51,296 bases of DNA from Bacteroidales bacterium (GTDB taxonomy: Bacteria; Bacteroidota; Bacteroidia; Bacteroidales; GCA-2748055), in contig JARGFM010000024.1 of the NCBI GenBank assembly GCA_029210725.1, positions 1 through 51,296 of the forward strand, given 5' to 3'. The notes beneath the pieces were generated by a model. That model was given only the letters and a program-made list of their open reading frames with translations. It was not told where the DNA came from and made no database searches. Below, piece after piece: positions 1 through 51,296 of this stretch; the first letter of the stretch is position 1, and each line of letters opens with the position of its first letter. The position numbers and the translations under genes are program-made.

Positions 1-137
1 CTTCCCAAGGAACCGGACCTGCAGAATGCTGCATAACTGAAAATGGAAAAGATAAATGACTGAAATACTAACACATAGCATATGAAGTCAAACCGTAATT
101 GGTTGAAATCATGTGCTTAAAGAATAAGTGCGAAACT

Positions 138-725
138 TTAATAAGTTACATATGCAAGGGCATCTACATCATGGGTCAGAAACAGTTCAAAACTTCTTTC
201 AACCCTCCTTCCCTGGTATCCCATACGCCTCATCAAATTCCACAGCATCTCCACATATTCATTTACCACCGGTCTATGCAGAAAACCATATTGGAACGCA
301 ATGCTATCCTCCCCTTTAAACCTAGCATGCTCATCCCTCCTTTCATGAACGTATTCTTCCCAACGGGTCAGCATAAAAAAGGCCGATGCAAAAATGTCGA
401 TCCCAACGATGATCGTATTTTCCGTCTCGACAATCTCGTCATTCCCATAGATTACAGGAATATCCTTTTCGGTGGTAAAAACATTGCTAGCAAACCCAAT
501 TCTCTCCGGAAGTGCTTCTCTTACCTGGTAGGATAAAGGGGCAGGATAGCTGGAAAAAAAGCTGTCCTTGATCGCCAATTCATTCTCATGGATTTGAACA
601 ACATAATCCCGGACGGCTTCATTGATATGAAGGGAATATGATAACCCCAGATAGCCAGTGAATATAGCATCAATAATGTACTCTCTTTCAGGTACATTGT
701 TATTTGGAATCTGAATATTAATCAT
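138..725 (-). pseudogene. Truncated polysaccharide deacetylase: DUF7033-like N-terminal domain only
   Basis: The 195-residue product matches the N-terminal part of Bacteroidota proteins that carry a DUF7033-type domain followed by a NodB-type polysaccharide deacetylase domain. The start (MINIQIPNNNVPEREYIID) looks like a genuine family N-terminus. The reading frame stops just after FLTHDVDAL (about residues 182-190), which is the first catalytic motif of the NodB domain, where the metal-binding Asp lies. The whole catalytic domain is therefore missing. I translated the remaining 137 bases to the window edge in the other minus-strand frames and saw no continuation of a deacetylase, so a single frameshift does not explain it. 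It lies 35 bases downstream of the beta-helix gene and is the last recognisable gene of the EPS cluster here. It is probably a decayed gene. A stand-alone DUF7033 protein is less likely because the cut falls inside a catalytic motif. Confidence 0.55.
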
Positions 726-760
726 GAAACGGTTCCAGGAATTATTTCCCCTTTCCCCAG

Positions 761-2746
761 CTATTGAACTATAAAACGGAGAGGCTTATTAAAGGTTTTT
801 TGTACCCGTTGATTTACAAACCAGAGAACATATACACCGGGCGACAAAAAGGCCTGAAAAGTCATCAATTTGGTCTTTTCTCCCTCATTAATGGTATTAC
901 TGCTATCGTGGATTCTTCCGTCCATTCCCATGACATTGATATTGCTTGATTCTTCCAAAGCTTTTTCTAATTCAAGTGTAAATTCTCCAGAATTTGGATT
1001 CGGATAAATCTCGAAATCATTATACGTTGTGTCAGGTGGGTCAGGCGGATCAGAAGCATTAATGGAAATCTCTATCACATTTGAAAATGTTGACATCCCA
1101 CTCCTGTCAACTGCCTCTGACCTGAGGCTATGATCGCCTGTAACATCGCTATCCCAGACAAATTTCCATACAGATTGAGAAATCATCTCACCATTGCCCA
1201 AAAATAACTCTCCATCAAGATAAAAGCTCACAGAATTCACAAAACCACTTTCATCGGCTGTTTCAGCCTGCATTACTATCTGGTCACCTTCCTCATACTC
1301 ACTTCCATTCACCGGTGCAATGAGGCTGATTGACACTGATCCAAGCTCATGAGCACCGAGATCACGTGCAGAACCACTGTAGAGTAGACCCACATCAATG
1401 CCACGGTCAATTAAGTCTGAGCCCGTCACAGGTCTCATAAAAGTAATATCGGGCAACGAACCATTTGGTTTTCTGGGTCTCAAAAGCTGATCCATATCAA
1501 GACTCTCAAAATCCCCCTCTGTTACATTGTAATCGGGATTATCTGCGGATCGATGATAGGGCCCCTGGATCCATGTATTATGATCCTGGGTGATATATAA
1601 GGGATATTCGTAATTACAAGCACTAAACGCACACTGGTAATCGCTACGTTGAGCGAATATAATATTATTCCTATACACATCATGAGCAGGATCAACTCCA
1701 CAATCGAAATAATTGGGGCCTGCTCCAAATCCCTGACCGTCCCCATAGGAACTATTATTGAAATAATACATCCTGGGGCCATAATCTTCACTATAAAGAT
1801 TCAGCTCTGCAAAACCCGTCGCCCTGTTGCGAGCAGAGATGCAGTTCCTCGTCCATCTCTTACCATCGGTTAATACCCGGCTATAGGAGAATTTAAAACC
1901 CGTACCATCTCCAGAATATTCCCCGTAATTCCCATTATTAAAGGTCCAGCAACTATCTATCTGAATTTGTTTGGTGCTCCCGATATCATATCCGTCATCT
2001 GACACATTCCATACCCTGCAACCTCTGAGAACTGTCAGGTAGGTAGTATCATTCTCATCACCCCTGCTGGATGCCATTATGCCATCTCCATCACCACCAG
2101 GCCAGGAAACATCCAGACTATCACAGCAATTATATACATCGCAATTTATGAAATATACCGTATCGTATTCCCTCGCCCACATGCCGGCCCCGCCAACATT
2201 GTGTACGGTCATTTGTTCAAAATGAACCGTACCCAGTCGTCCTCCGCTCACCCCCACGCAGTTATGGGATGGATCCAACATTCTGACATTCCTAACCGTA
2301 AGGCCCTTAAATTTAATATAGGTGGCATTGGCTATTCCAATTCCATTGTTCCCGGTCCCTGGCTCGCTAGCATAGGTACAATCCAGTATGGGATAATTGC
2401 CTTCTGCAAAGTCGGGAGGATAGGCGAAAAAACAAATGGGATTCTCTGGCGTTCCATTATTCCCATATCCCAGATCCGGATCAATTCGTGTAACAGCATA
2501 TCCCACAGAGGATTTGGTTGGAGGGTACCATGTACCGCCTCTGAAATATACCGTATCCCCGGCCCTTGCTATATTAAAGGCTCTTTGCCAGGTTGCCCAG
2601 GGCCTGGCTATATCTGTCCCGAGATTAAGATCACTTGCATAGGAACCATAAACATCATCATAAGCCGGATCCTGCACGTAAAAAACATCCTGTCCTGACA
2701 AATAAACGCTTAGGGAAATACAATATATGATAAAGACGTGTTTCAT
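761..2746 (-). CDS. Secreted right-handed beta-helix protein with Ig-like domain and T9SS sorting domain
   Basis: This is a 661-residue secreted protein. It begins with a signal peptide (MKHVFIIYCISLSVYLSGQ). Residues of about 20-465 have the look of a right-handed parallel beta-helix: an entry motif with PWATWQRAFNIARAGDTVYF, then repeated short strands with Asn/Cys turns, as in polysaccharide lyases, epimerases and pectinases. About residues 470-565 resemble an Ig-like domain (LIAPVNGSEYEEGDQI). The C-terminus (FEIYPNPNSGEFTLEL to the end) is a type A sorting domain, which predicts export through the type IX system and surface attachment. The gene follows the initiating sugar transferase by 26 bases and is co-oriented with the EPS cluster. 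A role in cleaving, epimerising or binding the EPS is an inference from this context. No catalytic residues can be assigned by eye. Confidence 0.8.
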   Translation of the reverse strand: MKHVFIIYCISLSVYLSGQDVFYVQDPAYDDVYGSYASDLNLGTDIARPWATWQRAFNIARAGDTVYFRGGTWYPPTKSSVGYAVTRIDPDLGYGNNGTPENPICFFAYPPDFAEGNYPILDCTYASEPGTGNNGIGIANATYIKFKGLTVRNVRMLDPSHNCVGVSGGRLGTVHFEQMTVHNVGGAGMWAREYDTVYFINCDVYNCCDSLDVSWPGGDGDGIMASSRGDENDTTYLTVLRGCRVWNVSDDGYDIGSTKQIQIDSCWTFNNGNYGEYSGDGTGFKFSYSRVLTDGKRWTRNCISARNRATGFAELNLYSEDYGPRMYYFNNSSYGDGQGFGAGPNYFDCGVDPAHDVYRNNIIFAQRSDYQCAFSACNYEYPLYITQDHNTWIQGPYHRSADNPDYNVTEGDFESLDMDQLLRPRKPNGSLPDITFMRPVTGSDLIDRGIDVGLLYSGSARDLGAHELGSVSISLIAPVNGSEYEEGDQIVMQAETADESGFVNSVSFYLDGELFLGNGEMISQSVWKFVWDSDVTGDHSLRSEAVDRSGMSTFSNVIEISINASDPPDPPDTTYNDFEIYPNPNSGEFTLELEKALEESSNINVMGMDGRIHDSSNTINEGEKTKLMTFQAFLSPGVYVLWFVNQRVQKTFNKPLRFIVQ

Positions 2747-2772
2747 ATTGACTCTAAAGATAATCCTTTACT

Positions 2773-3351
2773 CTAACACCTTCTGAAAATGGTCCTCCAG
2801 ATTATAAGCAGGTCTCCAAAAAAGTTCATACTATGATAGTAATCCAGGTTGATTCTAACTTTATCCGGCCAAATCACCTCTTCATTGTATTTTATCGGAT
2901 CCTCCACTTTTGAAAGCAGTTCCTCCTCATTCGCATACTTCAAAGATGCCGGCCCTGTTATTCCAGGTCTTAGTTCCAGGATTAATAACTCTTCCCCGGA
3001 GAGCATTTTTGCATACCAGGGCATATCAGGTCTGGGCCCGACAAGGCTCATATCACCTTTGAGAACATTCCACAATTCAGGTAGTTCATCAAGCTTAAAT
3101 TTTCTAAGTATTCCACCCAATTTAGTTATCCTGCTTTCTCCTTTAATTGAAACTGTACTTCCTCTATGTTCAAGAAACATCGAACGGAATTTAACCAAGG
3201 TAAATTCCTTCCCCCATCTGCCAGCTCTCTGCTGGCGGAAGAAGACAGGGCCTGGCATCCTGATCTTAATCAGGACAGCAATCACTGCAAATAAAGGTGA
3301 AAGTATCAATAAACCCGATATGGAAACCACGATATCAAACAACCTTTTCAA
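2773..3351 (-). CDS. Short bacterial sugar transferase (phosphoglycosyl transferase) initiating EPS repeat-unit synthesis
   Basis: The 192-residue product belongs to the bacterial sugar transferase family (WcaJ/PglC core). It transfers a sugar-1-phosphate from a nucleotide sugar to undecaprenyl phosphate at the inner membrane, starting the repeat unit. The family signatures are visible in order: KRLFDIVVS followed by one hydrophobic re-entrant helix (about residues 2-30), PGPVFFRQQRAG, VKFRSM, KLDELPELWNVLKGDMSLVGPRP and RPGITGP. The length matches the monotopic PglC-like class rather than the long five-helix WcaJ type. Nothing indicates the sugar specificity. It sits near the 3' end of the operon, after a GNAT gene, an arrangement that resembles PglC/PglD-like acetylated-sugar modules, although the GNAT here is not a hexapeptide-repeat enzyme. 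Confidence 0.9.
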   Translation of the reverse strand: MKRLFDIVVSISGLLILSPLFAVIAVLIKIRMPGPVFFRQQRAGRWGKEFTLVKFRSMFLEHRGSTVSIKGESRITKLGGILRKFKLDELPELWNVLKGDMSLVGPRPDMPWYAKMLSGEELLILELRPGITGPASLKYANEEELLSKVEDPIKYNEEVIWPDKVRINLDYYHSMNFFGDLLIIWRTIFRRC

Positions 3352-3370
3352 GACTTAATCTTATTAATCA

Positions 3371-3961
3371 CTAATTCTTAACGAATTCAACCAATAAAAA
3401 GTTGTTCTGGAGATGCTTTAAAATTATTATATGCTGGTTTTTTGAATGAGCCTGTATTACCAACGCATTATCCCGTGAAATGGTGGACATACAGCGGAAT
3501 CCCATTCTCCATGCAGTCTCATACATGATCTGATTCATGGCCACCCCAATCCCCTTTCCCCTATACTCCTTGTCAATCAGGCGGCCGACAAAACACTTCT
3601 TATTTATGAAAAAGCGTAGAAAAAAATAACCGATGAGAAAATCCTCATCAAACACCCCCATCATCACAAAGGATTTCTTCCTGAATTGTTTGCCTATTGC
3701 ATCCATATCAAAAGCATGCGGATTAAAATATTCCAGGTCGGCATGCGTTTGTTTCTTCACCAGTTCATATAACGATCTGGCATCTGGCAGGTTTAATCTC
3801 CTGAAAAAATAAGGCGATAGCAAGGCTTCTCCAATAACTTCCGCTACTTTCTGATCCATGCGCCCTTTGAAAATAAGGGTAAAAAACACATTATTTCCCC
3901 ATTCAATTAAGTTCCACAAAAAGCCTAGATGATGCTTAATATAAATCAGGATTTTCTCCAT
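3371..3961 (-). CDS. GNAT-family N-acetyltransferase
   Basis: The 196-residue product has the GNAT fold signature. The segment VGRLIDKEYRGKGIGVAMNQ (about residues 126-145) is the acetyl-CoA pyrophosphate-binding loop (R-G-K-G-I-G), preceded by beta strands (SFVMMGVFDEDFLIGYFFL). It would transfer an acyl group from acyl-CoA to an amine, presumably of a sugar or amino acid in the EPS pathway; the substrate cannot be read from the sequence. The gene starts 2 bases after the stop of the ATP-grasp gene upstream (3964-4959), so the two are almost certainly co-transcribed. The N-terminal 60 residues (ILIYIKHHLGFLWNLIEW) are partly hydrophobic, which may indicate membrane association. Confidence 0.75.
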   Translation of the reverse strand: MEKILIYIKHHLGFLWNLIEWGNNVFFTLIFKGRMDQKVAEVIGEALLSPYFFRRLNLPDARSLYELVKKQTHADLEYFNPHAFDMDAIGKQFRKKSFVMMGVFDEDFLIGYFFLRFFINKKCFVGRLIDKEYRGKGIGVAMNQIMYETAWRMGFRCMSTISRDNALVIQAHSKNQHIIILKHLQNNFLLVEFVKN

Positions 3962-3963
3962 AC

Positions 3964-4959
3964 TTAAACCCTGCTTAACTCATTTTTCAGGCCCTGTTTC
4001 ACCGGTAGCTGCCAAAGTAATTTACACCAATTATGATTGCCTTCGATCAATTGGGGTCCCCCTTTCGTTATAGCGATATCCCATCCTACCGATTTATTTT
4101 CTGAAGAGAACAAGGCAGCATCTTCAGCCAGTTTCATCACCTCACTCCAGAAGGGAATTTGGAATCCTTCAATCGCTATTCCGGTGACCGGGTGAATTGC
4201 CGTGTCATCTTTGGTAATATCACTATAGACACCGGGGCCACATACAATTCCTGAGCTTAGATCGACAGGGGCAGCCAGGTTGCCTGCTCCCATATTGTCA
4301 ACCGTTGAATTTACAGAAATCCGGAGCCGGGCTCCCAGAAAACTGACACTCCCGTCATGTACCTGAGTGAAGATCCTTACGGTATTCAGGCCGGAAGGAG
4401 ATAACTTCATTATAGAAGGGTGTTGTACCACATACTCTTCAAGCAGATCATAATCCTTCTTGGACATATAGTTAATTAGGGAGTCAGCAGTATACCCGGA
4501 AACGGAAATAACTTCCACTTCCGCACCAACCTGTCCGCGTGAATTCTTTAATACCAGACGTGCAGCAGGATCACTGAAAACTGTCTCCATGGCTTTAACA
4601 TTTTCCTTCAACTCCTTCAGGCTATAATACCTACGATTAACAAATTTCCCGAAATGATCCAAAAACTGTATCTTATTTTCGAGTAATTCTCTGCTCTTTT
4701 TAGGATTCATTGCAAGCTGGTACTCATACAGATATCCTGTTCCCGCCCATGTTTTCCGGTCAGACTTTTCCAGTTCAAAAAATCGAAAATAGAAATAATC
4801 CAGTATAGATATGTTATATCTGAAAACTGCACAAACTGCATCCGCGAAAACTCTGCATCCTGGTTTTGCAGTCTTATCAGTAGCATAACGAACAAACTTC
4901 CAGAGCTTTTTATAATCCGTCTGCTTAAAATAATATAACAGATATATGACCCTTCTCAT
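3964..4959 (-). CDS. Sugar-transfer-associated ATP-grasp protein (PF14397-like), copy A
   Basis: This 331-residue protein resembles the 'sugar-transfer associated ATP-grasp' family found in Bacteroidota capsule and EPS operons. Recognisable elements are LVLKNSRGQVGAEVEV (ATP-binding beta strand and glycine loop, about residues 138-153), YVVQHPSIMKLSP, LNTVRIFTQ, a mid-domain NMGAGNLAAPVD, and the C-terminal catalytic pattern GWDIAITKGGPQLIEGNHNW, whose Asp, Glu and Asn are the expected Mg-ATP ligands. ATP-grasp enzymes activate a carboxylate as an acyl phosphate and join it to an amine or thiol. The acceptor here is unknown. The gene lies 3 bases after its homologue (4963-6066), with which it shares the same domain plan, so the pair could form a heterodimer or act in sequence. 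Confidence 0.82.
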   Translation of the reverse strand: MRRVIYLLYYFKQTDYKKLWKFVRYATDKTAKPGCRVFADAVCAVFRYNISILDYFYFRFFELEKSDRKTWAGTGYLYEYQLAMNPKKSRELLENKIQFLDHFGKFVNRRYYSLKELKENVKAMETVFSDPAARLVLKNSRGQVGAEVEVISVSGYTADSLINYMSKKDYDLLEEYVVQHPSIMKLSPSGLNTVRIFTQVHDGSVSFLGARLRISVNSTVDNMGAGNLAAPVDLSSGIVCGPGVYSDITKDDTAIHPVTGIAIEGFQIPFWSEVMKLAEDAALFSSENKSVGWDIAITKGGPQLIEGNHNWCKLLWQLPVKQGLKNELSRV

Positions 4960-4962
4960 CTA

Positions 4963-6066
4963 TTAATAGTATTCCACATTTCTATAACAATTATCTAGTT
5001 CATCAATTTCTTTCTGATCCGGCCAGAAAGGTCCAAATACCGATTCGACTTCAACAAGAGCAGGACTGAATGCATTCCATTCTAAGAGCTTAGGTTCACC
5101 TGTCTCTGTAACACATACATCCCATCCAATAATCCTGAGATAAGGGCATTGAAGATGTGCAAACTTACATTTTTCCAGGATCTTATCAAATACGGGAATC
5201 TTCAAATCCCTATAGGCAAATCCTGTGTTTTTGTGCCTACCATCATCGGGAAGTAACAACTTACCAACGTATGCAACTTCAGAAGGTACCCCCTCAGGAC
5301 TGAAGTAAACAAATTGTCCACCAGATGTAAGATTGTCAACCTTTGAACCATCGCTACCAAACCTCAATGCTACGAACTTTACACTGACATTGCCCTCATG
5401 CCCTAAAAATGTCGTTACCCTAAAGGTATTTACACTATCCGGGTAAAGTTCATTAAGTGCCTTATATTGCTTAATAATTGGTTGAATTACATAATTCCGA
5501 TCCTTTCTTAACAGCTCAGCACTGAATTCGTTGGAATGAACAAACTGAATCTGTTTTCCTCCCCTACCGGCTTCTTGTTTGATTACTATGAGCCCATTAT
5601 ATTCAGACATGATACTTTTGACCTCTTCGGTACCCAATTTCTGCATATCCGGACCGAAAAACATACCTGATACGTAAGTAACTAGCGGGATAACTGCAAA
5701 ATCTTCAAAAAGCCTGTGATCCATAGTTTTCACATCGCTAAGTCTTCTGTAAATAGCGGGATTCGCTTTGGGTAAAAGGATATAACGATAATAATCAAAT
5801 GGTAACCAACCTTCAACAAATTTGCCCCTGATTTCCGTGTAGAAGGCCAGATAGGGCCAGTAAGCTGAACTGCCAAATCGCTGCTTGGCGTAACTTTTAA
5901 TCTGCTTCTTGATCTCCCGGTTAACAACTCGAAATCCTTTAATTCGAATAAGCTGCCTACGATTAACTCGTGCTATATATCTGGAGCGAACTAATAGCAG
6001 CCTAATGGTAAAAACTTGCCATTTACGCTTAAGTTTGAACAATCTGTTCTCTATTCTCACTTTCAT
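4963..6066 (-). CDS. Sugar-transfer-associated ATP-grasp protein (PF14397-like), copy B
   Basis: The 367-residue product shares its plan with the neighbouring ATP-grasp gene: a basic N-terminus, GLIVIKQEAGRGGKQIQFV (nucleotide-binding strand and Gly-rich loop, about residues 154-172), NYVIQPIIKQY, SVNTFRVTTF, the DNLTSGGQFVYF loop, and the terminal IIGWDVCVTETGEPKLLEWNAF with the expected Asp, Glu and Asn metal ligands. An acyl-phosphate ligase activity on a sugar or amino-acid carboxylate is inferred from the fold. Its start codon lies 38 bases inside the 3' end of the frameshifted QueC-like gene, so translation of the two was probably coupled. It is distantly related in sequence to the copy downstream, so they are old paralogues and not a recent duplication. 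Confidence 0.8.
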   Translation of the reverse strand: MKVRIENRLFKLKRKWQVFTIRLLLVRSRYIARVNRRQLIRIKGFRVVNREIKKQIKSYAKQRFGSSAYWPYLAFYTEIRGKFVEGWLPFDYYRYILLPKANPAIYRRLSDVKTMDHRLFEDFAVIPLVTYVSGMFFGPDMQKLGTEEVKSIMSEYNGLIVIKQEAGRGGKQIQFVHSNEFSAELLRKDRNYVIQPIIKQYKALNELYPDSVNTFRVTTFLGHEGNVSVKFVALRFGSDGSKVDNLTSGGQFVYFSPEGVPSEVAYVGKLLLPDDGRHKNTGFAYRDLKIPVFDKILEKCKFAHLQCPYLRIIGWDVCVTETGEPKLLEWNAFSPALVEVESVFGPFWPDQKEIDELDNCYRNVEYY

Positions 6067-6909
6067 GACTTATCCTGATAGAGTTTATATGATCTATTTG
6101 GAAGCTATCTCCAATTCCGGTCAATATACGCCAATTCCGGTTATAATACCCCTTTAGTTTCTTATCCAATTTCCTGCCAAAGGAATTTGCTTTCAAAAGC
6201 TTGTATAATATTCTGCCTCGCAAAGGGATCCGGTAACCCATACCCTTCTGCATAACCTGAGTACATGGTGTGCAAATCCCACAGGGTTCTCCCTTTAATG
6301 GATGGACACAAAACCAGGTTTTGGAAACAATATCACTAAATCCAAGCTTATTGTAGGATTCCAGGGTTTCCAATTTTGTCATATTATTGAGTGGTAAAGG
6401 AAACCGAAAATAACCATATAAATCCTGCAAAAACTTTTCTGACTTATCCCTGTTTAGTTCCCGATAGGCAATATAAGTTCCTCCTTGAACGGGCACCGAT
6501 ACTTCTGCAAACTCACTGTATTTTAAGAAAAGATATCCTAGTTTTCCCACCGGATTATGCTCGATTCCGATCTCAAGACTAAGATTGTATTGTTTAGCGT
6601 ATCTTGACAACAACTCGTACTGGCGGCCAATTGGAATTTCTTCACATATTTTTTTATACGCAAAGCTAATATCTTCGTCTGCATAATTTCCTCCTGGTTA
6701 AAAACTATTATAGGAAGAAAACGGCACTTTGTTGATTCCCGTTCCTCAAGATGTTCTCTTATGGCCTTAATTGCCTGCAGCTCATTGGGAACAGATTTCT
6801 TTCTGGCCTTCATATAGTAGGGCTGTATTTCTACCTCCAGAAGTGACAACTCACAAATCCTATATGTTGAATCGAATCCTCCGGTCCAGAGTATATCAAC
6901 TCTATGCAT
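6029..6909 (-). pseudogene. QueC-like PP-loop ATPase, frameshifted copy 1
   Basis: Two overlapping reading frames (6538-6909 and 6029-6613) together make one QueC-like protein homologous to the intact gene next door (7017-7802). The first frame gives the PP-loop WTGGFDSTYR and runs to FNQEEI. It then leaves homology, while the frame beginning at about 6682 continues with ADEDISFAYKKICEE and the Cys motif FCVHPLKGEPCGICTPC. Compared with the intact copy, one base is missing near position 6683, where the paralogue has two ATT codons after GAGGAA. There is no obvious slippery heptamer at the site. The C-terminus runs past the paralogue's stop (after NRNWR) through a short internal duplication of ACCGGAATTGG. 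This is either a recent pseudogene or a base-calling error. If it is real, the second fragment still holds the Cys cluster but not the PP-loop. Confidence 0.75.
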
Positions 6910-7016
6910 GATATAAAGAATGATTATAAAAAAATGAAAATGAAACCAAAAGTCGCAACTGCTAATACCTATGCTCAGATTTCATTATATAAGTAATTCA
7001 TAATGATTCATTTACT

Positions 7017-7802
7017 CTATCTCCAATACCTGTTATAATACTTTTTAAGTTTCTTATCCATTTTTCTTCCTAAGGAATTTGCTTTCAACAATCTGTACAA
7101 AAGCCTTCCAGTTTGTGGTATCCGATGAGCTATTCCGGTCTCCATAACCTGGGTACATGGCGTACAAATCCCGCATGGCTTTTTGAAGATCGGATGGGCA
7201 CAAAACCATGTCATAGGGATAAGCTCTTCAAAACCAAGTTTTTTATATGCTTCTATAACCTGAAGTTTGGTCAATTGAAAGAGTGGAAGTGGGAATCGAA
7301 AGTTTCCATATAGATCACACAAAAACTTCTCAGATTTTACTTTGTCCAAGGCTTGATATTTAATGAATCCTCCCCCTTTAATTGGCTTGGAGACTCCCTC
7401 AACAGATCCATATTTCTCAAATAATCCCTCTACTTTACTGTTTGGTTGATGCTCAATACCAAGCTCAATTGAAAGATTTTCTTGTCTGGCATATTGTGAT
7501 AAATACTTATACTGGGTACCGATTTTATTAATCTCACATACCTTCCTGTAGGCACTAGATACCTCTTCATCAATAATAATTTCCTCCTGGTTAAAGATTA
7601 ATAAAGGAAGAAAACGACACTTTGTTGATTCCCGTTCCTCAAGATGTTCTCTTATGGCCTTAATTGCCTGCAGCTCATTGGAAACAGATTTTTTTTTGGC
7701 TATCATATAATGAGCCTGAATTTCCACTTCCAGAAATGATAACTCACAAATCCTATATGATGAATCTAAGCCTCCTGTCCAGAAAATATCTACTCTTTGC
7801 AT
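7017..7802 (-). CDS. QueC-like PP-loop ATPase, intact copy 2
   Basis: The 261-residue protein has the two hallmarks of 7-cyano-7-deazaguanine synthase (QueC): an N-terminal PP-loop (WTGGLDSSYR, residues 8-17) that binds ATP for adenylation of a carboxylate, and a C-terminal zinc-type cluster with Cys201, Cys210, Cys213 and Cys216 (C-x8-C-x2-C-x2-C), the spacing used by QueC. It is a divergent branch seen in Bacteroidota polysaccharide clusters, not a queuosine gene: no queD, queE or folE-type partner is adjacent. QueC turns a carboxylate first into an amide and then a nitrile with ammonia and ATP; a comparable step on a uronic acid or another EPS precursor is my inference. It is a tandem paralogue of the frameshifted copy downstream and of 7853-8608 upstream. 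The conserved C-terminus is basic (LDKKLKKYYNR-like). Confidence 0.82.
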   Translation of the reverse strand: MQRVDIFWTGGLDSSYRICELSFLEVEIQAHYMIAKKKSVSNELQAIKAIREHLEERESTKCRFLPLLIFNQEEIIIDEEVSSAYRKVCEINKIGTQYKYLSQYARQENLSIELGIEHQPNSKVEGLFEKYGSVEGVSKPIKGGGFIKYQALDKVKSEKFLCDLYGNFRFPLPLFQLTKLQVIEAYKKLGFEELIPMTWFCAHPIFKKPCGICTPCTQVMETGIAHRIPQTGRLLYRLLKANSLGRKMDKKLKKYYNRYWR

Positions 7803-7852
7803 CTTGATTTAAGAAAATTATGAAAGATTAAAATAACCGGAAGTCCTTGCAG

Positions 7853-8608
7853 TTAGTACTTATGCTCAAACTTCCTTTTTATATAACGAAATACCTTGCT
7901 CGAATCCTGCCGGTGATAGTTTTTCCTCCAGAATTTCCTCAAAGGGATAACCAGCCAGGCCTTCATGCGAGTGAATAAGGGAAACCTGAAACCCATCCCG
8001 GCCATGACAGCATCGCTGCATGGCCCGCAGGTTCCACACGGAGAAATCTTCTTTTTAGGACGGTGGCAGAATGAGGTCCTGATTAAAATTTCGTGCCAAC
8101 CACCCTTTCTGGCGATACTGAACATTTCCTTTTTCGTTAGGTTTATGGTGGGGTATCGAAAGGGTGTAAATGCTTTACACTTTTCAAAATCCTTAAAGAA
8201 TGGTTTATCTCTGGTAACTCTGGTCAGCGCCACTTCAATTTCTTCGATATCGAAAGCTTTGCAATAGCAGGACATGACATCATACTGTTCTGTTACCTTG
8301 TCTAGATTCCTTAATTCATTGATATGGCCGATCACATCCTCATCCCTGGGTATCAAACCTTCGTTCACGTAGATGGTGGGAAGAAAGCGGGATCCTACTT
8401 CCGGATATTTCCGTACAATCATGCGTCTGAGATAGATCATGGTGTCAATCTCGATGCCCGTGGAAGACTCATACCTGACAAGGTAGTGAGGCTGTACGGT
8501 ATTTTCTGAGGTCAGCAGCAACTGAATAATCCTGAAGGTGGAGTCGACACCACTGGTCCAGAATACATTTACAACATTGCTGTTTCCCGGTATATCAGTA
8601 TTATTCAT
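7853..8608 (-). CDS. QueC-like PP-loop ATPase, divergent copy 3
   Basis: The 251-residue third member of the trio keeps the PP-loop (FWTSGVDSTFR, residues 16-26) and a Cys cluster at Cys181, Cys191, Cys194 and Cys197, here with one extra residue in the first spacer (C-x9-C-x2-C-x2-C). The PP-loop differs from the usual SGGxDS by a Ser in place of the first Gly. It is far less similar to copies 1 and 2 than they are to each other, so it is an older paralogue and may act on a different substrate or as a partner subunit. It follows the deacetylase gene (8613-9488) by 4 bases and precedes copy 2 by 50 bases. Function is inferred from fold and context; the true substrate is unknown. Confidence 0.78.
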   Translation of the reverse strand: MNNTDIPGNSNVVNVFWTSGVDSTFRIIQLLLTSENTVQPHYLVRYESSTGIEIDTMIYLRRMIVRKYPEVGSRFLPTIYVNEGLIPRDEDVIGHINELRNLDKVTEQYDVMSCYCKAFDIEEIEVALTRVTRDKPFFKDFEKCKAFTPFRYPTINLTKKEMFSIARKGGWHEILIRTSFCHRPKKKISPCGTCGPCSDAVMAGMGFRFPLFTRMKAWLVIPLRKFWRKNYHRQDSSKVFRYIKRKFEHKY

Positions 8609-8612
8609 GGTG

Positions 8613-9488
8613 CTATAGTCTTATATTGAGCTCACTCATGATTACTTTGCTGAGCGAATCAAATTCATATGCGCCCAAAAATTTACTAAGCTTGGGTATC
8701 ACTGTTTTCCTGTTAAACCAGTATGCCTGTAGTTGCAATCTTGCCTTGATGGAAGATTTTCTGACCTGATCCATATAAAAGTCCTGGAAAGGCGGGGGAT
8801 CAATTTCATAGGGGTGCATGTACATATTGACGGGTCTTTTACCCGATATTTTATTCATGGCAAATTTATTCATCCCGTAGGGAAAGATGCGTAAATATCC
8901 ACCCCCGCATACCGGAAATTCACGATTAAGAATGCTTAATGTGGACATGGGGGCTTCTATGATCTCAGTGCCATTCCGGAGGCTGATCCTCCTGATATCT
9001 TTTTGAAAACCAGGCCAGCCATACCTGCCCGTTCCCGCCGGGAAAATGCTGCTATCATATTTCAGGCCGGCTTCCACCAGGACTTCCAGTACCCAGGAAT
9101 TTTCCTGGTTAATGGAGAATGCCGGGGCACGATGGCCAAGCACCTGCTGTCCTGAAACGTCCTCCACCTCCTGTTTAGCCCTTTTCAGCTCGGAAAATAC
9201 CTGCTTCCTGTTCAGTTTATCATATCTGGTATGTGAATAACCATGGATCCCCAGTTCATTTCCACGATTTGCTATTTCCCTGACAAGTTCAGGATATGTT
9301 TCTGCCACTTCACCGAGGATGAAAAATGTTGCCTTTGTATGAAAGAAATCAAAAAGGTCCAGCAACTTCAGCGTATTCTCCTTCACCCTGTAGGTTGGTG
9401 CCATATCCCTGGCAAAGAAGTATCTCATGGCCAGATTAACAGCATCTTCCACATCAACGGTAAGGGCATGAATCATGTCAGTTCTCAT
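8613..9488 (-). CDS. NodB-type polysaccharide deacetylase (XrtA-type/DUF3473-like)
   Basis: The 291-residue product is a carbohydrate esterase family 4-type deacetylase. The motifs are in the expected order: TVDVED (residues 10-15, catalytic and metal-binding Asp), IHGYSHTRY with His82 and His86, GHRAPAFS (119-125), YDSSIFPAG, and a late MYMHPYEIDPP. The last region and the GGGYLRIFP segment are characteristic of the deacetylases that accompany EPS and exosortase clusters (DUF3473 at the C-terminus). It would remove N-acetyl groups from amino sugars, on the growing glycan or a precursor. There is no signal peptide, so action in the cytoplasm is likely. Translation may start at Met1 or Met5; Met1 overlaps the upstream ATP-grasp gene by 11 bases, consistent with translational coupling. 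Confidence 0.88.
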   Translation of the reverse strand: MRTDMIHALTVDVEDAVNLAMRYFFARDMAPTYRVKENTLKLLDLFDFFHTKATFFILGEVAETYPELVREIANRGNELGIHGYSHTRYDKLNRKQVFSELKRAKQEVEDVSGQQVLGHRAPAFSINQENSWVLEVLVEAGLKYDSSIFPAGTGRYGWPGFQKDIRRISLRNGTEIIEAPMSTLSILNREFPVCGGGYLRIFPYGMNKFAMNKISGKRPVNMYMHPYEIDPPPFQDFYMDQVRKSSIKARLQLQAYWFNRKTVIPKLSKFLGAYEFDSLSKVIMSELNIRL

Positions 9489-10683
9489 GGCGTTTACGTC
9501 TGGAAAATTTCCTTCTCAACTTATTCAAGTTAACATATTGCCTGATGTTGGTCAGCACATATCCCAATGAAATAAAGGGATCATCCCACCTGAAATTCTG
9601 GTAATAGGTGTTCCTGCCGAAAAAACTAAAAAAGAATGGATCAGACTTTCTGAGCGTGCTAAAAGAAACAGCAAGCATCCATGGAAGTTCGAGAAGCATA
9701 TTCCTTAAAATAATCCCCTTTTTATACGCGCCGGAGAGGACCTCTTTGCTGCCAAACACTTGTTCATAGTGAAACATGGCGACATCAATACCCGATTCAA
9801 AGACTACCCGGACCATGGCTCCGACTCGTGGATTAATCTCGATCACTTTGGCTGTATTATCTCTTTCATCCATGATAAGATCGAGGTTTGCACTACCGAC
9901 CCATCCGATCTTCTCCATTAATTCAATCACAATCGATTGAATATCTGTCTGAGCTGTTGTGACACTACAACTACTTGTCCCTCCCGAAACAGGAAAGTAA
10001 CGTTCTTTCCTGATTACAGCACAGAACCTGACCTTTGATTTCCTGTCACAGAATACCTCAACGGTGTACTGTACCCTGTTTGGAATATACTCCTGAATCA
10101 GCAGTGACCCATACTCCTTTTTCAGACTATTAAGTTTAAGGTCCAGTTCATGGGCATCAGATAAGACGTAAACCCCTTCCGAACCTACTCCTGTCCTCGG
10201 CTTCACCACCTGGGGGAACTGAATATCCTCAACAATCTTTTGCATATCGATTTTTTCCGGATCAATGGTATGAGGACAGGAAATACCCTTCTCCATGCAA
10301 AACTGCATGGTTAGGAGTTTGTCCGCAGCAAGCCTGAAGACCGGGAATTCAGGAACGATAATATTCGTCAATTCCTGAAGCTTTTCCTTATGCCGCGACA
10401 ATAGTTTTGCAGTCTTATCCCCAAGGCCCATTACCAAATCAACTCTATGGTTGCTCAGGAAGTCTGACAAACGGCCTACTGTATCCGCTTCATCCCGGTA
10501 TAATAAAGGCCAGACCAGTTTTTCGCTGGCATATCTGGAAAAGTATCCCGAACTCATCCTGTGCGGGATCACTATTGTAATAAAACAAGCTGCCCTGTAC
10601 AGGGACCTGATCATAGGAAGGCACTGACTGCTGCTCCCGTCCAACACCAGGATATGCTTCTCTTTGCTTTTCTTATCCATCAT
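9478..10683 (-). CDS. ATP-grasp ligase (carbamoyl-phosphate-synthetase-like)
   Basis: I place the start at the Met-Met pair at 10678-10683, giving about 401 residues (MMDKKSKEKHILVLDGSS), because the longer frame would overlap the upstream GNAT gene by 110 bases and its extra 33 residues look unlike the family. The remaining protein has a Rossmann-like pre-ATP-grasp domain (HILVLDGSSSQCLPMIRSL), then the ATP-grasp core: FPQVVKPRTGVGSEGVYVL (nucleotide-binding loop, about residues 150-170), LLIQEYIPNRVQYTVEVF and the catalytic VIEINPRVGAMVRV. This is the CPSase-large-subunit or biotin-carboxylase-like subclass, different from the other ATP-grasp proteins in the cluster. It should couple a carboxylate to an amine via acyl phosphate. 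The C-terminal 80 residues are an unassigned extension. Confidence 0.82.
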   Translation of the reverse strand: MMDKKSKEKHILVLDGSSSQCLPMIRSLYRAACFITIVIPHRMSSGYFSRYASEKLVWPLLYRDEADTVGRLSDFLSNHRVDLVMGLGDKTAKLLSRHKEKLQELTNIIVPEFPVFRLAADKLLTMQFCMEKGISCPHTIDPEKIDMQKIVEDIQFPQVVKPRTGVGSEGVYVLSDAHELDLKLNSLKKEYGSLLIQEYIPNRVQYTVEVFCDRKSKVRFCAVIRKERYFPVSGGTSSCSVTTAQTDIQSIVIELMEKIGWVGSANLDLIMDERDNTAKVIEINPRVGAMVRVVFESGIDVAMFHYEQVFGSKEVLSGAYKKGIILRNMLLELPWMLAVSFSTLRKSDPFFFSFFGRNTYYQNFRWDDPFISLGYVLTNIRQYVNLNKLRRKFSRRKRHEN

Positions 10684-11194
10684 ACAATCTGCCTGGTGTG
10701 AAGAATAACAAACGCTTCTGGGATTTCCGATAGTAGCCCTTAAACTCAAATCCAGCCTTCTTGCAAAGGGCAATGGAAGCATGGTTCTTGTCGTGGGTCA
10801 TATACCAGACGCTCCTGCCTTCGCGGTAACTCAGATAATTGGCAACAAGTATCAGATCATTAGCCAGTCCCTTGCCCCGGTAATCCGGATGGGTGTACAC
10901 ATATTTGAACTGGACATCATTCTTCCGCATAAACGGCCACAAATAAAAGGCAGGTACACACACAAGCGAAGAAACGACCCGCCCGTCATGCATCATCACA
11001 TAGGCCCCGTATGAACTGTTCTTAAATATGTGAAAAAAATGAGCCAGGCTGAGAAGTGCCAGAGGCAAACCTGTATTGGGTGGTATAAACCTGAACAGGG
11101 AAGGCCTCCAGTCCTTGATGGAATACTCCATTCGCGTTTTGGGTGCTGTAGCTTCTTTGTCCAGCTCTTTCGAAAAAACCAGGATTCTTTTCAT
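10673..11194 (-). CDS. GNAT-family N-acetyltransferase
   Basis: The 173-residue product has a clear GNAT core: GAYVMMHDGRVVSSLVCV (beta strands), then YVYTHPDYRGKGLANDLI with the acetyl-CoA binding loop R-G-K-G-L-A, and ASIALCKKAGFEFKGYY near the C-terminus, the usual N-x-x-A-x-x-L-Y-x-K-x-G-F-type motif. It overlaps the upstream glycosyltransferase gene by 4 bases and the downstream ATP-grasp gene by 11, so it is translationally linked to both. Pairing of a GNAT with an ATP-grasp ligase fits a pathway that acylates an amino group and ligates a carboxylate on an EPS sugar; that is inference, and the substrate is unknown. Confidence 0.78.
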   Translation of the reverse strand: MKRILVFSKELDKEATAPKTRMEYSIKDWRPSLFRFIPPNTGLPLALLSLAHFFHIFKNSSYGAYVMMHDGRVVSSLVCVPAFYLWPFMRKNDVQFKYVYTHPDYRGKGLANDLILVANYLSYREGRSVWYMTHDKNHASIALCKKAGFEFKGYYRKSQKRLLFFTPGRLYDG

Positions 11195-12396
11195 ATATGC
11201 TCCAGCTGTTCCATAATCAAACCATAAGCTTCCTGAACCGTATATTTTTCTTCCAGGAGACGGCCTGCGTTGACTCCCATCGATTTCCGTTCGACCGTGT
11301 TCTCCGAAAAATACTTCAGCTGTTCTGTAAATGCATCCAGATCTCCGTGTTCAATGGATTTTCCGCAGGCGTATTCTTCCACGATCGTCCCAATATCCGT
11401 ATTGCTGTTTACCGCGCAAAGAGCGGGTTTTTGCATATCCAGGTAACTTAGTAAGCGGGATGGGAACTGGGGGATGGTATACTTCTTGTCCAGCAATATA
11501 AGCCCCACATCACTGGTGCCAAGTAATTGCTTGAAATCTTCCGCCGGCAGGCGCTTGTATAACAGCACGTTCTGGAGATTCATTTGTTGAATCGCTTTCT
11601 TCAGGTAGGAGAAGTGGGTCCCTGATCCCCCGATGAGAAAATACGCATCTGGATAATCCGCCAGCTTCCCCATCGCCTCCACCAGGAAGGGCAGGCCGTG
11701 ACCCCTGGCTAGATTTCCACTGAAAATAAACACACAGGCTTTATCCGGGATTCCATACCTGTGCCTGATGGCAGTATGGTCAATGGTTACGGGCTTATCC
11801 GTGGGCCTGATGGAATTGGGACATACCTGCACCTTCCCGGCCGGAAGATAATTGTTATGTTTCAGGAGATAATCCCTGTTCATGGGAGACATGGTCCCGA
11901 GCACATCTGCCACCCTGTAAGTAGCTTTTTCATGATAGCGAAGAAACTGCCAGATAATACTGTATTTCCGGAAAACCCCCAGGTCTACAGAACCCTGGGG
12001 CCAGATATCCTTTACCAGCAGATAGAACCTGGCCTTGTAGTTCTTCTTCAGCTTTTTAAAGAGGGCCGACAGGGTTACGGGTGGTGTGGAGGCAATGATC
12101 AGGTCAAAGCTTTCTTCTCCATAAAATTCTCTGATGGATCTCAGCATTTTACGGCCAAGAGATAATAATGTCACGGCCTTCTTCAGGTATGTCGTCTTTG
12201 CAATCCGTGCTGAAGGTATTCTTAAGACCTGAATGCCATCTTCCTTATTCAGGCTGGGTCGGGCCCCTACCGTTGCGTGGTCTGAACAGGCAACCATTAC
12301 CTGATGTCCCTTACTTACAAAGGCTGTCATCAGGTCTGTATAAAGGTTTCTTTCCCCTGGACCCGGCCAGGCAATTGAAATCAAGAGGACTTTCAT
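11191..12396 (-). CDS. GT4-family glycosyltransferase (WbuB/WcaI-like)
   Basis: The 401-residue product is a retaining GT-B glycosyltransferase. The N-terminal acceptor domain starts MKVLLISIAWPGPGERNLYTDL; the C-terminal GT1/GT4 domain shows CVFIFSGNLARGHGLPFLVEA, YFLIGGSGTHFSYLKK, VLLYKRLPAEDFKQLLGTSDVGLI and the donor-binding FPSRLLSYLDMQKPAL (the counterpart of the E-x7-E region). The overall style matches WbuB/WcaI-type enzymes that transfer an amino or deoxy sugar onto a lipid-linked acceptor at the cytoplasmic face. Donor and acceptor are not predictable by eye. It overlaps the following GNAT by 4 bases and lies 1 base after the previous glycosyltransferase. Confidence 0.87.
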   Translation of the reverse strand: MKVLLISIAWPGPGERNLYTDLMTAFVSKGHQVMVACSDHATVGARPSLNKEDGIQVLRIPSARIAKTTYLKKAVTLLSLGRKMLRSIREFYGEESFDLIIASTPPVTLSALFKKLKKNYKARFYLLVKDIWPQGSVDLGVFRKYSIIWQFLRYHEKATYRVADVLGTMSPMNRDYLLKHNNYLPAGKVQVCPNSIRPTDKPVTIDHTAIRHRYGIPDKACVFIFSGNLARGHGLPFLVEAMGKLADYPDAYFLIGGSGTHFSYLKKAIQQMNLQNVLLYKRLPAEDFKQLLGTSDVGLILLDKKYTIPQFPSRLLSYLDMQKPALCAVNSNTDIGTIVEEYACGKSIEHGDLDAFTEQLKYFSENTVERKSMGVNAGRLLEEKYTVQEAYGLIMEQLEHI

Positions 12397-12397
12397 A

Positions 12398-13549
12398 TTA
12401 GTTTTTAAATATCCAAAGGAGTGTCCTGGCAGCCTCCCTGACCCTTATATTGTAATCTTCGTAATGATTAATGAGCCTGTCTCTTGCTGGATAGTCTTTC
12501 AAAATCTGCATCAACTCTCCCACCTGATCAGGATCAAAGAAAGTCCCGGCCTCTCCCAGTTGCTCCATATTTACCCGCAGGTTTGATGCAATAACAGGAA
12601 CCTGCAGGGATTTTGCATCTTCTATTACCGTGCTCCAGCCTTCAAACTTACTTGGCTGGATAACCGCAGCGGAATACTCCATGATCTTCAATTGATCCTT
12701 TCTGGGAATAACACCTAAAAAACGAACCTGATCCTCCAGCTTGTTCGATTCTATGATTTCATTCAGATCATTCAGGTAGGGAGAATCGGAATCCTGGGGC
12801 AGCTTCCCCGTAATGAGCAGATATATTTTATGCCCTTCCTGCTTGAGTCCGGCCACAGCCTGAAGGACTACTCTGTGATTTTTGTGTTTATGGAACTGAT
12901 TGGATATAAGGTAGTAGTTTTCCGGTAAATTGTATCGGGGACGTAGATCTTCAATTAAGATATCTGGTGAATCATCTTTAATTGATACGAAACGATAAAT
13001 ATGAATTTTTGTCTTTTTCCTTACCCTGTAAAAAGTCTCCAGATCGTTTTTTGCATCCAGACTTGAAACCACAAAATGGTTCGTATGCCGCAAAGCTAAT
13101 TTCAGCCTTGTGGTTCTTCCCAACAGCTGAATCCTCGTAAAAAACTCCGGATAGTATTTATATTGAAAATCTGCTATCCAGGACACTAATTTCACATTTG
13201 TTCTGACGGCAAGCGGATAATCCTGTAAGGGAAATACCGTATCCAGCTCGTATCTGGAGAGTATGGGGGATATAAAGACATTCCTTCTTTTGATCCATGA
13301 TTGCATATGTCCTCTGGCTATGGACGGGAAATGCCATTCTACCAGATTCAAATAAGGATATTCGATATCCTTGACAAAATCCGAGAACTCGCTTCTGTAG
13401 AAAAGATAAATCTCTGGCTTTTCTTCGTTGTCCAGGTAGGAAAGTGTCCTGATAATATTCTTTATATATACGGCACCCCCCATCCAGGATGGCTCAAATT
13501 TGAGTAATATGCCCAAGCTAAGCCTTCTTCTCCGTCCGCTATGATCCAT
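12398..13549 (-). CDS. GT4-family glycosyltransferase
   Basis: The 383-residue product has the GT-B C-terminal pattern: YYLISNQFHKHKNHRVVLQAV (first strand of the donor domain), IYLLITGKLPQDSD, VRFLGVIPRKDQLKIMEYSAAVIQPSKFEGWSTVIEDA with the E-x7-E type donor-binding glutamates, and VPVIASNLRVNMEQLG. The N-terminal half carries WMGGAVYIKNIIRTL, the usual glycine-rich acceptor-domain loop. It abuts the gmd gene with no spacer at its 5' side. This context makes a GDP-6-deoxyhexose-derived donor plausible, but specificity is not visible in the sequence. Confidence 0.85.
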   Translation of the reverse strand: MDHSGRRRRLSLGILLKFEPSWMGGAVYIKNIIRTLSYLDNEEKPEIYLFYRSEFSDFVKDIEYPYLNLVEWHFPSIARGHMQSWIKRRNVFISPILSRYELDTVFPLQDYPLAVRTNVKLVSWIADFQYKYYPEFFTRIQLLGRTTRLKLALRHTNHFVVSSLDAKNDLETFYRVRKKTKIHIYRFVSIKDDSPDILIEDLRPRYNLPENYYLISNQFHKHKNHRVVLQAVAGLKQEGHKIYLLITGKLPQDSDSPYLNDLNEIIESNKLEDQVRFLGVIPRKDQLKIMEYSAAVIQPSKFEGWSTVIEDAKSLQVPVIASNLRVNMEQLGEAGTFFDPDQVGELMQILKDYPARDRLINHYEDYNIRVREAARTLLWIFKN

Positions 13550-14602
13550 CTATCTGTCTAACTTAAGCTTACGGGATAATATTTTTTTCTCATTGGGATA
13601 ATTCCATGCATCCCAGGCAAAATGTTCCCCATTGCTCCAGTTCTTCCAGCGTCTAAGATCAGAATCCAACATGATTTCCGCAAGACCTGTAAACTTTGTG
13701 TTGGGCTGCCATCCAAATTTGTCCTGGGCCTTCTTATAATCTCCTTTAAGATACTGAACGTCCACAGGTCTCATGAAACGTTCATCAATCTTAACATACT
13801 CCTGCCAGTCCAGGTTCACTGCTTTAAAGACCACTTCAAGAAACTCCCGGATTGTATGGGTTTCATTGGTGGCAATTACATAGTCATCTGCCTGGTCTTC
13901 CTGTAAAATCATCCACATGGCTTCCACATATTCAGGTGCATAGCCCCAATCCCTCCTGGCATCAATATTGCCCAGATCGATATGGTCTTCCAGGCCCAGG
14001 CTAATCTTGGCAACAGCATTGGTAATTTTACGGGTCACAAACTCCAACCCACGCAAGGGACTCTCGTGGTTGAACAGGATACCGCAGCTGGCAAAAAGGT
14101 TGTAACCCTTTCGATAGATCTTTACCATATTGTGCGCTAAAAGCTTGGATGCAGCGTATGGACTTGAAGGATCAAAGGGGGTATCCTCCGATTGATCAGT
14201 AAACAGATTGTCGCCATACATCTCACTTGTGGAAGCCTGATAAAACTTCACATCAGGAGCAATATTCCTGATCGCCTCCAGGAATCTAATCACACCTAAG
14301 CCCGTGATCTCTGCTGAGGCCAGGGGCTGTTCGAAGGAAGCTCCCACAAAACTCTGTGCAGCAAGGTTATATATCTCATCGGGTTTTGAAATCTTGATAG
14401 CCTCAGTAATGGAAAAGCTATCCAGCAAGTCGACAGGTAAGAGTTCTACTTGATCAAAAATGGAAAGGTACTGTAGTCTCCAGAAATTGGGAGTTGAAAG
14501 TCTGCGATAGGTCCCGTATACCCTGTAGCCCTTCTCCAGTAAAAGCTTTGCCAGATAGGCACCATCTTGTCCTGTTATACCTGTTATTAATGCATGTTTC
14601 AT
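13550..14602 (-). CDS. gmd: GDP-mannose 4,6-dehydratase
   Basis: The 350-residue product converts GDP-D-mannose to GDP-4-keto-6-deoxy-D-mannose, the branch point to GDP-fucose, GDP-rhamnose and GDP-perosamine. I start it at MKHALITGITGQDGAYLAK because this ATG overlaps the upstream stop as ATGA; an upstream ATG (14626) would add eight residues. The NAD(P)-binding GITGQDG motif, FYQASTSEMYG, PYAASKLLAH (catalytic Tyr and Lys), GILFNHESPLRG, and NIDARRDWGYAPEYVEAMW are all typical of Gmd, with ATNETHTIREF and a R-P-V-D-V-Q-Y-L-K-G-D segment near the C-terminus. The partner immediately upstream is another SDR enzyme (14599-15504). No GDP-fucose synthase with certain identity and no aminotransferase lie in the window. 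Confidence 0.93.
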   Translation of the reverse strand: MKHALITGITGQDGAYLAKLLLEKGYRVYGTYRRLSTPNFWRLQYLSIFDQVELLPVDLLDSFSITEAIKISKPDEIYNLAAQSFVGASFEQPLASAEITGLGVIRFLEAIRNIAPDVKFYQASTSEMYGDNLFTDQSEDTPFDPSSPYAASKLLAHNMVKIYRKGYNLFASCGILFNHESPLRGLEFVTRKITNAVAKISLGLEDHIDLGNIDARRDWGYAPEYVEAMWMILQEDQADDYVIATNETHTIREFLEVVFKAVNLDWQEYVKIDERFMRPVDVQYLKGDYKKAQDKFGWQPNTKFTGLAEIMLDSDLRRWKNWSNGEHFAWDAWNYPNEKKILSRKLKLDR

Positions 14603-15504
14603 AAATGCTGGTGTTTTTTTATCCATTCATAATATTCTTTCAGCCCAAGTGCCAGATTGTAAGAAGGATTATATCCCATTCCTGACAATTTATGCAGGTC
14701 TGCCCTCCAGTTAATCGGATCACCTTCTCTTTCTTCCCCTGTAAAGGTATATTCCATCCCACCCTCGAAGTAACTGAAAAACACGGAGACGGCCTCTTCA
14801 ATCCGAATCTCTATTCCATTGGCAACATTAATGGTATCCGCCGTAAAATCTGCTTTCTTAATTATTAACTCAATGGCTTTAACAAGATCAGCTATGTAGA
14901 TAAAATCACGTGATTCCTTGCCGGTGCCAAAAAGATTGACTGTTTGGCCTGACCTGGCCTTCTGGTACAAATCCCAGAACAATTGCTTCTGTAAACCGAT
15001 GCCATAGACTGAGAAAAGCCTCAGGGAGCAGGTCGGTATCCCATACAACCGATAGAATTCCTCGCAGATCTGTTCAGCCATCAATTTATGTAACCCATAC
15101 GGAGAAATTGGATCCAGTGTTGCAGATTCTTCAATGGGCAGGCTCACCGGATTCCCGTAAACCGCAGCACTCGACAGATTTATAAACTTGCAGGAATCCT
15201 GATATTCTTTTATGGCATCCAGGATCCTGAATACGTTTACAGTATTCAAAAAATAATCCCTAACGGGATTTTTCAGAGATTCCAGGACACTGGCAGCACC
15301 TGAGCAATTAATACAGATATCAAAATCATGGTGTTTGAAAATCTCCTTGTAATCAGAATTCGATGCATCGATTAGAAAATACCCTTCCCTCTTCGAATAG
15401 TCTACCACCACATCTGCCTCGTAAATGGTATTCCCTTTCTGAGTTAAATAGGCGGATAGGTGACTTCCGATAAAGCCTTTTGATCCGATAATAATTATTT
15501 TCAT
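14599..15504 (-). CDS. NAD-dependent sugar-nucleotide epimerase/dehydratase/reductase (extended SDR)
   Basis: The 301-residue protein is an extended SDR acting on a nucleotide sugar. It shows GSKGFIGSHLSAYL (NAD(P)-binding G-x2-G-x2-G, residues 8-21), INLSSAAVYGNP (active-site Ser), ISPYGLHKLMAEQ (catalytic Tyr-x3-Lys), RLFSVYGIGLQKQLFWDL and DFIYIADLVKAIELI. Translationally it is coupled to gmd by a four-base ATGA overlap. The likeliest role is the second step after Gmd, such as reduction to GDP-D-rhamnose (Rmd-like) or epimerisation-reduction to GDP-L-fucose, but a UDP-sugar 4-epimerase role cannot be excluded by reading alone. It follows the GT4 gene 15507-16604 by 2 bases. Confidence 0.8.
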   Translation of the reverse strand: MKIIIIGSKGFIGSHLSAYLTQKGNTIYEADVVVDYSKREGYFLIDASNSDYKEIFKHHDFDICINCSGAASVLESLKNPVRDYFLNTVNVFRILDAIKEYQDSCKFINLSSAAVYGNPVSLPIEESATLDPISPYGLHKLMAEQICEEFYRLYGIPTCSLRLFSVYGIGLQKQLFWDLYQKARSGQTVNLFGTGKESRDFIYIADLVKAIELIIKKADFTADTINVANGIEIRIEEAVSVFFSYFEGGMEYTFTGEEREGDPINWRADLHKLSGMGYNPSYNLALGLKEYYEWIKKHQHL

Positions 15505-15506
15505 TG

Positions 15507-16604
15507 CTAAAGATCGTTAATAAAACGGTAAAATGCCTCTCCAATCAAGTCGTGAGAAGACTTTTTTATGCTTTCCCGGGCATTGTTCCCCATGCGCTCC
15601 CGAAGGGTTTCATCTGAAATCAACTGAGCTAGTTTCGCTTCAAAGGCTTTCTCATCAAATAGCGGAATAAGGAATCCATCGTGCCCATCGCTTATCATTT
15701 CGGAAGGACCTGCCACACAATCAAAGGCGACGACAGGTAAAGCTGCAGCCATTGCCTCCCCGATAGCATTTGGAAATCCCTCGGAACTGGAAGTAAAGGC
15801 AAATATGGAGCTTCTTAGGTAAAGTTCTTCAAGATCTCCCTTCTTACCTGTAAACTGGATCTGATTTTCCATATCCAGGTTTCTTGCCAGTGCCTTCAGA
15901 TTCTCCATGTTGCTTTGTTTCAGATGATCATAACCCACCAGAACAAGCTTCCAATCCGGAGGGCTAACCCTGGCAAACATCTTTATCAGCAAATCCTGGT
16001 GCTTGCTCTTGATAAAGCGGCCAACCATCAGTACCAGCTTTTCTCTTAGCTCTTCCGTTTTTCCTGAATCGGTCTGCCTGATTGGATTACCGATGACTGC
16101 AATATTGGGATGCCTGTGCTTTCTCAGGAAGATCTCTCTGGCTTTTTGGGTCTGAAATATCAGTCCCTGGGCTGAGGGATAAAGCCATTTTCTCAGCCTG
16201 TCGTGCAATTGTCCCAGGCTTTTATCGGGTTGACTGCGATCTGAGACGTAAACCGGAAATTTCAGCCTCAGGAGGGATAGCAACACGAAATTATTCCAGT
16301 ATTCACCAAAGCTCAGTATCCGGTGAGGCTTAATCTTTTTGACGGTATTCCTCAGATAAAACAGCGTACGTATGGTACAGATAGTACGGTACCGGTTATC
16401 GAATTTAAAGTCGGGCCTGTATACCCGGGCCGATTCTGGAATCGGGAAAAATATTGTACGGTTAATGCCGTACAGAACCAGGTGCAATTCCACATCCTTC
16501 TTAGTGGAAAAGTACCATGCCAGCTCTGACATCACCCGTTCCATTCCTCCCGCCTGAAGGGATGGTATGATTAAACAAATCTTACTTTTTCCAAGCTTTT
16601 CCAT
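15507..16604 (-). CDS. GT4-family glycosyltransferase
   Basis: The 365-residue product is a textbook GT4 enzyme. The N-terminus has ICLIIPSLQAGGMERVMSELAWYF (Gly-rich loop), and the donor domain has LVLMVGRFIKSKHQDLLIKMF, WKLVLVGYDH, IQFTGKKGDLEELYLRSSIFAFTSSSEGFPNAIGEAMAA with the E-x7-E pair (EGFPNAIGE), and VAFDCVAGPSEMISDGHDG. It adds one sugar to the lipid-linked EPS repeat at the cytoplasmic membrane face. The end of the domain (LVPLF-like region followed by AKLAQLISDETLRERMG) is usual for the family. Specificity is unknown. Confidence 0.9.
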   Translation of the reverse strand: MEKLGKSKICLIIPSLQAGGMERVMSELAWYFSTKKDVELHLVLYGINRTIFFPIPESARVYRPDFKFDNRYRTICTIRTLFYLRNTVKKIKPHRILSFGEYWNNFVLLSLLRLKFPVYVSDRSQPDKSLGQLHDRLRKWLYPSAQGLIFQTQKAREIFLRKHRHPNIAVIGNPIRQTDSGKTEELREKLVLMVGRFIKSKHQDLLIKMFARVSPPDWKLVLVGYDHLKQSNMENLKALARNLDMENQIQFTGKKGDLEELYLRSSIFAFTSSSEGFPNAIGEAMAAALPVVAFDCVAGPSEMISDGHDGFLIPLFDEKAFEAKLAQLISDETLRERMGNNARESIKKSSHDLIGEAFYRFINDL

Positions 16605-16628
16605 ACGTATAAATAGAAGAACTCGGGC

Positions 16629-17648
16629 CTACTGCTTCTCCATTCCGGCTATCAAGTCCTCGACCATCCATCCATAGGGATTAAACTTACCTGCATGCCA
16701 TACCACGTCCTGATCCCAGTAGCCAGTACAGAGATCATATCCTTCTTTAGTAAACCCAAAAGAGATCTCAACAATCAGGGGTTTGCCATCCTGAAATATG
16801 AAATCATAGGCCATACATTGAACCTTCAGCCTGCTGGAAATATCAAAAGCCAATCGAATTGTATCTTCATCGAAATGCTCTTTTTCATACAACAGGTACC
16901 CACTCCCGGAGGCCCTGAAATCGTTTTCCCTGACCAGCCGTTTAATTGCAAATGCCTTATCCCCCACAACCACAACCCGGATATCATATTCATTTCCGGG
17001 TATAAAATCCTGAAAATACACATAGCCCATTTCGTTTCCGGTCAGCCTGGCATATTCAGTGGTGTGAAACAATCTGATAACCCCTTTGATCACATCCCAT
17101 GTTTTCGCTTTACCAATTCTGTACTTCCTGATCCTTTCCTGTAGGTTGCTCCATCCCTCATATTGCTTAAATCCCCGACCAAAAGCCTTCTTAATTAAAC
17201 GCTTAGCCCGTCTTTCTGACCTGACCAGTTTAACATTGGCGGAACCTGCGCCGGTCCTTAATTTGAATACTTTGGGAAATTCCGCTTCCCTTGCCCAGTT
17301 TAACGCTTCCTTTTTATCATAGAATACCACAGCTGGTGCCAAAGGGATATTAAATGCCTCCAGAAGATATTTCTGTCCGACTTTGTCATCGAAATGCCAG
17401 ACCGTCCTGGAATCGGGAAAGACCCTTTTTCCTGAAGATTCCACAGCATACAGCAGCTGTTTAGCGAACTTGCTTTCTTTTGTTCCCTTATGATTGAAGT
17501 GCCACATAAGTGCATCACAATCAGCAAGCTGATCAATAATATCGCTTCCATAACAATCAACCAGTTTATGTGCAATATTGTGCAATTTGCAAAAGGCTAT
17601 CCACCGATCGCTGAATGAGCCCTTTAACGAATGAATCCCTATCATCAT
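16629..17648 (-). CDS. RimK-like ATP-grasp ligase
   Basis: The 339-residue product has a RimK/D-Ala-D-Ala-ligase-style ATP-grasp layout. An N-terminal domain includes CDALMWHFNHKGTKESKFAKQ and FPDSRTVWHFDDKVGQKYLL (the Lys of the 'D-K' motif), followed by FPKVFKLRTGAGSANVKLV (Gly-rich nucleotide loop), VYFQDFIPGNEYDIRVVVV, DFRASGSG and the catalytic YDFIFQDGKPLIVEISFGF with its metal-binding Asp and Glu (the usual final Asn position is Ser here, E-I-S-F, which is worth noting). It probably ligates an amino acid or other amine to a carboxylate. It lies 3 bases after the DUF362 gene and is followed by a glycosyltransferase, so all three are likely used in the same pathway. Confidence 0.82.
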   Translation of the reverse strand: MMIGIHSLKGSFSDRWIAFCKLHNIAHKLVDCYGSDIIDQLADCDALMWHFNHKGTKESKFAKQLLYAVESSGKRVFPDSRTVWHFDDKVGQKYLLEAFNIPLAPAVVFYDKKEALNWAREAEFPKVFKLRTGAGSANVKLVRSERRAKRLIKKAFGRGFKQYEGWSNLQERIRKYRIGKAKTWDVIKGVIRLFHTTEYARLTGNEMGYVYFQDFIPGNEYDIRVVVVGDKAFAIKRLVRENDFRASGSGYLLYEKEHFDEDTIRLAFDISSRLKVQCMAYDFIFQDGKPLIVEISFGFTKEGYDLCTGYWDQDVVWHAGKFNPYGWMVEDLIAGMEKQ

Positions 17649-17651
17649 CCT

Positions 17652-18974
17652 TTATTTTAAATGGGAAATCCAGCCTAAAGGTGGCTTTACCTTCAGGCTG
17701 TACTTCGCCAGTTCATTCCTTGATATGTCCTTTCCGTCATAAGTGAGATAAAATCCCTCATCGGATTCATCATGCGGCGCCGACAGCAGGGGTATCTTCT
17801 CCCTGGGAAAGTTCATCAAATCTGCAACAACACGATCATGAAAAAGCGAGTGATTGGAAAACAGAACCAATCCCATTGGAAGCGGGTCCGGCTCCAGGGG
17901 CCCGTCTCCCTGCCCGCCAATTATCCCATCACTTAAAGTAAATATCTGTCGTTGGGGATTTTTGTGGATCTTCCCCTGCGCATCTCCAAATACGGCAATT
18001 TTATTCAGGTCCTTCACCATTCGCCAGCTTGTGTCATTTCCATACCATCCTGCCGCAATCTGATGTTCCGGTCCGGGGCGTGACAGCCTCCACAATAAGG
18101 AAGACAGCTTTTTCCAGAACCAGAAACTAGGTTTTCCCTGCCTCCGGTTCGCCCTGTCAAGGGATAATTCTGACCAGAATCTCAAGTAGGACCTTCCGGG
18201 ATAACAGTCTCCTCCGTTATCGCTTCCCCCGATCCGGTGATGCGGCAGAAAGTCCTTGTCCCCGTTGATCCCTACCAGATTCTTCATGGCACCAGTTATG
18301 GCGGTTTTCTGATGTGTCTTGACTTTAGGCAGAGATAGTATAACATCAGCCTCAAAGAACTCCTTGGCAATGCAATAGCGATGGGTACCAATGTAATGTG
18401 ATGCTTCCATGCGGTCCGGATCATAATTGGTAACCCTGAATTTGGATTTACAGGGCACCGTAATAGGTTCCAGAAGACTGTCTTCACCCAGATCAAAAAT
18501 CAGGTATTCCTCCATGGGACGTATTTCACCTTCTGTCCTGTTTTTAACGAAATCATAGGTCCGCCGCCGGAAATCCACCACTTCCACCGGGACCTGAAAG
18601 GCTGCGGACAGCCTGTTAATCTCCTCAGCAAATCTTGCAGAGATCATTTTGTTCCAGTTACATCCCTGAATAGGGGCATCCCCAATGCGTACACCGGCAG
18701 GCCTCATTCGCAGAATAATCTCAAGTGTGGCTAAAATGAAATTATCATTGGTCCGCAGGCAAATTTCATCATCTTCGTTTCTGGATTGCTTTACCCAGTT
18801 GGGTTTAATTAAGACATTCTTTCCTCGCACATGTGCCTCACTCAACTCGCTTCCCAGCAGTCCTTCGATGATTCGGCATAATCTTTCCCTGTCCGAATAT
18901 AAATGTGATAACCGGTCCACGACGCGCTCTTCTGGCCTGTTATAGACAGGAACAATATGTACAAAGGCCGACAT
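17652..18974 (-). CDS. DUF362 domain protein
   Basis: The 440-residue product matches the DUF362 family: RGKNVLIKPNWV (about residues 49-60), IRIGDAPIQGC-like segment, ADVILSLPKVKTHQKTAITGAMKNLVGI and the C-terminal GDGPLEPDPLPMGLVLFSNHSLFHDRVVADLMNF. Many DUF362 proteins carry a 4Fe-4S ferredoxin part; this one has no such Cys cluster, so it is the version without iron-sulfur domain. No biochemical function is established for this group. In EPS clusters it often travels with ATP-grasp and deacetylase genes, as here: it abuts a NodB-like gene (1-base gap) and a RimK-like ligase (3-base gap). I see no signal peptide. Confidence 0.82.
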   Translation of the reverse strand: MSAFVHIVPVYNRPEERVVDRLSHLYSDRERLCRIIEGLLGSELSEAHVRGKNVLIKPNWVKQSRNEDDEICLRTNDNFILATLEIILRMRPAGVRIGDAPIQGCNWNKMISARFAEEINRLSAAFQVPVEVVDFRRRTYDFVKNRTEGEIRPMEEYLIFDLGEDSLLEPITVPCKSKFRVTNYDPDRMEASHYIGTHRYCIAKEFFEADVILSLPKVKTHQKTAITGAMKNLVGINGDKDFLPHHRIGGSDNGGDCYPGRSYLRFWSELSLDRANRRQGKPSFWFWKKLSSLLWRLSRPGPEHQIAAGWYGNDTSWRMVKDLNKIAVFGDAQGKIHKNPQRQIFTLSDGIIGGQGDGPLEPDPLPMGLVLFSNHSLFHDRVVADLMNFPREKIPLLSAPHDESDEGFYLTYDGKDISRNELAKYSLKVKPPLGWISHLK

Positions 18975-18975
18975 A

Positions 18976-20106
18976 CTAGTTTTCTGACTTCATTAAGGCT
19001 CCCAATTGAGGTGTAGTGAGAAATGTTGCATCGGGCCAGCGCTTCAGGATGCAACGCAGTAATTCTGACAGGGTTTTAAGTCCCGTGTCACGATTGGCAG
19101 CATTCAGGGATCCTATATAATTTACCCGATGAGTACCTATTATGGCCGGCTTGCGCTTATCGAAGGCTACCTGTATGTCTTTCAGGCAGGTATCAACCCA
19201 GTCCTTCCCTACCTGACTGGGTTCAAAAAAACAATTCCGGATAATATAATGGATACCGTTCTTCTCCTTCTGTCCCAGATAATGGTATTTTTTTCGAAAC
19301 TTCCCCTTACCCAACGGTTCATTCTGAATCCTGGATACATAGCGGTATTTGATCTTATTCTCGGCAAGTGCCTGGTTTAATGAATTATGAAACATGCCGT
19401 TGGGTGGCACGAAGAATTCGGCCTCATACTGAAATAAATCCTTAAAAAGCTTTTGAGCTTCATGAATCACGTTCTTTAGATACCCGAGTTCCGAGAGATC
19501 ATCAATGAGAAATGCAGCCTGATAATCCTCTCTGGGATAAGACTTTGGCACAAAACCCCAGAATCCTTCTTGAAATGCCAGGGTAGTCTGCTTTTCATCC
19601 ATTCGAAGTGAATTCATCCAGGAAGTGACGTTGAGGTGTTCACGTCCATGCAGTTGTGGTACAAATACCCTGTTTTCAATGCCCTCCATCCAGAGCTCAA
19701 AAGCGTTTTCGGTCCCTTTATTACGCTTTAAGGTCTCTGTAAAAGGCTCAAAATGGTATTCCTGAAAATCAGCATCTTTAATCTTTTCAAAATCGGGATT
19801 TGCAACAATGCTCACCGGGGTAAAAACTGCAGGATTCCCATTGATATCTTTCACGGAAGAAAGTACTTCAAACAAGTATTCCAAATCCTGCCTGCTGGCC
19901 AGGGCATCATTCCTGTTATACCGTTCAGCATCGGCAGAGTCCAGATCCAGTCCCTGTTTTGTAAGCCTTTCATATGTTCCTCTTGAAGACATCCGAATAC
20001 TTCCCCAGTCGTCTGATTCAAATACGACCACCGGCTTGTTGATTTTCCATCCTGGTATATCGGATAATCCTTTAAGCGCCATGGTAATGAAAGCAGGTCT
20101 GAGCAT
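18976..20106 (-). CDS. NodB-like polysaccharide deacetylase
   Basis: The 376-residue product belongs to the polysaccharide deacetylase superfamily in a divergent form. VVVFESDDWGSIRM (residues 26-39) provides the Asp pair of motif 1, VPQLHGREHLN with His152 and His156 the metal-binding motif 2, and PPNGMFHNSLNQAL a counterpart of the R-P-P region. A late IIGTHRVNYIG segment gives a further His. It would deacetylate an amino sugar or amide, again probably cytoplasmic as there is no signal peptide. The start MLRPAFITM is 18 bases downstream of the polymerase stop. It is clearly distinct from the XrtA-type deacetylase at 8613-9488, so two separate deacetylation events are possible. Confidence 0.75.
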   Translation of the reverse strand: MLRPAFITMALKGLSDIPGWKINKPVVVFESDDWGSIRMSSRGTYERLTKQGLDLDSADAERYNRNDALASRQDLEYLFEVLSSVKDINGNPAVFTPVSIVANPDFEKIKDADFQEYHFEPFTETLKRNKGTENAFELWMEGIENRVFVPQLHGREHLNVTSWMNSLRMDEKQTTLAFQEGFWGFVPKSYPREDYQAAFLIDDLSELGYLKNVIHEAQKLFKDLFQYEAEFFVPPNGMFHNSLNQALAENKIKYRYVSRIQNEPLGKGKFRKKYHYLGQKEKNGIHYIIRNCFFEPSQVGKDWVDTCLKDIQVAFDKRKPAIIGTHRVNYIGSLNAANRDTGLKTLSELLRCILKRWPDATFLTTPQLGALMKSEN

Positions 20107-20124
20107 TAAATCACTTGCTATTTG

Positions 20125-21396
20125 TTAAAAAAGCCATTCTGCCAGTGGTATTCCCTGAACCAGTAGAGGCAGACCCAAACCGGGAGAAAACAACAAAGCA
20201 TTGATAGTCTCTGATCCAACCCGGAAATTCACAGCAGCATAAAGCAGTAATGGGGCAAGCCCTAGCAAACTTAGAAGCCTCAGCCGTTTTTCACCCTCCT
20301 TGGCAAAGAGCATCACCAGATAGAAAGTGGTAAACAGGAAGAAGATTATTTGAAATCTGAATCCAAATGAGGGGATTGGTCTGCCAAAATTTACAAATGA
20401 GAGGAAGAGGAGTATGAAACTGAAGAGATTTCTCTCCTTCTCATCTGTCTGAACCTTTTTCCTTATCCAGAAAATGACAAACAGGGTAGCAAACAAAAAA
20501 TAAAAGGCAAGATCATAGCTTAGAAATACGAACCAGGCAGTCTGCTCCTGGTTAAGTGCTACACCTGAGATATACCCCTCACTGGTATAACCGGAATACC
20601 GGTTTTCAATGGCTCCTCCAAAATACATGGAAAACCTGCTGAACACGGGCATCAGAAGATCCTGTAACAGATAAGATACAATCGCCAATGGTCCGTAAAT
20701 CAAATCTCTGTTGCCAAGAAAAAAATAAATGAGCAGAACTACATTTGCAGTTAAGAAGCTCCAATGTATCAGTATGGAAAGCAAAGCCAGAAGCAAATAT
20801 CTCTTATCCCGGTATAAGACCACATGTATTGCAGCATAGAAGAATATCCAGGCTGCAGTCCACATCCTTACACCGTTTACCGCTGTAATGGGCAGTATTA
20901 TGATAAAGAAGACCAGGAAGATAAGGGTATTCCAGTTGGGATTCTCCCGATGAAATCCATGCAGCAGGTTGATTGATTTCAAATGAAAATATCCGAAAAC
21001 AGATGCAAAAATTGCGAAAAGGATCCTGTAGTCAGAAGTAAATCGGGATACCAGGAAAACCATGAAAGAACTGTAAATATCAACCACATTCTCAGCATAC
21101 AGGCCCCGCAGCTGATACAGGAAAACTCTGAGAGTTGATTCAGATGCCCGTTCCAGCTGAGTGACATAAGCAGCTGAATCCATATTCAGATTCCCGATGA
21201 CAAAAGTCAGACCATAATAAACCAGAAACATGTACACAACTATCCTGGATTCTTTAAGCCTGTAATTGGCAATGGCTGCTATCAGAGACAGAAAGGGCCA
21301 GATCAGGAACAACACATACAGGTACTTACCTACTGAATCGGCAACCCTGGTGCGCTCGTTGAGCAAGCTTCCATATTTAGATATACCAATATTCAT
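20125..21396 (-). CDS. EpsG-like polysaccharide polymerase (Wzy type)
   Basis: The 423-residue product is a polytopic membrane protein with roughly ten to twelve hydrophobic segments, among them YVLFLIWPFLSLIAAI, VVYMFLVYYGLTFVI, TLIFLVFFIIILPITAV and LLALLSILIHWSFLTANVVLL. The motif ITAVNGVRMWTAAWIFFYAA (R in the middle of a membrane helix) and ILIHWSF are typical of the EpsG family of polymerases. It would join lipid-linked repeat units in the periplasm. No other polymerase candidate lies in the cluster, and Wzx, Wzc and Wza are all present, so this completes a Wzx/Wzy-dependent pathway. The start overlaps the next upstream gene's stop by 4 bases. Confidence 0.8.
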   Translation of the reverse strand: MNIGISKYGSLLNERTRVADSVGKYLYVLFLIWPFLSLIAAIANYRLKESRIVVYMFLVYYGLTFVIGNLNMDSAAYVTQLERASESTLRVFLYQLRGLYAENVVDIYSSFMVFLVSRFTSDYRILFAIFASVFGYFHLKSINLLHGFHRENPNWNTLIFLVFFIIILPITAVNGVRMWTAAWIFFYAAIHVVLYRDKRYLLLALLSILIHWSFLTANVVLLIYFFLGNRDLIYGPLAIVSYLLQDLLMPVFSRFSMYFGGAIENRYSGYTSEGYISGVALNQEQTAWFVFLSYDLAFYFLFATLFVIFWIRKKVQTDEKERNLFSFILLFLSFVNFGRPIPSFGFRFQIIFFLFTTFYLVMLFAKEGEKRLRLLSLLGLAPLLLYAAVNFRVGSETINALLFSPGLGLPLLVQGIPLAEWLF

Positions 21397-22550
21397 TCTA
21401 CCAGATTCATAAAACTACTGGTCACCTTCCTGATGTCATAGCTATCCTTATCTATCAATCTTTGCCTTTTATAATTGCCCTCTAAAAACTCCTGCACAAG
21501 ATCTTCGTCCAGCCTATGGGAAGAGATATTTAATACAGGTCTTCCAGAGAGTGCATAATCAATTAATTTACTGGGCACAGCCTCAATATTGGTTTGTGTA
21601 TCATGAATGGTATCCACATTAACTAGAAAGCTTACCTTGCTCATTTCAAATATCAATGAAAGCCTGTCAATATAGCTTTTTAGCTGAAGTTTTTCACCTA
21701 AAACCTCTTTATATCTGAGAAACCACTCCTTCTGGCTTGTATATACGATGAAAATAAAATCGCCTGGATACCGGGAAAGGAATTCCAGGAATAGTGCCAG
21801 GTCTCTCTTGCCTGGAATAACCGATCCTGCAAAAATAAAAGAAGATATTTCATAGCTGGGCTTTCCATCGTATAACCGGATCTCTCTGAAGTTGAATCCC
21901 TGCGGGATCGTTCGCATTTTACTGCGAAACTCTTTATAAAACTGCGTTTGCATGTCATCAAAAGGAACCGTAATATAACTGCAATCCCTGCAAAAGCGCT
22001 TTTCCAGATACTTAAAATAGAAAGGTTTTCTTACACTGTCCAATCGGGCGAACATATAGGGATCTCCACAATCGGCCACCCAGGTGTTAGCAATTAGGTG
22101 ATCTCTGGATCTTGCCTTGGTGACTCCCCAGTGGACGGGAAAAGGAACAGCAAAAGAAATCATCAAATCATATCCTCTTTCACTTTTCAGGGCCTCTCGA
22201 ACCAGGTACATCTCTTCAATAGCGGGATACTCAAACAAAACTGCAAGGATTCTGAATATGGCTCTTGATAGGAAAGAAAGCAGAGGTAATTTCCAGATAG
22301 GAATGGAAGGGAAAGCAGGTTTTTTCCACATCCTGAAGGATATAGGAAACTCATGCAGAAAACCGGAATAGTCAAAATCCCTGTATTTCGAAACCACGCT
22401 TACTTCATGCCCCTGACGGTAAAACTCCTTTGCTAGTTCCGTTGCACGGAAACTCCTGGGAGATATTTCCGGATAGAAGGCACTTGACACCAGTAAAATC
22501 CTTCGTTTATCTTGTTTCTTTGCACTATTTCGCATCACGTCTGATTGCAA
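21393..22550 (-). CDS. GT4-type glycosyltransferase
   Basis: The 385-residue product has a GT-B layout: an N-terminal RRILLVSSAFYPEISPRSFRATELAKEF, a middle PFPVHWGVTKARSRDHLIANTWVADCGDPYMFARL, then the donor domain with SSFIFAGSVIPGKRDLALFLEFL and an FLVNVDTIHDTQTNIEAVPSKLIDYALSGRPVLNIS segment in place of the canonical E-x7-E. It probably adds a sugar to the EPS repeat. The start may be Met1 or Met6; both overlap the upstream GT2 gene (26 or 11 bases), implying coupling. Some related proteins are annotated as 'glycosyltransferase-like', so activity is likely but not certain. Confidence 0.75.
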   Translation of the reverse strand: MQSDVMRNSAKKQDKRRILLVSSAFYPEISPRSFRATELAKEFYRQGHEVSVVSKYRDFDYSGFLHEFPISFRMWKKPAFPSIPIWKLPLLSFLSRAIFRILAVLFEYPAIEEMYLVREALKSERGYDLMISFAVPFPVHWGVTKARSRDHLIANTWVADCGDPYMFARLDSVRKPFYFKYLEKRFCRDCSYITVPFDDMQTQFYKEFRSKMRTIPQGFNFREIRLYDGKPSYEISSFIFAGSVIPGKRDLALFLEFLSRYPGDFIFIVYTSQKEWFLRYKEVLGEKLQLKSYIDRLSLIFEMSKVSFLVNVDTIHDTQTNIEAVPSKLIDYALSGRPVLNISSHRLDEDLVQEFLEGNYKRQRLIDKDSYDIRKVTSSFMNLVE

Positions 22551-23553
22551 TTCTTAGGTAACTTACAAATAGTATTGCCGCCAGGTAGGGCGAGAAATTA
22601 TAGGCCCTTCCACTTATCAAATGATTACGTCTGCATCCCCCCAAATCCAATTTTGATATTCCAGCTTGCTTCTGGCTTACAATGGTATCCCTAAGCACTT
22701 TAAGAGATCTTGTTCTAATGGCAGAATACAGAGCAAGTAAAACAAACTGAACAATAGGCCCATTCAGGAATATTACCTGTTCATCCCTTAAAGACTCTAA
22801 TTGTTGGAATTGTCTCAGGTTGCTTGCCGCAATATTAAAGCCATAGCGAACCCGGTCTGTATTAAATTGATTGGATCGCGTAGCTGAACCCCTTCTGGCA
22901 TATGCCCTGTAAAGGATTTCACTGAAAAATAAGCAGCGACTGGCCATACAATGTATCCTGGCCAGAAATTCCACATCCTGATTCAGAACGATACCCGGCA
23001 CGTAGAATAATTGATGCGTCTTTAAGAACTTTGTTTCATAAAGGATCCCAACGGAGGAATCCGCGATCAGTTCTTTTTGAGTGCGCATGAAGTGATAGGC
23101 CTCAATGCCTGTCAGCGGCTTTTCTCCCTCATTCTCAAATTTCTTTGTATGGTATACCCTTCCATGCTCATCAAGATACTCATAAGCAGGAATAATCAAC
23201 TGTAATTTAGTCTGTTCAGCTATATTTAAAACCGATCCTAAGCTGTTTTCCCGGACGAGATCATCAGGATCCACAAACAGGATATATTTTCCGGATGCCT
23301 TATTCAATCCGGCGTTTCTTGCCATCGAGACACCCTGGTTTTCCTGATCAACCAGTATAATATTTTTGAATTCATCCTGAAGTTTTTGCACTACCTTCCT
23401 GCTATTGTCCGGCGATCCATCATTTACGCAGATAATTTCGTATGCCTCATGAGGGATATCCTGGCTCTCAAGACTGCGGATACACCTTTCCAGAAAAGTC
23501 TCCACATTATAGATTGGCAGTATTACAGATAATCTTAAACCCATTAGCTTCAA
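22525..23553 (-). CDS. GT2-family glycosyltransferase
   Basis: The 342-residue product is an inverting GT-A enzyme. RLSVILPIYNVETFLERCIRSL is the first strand and loop, IICVNDGSPDNS the first nucleotide-binding motif, ENQGVSMARNAGLNKASGKYILFVDPDD carries the DxD-type metal motif (VDPDD), and a downstream LNQDVEFLARI contains the probable catalytic Asp. It should transfer a sugar to the lipid-linked intermediate. The C-terminal 100 residues hold a hydrophobic segment (NGPIVQFVLLALYSAIRT) that may associate with the membrane. Start could be Met1 or Met4. It follows the other GT2 gene by 16 bases. Confidence 0.9.
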   Translation of the reverse strand: MKLMGLRLSVILPIYNVETFLERCIRSLESQDIPHEAYEIICVNDGSPDNSRKVVQKLQDEFKNIILVDQENQGVSMARNAGLNKASGKYILFVDPDDLVRENSLGSVLNIAEQTKLQLIIPAYEYLDEHGRVYHTKKFENEGEKPLTGIEAYHFMRTQKELIADSSVGILYETKFLKTHQLFYVPGIVLNQDVEFLARIHCMASRCLFFSEILYRAYARRGSATRSNQFNTDRVRYGFNIAASNLRQFQQLESLRDEQVIFLNGPIVQFVLLALYSAIRTRSLKVLRDTIVSQKQAGISKLDLGGCRRNHLISGRAYNFSPYLAAILFVSYLRIAIRRDAK

Positions 23554-23569
23554 GCAGGTCTGAAGTCGG

Positions 23570-24553
23570 TCACTTACCTGGTTTATTGAGGGATTTATGC
23601 ATAAATAATTGTATGCCTTTCAGGTTATAGATAAGAAGACTCAGGCTAACCCTGGTCTTAAAAGGGATCTTTGCTGTAAAAATGTATCTGATAAGGGAAA
23701 AGCCGAGCTTCTTCCTCAGGTAGTAATTATATACTCGCTGATTTTCAATATCCGAATTCACCGTCAGTTCAAAGTATCTCCACATCAGTCTGCTTATGGC
23801 ATCCTTTTGCAGATACTGTCTGGCTAATTCACTTTGACCAGAACGCGCCAGATTCATGGTGTCTTCATATTTATAAATAGATTCACGCAGAAGGCGTGCA
23901 TTATAGGTGGTCGTATTGCTGTTTTCACGCATTACGTAAAAGTACATGGCTTCGGATGTCCTGACATACTTTAAGGGTTTGAGTGCAAGACGCATATTTA
24001 CATGGGTGTCCTGATGATATTGCCTGTCAGGGAATTGTACATCGTCAAATAATTCTGATCTGTAAAGCTTGGTGCAAAAACTGGACTTCATCTTGGAACT
24101 GAAAAACTGTTTCATCATGAAATCCCCATCTCCAACGGCCAACGGTTCTTCCTTTCCGCTTCTTACCCTTTGATTCCCCTTAATCCAGATATACTGGCAC
24201 TCAACGATTTCGGCCTGGTTTTCCTCTGCCAGCTCATAAAGGGTGGAATACATGTGTCGGGCAATATGGTCATCTGCATCTACCCAGCCTATATATCTTC
24301 CTGTAACGGCTTTTATTCCCTCCCTACGTGCAGTTGTTGTCCCCCCATTCTCTTTATGGATAACCCTGATTCGTCTGTCCTTTCGGGCATATTCATCACA
24401 GATCGATCCGCTCGAATCCGTTGACCCATCATTAACCAGGATCATTTCGAAGCCCTTAAAGGTCTGAGCAAGAATTGAATCCAGGCAATCCGGCAAATAC
24501 TGCTCCGCATTATAGATAGGAACAATTACGCTTATATCAGGTCCTTGTGACAT
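23570..24553 (-). CDS. GT2-family glycosyltransferase
   Basis: The 327-residue product has classic GT2 motifs: ISVIVPIYNAEQYLPDCLDSIL at the N-terminus, MILVNDGSTDSSGSICDEY, ENGGTTTARREGIKAVTGRYIGWVDADD (metal-binding DxD as DADD), and DTHVNMRLAL with the probable base. It is one of two adjacent GT2 enzymes just downstream of the flippase gene (20-base gap) and is likely cytoplasmic-face glycosyltransferase of the EPS repeat. Specificity cannot be predicted by reading. Confidence 0.9.
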   Translation of the reverse strand: MSQGPDISVIVPIYNAEQYLPDCLDSILAQTFKGFEMILVNDGSTDSSGSICDEYARKDRRIRVIHKENGGTTTARREGIKAVTGRYIGWVDADDHIARHMYSTLYELAEENQAEIVECQYIWIKGNQRVRSGKEEPLAVGDGDFMMKQFFSSKMKSSFCTKLYRSELFDDVQFPDRQYHQDTHVNMRLALKPLKYVRTSEAMYFYVMRENSNTTTYNARLLRESIYKYEDTMNLARSGQSELARQYLQKDAISRLMWRYFELTVNSDIENQRVYNYYLRKKLGFSLIRYIFTAKIPFKTRVSLSLLIYNLKGIQLFMHKSLNKPGK

Positions 24554-24573
24554 ACAATGATTTAGTTTTTTCT

Positions 24574-26040
24574 TTATCTGTCTGATCTTCTGGCATCACG
24601 TATTGATTTGATCTTATCTAAAGCAATCGTCCTGATTTCCATATAAGGAGCCAGCTGCAATAGCTTGCCCAAGCCCAATACCAGCAAGATACCAAGAGCA
24701 ATTTGCAATAGCAGTTTGACAAGATATCCCACAGGCAGCTGCCATCCTGCAACAAATACAATTGCTCCCACTGTCAGTGCAAACAATAAATAAGGAAGGA
24801 TGTCCGAAAGTTGCTCTTTTATGGAATAGTTTATCAAACGACCGGAATAATAACTATTGAAGTAGTAGGAAATCAACGCATTTGCCCACATACCAAGGAT
24901 TAGTACCTCTATTCCATATAGTACGCCTAGAACAATAAAGGGAACTGCTAGGACCTTTTTTATTATCCCTACCCTCAGGACAAGATCCGAACGGCCCAGA
25001 ACTTTGAGCATATTAAGATTCAATTGCTGCAAGGGAAATAACATGGCCGGGAAGCACAGAAGTTGCAGGTAAATGATTGACTGCCTCCATTTCTCCCCGA
25101 TAAGCGTCACTACCAAAGGTTCGGCAATGGCAGCCATCAAAACCAGAATTACCATGCTCATGAACATGAGATTTGTAATCAGTTTCTTGTATCCTGCCTT
25201 TAATTGATACTTATTGTCCTGCATGTTTGCCAGCACCGGAAAAGTCACCCTCGTCATGATGTTATTTAAGCTCGAGGAAGGCATATTTGCGAAAGATTGT
25301 GCCCGGGAATAATAACCAAGTTGTTCAGCTGAGAAGTATTTACCAATGACCAGATAATAAATATTGCTATAAACCGTGTCAATCAATGAACTTATCAATA
25401 TCTTGCTTCCAAAACCGAACAACTCTTTAAAGGATTTTTTGCTGAAAATTAAACTCGGCATCCAGCGGTTCCATATCCAGAGCAATGAAGATCTGATCAG
25501 GGACCCGGACAATGCGCGCCCTACCAGGCTCCACACCCCGAAGCCGTATAAGGCCATGACTATTCCAATAACACCGGATAACACTCCTGATATAATTACA
25601 ATTCTGGCCTGTAATTTGAAATCAATCCTTTTTGTCAAAGTCGTTGTCTGGATCAGAGTCAGGGACCTTAAAAACAAGCTAAGTGAAAGGACCCGCAATA
25701 TCCAGACAAGTTCCGGCTCACCGTAGAAATTGCTTATGGGTACGGCGGAAAAGTAAATGAGCAGGTATAAGACCGTGCCCATGATAATATTGTAGAAGAA
25801 GACTGTTGAGTAGTCTTCCTGCGTACAGTCATTTTTCCTAATTAATGCTGAAGAAAAACCGCTGTGAATAAAAGTTGTGGAGATGGAGATGAAAATGGTA
25901 ATCATTCCCACAAGTCCGAACTCTTTCGGAGTGATCAGTCTTGCAAGAACAATTCCCACGATGAAGTGAATGCCGTAGTTTGCAAAACTGTCCACTGCAC
26001 TCCAAAATATGCCTGAAACGGTTTTTTCTTTTAGCGACAT
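24574..26040 (-). CDS. wzx: Wzx-type polysaccharide flippase (MOP/PST superfamily)
   Basis: The 488-residue product is a lipid-linked oligosaccharide flippase with about fourteen hydrophobic segments. The N-terminus KTVSGIFWSAVDSFANYGIHFIVGIVLARLITPKEFGLVGMI matches the PST family, including the L-x-P-x-x-F-G-L motif, split here only for reading, and the middle has GYYSRAQSFANMPSSSLNNI, also conserved. It would move undecaprenyl-linked EPS repeats across the inner membrane for polymerisation by the EpsG-like protein (20125-21396). It lies between the wzc gene (71-base gap) and two GT2 genes. Confidence 0.9.
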   Translation of the reverse strand: MSLKEKTVSGIFWSAVDSFANYGIHFIVGIVLARLITPKEFGLVGMITIFISISTTFIHSGFSSALIRKNDCTQEDYSTVFFYNIIMGTVLYLLIYFSAVPISNFYGEPELVWILRVLSLSLFLRSLTLIQTTTLTKRIDFKLQARIVIISGVLSGVIGIVMALYGFGVWSLVGRALSGSLIRSSLLWIWNRWMPSLIFSKKSFKELFGFGSKILISSLIDTVYSNIYYLVIGKYFSAEQLGYYSRAQSFANMPSSSLNNIMTRVTFPVLANMQDNKYQLKAGYKKLITNLMFMSMVILVLMAAIAEPLVVTLIGEKWRQSIIYLQLLCFPAMLFPLQQLNLNMLKVLGRSDLVLRVGIIKKVLAVPFIVLGVLYGIEVLILGMWANALISYYFNSYYSGRLINYSIKEQLSDILPYLLFALTVGAIVFVAGWQLPVGYLVKLLLQIALGILLVLGLGKLLQLAPYMEIRTIALDKIKSIRDARRSDR

Positions 26041-26111
26041 ATCTGATTAAACAGAAGACCTAACATATAATAAACTGGATGATTTGAAGGTTTTACCCTT
26101 AAAATAAAAGA

Positions 26112-28499
26112 TCAGATTGCTTCTGTTTTCAGTGGAGTACCATTTTCTGATTTGGATGCCTTCTTTTTGTCTTTTGCCTGATTGGGATTAGATTTATTCT
26201 TATATTCATATTTGTATTTATAAGAATAACTATATCTTCTTCCCCCGGTCCTTATATCGTTTAGCAGAAGACTGACATTTTTGATCTTATGGAATTCCAT
26301 TTCACTCAGCGTTCCTCGTAAAGCTCGCTTATCCGTAAGACCGTGCCTTACCGGCAAAAGAACTACATCAGCCCGGGACGCAATTGGGTAAATATCGGCT
26401 ACGATGCCTATGGGAGGACTATCCACTATGATGCAGTCATACTTCTCCTTTAAAACCTCTATCGATTCCAGAGCTTTTTTTGATCCTACCAGCTCACCGG
26501 GATTTGGTGGTATGGGGCCGGCAGGAATAATATGCAAGTTTTCATAACCTGTATCATAGATGACATCTTCCAAATCATTCTTCCCGATGAAATAACTGGT
26601 TATCCCTATATCCGTTGAGATACTAAAACTTTTCTTCAATGTGGGCCTTCTTAAATCCAGTCCAATGAGAAGAGTTTTCTTACCTGAAAGGCTATATGCA
26701 GAGGCCAGATTTACCGAACAGAATGATTTACCCTCACTAGGGATGGATGATGTCAATACGATCAAAGGACATTTTGAATCCTGAGTATAAAAATCCAGCC
26801 GGGTGCGCAAACTCCTGAAAGCTTCAGAAATATTGGAAGTAGGCTCTGTAAGAACTACGGTATTATAACTAATACGACTGTGCGGTAAATAAGCAACCAC
26901 TGGTAATTTTGTGATGGCTTCCAGATCTTCCTCGGTAACAACCCTGTTCTGGAATAGATTCGTGATAAGAATTCCAAGAGTGGGTATTGCCAGTGTAAGT
27001 GCTATAGCCAGGACAATAACCATGTGTTGATCCGGACTGATCGGACCGGTTGCTCTTGCAGGATCCACCAGCTCATAATCCGGAGTACTAGATGCGCTTT
27101 GGATCTGAGCCTCTGCTCTTCGCTGTAAAAGTAAAGTATAAAGCACATTATTCAGATTGAATCTTCGTTCGAATCCCAGAAGTTGTCTCTCTTTTTCAGG
27201 TAACCTTGATGCTCGCTGATCCAGTTCCCAGATTTGACGGTTATTTTCATCAATGGCCATCTCATTGGCCCTTCGGTTGCTTGATATAATCTGCCAAATA
27301 TTCTTTTTCGTATTTTCAATCCTCATTTCAAGCTGTCCCTGAAGGGGATTTCGATCCCCGATACCACTACTCAGGAATTCTGCCTGTAATCCTGCCATAT
27401 CCTGCATTAGCGCAATCAACATCTGATCATCGATTCCAATTGCAGCTGGCATAACAGCTGACTCAGTGTACTCATCACTTTCCAGATACTCTTCCAGATA
27501 ATTGTAATAATTCCTTTCCAGATTCAGCCTCGCCTTCTCATTTTCAAGTGTAAGCACCTGACTTACAATTTGCTGACTCTGGGCTGACACGTCCATAATC
27601 CTATTCCTGGAACGGAACTCCTGTAATTCGGTTTCCGTTAGAGTCAATGAGTCTGACACGGATACCAATTGCGAATTAATAAAGTCTATTATACGTTTTG
27701 CCTCCAGGTTCTTCTTCTCCAGATTATCATTTATGAAGATTTCTGTTAGTTTGTTAAGAAATACAATATCCTTGATCCTGTTAGGCCCTTGTAGTGAAAT
27801 ATTGATTATGCTTCCCTCCCTGGTTTGATTTCTAATCTGCAACCTGGACATATACTTTTGTGTCAATTGATCCTTATTCAAAAACTGAATATAGATTTTT
27901 GAACCTGACTTATATTCACTCTCCAATTCAGACTGAGGTTCAATAATAAAAGACCCCTCATCAAATTGAATTTCTTGGCTAAAGAACAATATGGTGTCCA
28001 TTTTCGAGCCATAAGCAGATAAGGAAGTCAACCTAAATCGATTACTGTCGAGATATTTAAATTCGAAAGTGTTATTATAGGGCAAGCCATCTTCCCCTTC
28101 CGTTATTCTGAGCGGGCTTAACGGATAATAAGAAGCCTGGCTCATTAATCCTTTGCGGTAAACATCGATTTCAAATGGCAACTCATCAACCGTCTTCCTT
28201 ATCATATTGTATGAGGAAAGAATGATGATCTGATTTTCCAGATTTTGTAATCCGGGTCGCAATTCAAATCCTTGAAGAATATCCTCTCCAGGACTACGTT
28301 CCTGGTCAACCATTATTCTCGCTGAAATCAAATAATTCGGGATTGTTGTCTTTAAATAAAGGATTGCGCCAATGACAGAAATAATCAGGAAAATGAGATA
28401 TAAATACCAGTTTCGAAGCATGGCATATAATACTCTGCGTATGTTGATTAAATCAATCCCGGTCTTTGTTGGGTTATACTGAGTTGTCGTATTATTCAT
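26112..28499 (-). CDS. wzc: Wzc-type polysaccharide co-polymerase / BY-kinase
   Basis: The 795-residue protein controls chain length and export. It has a Wzz-type N-terminus with a first membrane helix (about residues 32-50), a long periplasmic part with coiled-coil character (about 250-460), a second helix (about 493-515), and a cytoplasmic kinase domain. The kinase shows Walker A (SSIPSEGKS, Lys591), Walker A' (LIGLDLRRP, Asp615, with Gly613 at the first usual Asp position), Walker B (IIVDSPP, Asp693) and a C-terminal tyrosine cluster at 756, 758, 760, 762, 764 and 766. Autophosphorylation on this cluster is the known control mechanism. It abuts the wza gene (3-base gap), the normal arrangement for the pair. 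The Gly613 change seems common in this phylum. Confidence 0.93.
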   Translation of the reverse strand: MNNTTTQYNPTKTGIDLINIRRVLYAMLRNWYLYLIFLIISVIGAILYLKTTIPNYLISARIMVDQERSPGEDILQGFELRPGLQNLENQIIILSSYNMIRKTVDELPFEIDVYRKGLMSQASYYPLSPLRITEGEDGLPYNNTFEFKYLDSNRFRLTSLSAYGSKMDTILFFSQEIQFDEGSFIIEPQSELESEYKSGSKIYIQFLNKDQLTQKYMSRLQIRNQTREGSIINISLQGPNRIKDIVFLNKLTEIFINDNLEKKNLEAKRIIDFINSQLVSVSDSLTLTETELQEFRSRNRIMDVSAQSQQIVSQVLTLENEKARLNLERNYYNYLEEYLESDEYTESAVMPAAIGIDDQMLIALMQDMAGLQAEFLSSGIGDRNPLQGQLEMRIENTKKNIWQIISSNRRANEMAIDENNRQIWELDQRASRLPEKERQLLGFERRFNLNNVLYTLLLQRRAEAQIQSASSTPDYELVDPARATGPISPDQHMVIVLAIALTLAIPTLGILITNLFQNRVVTEEDLEAITKLPVVAYLPHSRISYNTVVLTEPTSNISEAFRSLRTRLDFYTQDSKCPLIVLTSSIPSEGKSFCSVNLASAYSLSGKKTLLIGLDLRRPTLKKSFSISTDIGITSYFIGKNDLEDVIYDTGYENLHIIPAGPIPPNPGELVGSKKALESIEVLKEKYDCIIVDSPPIGIVADIYPIASRADVVLLPVRHGLTDKRALRGTLSEMEFHKIKNVSLLLNDIRTGGRRYSYSYKYKYEYKNKSNPNQAKDKKKASKSENGTPLKTEAI

Positions 28500-28502
28500 G
28501 AA

Positions 28503-29321
28503 TTAATTCTGTTGGATATATATAAGGTTTTGAACTAAAATAAAGAGAGATAATGTAGCTGTTATTGACGATAATACAAATGTCCAGGGAAACGAATTGA
28601 TTGAAAAATATCTCCCCTTCTTCGGCTTCACATACAATACATCATTAGGCTGAACATAGTAATACTCGGAATCTATTATGTTCCTATCCGTAAGATCAAA
28701 TTCCACAATATCCGAAGTATCTTCTCCTTGCCTGATGATCGCAACACGATAACGGTCCCCAAATTCTGATATATCACCAGCCATAGCCAAAGCCTGGAAA
28801 ATGTTTAACCTATCTTTGTAAACAGGATATAGGCCTGGAGCTTCAACTTCACCAAGAATTGCAATATTATTATTGACCAGCCTGACGATTAGAGAGGGAT
28901 CCCTAACGTAATCGCGGAGTTCTGACTCGATAACTTCCTTTACTTCATTGATAGTCAAGCCTCTGACCTCAACAAGTCCAATATAGGGCAGGTCAATAGT
29001 ACCATTTGGCTGTACAGAATATGAGGATAATTGAATAGCTGCCTCACTCATTCCCATACCAACTCCAGAACTTTCAGGATTAAATATAGCCGACCATTGA
29101 GGATCCGGGGTGGAGATACGAATATAGAGGTTATCATTTGTTTGAATCAAGTAGTCTGAAGGGGGAGTGTAAGCAAACAGGTTCTCTTTATCATCATATT
29201 GCTGTAGATAAGTTGTTTCCTTGGTATGAACACAACTTACTGCAGATACAATCAGCAATACAGTAAAGAACGGAATTAGTGATCGGGTCAACAATCCTTT
29301 AGGGTTTTGGTCGAACTTCAT
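28503..29321 (-). CDS. wza: Wza-type outer-membrane polysaccharide export lipoprotein
   Basis: The 272-residue product has a lipoprotein signal peptide with a plausible lipobox ending SAVSC (Cys30), a Poly_export domain beginning DYLIQTNDNLYIRI, the SVQPNGTIDLPYIGLVEVRGLTINEV segment and one SLBB-like domain (NNNIAILGEVEAPGLYPVYKDRLNIFQALAMAGDI). A C-terminal hydrophobic helix (FPWTFVLSSITATLSLFILVQNL) is usual for the Bacteroidota form. It would form the outer-membrane channel for the EPS with the Wzc protein. This is the first gene of the cluster in the direction of transcription, and the candidate promoter lies just upstream. Confidence 0.92.
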   Translation of the reverse strand: MKFDQNPKGLLTRSLIPFFTVLLIVSAVSCVHTKETTYLQQYDDKENLFAYTPPSDYLIQTNDNLYIRISTPDPQWSAIFNPESSGVGMGMSEAAIQLSSYSVQPNGTIDLPYIGLVEVRGLTINEVKEVIESELRDYVRDPSLIVRLVNNNIAILGEVEAPGLYPVYKDRLNIFQALAMAGDISEFGDRYRVAIIRQGEDTSDIVEFDLTDRNIIDSEYYYVQPNDVLYVKPKKGRYFSINSFPWTFVLSSITATLSLFILVQNLIYIQQN

Positions 29322-29370
29322 GAAATGTTTTAGTTATCAGTTTCTTAAATATATCTTGTGTTCGAAATAA

Positions 29371-29400
29371 CTCATATAATATAATCCTCTATTTATCAAA
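29371..29400 (-). promoter_or_regulatory. Candidate Bacteroidota-type promoter for the EPS operon
   Basis: On the minus strand a TTTG (-33-type element, plus-strand CAAA at 29397-29400) is followed after 18 bases by TATATGAG, a partial match to the -7 consensus TAnnTTTG. It is 49 bases upstream of the wza ATG, in an AT-rich stretch, which is a plausible position. The -7 match is imperfect, so this is a weak call based on consensus only. No upxY/upxZ-type antitermination gene is seen between it and wza. Confidence 0.25.
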
Positions 29401-29512
29401 AAATGACACTTCGAACTCTTATAACTATTTGAATGTCAATGTAAAGAATATTCTACTTATATTAGCTGCAACCACACAAACTGAAAAGAAGAATCAAAAA
29501 TTTACCTTTAAA

Positions 29513-29936
29513 ACCAAACTTATCGATTTTCACTGTCATGTTGATGATTTAACTCAAGTTTTTATCAGAGAGTTGCAAACACACTAGTTAAGCGATGGCT
29601 CAAGGAAAAAAACATGCCATGCAAATTGCATGAGAGCGAGGTATTGACCATTGTAATCTATTTTCATTTAATATGTTACAAAGACTTCAAATATTACTAT
29701 CTGTTGAAAGTAGCCGGCGAGAACACTCAAATCGGGTAATGAAGCAACTTGCAACCAATTGACAATGCAGCATTGGCTGGTTCTTTGGAATTAAGCTTCA
29801 TTGTGTGATCAACAATCGGGGAGAAATCCTTGTCTTTGTGCATTTTCCGGAAAAGCCTTCCTCGAACCTGGAGGTGGTTGATATCTCAATGGAATTATCT
29901 TGTTCCCTTTATGTCGAACTCATGCTAAATAAATAA
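29513..29936 (+). pseudogene. Decayed IS982-family transposase relic
   Basis: Broken in three frames, this stretch reads like an IS982-family transposase. The pieces are TKLIDFHCHVDDLTQVF (29513-29563, as the family start T-K-L-x-x-F-x-x-x-D-D-F), then KRWLKEKNMPCKLHESEVLT and IVIYFHLICYKDFKYYYLL (29590-29706), and SIGWFFGIKLHCVINNRGEI (29769-29828), matching the usual S-T-G-W-F-F-G-F-K-L-H-x-x-x-N-D-x-G-E. The first catalytic Asp region between the second and third pieces is missing, and stops and frameshifts occur (stop at 29585). No clean inverted repeats or target duplications were seen by eye. It marks past mobile-element activity at the edge of the EPS cluster. Confidence 0.7.
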
Positions 29937-30239
29937 ATTCTGCACAAAAGAAAATATATAACTAACTCAATATCCGATACAGCTTCGCCCTCTCGGTCCC
30001 ATTTTTTCACTCAGCAAACCGGGCTGCTCGTATTTCGATATAAACGTAAATATAGTTAGATAGTTTCAAGAAGTTCTGGTTCTAAAGTTCCTGTTTGACC
30101 AACTGGATTTTTACTGAAGTCTACTGGTATAAAGCTATCGTCAAGTACTATCAATGCCTTCGTAAACCGGAACAAAAAACTCACCCATCATTTCTCTGAA
30201 TTCGTCAAAAAGTGCGCACACAATGTTCAACAAAAACCC
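29937..30239. other. Intergenic stretch with nothing recognised
   Basis: Apart from the transposase relic and the promoter candidate, the 29,322-30,239 gap has no coding frame with a recognisable protein, RNA gene or strong hairpin. The part after 29,936 may contain the remains of the insertion sequence's 3' end, but I could not align it to a transposase. Confidence 0.5.
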
Positions 30240-31223
30240 TCACTTCTCCTTAAGATACTCCACCAGAAACTCACTCAAATCTACCATGTGCAACTGCTGG
30301 GGAATATCCAGGTATGATTCAAATTGAACTCTTTCATTACTCAGATAAAAATGCAAGCCATCAATAGTATGGACGGCCTCTACCTGATGAAAAGGAAGTC
30401 CTATGTTTACTCTTTTCCCGGTACCTGAGAAAAACGCGTCATCCGTGTAGGCATAAAACAAATAAACAAAGGGCTGTATGTAGCCAGCATACCCACATAG
30501 AACCAGCAGTCTTTCATCCTCCATATAGGTAGCCCCGGTGACCAGCCCCTGGATATTAAAACTCTCTCTTTTCCTGGCCATATGAATGCCAGGAGTCTTG
30601 GGTAAGACGTACTGGGTGGTAAGGCCGGAGAGCCATTGCTTGCTGAATAGGTAGATACTATCGGAACCCACTACAAATGCTTCGCAGTCAAATTCGGTCT
30701 GATTTAATCCACTGGAAACCAGACTTTCTTGATCGCTATAAGTAAAGCTGATGCTATCGATGGAAGGCGATCCGGAGCTCATGGAGGCTAATTCCACACG
30801 AAGTATATTCAGATTGTCTCTGTACCCCATGTTATTGCCGAAATCACCCACATAAATAAATTCATCGTCCCGGTCAATTTCTTCCCAATCCTGGTTGACC
30901 ACCCCTGGCAGCATATAATTGCCAACGATCTCGGCTGTACCGGGGTTTAGCTGGTACAGTCTGGTATCCGTATCGTCATTATGGGTCCATAAATATCCGT
31001 CCCAATGCATTAATCCTGAAGTCTCACTAAGCTGCCTATCCAGGTCAAGGGTCCAGGAAGGCTCTACCTGGGGAATCTGGTAGATGCAGCTATGATCATC
31101 CTGGGTGGCTTCCCTGTCATAATTGATGGCCAGGGGATCGGTACAGCCCGGTTGACCCGAGGTGCAAGATACTTGCGAATACAGAATAAGCAGCAGAAGA
31201 TATTCAGGAAGGAGATATTTCAT
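30240..31223 (-). CDS. Lipoprotein with beta-propeller-like domain, unknown function
   Basis: The 327-residue product has a lipoprotein signal peptide (lipobox ending SQVSC, Cys20), then a Cys-pair calcium-like repeat, GCTDPLAINY to DDHSCIY (residues about 26-48), a motif common in Bacteroidota secreted proteins. The remainder (LSETSGLMHWDGYLWTHNDD, DQDWEEIDRDDEFIYVGDFG, ECEAFVVGSDSIYLFSK-type segments) resembles a repeated beta-propeller sheet seen in Bacteroidota proteins of unknown function, often compared with phytase-like or SdiA-regulated-type propellers. I do not recognise a specific family. It follows apbE, sharing one base of overlap at 31223, so it is probably co-transcribed with it; a link to the Na+-NQR pathway is only positional. 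Confidence 0.65.
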   Translation of the reverse strand: MKYLLPEYLLLLILYSQVSCTSGQPGCTDPLAINYDREATQDDHSCIYQIPQVEPSWTLDLDRQLSETSGLMHWDGYLWTHNDDTDTRLYQLNPGTAEIVGNYMLPGVVNQDWEEIDRDDEFIYVGDFGNNMGYRDNLNILRVELASMSSGSPSIDSISFTYSDQESLVSSGLNQTEFDCEAFVVGSDSIYLFSKQWLSGLTTQYVLPKTPGIHMARKRESFNIQGLVTGATYMEDERLLVLCGYAGYIQPFVYLFYAYTDDAFFSGTGKRVNIGLPFHQVEAVHTIDGLHFYLSNERVQFESYLDIPQQLHMVDLSEFLVEYLKEK

Positions 31224-32242
31224 CAGGGCAATTCTATGTATTTCTTCATTCCATCAGTGAACCAGACTTGATAGGCGCCAATTTCATCCCCGTAAATGAA
31301 ATAAGCATCCACCCCTTTCTGATCCCTGACAAAATCCCTGGCCTTTTCCAGGCCCAGGACCATACAGGCCGTTGCATAGGCATCGGCCGTCATGCATTCA
31401 TCGGCTAAAATAGTCACGCTGAGCAGGCTGGAAGCCTCCGGATAACCGGTCAACGGATCAATGGAGTGGGTGATCTTTACCCCCTCCTTTTCATAAAATT
31501 TCCGGTAGTTGCCCGAGGTAGCCAGGGAACGGTTGTGCATGGAAATGATTACCTGCAGCTGTTCCCCGGGGATCATGTTCCCGAATTCGGGACGATCCAC
31601 TCCGATTCTCCAGAAATTACCTTTCTCATTAACACCCCTGGTACGGATCTCCCCCCCGATCTCCACCATATAGTTCTTACATCCCAGGCCCTCCAGGTAG
31701 GCGGAGACCACATCCACCGCGTAACCCTGGGCAATGGCATTTACATTCAGTTTCACGTGAGGATTCGCCTTACGAACCTGATCTCCATAGAGAAAAACCT
31801 TATCCATGCCCACATACTGCAGCAGACTATCCACCAGAGCACTGTCCAGGTCCTGCTTCTCACCCGGGCCAAAACCCCAGGCATCGATCAGGGGAGCCAG
31901 GGTAATGTCAAAGGCCCCCCCGGTGACCTGGTAAACCCTTCCCGATTCACGAAAAACGGTACGGAACAGGGAATCGGTCTTTACCCCAGTTTCGTTTCTG
32001 TTGATGGCACTGATGATGCTGGTACTGTCATAGGAGTTCAGAGAAGCATCGAATACTTTCAGGACCGAGTCAATCTGCTCCTTCAGATTCTGCTCCCCGG
32101 GGTGCTGGCAGGTAAGGTGATAGGTGGTTCCCTGGGTAAAGCCCTGCAGATATAGGTACTCCGCATCTGAGGCGGGATTGCAGGAGCTGGGCCAGGCCAG
32201 GCCAGCCAGCAGTACCAGTAATATAAAGGGTCCGGATTTCAT
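31223..32242 (-). CDS. apbE: FAD:protein FMN transferase ApbE
   Basis: The 339-residue lipoprotein-like product covalently attaches FMN to Thr residues of NqrB and NqrC. Recognisable features are a signal peptide with Cys21 as possible lipidation site, TQGTTYHLTC, GGAFDITLAPLIDAWGFGPG, LNVNAIAQGYAVDVVSAYL, NYMVEIGGEIRTRG and a THSIDPLTGYP segment, the last two involved in FAD and Mg binding in the family, plus ADAYATACMVLG. In the transcription direction it follows nqrF after a 266-base spacer that holds an inverted repeat. The substrate threonines are present in NqrB (Thr215) and NqrC (Thr216), which supports the assignment. Confidence 0.93.
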   Translation of the reverse strand: MKSGPFILLVLLAGLAWPSSCNPASDAEYLYLQGFTQGTTYHLTCQHPGEQNLKEQIDSVLKVFDASLNSYDSTSIISAINRNETGVKTDSLFRTVFRESGRVYQVTGGAFDITLAPLIDAWGFGPGEKQDLDSALVDSLLQYVGMDKVFLYGDQVRKANPHVKLNVNAIAQGYAVDVVSAYLEGLGCKNYMVEIGGEIRTRGVNEKGNFWRIGVDRPEFGNMIPGEQLQVIISMHNRSLATSGNYRKFYEKEGVKITHSIDPLTGYPEASSLLSVTILADECMTADAYATACMVLGLEKARDFVRDQKGVDAYFIYGDEIGAYQVWFTDGMKKYIELP

Positions 32243-32424
32243 GGGAGGGGTCCAGGTCTCATCGCTCTTTCAAAAACAAACTCCAAGATACGAAATGGCT
32301 GTCACATAAACCACCACTTTTACATGGCAAAACAGAAAAGGCATATCTGCAGGCGGTCCTCCCCCAATTCTTTCATCTTAACGATACTGTTGCTAATGGA
32401 GCGGTCTCTTCTATATTCTCCTAA

Positions 32425-32508
32425 GGAAAATCCCCTGTGTGTTTTAGAGGAGCCTTAGCCAGCCAAAGGCTGGGTTCAGCGACAGTTAAAATACACAGGG
32501 GAATTTCC
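32425..32508. repeat. Nested inverted repeat at the 3' end of nqrF
   Basis: Two 22-base arms (32425-32446 and 32487-32508) are reverse complements at 20 of 22 positions, separated by 40 bases. Inside the loop lies a second perfect hairpin, CCAGCC-AAA-GGCTGG (32459-32473), followed by CAGCGACAG (32477-32485). The outer arm ends exactly next to the nqrF stop codon (32509-32511). It could terminate or protect the nqr transcript. There is no T-run after it on the minus strand, so it is not a textbook intrinsic terminator. The 182 bases between it and apbE hold nothing else recognisable. Confidence 0.75.
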
Positions 32509-33762
32509 CTAACCGAAGTCGTCAAAGTCGATCATCTCATCAGGCACTCCCATGTTATAGAGGAGGTTGGATACAGCACTGTTCATTTGTGGCGGGCCGC
32601 ACATGTAGTATTCAATCTCTTCCGGCTCCTCGTGGTAGCGCAGGTAGTTGTCATAAAGTACCTGGTGGATAAATCCAACGGGGCCGTCCCAGTTGTCCTC
32701 CTCGGTGGGTTCCGAAAGAGCAATATTGAAAGTGAAATTAGGGAACTCCTTTTCGATGTCCCTGAAGTGGTCCTCGTAAAAGATCTCCCTCCTCGAACGT
32801 GCCCCATACCAGTAACTGACTTTCCGTTTGGTCTTCAGGGTATGGAAGAGGTGAAAAATGTGGGAGCGCATGGGGGCCATGCCGGCACCTCCGCCCACAT
32901 AGACCATCTCATTCTTCGTATCCTTGATAAAGAACTCCCCGTAGGGACCCGATACCATCACCTTGTCGCCGGGTTTGCGGGAGAAGATGTAGGAAGAACA
33001 AATTCCCGGATTCACATTCTTGAACCGGCCGTGGCTCACATCCCAGGGAGGAGTGGCGATACGGATATTCAGCATCACAATGTTCCCTTCGGCAGGATGG
33101 TTGGCCATGGAGTAGGCCCGGTAGGTCTCTTCGGGATTCTTCATATAAAGGTCCCACATGTTGAATTTATCCCACTCATCGCGGTACTCCTCCTCCACAT
33201 CGATATCCTTGGAGAAATCAACCTCAACCCTGGGAACATCGATCTGGATATATCCACCCGATTTGAAGTTGAGCTTCTCCCCTTCCGGGAGCCTCACTAC
33301 AAACTCCTTGATAAAAGTGGCCACATTGTGGTTGGAAACCACCTCGCATTCCCATTTCTTGATTCCCATCACCTCTTCGGGAATCTGGATGGTCATATCT
33401 TCACGAAGCTTCACCTGGCATCCCAGCCTCCACTGCTGCTGCTGCTCCTTACGGGTAAAGAAGCCCGTTTCGGTGGGAAGAATAGAGCCTCCCCCTTCCA
33501 GTACCTGGCACTTGCACATGCCACAGGTTCCTCCGCCTCCGCAGGCCGAGGGCAGGAAAATCTCATTGTTCGACAGGGTATTCAGCACGGTGCTTCCCGG
33601 GGATACCGTAAACTCCTTGTCATTGACCTTCAGGATCACATCTCCCTGCGGGGTCAGTTTATACCTGGCATAAAGCAGCATCACCACCAGCAGCAGGATC
33701 ACAAACAGGAAAACGGCTGCGCTGATCAAAATCACCGTAATTGTTGAAGTGAGAAAAATCAT
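32509..33762 (-). CDS. nqrF: Na+-translocating NADH:quinone reductase subunit F
   Basis: The 417-residue subunit is the NADH-oxidising, electron-entry component. It has one N-terminal membrane helix (residues 2-32), a 2Fe-2S ferredoxin domain with Cys74, Cys80, Cys83 and Cys115 (LPSACGGGGTCGMCKC and WRLGCQVKL), then an FAD-binding domain (TYRAYSMANHP) and an NADH-binding domain (VGGGAGMAPMRSHIF, WYGARSRREIFY, EEIEYYMCGPPQMN, FDDFG at the end). It takes electrons from NADH to FAD and the iron-sulfur centre. It is 5 bases downstream of nqrE and is the last gene of the six-gene operon. Confidence 0.97.
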   Translation of the reverse strand: MIFLTSTITVILISAAVFLFVILLLVVMLLYARYKLTPQGDVILKVNDKEFTVSPGSTVLNTLSNNEIFLPSACGGGGTCGMCKCQVLEGGGSILPTETGFFTRKEQQQQWRLGCQVKLREDMTIQIPEEVMGIKKWECEVVSNHNVATFIKEFVVRLPEGEKLNFKSGGYIQIDVPRVEVDFSKDIDVEEEYRDEWDKFNMWDLYMKNPEETYRAYSMANHPAEGNIVMLNIRIATPPWDVSHGRFKNVNPGICSSYIFSRKPGDKVMVSGPYGEFFIKDTKNEMVYVGGGAGMAPMRSHIFHLFHTLKTKRKVSYWYGARSRREIFYEDHFRDIEKEFPNFTFNIALSEPTEEDNWDGPVGFIHQVLYDNYLRYHEEPEEIEYYMCGPPQMNSAVSNLLYNMGVPDEMIDFDDFG

Positions 33763-33767
33763 AGTTC

Positions 33768-34385
33768 TTATAATTTAATACCCATAAAACTCATAAATGC
33801 GATCCCCATCAGACCGGTAATAATAAAGGTGATGCCCAGTCCGCGCAGTGGTGCGGGAACATTGGAATACTGGATCTTTTCACGGATGGCTGCGATGCCC
33901 ACAATGGCCAGGAACCAGCCCACCCCTGAACCAAGCCCGAATACCGTGGCTTCGGCAATATTGGCATATTCACGCTCCTGCATAAACAGAGAGCCTCCCA
34001 GGATGGCGCAGTTCACCGCGATCAGCGGCAGGAAGATTCCCAGCGAGGTATAGAGTGTGGGCGCAAATTTCTCGATGACCATCTCCACCAGCTGCACCAT
34101 GGAAGCGATCACAGCGATGAACATGATGAAAGTGAGAAAACTCAGGTCCACATCGGCCAGCGTGGGATTAATCCAGGTCAGGGCCCCGGCCTTCAGGATA
34201 AACTTCTCCAGAAGGAAGTTAATGGGAACGGTAAATCCGAGTACAAAGATCACAGCGATCCCCAGTCCCGTGGAAGTCTTCACCGTTTTGGAAACGGCGA
34301 GGTAGGAACACATGCCCAGGAAATAGGCAAAGATCATGTTATCGATGAAGATGGACTTGACAAATATGTTGACTAAATTTTCCAT
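33768..34385 (-). CDS. nqrE: Na+-translocating NADH:quinone reductase subunit E
   Basis: The 205-residue membrane subunit has six hydrophobic helices. Cys26 in [14 protein letters not shown] and Cys126 in [12 protein letters not shown] match the conserved cysteines that, together with those of NqrD, hold an iron centre in the middle of the membrane. SVQL-type loops and the terminal [15 protein letters not shown] are family-like. NqrE and NqrD are paralogues. It lies 33 bases downstream of nqrD and 5 upstream of nqrF. Confidence 0.97.
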
Positions 34386-34418
34386 GAATGCTAATTTCTA
34401 TTGTTCAAAAAAAATGAG

Positions 34419-35063
34419 TTAGTCCTCAATCAGGTCTTTCCGGCGCGAACGCTGTACCCAGATAATAACACCCACCACCACCAGGGCCATGGGGGGCAGG
34501 ATCATCATCCCGTTATTTACATAACCGGCATTGTAAAAGGCCTGAGGAATCACCTGTATATCCAGCAGGGTACCCGATCCGAGCAACTCCCTGAAGAAAG
34601 CCACAATAATCAGGATGACGGCATAACCGGCCGCATTGCCCAATCCGTCGAGCAGCGAGGCCCAGGGCTTGTTGGCCAGCGCAAAAGCTTCCAGACGACC
34701 CATGATAATGCAGTTGGTAATAATCAGGCCCACAAAGACCGAAAGCTGCTTGCTCACGTCGTAGGCATAGGCCTTCAAAACCTGGTCGACCAGGATCACC
34801 ATGGTGGCAATCACTACCAGCTGAACGATAATCCGGATCCGTGGCGGAATGGATTTCCTCAGCAGGGAAATCACCACATTGGAAACAGCCATCACCACCA
34901 TCACCGAAATGGCCAGAACAATGGAGGGTTTGAGCTTTACAGTAACCGCCAGAGCAGAACAGATTCCCAGTACCTGAACGGTAATGGGATTGCTCTTCCC
35001 CAGTGGCTCGGTCAGAAGCTTCAGGTTTTTCGGCGACAATAAAGGTTCCTTTTCAGTACTCAT
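34419..35063 (-). CDS. nqrD: Na+-translocating NADH:quinone reductase subunit D
   Basis: The 214-residue membrane subunit, with six helices, has Cys35 in VLGICSALAVT and Cys118 in LIITNCIIMGRLEAFA, the counterparts of the iron ligands in NqrE. The segment KPWASLLDGLGNAAGYAVILI is also typical of the family. It forms the NqrD/E membrane core. The gene follows nqrC by 3 bases and the charged N-terminus (MSTEKEPLLSPKNLKLL) is usual. Confidence 0.97.
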   Translation of the reverse strand: MSTEKEPLLSPKNLKLLTEPLGKSNPITVQVLGICSALAVTVKLKPSIVLAISVMVVMAVSNVVISLLRKSIPPRIRIIVQLVVIATMVILVDQVLKAYAYDVSKQLSVFVGLIITNCIIMGRLEAFALANKPWASLLDGLGNAAGYAVILIIVAFFRELLGSGTLLDIQVIPQAFYNAGYVNNGMMILPPMALVVVGVIIWVQRSRRKDLIED

Positions 35064-35066
35064 AGC

Positions 35067-35798
35067 TTAGTTATTTGCAAGTTCTTTAAAATGGGCCACA
35101 TAGCCTGTCATGCAGTCGATAATCATCTCTTCGAGTCCTTTCGAGGTAATGGTTCCCCCTGAAATAGCATCCACCTGGTGTTTGTGCGAGGGATCGGCCC
35201 CTCCCTTTACCACCTCGATGGAAACAAATTCACCGGCCTCATTAAAAATCGTCTTCCCGGTAAAAGGCTCCTGGAACCAGCCCGTATTGATCTCCGCACC
35301 CAGTCCCGGCGTCTCCCCTTTGTGGTCAAATACGGCTCCCGAGATCGTATTCATATCCTCCTCAAAAGCGATATATCCCCAGATAGGGCCCCAGAGCCCT
35401 TTGCCCTGGAGGGGGACCACATATTTTTTTGGTCCGTCGTTCTCCGAATAAACAAAAACCGGGTAGTTCCGCTCCTCCCTGGCTAAACGTATTTCGGCAG
35501 GGAGATTCAGCATCACTTCAAAGGCGTCGGCCTCCAGCATGTTGCCTTCGAAATCGACCACATAGGAAGCTGTAATAAACTGTTCGAATTCCTCATTGAT
35601 GTAAGTGTTCTTATCAGCCGCCTCAGTTGCATTTTCAGCCCTGCCCACCGTACGGAGAACGTCCTGTTTCTTTTCGATCTCCACATTCATCTCCTGGAGC
35701 GGCTTCAATTGCGTGGAAACGAATGAAAGCAGCACGGCCACAATCGTTACCATGATCAGCGAAAAGACAAAAATGTATGTGTTGCTAAAACTTCTCAT
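35067..35798 (-). CDS. nqrC: Na+-translocating NADH:quinone reductase subunit C
   Basis: The 243-residue subunit has one N-terminal membrane helix (about residues 8-28) and a periplasmic FMN-binding domain. The FMN-attachment motif is at DAISGGTITSKGLEE, with Thr216 expected to be the site of phosphoester-linked FMN added by ApbE. LWGPIWGYIAFEEDMNTISG and HKGETPGLGAEI are further family signatures. It is 15 bases downstream of nqrB. Gly in the third position of the S-G-A-T motif (S-G-G-T here) is a mild deviation. Confidence 0.96.
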   Translation of the reverse strand: MRSFSNTYIFVFSLIMVTIVAVLLSFVSTQLKPLQEMNVEIEKKQDVLRTVGRAENATEAADKNTYINEEFEQFITASYVVDFEGNMLEADAFEVMLNLPAEIRLAREERNYPVFVYSENDGPKKYVVPLQGKGLWGPIWGYIAFEEDMNTISGAVFDHKGETPGLGAEINTGWFQEPFTGKTIFNEAGEFVSIEVVKGGADPSHKHQVDAISGGTITSKGLEEMIIDCMTGYVAHFKELANN

Positions 35799-35813
35799 GT
35801 TCGTTTCGTAAAA

Positions 35814-36992
35814 TTAGGTTGCAATTACTTTAGCTCTTTTCAATCTCTTCTTGATATTGGCCTCAATGATGTAGTGGTCAATCAAAGGAGCGAAGACATT
35901 CATCAGCAGAATAGCCAGCATAACCCCTTCCGGATAGGCCGGGTTGAGCACCCGGATCAGGATGGCCAGGAAGCCAATCAGGAAGCCATAGATCCATTTG
36001 CCTCTTTCGGTCTGAGCCGCAGTTACCGGATCGGTGGCCATATAGACCGCGCCAAAGGCAAAACCTCCCAGAAGCAGGTGCTCCCAGAAAGGAAGTGCCA
36101 TAAATGCATTGACAGCAAAGAGATTCAGGAGCACGCCCATAACTGCACCACCGGCAAATACGGAAAAAATAATCTTCCAGCTGCCCACCCCGGTCAGGAT
36201 CAGGATCGCGGCCCCGATCAGGATCGCCAGGGTGGAAGTCTCCCCGATGGATCCGGGGATGGTCCCCAGAAACATGTCCCAGGTGGTGTAAGCTTCCCCC
36301 AGTCCGTTTACAAAAGAGGAGGTATTCTGTGCCGCCTGTCCCAGGATGGTGGCTCCCGAATAGCCGTCAATCACCCCTGTTCCGTCGGTCAGCCCGGCAA
36401 TCCATACCTTGTCGCCCGACATCTGGCTGGGATAGGCAAAGAAGAGGAAGGCCCTGGCCACCAGGGCAGGGTTCAGGATGTTCATCCCGGTTCCCCCGAA
36501 GACCTCTTTCCCGATCACCACGGCAAAAACAGTGGCAACGGCCACCATCCAGAGGGGTACATCGGCAGGCATCACCAGGGGAATCAGCATCCCGGACACA
36601 AAATATCCTTCGGCCACTTCCTCGTTGCGCCACTGGGCAAAGGCAATCTCGATCCCCAGACCCACCACGTAAGAGACAATGAAGATGGGCAATATCTTCA
36701 GGAACCCGAACCAGACCATCTGCCAGAAACCGGCGGCCTCTCCCAGGGCCTGGAAGTGATGGAAGCCGGTGTTCCAGATCCCGAACAGCAGGGCCGGCAC
36801 CATGGCAATCATGACGAGGATCAGGGATCTCTTCATATCATTGGCATCCCTGATATGCACCCGTCCGGTGGTCACCTTGTCCGGCACAAAGAGAAAAGTC
36901 TCAATGGCTTCAAATCCCGCCAGGAACATGTGAAGCTTACCCCCCTTTTCAAACGGGGGTTTGATCTTATCAACAAATCGTCGTAAACTCAT
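35814..36992 (-). CDS. nqrB: Na+-translocating NADH:quinone reductase subunit B
   Basis: The 392-residue membrane subunit, with about ten helices, carries the second covalent FMN at Thr215 in DGYSGATILGQ. The N-terminus (RRFVDKIKPPFEKGGKLH) is cytoplasmic. Also typical are GKEVFGGTGMNILNPALVARAF and GAVYMATDPVTAAQTERGKW. NqrB is thought to bind quinone and form part of the Na+ pathway, with riboflavin and FMN as cofactors. It follows nqrA by 18 bases. Confidence 0.97.
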   Translation of the reverse strand: MSLRRFVDKIKPPFEKGGKLHMFLAGFEAIETFLFVPDKVTTGRVHIRDANDMKRSLILVMIAMVPALLFGIWNTGFHHFQALGEAAGFWQMVWFGFLKILPIFIVSYVVGLGIEIAFAQWRNEEVAEGYFVSGMLIPLVMPADVPLWMVAVATVFAVVIGKEVFGGTGMNILNPALVARAFLFFAYPSQMSGDKVWIAGLTDGTGVIDGYSGATILGQAAQNTSSFVNGLGEAYTTWDMFLGTIPGSIGETSTLAILIGAAILILTGVGSWKIIFSVFAGGAVMGVLLNLFAVNAFMALPFWEHLLLGGFAFGAVYMATDPVTAAQTERGKWIYGFLIGFLAILIRVLNPAYPEGVMLAILLMNVFAPLIDHYIIEANIKKRLKRAKVIAT

Positions 36993-37010
36993 GTGTAAAC
37001 TATGTATGTA

Positions 37011-38372
37011 TTATTCTTCCATTTCTTTCCGAAGTGCCTTCAGCCCGTCCCGGAGAATTTTAGTAACGGGCGTCTTGGAGGTGCAAACAAACTCGCAAAG
37101 GGCCAGATCCTCCTCATCCAGCTCGTAAATTCCCAGTTGCTCCATCTTGTCAATATCATTCACCAGGATGGCTTTCAGCAACTGCATGGGATAAATATCC
37201 ATGGGCAGCACCTTTTCATATTCACCGGTCATCACGAAGGGTCGCTTTCCTCCGTGGTAATTCGTGTCCATATCAAACTTCCGCCTGGGAGTCAGCCACC
37301 TGGAAGCAAAGGACCTGGCCACAGACATCTTTTTGAATCCCGGCAGGATCCATCCGAACAGTTCATGGTAATTGCCTTCCCGGATCACGGTGACCTGAGA
37401 ATCAAAGCAGCCCACATATCCTTTTTCCGCATCAATCTGTTTTCCCTGGAGCACATTCCCGCTGATCACCCGGTTGTCACCCTCTTTCAGCTGATTTTCC
37501 AGGATAGGGGCTACTTCGGTTCCCCGAATGGTCCTGTAGTACTGGGGCTTTTCCACCCTGGCCCCCGTTAGTGCCACCACCACCGAGGGATCATATTTCC
37601 CGGTTTTAAAAAGGCGCCCGATGGCAATCACGTCCTGGGGCTGAACCACCCAGATCACCTCTCCCTTATTGATGGGGTCCAGCTTATGAATCTGGATGCC
37701 CACATTCCCGGCAGGATGTGGACCCGAAAAACGGTTGACCTCTACTCCTTTGATATCGCTGAGGGTACGAACGGAAGGGTATCGGCCATCCAGGTTCAGA
37801 TGCACTTTCCCTTCGGTGAGCCGCCTCAGGGCATTGACCCCCCACTGAAAATCGGCTTCCGAATCCTTGAGCAGAAAATCAAAATCAGGAGCCAGAGGAG
37901 CCGTATCAAAGGCCGAGATGAAAATCGACTTGGGGACCTCGTCCGTTTTTGCAATAACCGTGTAGGGACGCCGCCGGATCAGCGGCCAAAGCCCGCTGTT
38001 CAGTAGATTCTCCACAATCTGCTCCCGCTTCATCTCAGAAGGATCTCCCTGCATGAACGTTTCAGCCGTATCCTTCCCGTCGTCCTCCAGAACAACTTCG
38101 ATGATCCTTCTGCGCTCCCCCCGGTTGATAGAGGACAGGATCCCGCTCACCGGCGAGGTGAATTTTATCTCAGGGTGGTACTTGTCGTAAAAAATGGGGG
38201 TTCCCACCTTCACCTCATCGCAGAGTTTTGGAATGATCTTCGGAGTTAGTCCGTGCCAGTCGCCCGGCTTGATTGCATAGGTCCTGGCCCTGGGGGCCTT
38301 CACATAAATAAGCTCGGCCTGTCCGTTCATCCTGATGTCCAGACCCTTTTTAATCTTGATTACCTCAGCCAT
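37011..38372 (-). CDS. nqrA: Na+-translocating NADH:quinone reductase subunit A
   Basis: The 453-residue soluble subunit has the family start MAEVIKIKKGLDIRMNGQAE and later PGDWHGLTPKIIPKLCDEVKVGTPIFYDK, SPVSGILSSINRGERRRI, and AFDTAPLAPDFDF, with GPHPAGNVGIQIH in the middle. NqrA contributes to quinone binding on the cytoplasmic side. Its length is close to the 446-450 usual. It is the first gene of the operon, divergent from the T9SS plug-type gene, and the start fits since no longer frame exists. Confidence 0.97.
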   Translation of the reverse strand: MAEVIKIKKGLDIRMNGQAELIYVKAPRARTYAIKPGDWHGLTPKIIPKLCDEVKVGTPIFYDKYHPEIKFTSPVSGILSSINRGERRRIIEVVLEDDGKDTAETFMQGDPSEMKREQIVENLLNSGLWPLIRRRPYTVIAKTDEVPKSIFISAFDTAPLAPDFDFLLKDSEADFQWGVNALRRLTEGKVHLNLDGRYPSVRTLSDIKGVEVNRFSGPHPAGNVGIQIHKLDPINKGEVIWVVQPQDVIAIGRLFKTGKYDPSVVVALTGARVEKPQYYRTIRGTEVAPILENQLKEGDNRVISGNVLQGKQIDAEKGYVGCFDSQVTVIREGNYHELFGWILPGFKKMSVARSFASRWLTPRRKFDMDTNYHGGKRPFVMTGEYEKVLPMDIYPMQLLKAILVNDIDKMEQLGIYELDEEDLALCEFVCTSKTPVTKILRDGLKALRKEMEE

Positions 38373-38413
38373 GGATTATTTTGTAACAGATATAATAATC
38401 TTAAAATGAATTA

Positions 38414-38443
38414 TAAAAATAATTAAATTTACCTACTCTCAAA
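38414..38443 (-). promoter_or_regulatory. Candidate nqr operon promoter in the nqrA / plug-gene divergent spacer
   Basis: On the minus strand TTTG (plus-strand 38440-38443) is followed after 18 bases by TATTTTTA, a near match to the Bacteroidota -7 consensus TAnnTTTG. It sits about 42 bases upstream of the nqrA ATG. The 142-base spacer is AT-rich and serves both directions. The call rests on weak consensus matching only. Confidence 0.3.
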
Positions 38444-38514
38444 GCGTGGTAAATATATTCAAGGGCATGCTTCCTGCACGCAGGTCCCTGACAGATCATA
38501 CAGATTGCGATATT

Positions 38515-39804
38515 ATGAAAATAGCCTCCGTTCTCATAACATATTTAATGCTGATACAGGTCAGTTTTGTCCCTGCCGCTGGTCAGGAACTCTATTCGGA
38601 CGACCAGGGACAGGTGCGTGAGATGGTTCTCGATCATAGTATAAAAACCGTTCAATTGTACCGGGAAGGCTGGCCCATGAGCTATCCGGTGGTCCGGCTC
38701 AGCGAAGATGTCCCCCTGATCCTGGAGTTTGATGACCTCTCGGAAGAACAGCCCGCCTTTATGTACCGGATGATCCACTGCAACGCCGACTGGACACCCT
38801 CTGACCTGAGTGAACAGGAATACCTGGAAGGCTACCCCGAAAATGAGATCCGGACTTCAGTTCCATCCTTTAACACCTATACCAGTTACCTGCACTACCG
38901 CCTCCGGATCCCCAACGAAGACACCCGGCTTTTGCTGTCGGGCAACTACCTCCTGCTGGTCTATCGCGACAGGAACCCCGACGACGTGGTCTTCACCAGG
39001 CGTTTTATGATGACCGAAGGGAGGGTAAACATTGAGGCCAACGCCCATATTCCGGATTTGAACCCGTACAAAGGCTGCTGCCAGGAAGTGGATTTCACCG
39101 TGAACCATGCCGGTATCACCATCGATGATCCCTTCAGCGAAACCAGGGCGGTGGTATACCAGAACGGCCTCTGGGATCTGGGCATTGATATCTTGCAGCC
39201 CTACATGATCCGGCCGGGACAGCTGGTATACGACTATCAGAAAGAGAATATCTTCCAGGGGGGAAATGAATTCCGCTTTTTCGATACCAAGAATACCCGG
39301 ACCCCCACCTACTTCGTGCAGGAAATCAACTTCGTGGATCCCTTCTTCCATTTTGAGTTGAAACCCGACCAGCCCCGCTCCCCTCACAATTATTTCTTCC
39401 AGGAAGATATAAACGGCCGCTATGCCATTGAGGCGGAAGGGAGCCAGGATCCGGGAGTGGACAGCGATTATGTGGTGGTGCACTTCCGCCTGGAGATGCC
39501 TTTGCCCCTGGAAGGTTCCGTCTATATGACCGGAGCACTGACCAACTGGCAGTTTGATGAACTGAGCCGCATGGAATATAATGATCAGGAACAGGCCTAT
39601 ATGCTTAACCTGCTGCTGAAACAGGGGGTCTATAACTACAGGTATCTATTTCTGCCTGCCTTCAGCGAACAGTTTGACATGGCCGAAATAGAAGGAAGTC
39701 ACTTTGAGACCGGGAACGAATACCTGATCCTCTTCTATCACCGCCCACCGGGCTCCCGGTACGACCGCCTCCTGGGTCACCAGGTGATACACACCAACCA
39801 GTAA
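38515..39804 (+). CDS. Type IX secretion system plug-type protein (DUF5103)
   Basis: The 429-residue protein belongs to the DUF5103 family, now associated with the plug of the SprA translocon of the type IX secretion system. I start at MKIASVLITYLMLIQVSF (38515), which gives a good signal peptide; an upstream in-frame ATG at 38446 would add 23 residues with no hydrophobic start. Typical segments are MIHCNADWTPSDLSEQEYLEGYPENEI (shown here only as the W-x-x-S motif and E-Y-L-x-G), LSGNYLLLVYRD and the C-terminal starch-binding-like GSVYMTGALTNWQFDE and LLLKQGVYNYRYLF. It fits the two T9SS-targeted proteins in the window (761-2746 and 40400-43273). Confidence 0.85.
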   Translation: MKIASVLITYLMLIQVSFVPAAGQELYSDDQGQVREMVLDHSIKTVQLYREGWPMSYPVVRLSEDVPLILEFDDLSEEQPAFMYRMIHCNADWTPSDLSEQEYLEGYPENEIRTSVPSFNTYTSYLHYRLRIPNEDTRLLLSGNYLLLVYRDRNPDDVVFTRRFMMTEGRVNIEANAHIPDLNPYKGCCQEVDFTVNHAGITIDDPFSETRAVVYQNGLWDLGIDILQPYMIRPGQLVYDYQKENIFQGGNEFRFFDTKNTRTPTYFVQEINFVDPFFHFELKPDQPRSPHNYFFQEDINGRYAIEAEGSQDPGVDSDYVVVHFRLEMPLPLEGSVYMTGALTNWQFDELSRMEYNDQEQAYMLNLLLKQGVYNYRYLFLPAFSEQFDMAEIEGSHFETGNEYLILFYHRPPGSRYDRLLGHQVIHTNQ

Positions 39805-39836
39805 GAAAAAGGCTTTCCGTGCAATTTTGAAGGGCT

Positions 39837-40397
39837 TCAGAGCCCGATGCTGTCCGATATCTCCCTCATGGCATCCACCGAGATCCGGATAAACTCATCC
39901 AGGGGAATCCCGATCTCTTCACATTCCAGAATGTGATCCCGGTTCACGCTGGCGGCAAAGGCCTTCTCCTTCATCCGTTTGCGGACCGACTTATATTTTA
40001 CACTGGCAATCTTTTGATCCGGGTAGACCAGCGTGGTGGCATAGATCAGGCCGGTGATGGTCTCCCCGGCTGCCAGGGCATGCTGAAAGCGGGTGGTCCT
40101 GGGGATTCCGGTGGCCTTTTCGTTATGCATGCGGATGGCATCGAGCATTTCCTCATCAAATCCAAAATCTGCCAGCAGTTCCTCCGCTTTTAAGGCATGC
40201 ACCCTGGGATCGGCCTGGGTAAGCTCCACATCCACATCGTGCAGCAGGCCGGCCAGGCCCCAGCGATCCTCCTCCTCGCCCAGTCTCTTTGCCAGGGCAC
40301 GCAATACGGCCTCCGAGGCCAGAGAATGAATGAAAGTCTTCTCATTTTTCACATGTTCGCGTAAGCGCTCCACCGCTTTTTCTCTTGAAATATCCAC
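39837..40397 (-). CDS. HD-domain hydrolase
   Basis: The 186-residue product has the HD-superfamily phosphohydrolase motifs: FIHSLASEAVLRALAKRL with the first His, GLAGLLHDVDVELTQ (H-D), HALKAEELLADFGF and MLDAIRMHNEKATG with a further His, then an Asp in the ALAAGETITGLI region. Such stand-alone HDIG proteins are metal-dependent hydrolases of nucleotides or phosphate esters, with the substrate usually unknown. It lies 2 bases downstream of the large T9SS protein gene on the same strand and converges with the plug-type gene. I see no signal peptide. Confidence 0.8.
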   Translation of the reverse strand: MDISREKAVERLREHVKNEKTFIHSLASEAVLRALAKRLGEEEDRWGLAGLLHDVDVELTQADPRVHALKAEELLADFGFDEEMLDAIRMHNEKATGIPRTTRFQHALAAGETITGLIYATTLVYPDQKIASVKYKSVRKRMKEKAFAASVNRDHILECEEIGIPLDEFIRISVDAMREISDSIGL

Positions 40398-40399
40398 GG

Positions 40400-43273
40400 C
40401 TACCTGGCGATAATGATTGGTTTAACCACCACATCCTTCCCCGAAGAAATCTGAATAAAGTACAGGCCTGGCTGTTGGGGACTCAGGTCCAGTTCAAGGA
40501 CCTGTAAGCCGGGTTCAAGTTTACGTTCAAGCAGTACAGCACCGCTGGCACTGATCACAAACAACTGTCTTGTCTCCGGCTCTCCCAGATTCACATAAAA
40601 ATGCCCTTCACCCGGGTTGGGATAGATGCTTATAAGCCCTTCAGCGGCCTCAATTCCTGTGGGACTAAGTCCCGAGATGCTCAGATCAAAAGTGCCGTAA
40701 GCTCCCGAACCATCCCGGGCAATGGCCAGGACTTCCGCTTCTCCCTCGCCCAGGGCAATAAATAAACCCTCCGAGGTAATGGAACCCACCGGGCTGCCCG
40801 CAGAACTGCTCACGTGCCAGAATACATCCTTGTTACTTGCATTGAACGGGCTAACATTCGCATAAAGCTGTAGCATATCCCCTGTATCCAACACAGAAAC
40901 GTTCCCGGCGGAAGTCACTTCAATGCTCAGGACCTCAACAACTGCAGGCAGAATAGTCAGCATATAGTCTCCGCTTATTCCGGAACCATCCCGGGCCGAG
41001 GCTATCACCTGCACCAAACCCGTATTCCCGGCAGTAAGCAGTCCCCCGGCATCCACGGAGGCCGTTCCGGAGATCTCAATAACACTCCATTCCAGATACT
41101 TGTTGGAGGCATTTTCCGGAAGGATGTTTGCATAAAACTGCAAGGTACGAAGCGATTCCAGGCTGTTGACACCTCCTGCCGAAACAATCTCAATGCTTTC
41201 TACCAGGACTTCGGGTAATGTAATCGATATATAAAAGATTTCATCCACCCCGGAAGCGTCAGCTGCAGTGGCCACAATGCCCACAGTTCCCGGATTCCCC
41301 GCCGTTAATAGTCCCGATGCACTGATGCTGGCGCTTCCCGTTTGGTTGATTACGCTCCAGAGGATATCCGAGTTGCTGGCATCCTCCGGAAGTACCTGGG
41401 CCGAAAATTGCAGTGTCGATCCCGTTTCCAGGCTTGTAATTTCACCCGCCGAAAATATGGTGATTTCTTCCACCAGTATGACCGGTGGAAGAATGTCTAA
41501 AGCAAAGTTATCTGTCACACCCGAACCGTCCAGGGCCGCCGCCAGAACAGTCACGGTACCCGGATCTCTGCCTATCAGGAATCCACTGCTTGTTATGGTG
41601 GCTGTACCGCTGCCATCGATAACACTCCATTCAACTCCCGGATTGCTGGCTTCCTCGGGAAGCACTTCAGCCGAGAACAGCAGGGAGGATCCCGATTCCA
41701 CACTTGTGGCACCGCCATTCGAAGATATGATTATGTTTACCACCGGGATAACAGGAAGGACAACACTCAGAGAAAAAGTGTCTGCCACCTGTGACCCATC
41801 TTCGGCTTTAGCAATCACCTGAACGGTGCCGGCTGTCAGGCCGGTCACCAGTCCCTCCCCCGATACACTGGCTGTCCCGCTTTCATTAACGATGCTCCAG
41901 AGAACCGTGGTATTGCTTGCCTCCTGGGGCGACACACTGGCAAAGCACTGAAGACTTTGTCCCTCCGGAAGTTCAGTCTCCCCCCCGGCGGTGGTAATCA
42001 GAATATCGCTTACCGGAACAAGCGGATCGAGGACAGGCACCAGAAGAGTATCTGCAACTCCCGAACCGTCGAGGGCCCTGGCAAGCACCCGGACTTCCCC
42101 GGGCTGTCCGCCCCTGATCAATCCGTCCTGGCTGATGGTCGCCGTCCCGCTACCCTGGAGCACGCTCCACTGAATCTCCTGGCTGGTAGCGTTTTCAGGC
42201 AGAACTGTGGCCAGCAGCTGCAGCTGTTGGCCCGTCATAACACTTGTATCCCCCGTGGCATAAAGCCCGATATCGCTTACCGCAATCTCGTTATCCCAGC
42301 CTGCAATCCTGGCCAGCATCCACCACATGGCTTTGGCCAGGCGCAGAGCTCCCACCTCACCGATGTGATCCCCGTCCTCGGTAAAAGAGATCAGGTTCCA
42401 GTTTGCGTCGTAATCCAGCATATTCTCAGGGTGGATCTGTGCATGGGGCCGGGGACTTCCATCGTCGTTCCAGACTGCCATGTTCTGTTCTCCACTGTTG
42501 CTCCAGCACAAAATATCTGCATAGTCAAATAATATCCTGGAGGCATCCCCGGCTACATGGGCTCTGATATAATCATGTTTAATCTCACGCTGGAAGCCAT
42601 TTTCAGTGCCAGCATGTTCGGGCCAGTCCACCGGACCTGTAGTATATATCCATTTCGTGGGGTAAGAATTATCTGTAGAGTGCTGATTATACGATTCCAC
42701 GGCTTCCAGATAAGTATCCATGCTTACACTGTTGCCTGTCAGGGCCTGATCTTCAGCATCCAGTCCCCATCGCATGCTTCCCTCGGGGCTTCCTGAGGAA
42801 CGGCCGGCCCAGCGAACCTGATATACCGGATCTTCAAGCCCTCCCGGTTCATCTCCCAGGGTCATGTCCCAGCACCAGCCAAAACCCATCACATCAAAAG
42901 GGTTTCCTGTGGCAGCCTGGTCACTGATATCATCCTTTATACCGGCAACACCGGCCTCTGAGAAAAAGATATCTTCCCCGGCAATCATGTGCCTGCCCAT
43001 CCTGAGATACTGACTTGTTTCGGAGGAAGGAGAACCCATGTTATAAATCTCCACCTGGTAGGTATTGTCCATCTCCTCAAGAAGTACCAACCCCAGCCTG
43101 TAAGCCAAAGAGTGGGACTCCCCGGCTATGGAAACCAGCATGGTCTTAACCGCATCTATATATTTTTGAGGTATTTGATTATATTGATCAACTACCGTAT
43201 GATCAGCCACAATTTGTGCATTCATCATCAAATTGAAACAAATAAAGAAAATAATTAATTGTATGATTTTCAT
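40400..43273 (-). CDS. Secreted SGNH-like protein with six Ig-like (BIG2-type) repeats and T9SS sorting domain
   Basis: This 957-residue protein is exported. I start at Met11 of the longest frame (MKIIQLIIFFICFNLMMNAQ), because that gives a clean signal peptide and removes a 20-base overlap with hldD. Residues of about 20-320 look like a diverged SGNH-type domain: SIAGESHSLAYRLGL, GFGWCWDMTLGDEP, and a late GDHIGEVGALRLAKAMWWML with a catalytic-like Asp-x-His. Six BIG2-like repeats follow, each with a W-S-V/I core, L/T-A-G-x-x-G turn and A-x-D-G-S-G end. The C-terminus (GLISIYPNPGEGHFYVNL) is a T9SS sorting domain. It may be a surface esterase or hydrolase, but I cannot assign the substrate. 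Confidence 0.82.
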   Translation of the reverse strand: MKIIQLIIFFICFNLMMNAQIVADHTVVDQYNQIPQKYIDAVKTMLVSIAGESHSLAYRLGLVLLEEMDNTYQVEIYNMGSPSSETSQYLRMGRHMIAGEDIFFSEAGVAGIKDDISDQAATGNPFDVMGFGWCWDMTLGDEPGGLEDPVYQVRWAGRSSGSPEGSMRWGLDAEDQALTGNSVSMDTYLEAVESYNQHSTDNSYPTKWIYTTGPVDWPEHAGTENGFQREIKHDYIRAHVAGDASRILFDYADILCWSNSGEQNMAVWNDDGSPRPHAQIHPENMLDYDANWNLISFTEDGDHIGEVGALRLAKAMWWMLARIAGWDNEIAVSDIGLYATGDTSVMTGQQLQLLATVLPENATSQEIQWSVLQGSGTATISQDGLIRGGQPGEVRVLARALDGSGVADTLLVPVLDPLVPVSDILITTAGGETELPEGQSLQCFASVSPQEASNTTVLWSIVNESGTASVSGEGLVTGLTAGTVQVIAKAEDGSQVADTFSLSVVLPVIPVVNIIISSNGGATSVESGSSLLFSAEVLPEEASNPGVEWSVIDGSGTATITSSGFLIGRDPGTVTVLAAALDGSGVTDNFALDILPPVILVEEITIFSAGEITSLETGSTLQFSAQVLPEDASNSDILWSVINQTGSASISASGLLTAGNPGTVGIVATAADASGVDEIFYISITLPEVLVESIEIVSAGGVNSLESLRTLQFYANILPENASNKYLEWSVIEISGTASVDAGGLLTAGNTGLVQVIASARDGSGISGDYMLTILPAVVEVLSIEVTSAGNVSVLDTGDMLQLYANVSPFNASNKDVFWHVSSSAGSPVGSITSEGLFIALGEGEAEVLAIARDGSGAYGTFDLSISGLSPTGIEAAEGLISIYPNPGEGHFYVNLGEPETRQLFVISASGAVLLERKLEPGLQVLELDLSPQQPGLYFIQISSGKDVVVKPIIIAR

Positions 43274-43283
43274 ATTCAGCAAT

Positions 43284-44249
43284 TTAATTATTTCTTTTCC
43301 CAATTAAATAATTCTTGACATAATTGGAAATACCTTCTTCCAAACTGGTAAATGCGTGAATATAGCCCACCTCTCTAAGTTTAGTCATATCCGCTTCAGT
43401 GAAATACTGGTAGGTATCCCGGATATCCTCGGGAGTATCAATGAACGTGATTACAGCCTTTTTATCCAATGCCCGAAAGGTGTTGCTTACCAGATCGCTA
43501 AAGGTTCTTGCTTTCCCGGTACCCAAATTATACAATCCGCTTTCGGGCCGTTTCTCCATCAGGAAAATGATGACCGGGACCACATCCTTCACATAAATAA
43601 AATCCCGGGCCTGCTCTCCATCCTTATAATCGGGATGATGCGACCGGAACAATTTCATTTGCCCGGTTTCCTGAATCTGCCTGAAGGCATGGTAAACCAC
43701 AGATGCCATCCGGCCCTTGTGGTACTCATTAGGCCCATAAACATTGAAGAATTTCAGTCCGGCCCAGAAGAAGGGCTTGTGCTCCTGCTCCAGCACCCAG
43801 CGGTCGAACTCATTCTTGCTGCGTCCGTATGGGTTAAGCGGTTTTAACTCCGGAACCACCTGGTGGGAATCCACATAACCCTGTTCCCCCAATCCGTAAG
43901 TGGCTGCCGAGCTGGCATAGATCAGCGGCAGGCCAAACTCCACACATAAAGAATACACCGCTTTTGAATAGTCGAGGTTCAGCTCCAGGAATACTTCCCA
44001 GTCAGTCTCCGTGGTATCGGTGCGGGCACCCAGGTGAATGACCATCTGAACCTGCCGGTGATTTTCCCTGAGCCAGCTGCAGAACTCCCTCCTGTCCAGG
44101 AGCATTTTAAACTGCTTCCCGAAGTAATTCCGCTCTTTGTCAGGTCGGGAAAAATCATCCACCAGCACCAGGTCGTAATACCCTTCAGCATTCAATCCGG
44201 TGATCAGATTACTGCCTATAAAGCCTGCTGCTCCAGTCACAATTATCAC
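43284..44249 (-). CDS. hldD: ADP-L-glycero-D-manno-heptose-6-epimerase
   Basis: The 321-residue SDR makes the heptose precursor of LPS inner core by epimerising ADP-D-glycero-manno-heptose. It shows IIVTGAAGFIGSNLITGLN (NADP-binding), VDDFSRPDKERNYFGKQF, MVIHLGARTDTTETDW, YASSAATYGLGEQGY, LNPYGRSKNEFDRWV (Tyr-x3-Lys), GLKFFNVYGPNEYHKGRMASVVYHA and FIYVKDVV, all characteristic of HldD. The 10-base spacer to the T9SS protein gene indicates they are probably in one transcript, although their functions are unrelated. Confidence 0.95.
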   Translation of the reverse strand: MIIVTGAAGFIGSNLITGLNAEGYYDLVLVDDFSRPDKERNYFGKQFKMLLDRREFCSWLRENHRQVQMVIHLGARTDTTETDWEVFLELNLDYSKAVYSLCVEFGLPLIYASSAATYGLGEQGYVDSHQVVPELKPLNPYGRSKNEFDRWVLEQEHKPFFWAGLKFFNVYGPNEYHKGRMASVVYHAFRQIQETGQMKLFRSHHPDYKDGEQARDFIYVKDVVPVIIFLMEKRPESGLYNLGTGKARTFSDLVSNTFRALDKKAVITFIDTPEDIRDTYQYFTEADMTKLREVGYIHAFTSLEEGISNYVKNYLIGKRNN

Positions 44250-44348
44250 CTTATAAAGATACGGATTTGTTCTGTTCTACAGAATACAGAAGAAGGGTTT
44301 TAAATAATATTTAACATCTGCTTATGAATAATTTGTTTCTTTGTACTC

Positions 44349-44987
44349 ATGGAACAAATCAATAACGGCCTGGGTGAAAGCCAAACAGGCGGATACAACC
44401 GCATCGAAAGATGGGATGAGGAGACCACCTCCAGGATCACAGACTATTACGCAGAGATCCTGAACCTGCTGGGTGAGGATGCCCAGCGGGAAGGACTTAA
44501 AGAAACCCCGAAGAGGGTGGCAAAGTCCTTACAGTTCCTTACCCAGGGTTACGGGACAGATCCTTCCGATATTCTCAAGTCTGCCATGTTTCACGAAGAG
44601 TATTCCGAAATGGTCATCGTGAAGGATATCGAGCTCTTCTCTTTGTGCGAACATCATATGCTTCCCTTTATCGGGAAGGCACACGTGGCCTACATTCCCA
44701 ACGGACGAATCACCGGCCTTAGTAAAATTGCCAGGGTCGTGGATGGCTATGCCCGAAGGCTGCAGGTGCAGGAAAGGCTAACGGTACAGATCAGGGACTG
44801 TATACAGGATACCTTAAAACCACTGGGTGTGGCGGTGGTCATCGAAGCCCTGCACCTTTGTATGGTCATGCGCGGTGTTCAGAAGCAGCATTCGGTTACC
44901 ACCACCTCTGCTTTTACAGGCGCTTTCATGAATTCAGACAAAACAAGGGAAGAATTCATTCACCTGATTGGGAACAAGCTACATTGA
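44349..44987 (+). CDS. folE: GTP cyclohydrolase I
   Basis: The 212-residue enzyme makes 7,8-dihydroneopterin triphosphate from GTP. The zinc ligands are at Cys100 (LCEHHMLPF, with the neighbouring His) and Cys171 ([10 protein letters not shown]). [33 protein letters not shown] and [12 protein letters not shown] are the other signature segments. The N-terminal 40 residues ([20 protein letters not shown]) are a short extension as often seen. It is 14 bases upstream of fabD and divergent from hldD. Confidence 0.96.
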
Positions 44988-45001
44988 TATTTAATTAGAC
45001 T

Positions 45002-45874
45002 ATGAAAGCATACGTATTCCCCGGACAGGGGGCACAATTTGTGGGAATGGGCAAGAAATTGTATGAACAAAGTGCCCGGGCCAGGGAGATGTTCGAAGAG
45101 GCCAATGAGATACTGGGTTTCAGGATCACCGACCTGATGTTCGACGGAGAGGAGGAGGATCTGAAACAGACCCGCGTCACCCAGCCGGCCATATTTCTGC
45201 ACTCCGTGATCCTGGCTTCCACCCTGGATGACTTTCATCCGGATATGGTGGCCGGCCATTCCCTGGGCGAGTTCTCCGCGCTGGTTGCCAACCGGGCTCT
45301 CTCTTTTGAAAACGGGCTGAACCTGGTATTTAAAAGGGCCATGGCCATGCAGAAGGCCTGCGAGCTGCAATCGTCCACCATGGCAGCCATTATCGGCCTG
45401 GAGGACGAACAGGTGGAAGAGGTGTGCCGGGAGATCGATGAGATCGTCGTGGCCGCCAACTACAACAGCCCGGGACAGATCGTCATTTCCGGATCGCTTC
45501 CGGGCATTGATGCGGCCGTGGAGAAGCTTTCTGCCCTGGGAGCCAAACGCGCCCTGAAACTGGCTGTGGGGGGTGCCTTCCACTCGCCCCTGATGGAGCC
45601 TGCCCGCTTGGAGCTGGAAGAGGCCATTCAGGCCGCTCCCTTTGCAACTCCCCTTTGTCCGGTCTATCAAAACGTGAACGCCCTTCCCTCCGTAGACCCC
45701 GGAAGCATTAAAGCAAATCTGGTTTCACAGCTGACTTCCCCGGTCCGGTGGACCCAGACTGTCAGGCAGATGATTGCCGACGGGGCCGGCTCCTTTACCG
45801 AAGTAGGACCGGGCAAGGTCCTGCAGGGCCTGATTAAGAAAGTCGACCGGGGCATGGAGACCCGCAGTGCCTAG
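45002..45874 (+). CDS. fabD: Malonyl-CoA:ACP transacylase
   Basis: The 290-residue protein transfers malonyl from CoA to ACP in fatty acid synthesis. YVFPGQGAQFVGMGK opens it, GHSLGEFSALVA holds the active-site Ser87, and AAIIGLEDEQVEEV, NYNSPGQIVISG and GGAFHSPLMEPA (His of the catalytic dyad) follow. The end, FTEVGPGKVLQGLIKK, is also typical. It lies downstream of folE (14-base gap) and upstream of thrA (25-base gap), probably sharing a transcript. Confidence 0.96.
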   Translation: MKAYVFPGQGAQFVGMGKKLYEQSARAREMFEEANEILGFRITDLMFDGEEEDLKQTRVTQPAIFLHSVILASTLDDFHPDMVAGHSLGEFSALVANRALSFENGLNLVFKRAMAMQKACELQSSTMAAIIGLEDEQVEEVCREIDEIVVAANYNSPGQIVISGSLPGIDAAVEKLSALGAKRALKLAVGGAFHSPLMEPARLELEEAIQAAPFATPLCPVYQNVNALPSVDPGSIKANLVSQLTSPVRWTQTVRQMIADGAGSFTEVGPGKVLQGLIKKVDRGMETRSA

Positions 45875-45899
45875 TCCAATCCCCTGAATTCACCGGCAC

Positions 45900-48326
45900 A
45901 TGAAGATTAAAAAAATTGGAGGTACCTCTTTAGGCAGTGCTCAGAACATCCGGATGGTCAAACAGATTCTGGATGGCCACAAGGAGCACTGCGTGGTGGT
46001 GATCAGCGCCTCCGACGGGGTCACGGACCGGCTGATTCATGCCGCACAACTGGCACGGGATCAGCAGGTCGCTTACCAGGAGCTGGCCGGAGGACTCCGC
46101 TATACCCATCTGGAACTTGTTAATGACCTGCTGGAAGGTCCTCTTCGGCAGAAAGCCGTCCGGGAGGTGAACCATCTGCTAGATGAGTTCGAGGAGATTC
46201 TGCGGGGGGTGTTCCGTCTTCGCGACCTGAGTGCCCGGACCCAGGATCTGATCCTCAGTTTCGGGGAGAGGCTCTCGGCCTCTATCGTGGCCTGGTATCT
46301 GGACGACGCGCTCTGCATCGATGCCAGGGAACTGATCCGGACCGACAGCCAGTTTGGAAACACTACGGTGGATTTAGAAGTGAGTTACCGGGCCATTGCC
46401 GAACGCTTCAGGGATATCCGTCAGCTTACCGTGCTTCCCGGATTCATTGCTTCCGACCAGGATGGTGAAACCACCACCCTGGGCAGGGGCGGATCGGATT
46501 ATACGGCAGCCATTGTGGCCGCAGCCCTGGGCGCCGAAGTCCTGGAGATATGGACCGATGTGGATGGCTTTATGACCGCCGATCCGAAGATTGTCCCGAA
46601 GGCATACACCGTTAAATGCATGAGCTATGAAGAGGCCATGGAGCTTTCCCACTTTGGCGCCAGGGTCATCTACACCCCCACCCTGACCCCGGCTTACAAG
46701 TCCGGCATTCCCATACGGGTAAAAAACACCTTCAATCCGGAGCTGCCCGGCACGCTTATCACCACAGGAAGCCTCTGCCGGCAGAACGAACTGATCAAAG
46801 GGATCTCCTCGATCAACTATGTCAGCCTGGTGACCGTCAGGGGAACCGGTATGGTAGGCAAAACCGGCACCTCAGCCCGGGTATTCAGCTCCCTGGCCAG
46901 GGCTCAGGTAAATGTGATCCTGATCACCCAGGCCTCTTCCGAAATGACCATCTCCTTTGCCGTCTCCCCGGCCGACGAAAGTAAGGCTGTGGCAGCCCTG
47001 CAGGAAGAGTTCGAGGTGGAGATACAGCTGCGCAAAGAGATGCAGATCGAGGTAATCAACAGGCTCTCCATCATTGCCATCGTGGGCGAAGGGATGCGCC
47101 ACACACCCGGTATCTCGGCCATCCTGTTTCGTTCCCTGGGCAGAAACGGGATCAGTGTGATCGCCACCGCCCAGGGCTCCAGCGAACTGAATATCTCGGT
47201 GGTGATCGAGGTCAACAGCCTGAAAAAAGCGATGAATGTGATCCACGAAGGCTTTTTCCTCTCGGATTACCGCGAATTGCACCTCTACCTGGCCGGACTG
47301 GGAAACGTGGGGAAGAAATTTTTGCTGCAGCTGCAAACACAGCAGGAAAAACTGATGGAGAACCTGAAACTGAAGATCAACCTGGTGGGGATTATCAACA
47401 GCCGGAAAATGATCATCGATCCGGAAGGGATCGACCCGGCGGCCTACCTGGAGCGGCTGGAATCGGGCGAAAATTCCGACCTGGACCTGATGATAGAAGC
47501 CATCGGCAAAAACAACCTGCGAAATTCGGTCTTTATCGATTGCACGGCCAACGAACAGGTGGGCATGGTCTACGAACGGCTCTTTGAAAAATACGTTTCG
47601 GTGGTCACTGCCAATAAGATCGCTGCCAGTTCTTCCTACGGGTATTACCAAAAGCTTAAAAGCACAGCCATCCGGAACGGGGTCAAATTCAGCTTTGAGA
47701 CCAATGTGGCGGCAGGACTGCCCGTGATAAGCACCATCAACGACCTGATTAAAAGCGGGGACCGGATCCTGAAGCTGGAAGCGGTTGTTTCAGGGACCCT
47801 CAATTACATCTTCAATACCATGAGCAGCAAGATTCCCTTCAGCAAAGCCATCCGGATGGCCAAGGAGGAGGGCTACTCGGAACCCGATCCCCGGCTCGAT
47901 CTGAGCGGTACCGATGTAAAACGAAAGCTGCTGATCCTGGCAAGAGAATCGGGTTACCCCCTGGAAGAAAAAGATATAGAGGTGCAGCCCTTCCTGCCGG
48001 AGGCTCTTTTTGAAGGGAGCCAGGAGGCCTTCTGGGAGGGGGTCAGGGAGCTGGATAAGGAGTTTGAGGAGAAGCGTATCGGGATGGAAGAGAGGGGCCT
48101 GAAGTGGCGCTACCTGGCCAGGCTGGAGAATGGCAAAGGGGCCATGGGACTCGAGGAGGTGAATCCCACGCACCCGGCCCACGCCCTGGAGGCCAGCAAC
48201 AATATCATCCTGATTACCAGCGACCGCTACCATGAACTCCCGCTGATTGTAAAAGGCTATGGCGCAGGGGCGGAGGTTACTGCCGCCGGGGTTTTTGCGG
48301 ACGTTATCCGGGTGGCAAACGTATAA
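45900..48326 (+). CDS. thrA: Bifunctional aspartokinase / homoserine dehydrogenase
   Basis: The 808-residue fusion catalyses the first and third steps of threonine biosynthesis. The aspartokinase begins [17 protein letters not shown], has [16 protein letters not shown] and [31 protein letters not shown], and covers about residues 1-290. Two ACT regulatory units ([19 protein letters not shown] and [18 protein letters not shown]) follow to about 455. The dehydrogenase starts at [17 protein letters not shown] (about residue 463) and includes [30 protein letters not shown] and the end motif [18 protein letters not shown]. Feedback control by threonine is the known rule. The usual F in K-F-G-G-T is Ile here. 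Confidence 0.96.
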
Positions 48327-48346
48327 AAACAGCCAGCAGAGAAGCA

Positions 48347-48373
48347 GGCCTGCATCGCAGGCCGCAGCGACAG
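48347..48373. repeat. Hairpin with CAGCGACAG tail between thrA and the HAD gene
   Basis: A perfect seven-base stem with three-base loop, GGCCTGC-ATC-GCAGGCC (48347-48363), is followed at once by G and CAGCGACAG (48365-48373). The hairpin lies 20 bases after the thrA stop. The same tail follows the inner hairpin in the spacer near nqrF (32459-32485), while the stem sequence differs. There is no T-run, so it is not an intrinsic terminator. Confidence 0.5.
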
Positions 48374-48384
48374 AGCAGTTTGAA

Positions 48385-49065
48385 ATGACAGAAAGAAAAA
48401 ATATAGAGGCTGTCATCCTGGATATGGACGGGATCCTGATCGATTCGGAGCGTCACTGGCAGCTCACCGAGCGCGCCATTTTTGCCGAACTGGGGATCGA
48501 TCTGAGCGAAAAGCTGCTGGTCGAGACCAGGGGACTGAACACCGGGGAGATGATGGCCCACTGGTCGGCCCGTTTCCCTCTGGATGGACGTGATACGGCA
48601 GCCCTGATGAAGGAGTACGACCGGCGCATGGTGGAGACCATGAAAAAAGAGGTCCCGCTGATGGAGGGCGCCCGCGAGCTGATCGGGATGTTCCGGGGGC
48701 AGGGACTGCCTCTGGCGCTGGCCACCTGCTCCACCCCGGAGCATATCGATGCCGTGATGGAGAAGCACGGATTGCGCGATTCCTTTGACCACCTGGTTTC
48801 CGCCGCTGTGGATATGCCGGGGAAGCCCCACCCGGAGGTCTTCCTTCGCACGGCCCGGCTTCTGAAGGCCGATCCCACGCGCTGCCTGGTATTCGAGGAC
48901 TCCTTCAACGGCCTGGTGGCTGCCAAGGCAGCCAGGATGATCGTGGTGGTCATGCCCGATCCCCTGGAATTTAAGCAGGAACGCTTTGGTGCAGCGGATC
49001 TGAAGATTGGCTCTCTGACCGAATTTACACTGGATACACTAAACAAGCTGCAGAAGAAACCATGA
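48385..49065 (+). CDS. HAD-family sugar-phosphatase (HxpB-like)
   Basis: The 226-residue product starts at MTERKNIEAVILDMDGILIDSE (48385); the longer frame back to 48259 overlaps the thrA gene in another frame and adds no domain sense. The HAD motifs are DMDGI (Asp13 and Asp15), LALATCSTPEHIDAV (Thr/Ser), GKPHPEVFLRTARLL (Lys) and VFEDSFNGLVAAKAARM (acidic pair). The cap-domain start GLNTGEMMAHW is reminiscent of hexitol-phosphatase or 2-deoxyglucose-6-phosphatase (HxpB/YniC). It sits inside the threonine operon, sharing four bases with thrB (ATGA). The physiological substrate is uncertain. Confidence 0.85.
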   Translation: MTERKNIEAVILDMDGILIDSERHWQLTERAIFAELGIDLSEKLLVETRGLNTGEMMAHWSARFPLDGRDTAALMKEYDRRMVETMKKEVPLMEGARELIGMFRGQGLPLALATCSTPEHIDAVMEKHGLRDSFDHLVSAAVDMPGKPHPEVFLRTARLLKADPTRCLVFEDSFNGLVAAKAARMIVVVMPDPLEFKQERFGAADLKIGSLTEFTLDTLNKLQKKP

Positions 49066-49988
49066 GTAGCAAGGAGATAAAAGTATTCGGACCGGCAAGC
49101 GTCTCCAATGTGGGACCCGGGTTTGACCTGCTGGGATTTGCCCTGGAAGCGCCCGGCGATGAATTGATCGTCCGGAGAAACGGCACCTCCGGACTGGTGC
49201 TCTATAATCAGACCGAGTACAGGCTTCCCGCCGATCCGGAACTGAATGTGGCTGCGGTGGCTGCAGCCTCCCTGCTCAGGGAGCTGCACAGCTATGAAGG
49301 TTTCGACCTGGTCTTTACCCGGAAGATAGCTCCGGGAAGCGGTGTGGGATCCAGTGCGGCCAGCTGTGTGGCAGCCGTGATGGGAATTAACGAACTGCTG
49401 GGCTCACCCTTTGAAACAGCCGAACTGATCCCCTTTGCCCTGGAAGGGGAAAAGGTGGCCAGCGGATCCACCCATGCCGATAACATTGCTCCGGCCCTGC
49501 TGGGTGGCATCACCCTGATCCGGGGTTACGATCCTCTGGATATCAAACACATCCCCTACCCCGACGATCTGTGGTGCTCGGTTTTACATCCCCATCTGGA
49601 AATTAAGACCGCCGAAAGCCGGAAACAGATCCCGCAAACGGTTCCCCTGGAGATTGCCCTGAAACAGTGCGGGAACCTGGCCGGACTGGTAGCCGGACTC
49701 GCCACGGGCGACTACCCCCTGATCAGCCGGTCGGTAAACGATCACCTGGCCGAACCCTATCGCATCCACCAGCTGCCCGATTTTGCGGAACTGAAAAAAT
49801 CGGCCCTGGATGCCGGTTCAGTAGGAACCGGACTCTCCGGGTCGGGCCCCTCCGTATTCAGCCTTTGCCGGGGAGAGGAGATGGCCGCCAGCGTGGGCAA
49901 GGTTATGCTTTCTCATTTTAAGTCCCGGGGAATCGATTCGAGGCTTTACATCTCCCGGATCAGCCAGGCAGGATGCAAAATTATCTGA
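49062..49988 (+). CDS. thrB: Homoserine kinase
   Basis: The 308-residue GHMP kinase phosphorylates homoserine. VFGPASVSNVGPGFDLLGFAL is the N-terminal substrate region, IAPGSGVGSSAASCVAAVMG the ATP-binding GHMP motif, and VGTGLSGSGPSVFSLC the third motif. It overlaps the HAD gene by 4 bases and lies 1 base before thrC, with the operon order thrA-HAD-thrB-thrC. The end ISRISQAGCKII is normal for the family. Confidence 0.96.
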   Translation: MSSKEIKVFGPASVSNVGPGFDLLGFALEAPGDELIVRRNGTSGLVLYNQTEYRLPADPELNVAAVAAASLLRELHSYEGFDLVFTRKIAPGSGVGSSAASCVAAVMGINELLGSPFETAELIPFALEGEKVASGSTHADNIAPALLGGITLIRGYDPLDIKHIPYPDDLWCSVLHPHLEIKTAESRKQIPQTVPLEIALKQCGNLAGLVAGLATGDYPLISRSVNDHLAEPYRIHQLPDFAELKKSALDAGSVGTGLSGSGPSVFSLCRGEEMAASVGKVMLSHFKSRGIDSRLYISRISQAGCKII

Positions 49989-49989
49989 C

Positions 49990-51288
49990 ATGCACTACTA
50001 CAGCACCAGCAACCGGGAGTTAAGGATCCCTCTGAAAGAAGCGGTTATCAAAGGGCTGGCGGCCGATCGCGGGCTCTTTATGCCGGCCTCGATCCCCGTC
50101 CTTAACAGGCGGACCCTGGAAGGATTCAGGGGGATGGAACTTCCCATGATCGCCCGGACACTCTCCGCTGCTCTCTTTGGATCGGATATCCCTGCTGCGG
50201 AACTGAAAAAAATCACCGAAGAGGCCATCAACTTCGATACCCCGCTGGTGCAGGTGGAAGAGAAACTCTATGCCCTGGAACTGTTCCACGGTCCCACCCT
50301 GGCATTCAAGGATGTGGGTGCACGCTTCCTGGCCAGGCTCCTGGGCTATTATACCAGGAAAATGGAGGAGGATATCCATGTGCTGGTGGCCACCTCGGGC
50401 GATACCGGAAGCGCGGTGGCCAACGGTTTCCTGGGTGTAGAGGGGGTCCGGGTTCATGTGCTCTACCCCTCCGGCGGAGTCACCCCGCTCCAGGAGAAAC
50501 AGTTCACCACCCTGGGCAAGAACATCACCGCCCTGGAAGTGGCCGGAAATTTTGACGACTGTCAGCTCCTGGTCAAAGAGGCTTTTATGGATGAAGAGCT
50601 GTGCGGAGGGATGAAACTGACCTCGGCCAACTCCATCAACCTGGCCAGGTTCCTGCCCCAGGCCTTCTATTATTTCAGGGGGTGGGCCCAGCTGGAACCG
50701 GGAACCCGGGTTTTCTTCTCGGTTCCGAGCGGGAATTACGGCAATATGACAGCCGGACTGGTGGCCAGGGAAATGGGACTGCCGGTGCATACCTTCCTGT
50801 CGGTAAATAACCTCAACGATGTAGTCGCCTCCTACCTGCTCACCGGGAGCTTCAAGCCCAGGCCCTCCACTTCGACCATTGCCAACGCCATGGATGTGGG
50901 CAATCCCAGTAATTTCGACCGGATTCTGGATCTCTTTCAGCGGAAACACGAGTGGATCACCCGGCATCTGCAGGGATACAGCTATTCCGATAAAGAGATC
51001 CGGGAGGTGATCGGCGAAGTATATAAAAGGACGGGCTACCTCTGCGACCCGCATGGTGCCACGGGATACCAGGCGGCTGTTTCCTACCGGAAAGAGCACC
51101 CGGAGCTTACCGGAATCTTCCTGGAAACGGCCCATCCGGCCAAGTTCAGAGAGAGTGTGGAAGAGGTCACCGGCGAAAGGGTGGAACTGCCCGGCAGGCT
51201 GGCCGCCTTCGCCGACAGGGAGAAATTGTCTGTGCCCCTCCCCAACGACTACCTGGAATTCCGGAACTACCTGCTAAGCAGCCGGTGA
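49990..51288 (+). CDS. thrC: Threonine synthase
   Basis: The 432-residue PLP enzyme converts O-phosphohomoserine to threonine. Lys107 in TLAFKDVGARFL is the PLP-binding residue. VATSGDTGSAVANGFLG is the phosphate-cradle motif, and FFSVPSGNYGNMTAGLVA and DPHGATGYQAAVSY follow. It has the N-terminal MHYYSTSNRELRIPLKEAVIKGLAADRGLFMP typical of the longer bacterial form. It ends 8 bases before the window edge, so what lies downstream is unknown. Confidence 0.96.
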   Translation: MHYYSTSNRELRIPLKEAVIKGLAADRGLFMPASIPVLNRRTLEGFRGMELPMIARTLSAALFGSDIPAAELKKITEEAINFDTPLVQVEEKLYALELFHGPTLAFKDVGARFLARLLGYYTRKMEEDIHVLVATSGDTGSAVANGFLGVEGVRVHVLYPSGGVTPLQEKQFTTLGKNITALEVAGNFDDCQLLVKEAFMDEELCGGMKLTSANSINLARFLPQAFYYFRGWAQLEPGTRVFFSVPSGNYGNMTAGLVAREMGLPVHTFLSVNNLNDVVASYLLTGSFKPRPSTSTIANAMDVGNPSNFDRILDLFQRKHEWITRHLQGYSYSDKEIREVIGEVYKRTGYLCDPHGATGYQAAVSYRKEHPELTGIFLETAHPAKFRESVEEVTGERVELPGRLAAFADREKLSVPLPNDYLEFRNYLLSSR

Positions 51289-51296
51289 TCCGTTCA

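Follow-up and report, generated by a model that had tools for sequence, protein, structure and literature searches.

Until now, QueC-type chemistry has been linked to the 7-deazaguanine of tRNA, DNA and defence proteins. A 2026 survey of PF06508 analyses the largest clusters of this family and assigns WbpG, an O-antigen enzyme, to its cluster 5, and its main text holds no word starting with polysaccharide, glycosyl, capsul, exopolysaccharide, ATP-grasp or deacetylase (PMC13329287). For Cap9, QueC-type chemistry in which an amine acts as the nucleophile has been reported (PMC13329287, PMC13279940, PMC11996544). Among the literature matches listed, none was recognised that treats the present family in a glycan cluster, and PMC8757827, as far as its matched part goes, concerns an ordinary queC. 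The original prediction for the DNA analysed here took the proposed chemistry as one that would be new in a glycan cluster. In kind, it is known: in the capsule of C. jejuni, glucuronic acid is described to be amidated by a TupA-like ATP-grasp enzyme (PMC11800379), and NASAT (WbpG/WbuX), a PP-loop/zinc protein of LPS biosynthesis, has been connected with the conversion of N-acetyl groups on sugars (PMC10607449). The novelty would lie in the amidation of glycans by a QueC-type, AMP-forming member of the PP-loop family presented here.

The window, i.e. the whole stretch of 51,296 nucleotides that was analysed, belongs to a Bacteroidales bacterium and carries an exopolysaccharide (EPS) cluster (Table 1). 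Hereby, a DUF3473 deacetylase gene (PF01522/PF11959) lies upstream, followed by the PP-loop genes A, B and C and by two PF14397 ATP-grasp genes downstream, which agrees with the predicted position between a deacetylase and two sugar-transfer-associated ATP-grasp genes. The gaps amount to 4 nt (deacetylase-A), 50 nt (A-B) and 107 nt (B-C), and the C reading frame overlaps that of ATP-grasp 1. The tight spacing and the common strand thus suggest that the deacetylase, A, B, C and the ATP-grasp genes form one operon. The 376-aa protein of the cluster has a homologue directly after a tandem PP-loop pair in locus L074, which gives a weak GH57 match just below the GH57 cut-off, and another in L073. 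The window genes scanned include no dehydrogenase that forms uronic acids, which counts against the functional reading favoured below. Neither queD nor queE occurs in the 30 window proteins searched with Pfam, all from ORFs before 32.4 kb, and no QueC above the family cut-off was found in the genome, in line with the prediction that no queuosine gene is around.

Table 1. Features of contig JARGFM010000024.1 (GCA_029210725.1) considered in this work.
Feature	Position	Strand	Remarks
Initiating sugar-phosphate transferase, PF02397	2773-3351	-	Pfam match
GNAT-like acyltransferase	3371-3961	-	matches slightly below Pfam cut-offs
PF14397 sugar-transfer associated ATP-grasp 2	3964-4959	-	E 1.5e-44
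PF14397 sugar-transfer associated ATP-grasp 1	4963-6066	-	E 1.8e-32
PP-loop gene C, C-terminal half	6029-6613	-	bears Cys cluster; frame differs from N-terminal half
PP-loop gene C, N-terminal half	6538-6909	-	WTGGFDS; frame lost near 6670-6685
PP-loop gene B, 261 aa	7017-7802	-	WTGGLDS ... GTQY ... TWFCAHP ... C-x8-C-x2-C-x2-C
PP-loop gene A, 251 aa	7853-8608	-	WTSGVDS ... TSFCHRP ... C-x9-C-x2-C-x2-C
Polysaccharide deacetylase, PF01522 + DUF3473 (PF11959)	8613-9488	-	upstream of A, 4 nt gap
ATP-grasp, ATP-grasp_3 / carbamoyl-phosphate-synthase-like kind	9478-10782	-	profile match; homologue adjoins PP-loop gene in L015
GNAT acyltransferase	10673-11194	-	Pfam match
Remaining exopolysaccharide cluster	11191-29321	-	glycosyltransferases, GDP-mannose dehydratase-like genes, DUF362, EpsG, flippase, chain-length/AAA protein, export protein
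RimK-like ATP-grasp, same cluster	16629-17648	-	homologues in loci L030, L033, L041
376-aa protein, without Pfam match	18976-20106	-	putative second deacetylase-type enzyme

The PP-loop and the QueC-type cysteine cluster foreseen for all three genes are present in each of them; the spacing C-x8-C-x2-C-x2-C is exact in B and in the C fragment, while A has nine residues in the first gap. Residues 1-80 of B match positions 6670-6909 at 78% identity and residues 76-261 match positions 6128-6685 at 60%. The two halves lie in different frames, which places the frame break of C near 6670-6685. The N-terminal half of C shares 85% nucleotide identity with B over 79 codons; for the C-terminal half, dN/dS against B is about 0.15 with dS near saturation. 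Either a recent mutation or an error in the assembly could account for the frameshift. A programmed frameshift is probably not involved, as inspection by eye revealed no obvious slippery heptamer near 6670-6685. B and C are close paralogues (60% over the C-terminal part), whereas A, about 29% identical to B, falls in the tree into another clade together with the Chitinophagaceae genes of L073/L074, ruling out three equal tandem copies. The predicted row of three tandem QueC-like proteins therefore stands for A and B, which are intact, but not for the frameshifted C, and A is of a different clade. The same deacetylase family also occurs in the loci that harbour the genes closest to A (L073/L074) and to B (L015). 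A and B being divergent paralogues suggests two different carboxylate or amine partners.

To place these genes, one scan was seeded with the family's own motifs, and tblastn confirmed relatives in 243 stretches from other genomes; the best 80 of the 243 gave the kept set of 79 loci from 11 phyla. In 86 of 86 aligned members E43, Q97, C201, C210, G211, C213 and C216 are invariant. The PP-loop positions are invariant as well, but were partly required by the row filter WT[GS]G..[SC]; 9 of 93 family ORFs were dropped from this alignment for failing the filter or for being short. As two dropped members read FTGG (L038) and YTGG (L055), W8 is not invariant in the whole family. The tree comprises 101 rows, with pieces below 180 aa and L012 omitted; the broken gene of L021 is absent from both the tree and the 86-row alignment. 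The recurrence of the full-length pattern in the 86 aligned members and the 243 tblastn relatives show that the combination of PP-loop and cysteines goes beyond chance. Among 198 genomes of the same order, the family was found in the window's own genome alone. Searches with B gave no match in plasmids and phages (tblastn), and in viral contigs 48 pattern matches contained no relative. On sequence comparison, A, B and an intact C are assigned to a coherent, widespread, uncharacterised family within the QueC superfamily.

The predicted structures agree with this assignment. AlphaFold2 models reach a pLDDT of 94.5 and a pTM of 0.90 for B and a pLDDT of 89.3 for A. The top Foldseek matches of B are QueC 3bl5 (E 1.2e-5) and Cap9 9nto (E 1.9e-5); for A, 3bl5 is the best PDB match and 9nto is also found. 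The family profile retrieves 3bl5 from the PDB sequences (E 7.4e-6), and profile-profile comparison with 13 QueC sequences, taken from the 19 QueC proteins of the queC control genomes described below, yields 97.1% over 188 columns, i.e. the full length. At E<=0.01, 70 of the 86 members match PF06508 (best 6.9e-10), with A, B and the C fragment at 16.5, 20.1 and 20.7 bits, below the Pfam gathering score of 22. A QueC fold and full-length profile similarity to the PF06508 superfamily are thus found, with modest TM-scores. Sequence and model together show a PP-loop nucleotide hydrolase fold in which the PP-loop is complete, one Glu is invariant and four Cys have the spacing of the QueC zinc site; a structural comparison with QueC had been proposed as a check with the original prediction. 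That prediction named the lack of a QueC fold or zinc site and the lack of a link to EPS genes as outcomes against it; neither appeared.

The link to EPS genes was quantified on the 79 loci, in which gene calls are simple ORF picks and each neighbour class takes its name from a single representative or from a protein of the window. ATP-grasp genes account for 24 of 284 genes within 1.5 kb of the PP-loop gene vs 14 of 858 farther away (Fisher p 4e-7; with the limit set to 2 kb or 3 kb, p 9e-6 or 1e-3) and occur within 1.5 kb in 19 of the 79 loci, in 5 phyla. In the glycan-type locus L093 of Thioalkalivibrio versutus, for example, a PF14397 ATP-grasp gene directly adjoins the PP-loop gene. Across the family loci they make up 38 of 1142 genes vs 0 of 302 around canonical queC (19 of 26 genomes over the cut-off, selected by flank length), a comparison which favours the family loci because the profiles were built from these loci and window proteins. 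By our own profiles, a glycan-core or ATP-grasp gene is present in 39 of 79 loci and neither in 40, so that a glycan substrate is not supported as a trait of the family. The latter figure is probably an overcount, as the profiles miss glycan genes: 22 loci were picked mainly because they lacked a profile hit, although some with hits are among them, and their 108 neighbours include 4 matches to PF01943, 1 UDP-galactopyranose mutase and 1 TupA. Immediate neighbours are diverse (Pfam maximum 6 of 127, tallied for 127 of 152 proteins, long and some short ones having been omitted by hand; a further tally covers 101 of 142), PF14305 and PF14397 being the commonest ATP-grasps with 6 each. One of the TupA-like ATP-grasps of PF14305 has been proven to be a glucuronic-acid amidoligase (PMC11800379). 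Glycan and amide-ligase genes are thus associated with the family above background, though only in about half of the loci and as measured with profiles built from family loci; the glycan link is real but partial. The predicted co-occurrence holds in so far as it exceeds background, above all for ATP-grasp, and is not seen in the 40 loci for which our profiles give neither gene.

Regarding function, we give an even chance to the reading that the family members are zinc-dependent, AMP-forming enzymes which turn a carboxylate of the polymer, or of one of its building blocks, into an amide. Hereby, the PP-loop would bind ATP and the enzyme would adenylate the carboxylate with loss of pyrophosphate, whereupon an amine, either ammonia or a substituent amine, would attack the acyl-adenylate to yield the amide and AMP. 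In the window cluster the most likely substrate would be a carboxylate on a repeat-unit sugar, or on a substituent that is itself a small acid or an amino acid. Sugar amines would be set free by the deacetylase(s) next to the PP-loop genes, and further acyl or amino-acid groups would be attached by the ATP-grasp and GNAT enzymes encoded nearby. Judged from sequence and models, A and B probably make amide bonds on a surface sugar polymer, and in other bacteria the same scaffold probably serves non-glycan pathways.

Alternatively, the enzymes could yield a small precursor or by-product (an amide or another activated acid) which need not enter the polymer, with the gene merely travelling with the EPS cluster. 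We regard this as unlikely. In its favour, about half of the kept loci have no glycan gene by our own profiles, a PF14518 haem-oxygenase-like gene adjoins the PP-loop gene in six Lysobacteraceae loci, four Steroidobacteraceae loci share a conserved gene, probably the PEP-mutase match, and the neighbours of the 22 loci (mostly Bacteroidota and Bacillota) spread across 149 Pfam families. Against it, ATP-grasp genes are specifically close in five phyla, and the window genes sit inside an EPS cluster with gaps of only 4-107 nt.

A functional analogue of WbpG/WbuX would instead activate the amide oxygen of a sugar N-acetyl group and add ammonia to give an acetamidino group. For this reading QueC itself offers a precedent, as an amide is activated in the second step of its reaction. 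NASAT, too, belongs to LPS biosynthesis and combines a PP-loop with a zinc site of four cysteines (PMC10607449). However, the family aligns with 12 WbuX-family sequences over 14 PP-loop columns only (hhalign, 4.5%), and TIGR03573 gave no match in the 86 members at E 0.01, nor in the window's own genome at E 1e-20, so that membership in NASAT was rejected; moreover, the adjoining deacetylase would be expected to strip N-acetyl groups. We consider an acetamidino product rather improbable.

The fold raises the question of sulfur or other atom transfer, yielding a thiocarboxylate or thioamide, a role in which PP-loop enzymes of the LarE, TtuA, MnmA and YcfA type are known. TM-scores to QueC are modest (0.43-0.57), with MnmA/TrmU, TtuA and YcfA as the next Foldseek matches of B and with TrmU, YcfA and LarE also among the matches of A, so the fold alone does not separate off sulfur transfer. 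Yet QueC and Cap9 are best by both sequence and fold, the cysteine spacing is that of QueC, and no sulfur carrier occurs among the matches listed (the first 25 each of 112, 149 and 110 neighbour families), which makes this role quite improbable.

It is still less probable that the proteins are divergent 7-deazaguanine enzymes, synthesising preQ0 or deazaguanylating proteins like Cap9/QatC. QueC and Cap9 are indeed the closest fold matches, and a QueD-like gene of the window's own genome, at 84.1 of 89.25 bits just below the cut-off, leaves a CDG supply possible. However, the Tyr/Asp motif recognising CDG has no conserved counterpart, and a separate canonical QueC is carried by 26 of the 50 genomes tested (50 of the 79 loci, genome completeness not stated). 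A, B and the C fragment are not canonical QueC (TIGR00364; 12.3, 17.6 and 16.4 bits vs a cut-off of 150.3), and A and B score 12.7 and 27.2 bits with the PADLOC QueC model vs 57.9 for a true QueC. A Cap9/QatC defence protein was likewise rejected: the locus lacks a defence operon (CD-NTase or qatA/B/D), the 30 window proteins contain no defence gene by Pfam, and glycan genes surround A, B and C instead. Of the QueC motifs YxQxHxxE, VPxRN and YPDC, the family retains only the Glu of the first; GxQY replaces VPxRN, and YPDC is not conserved. As neither VPxRN nor YPDC is conserved and no QueC of the genome passes the cut-off, preQ0 synthesis is, from sequence, probably not the role of the family. 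A nitrile on a glycan carboxylate, the other predicted option, has in its favour that a nitrile is the QueC product, but we found no evidence for it and hold it to be barely conceivable, since the VPxRN Arg and YPDC Tyr, whose replacement by Ala abolishes queuosine formation in QueC (PMC13329287), are not conserved.

In conclusion, amide formation by acyl-adenylation remains the preferred reading. Going further, we propose tentatively, and with less than even confidence, that a phylum-spanning branch of the QueC superfamily may consist of AMP-forming, zinc-dependent amide synthetases for surface glycans, sharing their polymers with ATP-grasp amidoligases, and that the paralogues (A vs B/C) may set which carboxylate is joined to which amine. 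If true, the decoration of surface polymers in bacteria would be an additional and far wider role of QueC chemistry. The family lends itself readily to study, being small and confidently modelled with a clear signature, and its TupA-like ATP-grasp neighbours are of a kind with partly known substrates.

Compared to QueC, the family shares the fold, the PP-loop, the Glu of YxQxHxxE, the spacing C-x8-C-x2-C-x2-C and a mostly conserved Lys ahead of the zinc site; it differs in its gene neighbours and in a PP-loop which usually starts with WT instead of the xS of QueC. The QueC fold is likewise common to Cap9 (type IV CBASS) and QatC (qatABCD), and Cap9, as described, is a precedent for amide formation with an amine in place of ammonia; unlike A and B, Cap9 is described to retain the Tyr/Asp CDG site, and QatC to have N- and C-terminal extensions. 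With NASAT/WbpG/WbuX (TIGR03573) the family has in common a PP-loop, a four-cysteine zinc site and the setting of surface-glycan biosynthesis, but the alignment ends at the PP-loop and the reported Cys arrangement of NASAT differs (PMC10607449). The TupA-like amidoligase (C-terminal domain of Cj1438; PF14305 by name), as described, has the same outcome as proposed here, an amide on a sugar carboxylate, and TupA-like ATP-grasps are frequent direct neighbours of the family genes, although their ATP-grasp fold is unrelated to the PP-loop of the family.

The exopolysaccharide cluster runs on the minus strand from about 29.3 kb, where genes for an export protein, a chain-length protein, a flippase, EpsG and glycosyltransferases are found, down to the initiating sugar transferase at 2.8 kb. 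The Pfam matches bear out the predicted placement of the QueC-like PP-loop genes A, B and C, the gene order being DUF3473 deacetylase, A, B, C and two PF14397 ATP-grasp genes. The original prediction of three tandem genes holds for A and B, which are intact, but not for C, whose halves lie in different frames; there are thus two intact genes and one frameshifted copy.

Features of the exopolysaccharide cluster (L-numbers denote family loci in other genomes)
Feature	Position	Strand	Remark
DUF3473 polysaccharide deacetylase	8613-9488	minus	
PP-loop gene A	7853-8608	minus	intact
PP-loop gene B	7017-7802	minus	intact
PP-loop copy C	6670-6909 + 6128-6685	minus	matches to B residues 1-80 and 76-261, respectively, in different frames
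RimK-like gene	16629	minus	homologues in L030, L033, L041
DUF362 protein	17652-18974	minus	inside the exopolysaccharide cluster
376-aa protein	18976-20106	minus	no match in Pfam scan

Identity between A and B is about 29%. A 101-row tree places A with the Chitinophagaceae loci L073/L074 (this set of four rows has 95/98 support); B and C cluster together (100/100), adjoined by the Prevotellaceae locus L015 (97/76). The last 182 codons mark B and C as old paralogues, with 63% nucleotide identity, a dS of about 2.2 (near saturation) and a dN/dS of about 0.15. The first 79 codons show 85% nucleotide identity, a dS of 0.38 and one 64-base identical run; judged from these sequences, the 5' part looks like the product of gene conversion, and the frame break would fall at the edge of the converted stretch. 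Selection evidently acted on copy C until a recent time, unless the break is an assembly error.

As predicted for a QueC-type fold, the AF2 models of B (mean pLDDT 94.5, pTM 0.90) and A (pLDDT 89.3) both match QueC (3bl5) and the defence protein Cap9 (9nto) best among PDB structures, albeit with modest TM-scores of 0.43-0.68. Searched against PDB sequences, the profile of the family (A, B, C and relatives) likewise places QueC first (3bl5, E = 7.4e-6; 2pg3, E = 3.1e-4). Profile-profile alignment with 13 canonical QueC proteins, taken from genomes that hold the family, reaches 97.1% over 188 columns. The same comparison with 12 WbuX-family amidotransferases gives 4.5% over 14 columns, covering the PP-loop alone, where QueC versus WbuX as yardstick gives 94.6% over 112 columns. 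By fold and full-length profile alignment, the family thus belongs to the QueC superfamily as a separate branch and not to the N-acetyl sugar amidotransferases.

Identity as canonical QueC was rejected as well, at 12-18 bits compared to a cut-off of 150.3. A, B and the C fragment score below the PF06508 gathering threshold, and 70 of 86 family members match PF06508 at E ≤ 0.01. The genome itself contains no QueC above the cut-off; a QueD-like gene in it scores 84.1 bits, compared to a threshold of 89.25. As 26 of 50 family-holding genomes encode a separate true QueC, the family is not a general QueC replacement.

The family is patchy: a phylum sample of 394 other genomes contained relatives in 8, and in an order sample of 198 genomes the window's own genome was the sole one with the family. 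A ten-row alignment, run as query against 84,980 species genomes in one scan, yielded 243 confirmed stretches, of which the best 79 loci span 11 phyla (Bacteroidota, Bacillota, Pseudomonadota, Synergistota, Chlorobiota, Nitrospirota, Chloroflexota, Spirochaetota, Thermodesulfobacteriota, Elusimicrobiota, Verrucomicrobiota). More than one family ORF occurs in 12 of the 79, the two ORFs of L021 being pieces of one broken gene. In one Mariniphaga genome, three contigs together encode at least five family members: L017 has three, L031 has one, and L021 has one that is broken into two ORFs. Residues W8, T9, G11, S14, E43, Q97, C201, C210, G211, C213 and C216 (B numbering) are invariant in 86 aligned members, the PP-loop invariance partly by construction since only sequences matching WT[GS]G..[SC] were admitted; two members outside this alignment have F or Y at the W8 position.

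Co-occurrence with ATP-grasp or sugar-transfer genes, originally proposed as a check, is seen in about half of the best 79 loci. Using profiles built from the neighbour clusters of family loci, a glycan-core gene (glycosyltransferase, sugar transferase, UDP-sugar dehydrogenase, polymerase or flippase) was found in 37 of the best 79 loci, an ATP-grasp gene in 26 and either in 39, but neither in 40. Immediate neighbours (127 of 152 scanned) fall into 112 Pfam families, the commonest being TupA-like ATP-grasp, PF14397 ATP-grasp, GT1/GT4 and PF14518 (6 each) and PEP mutase (4). Of the 284 genes lying within 1.5 kb of the PP-loop gene, 24 encode ATP-grasp enzymes, versus 14 of 858 farther away (p = 4e-7; 9e-6 at 2 kb, 1e-3 at 3 kb); 19 of 79 loci, from five phyla, have one inside the 1.5 kb limit. 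Glycosyltransferase genes show no such gradient. Around canonical queC in 19 genomes also holding the family, ATP-grasp and glycosyltransferase genes number 0/302 and 3/302, compared to 38/1142 and 77/1142 in all family loci and, when the family loci are restricted to the same 19 genomes, 7/305 (3/19 loci) and 21/305 (8/19 loci), a contrast biased upward because the profiles derive from family loci. The phylum sample comprises 9 loci from 8 genomes, taken with flanks of 1.5 kb; a TupA or PF14397 match is present in 6 of these loci, from 5 genomes. The set is not fully independent, since two of the six hold the PP-loop sequences of L062 and L086, and L013/L014 overlap. A family of about 500 aa (L024, L028, L037, L042, L050, L053, L064), without Pfam match in the one member scanned, is likewise most frequent close to the PP-loop gene (7/331 genes within 2 kb, 5/358 at 2-5 kb, 1/453 beyond).

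The loci closest to the window genes resemble one another strongly. Homologues of the DUF3473 deacetylase are present in L015, L073 and L074; in L015 a homologue of the window's ATP-grasp_3 adjoins the PP-loop gene, and in L074 a homologue of the 376-aa protein directly follows the PP-loop pair. The 376-aa protein, whose relatives share loci with PP-loop genes (L073/L074), may represent a new deacetylase-type family. Common to all three loci, too, is a gene of the ketoacyl-ACP synthase III type (named from the L015 member), which hints at unusual (N-)acyl groups. The L015 gene (7466-8772) has a 79-aa ORF of acyl-carrier size alongside. The scanned genes of the window included neither a gene of this type nor one for a uronic-acid dehydrogenase. 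DUF362 proteins, one of which is encoded in the cluster, are often associated with iron-sulfur proteins.

Elsewhere, a PF14518 haem-oxygenase-like gene adjoins the PP-loop gene in six Lysobacteraceae loci (L059, L067, L070, L072, L075, L088; near 9 kb), which suggests a separate small-molecule pathway. In four Steroidobacteraceae loci (L056, L063, L071, L083; near 10.8 kb) a gene of 274-291 aa directly follows, by count and size probably the PEP-mutase match. A further 22 loci have scattered neighbours, including a few polysaccharide genes missed by the profiles. Glycan context changes at least 16 times on the tree for 93 labelled rows, counted without shuffle control; it thus switched often, so that the common denominator of the family is likely chemistry rather than polymer.

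QueC-superfamily enzymes activate a carboxylate with ATP, and ammonia (QueC) or a protein amine (Cap9) then yields an amide (PMC13329287, PMC13279940, PMC11996544). Here the enzymes would likewise begin by activating a carboxylate with ATP, either on the glycan itself or on one of its building blocks, and the acceptor would be ammonia or an amine. The neighbours support such amide chemistry: a TupA-like ATP-grasp enzyme forms amides on the glucuronic acid C6 carboxylate of the C. jejuni capsule (PMC11800379), and tupA is tied to teichuronopeptide, a glutamate and glucuronic acid polymer (PMC8153356). The window's four ATP-grasp, one or two deacetylase-type and two GNAT-type genes are suited to several amide-linked decorations.

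The predicted novelty of QueC-type chemistry in a glycan cluster has to be narrowed, since amides on capsule sugars and PP-loop/zinc enzymes in O-antigen synthesis make it known in kind. The literature surveyed in part contained no report of this family in glycan clusters; as far as that survey reaches, neither the family nor its association with ATP-grasp genes appears to have been published before. Of the QueC signature (PP-loop, YxQxHxxE, VPxRN, YPDC, Lys and zinc cysteines; PMC13329287), the family keeps the zinc cysteines and the PP-loop, the Glu from the YxQxHxxE motif, and mostly the Lys (at least 90% in a 55-row alignment, not in the 86-row one). It differs in having GxQY in place of VPxRN and no conserved counterpart of YPDC. 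PMC13279940 describes the defence protein QatC as likewise lacking the Tyr/Asp that bind the QueC substrate CDG, and its authors conclude that QatC may bind a different substrate.
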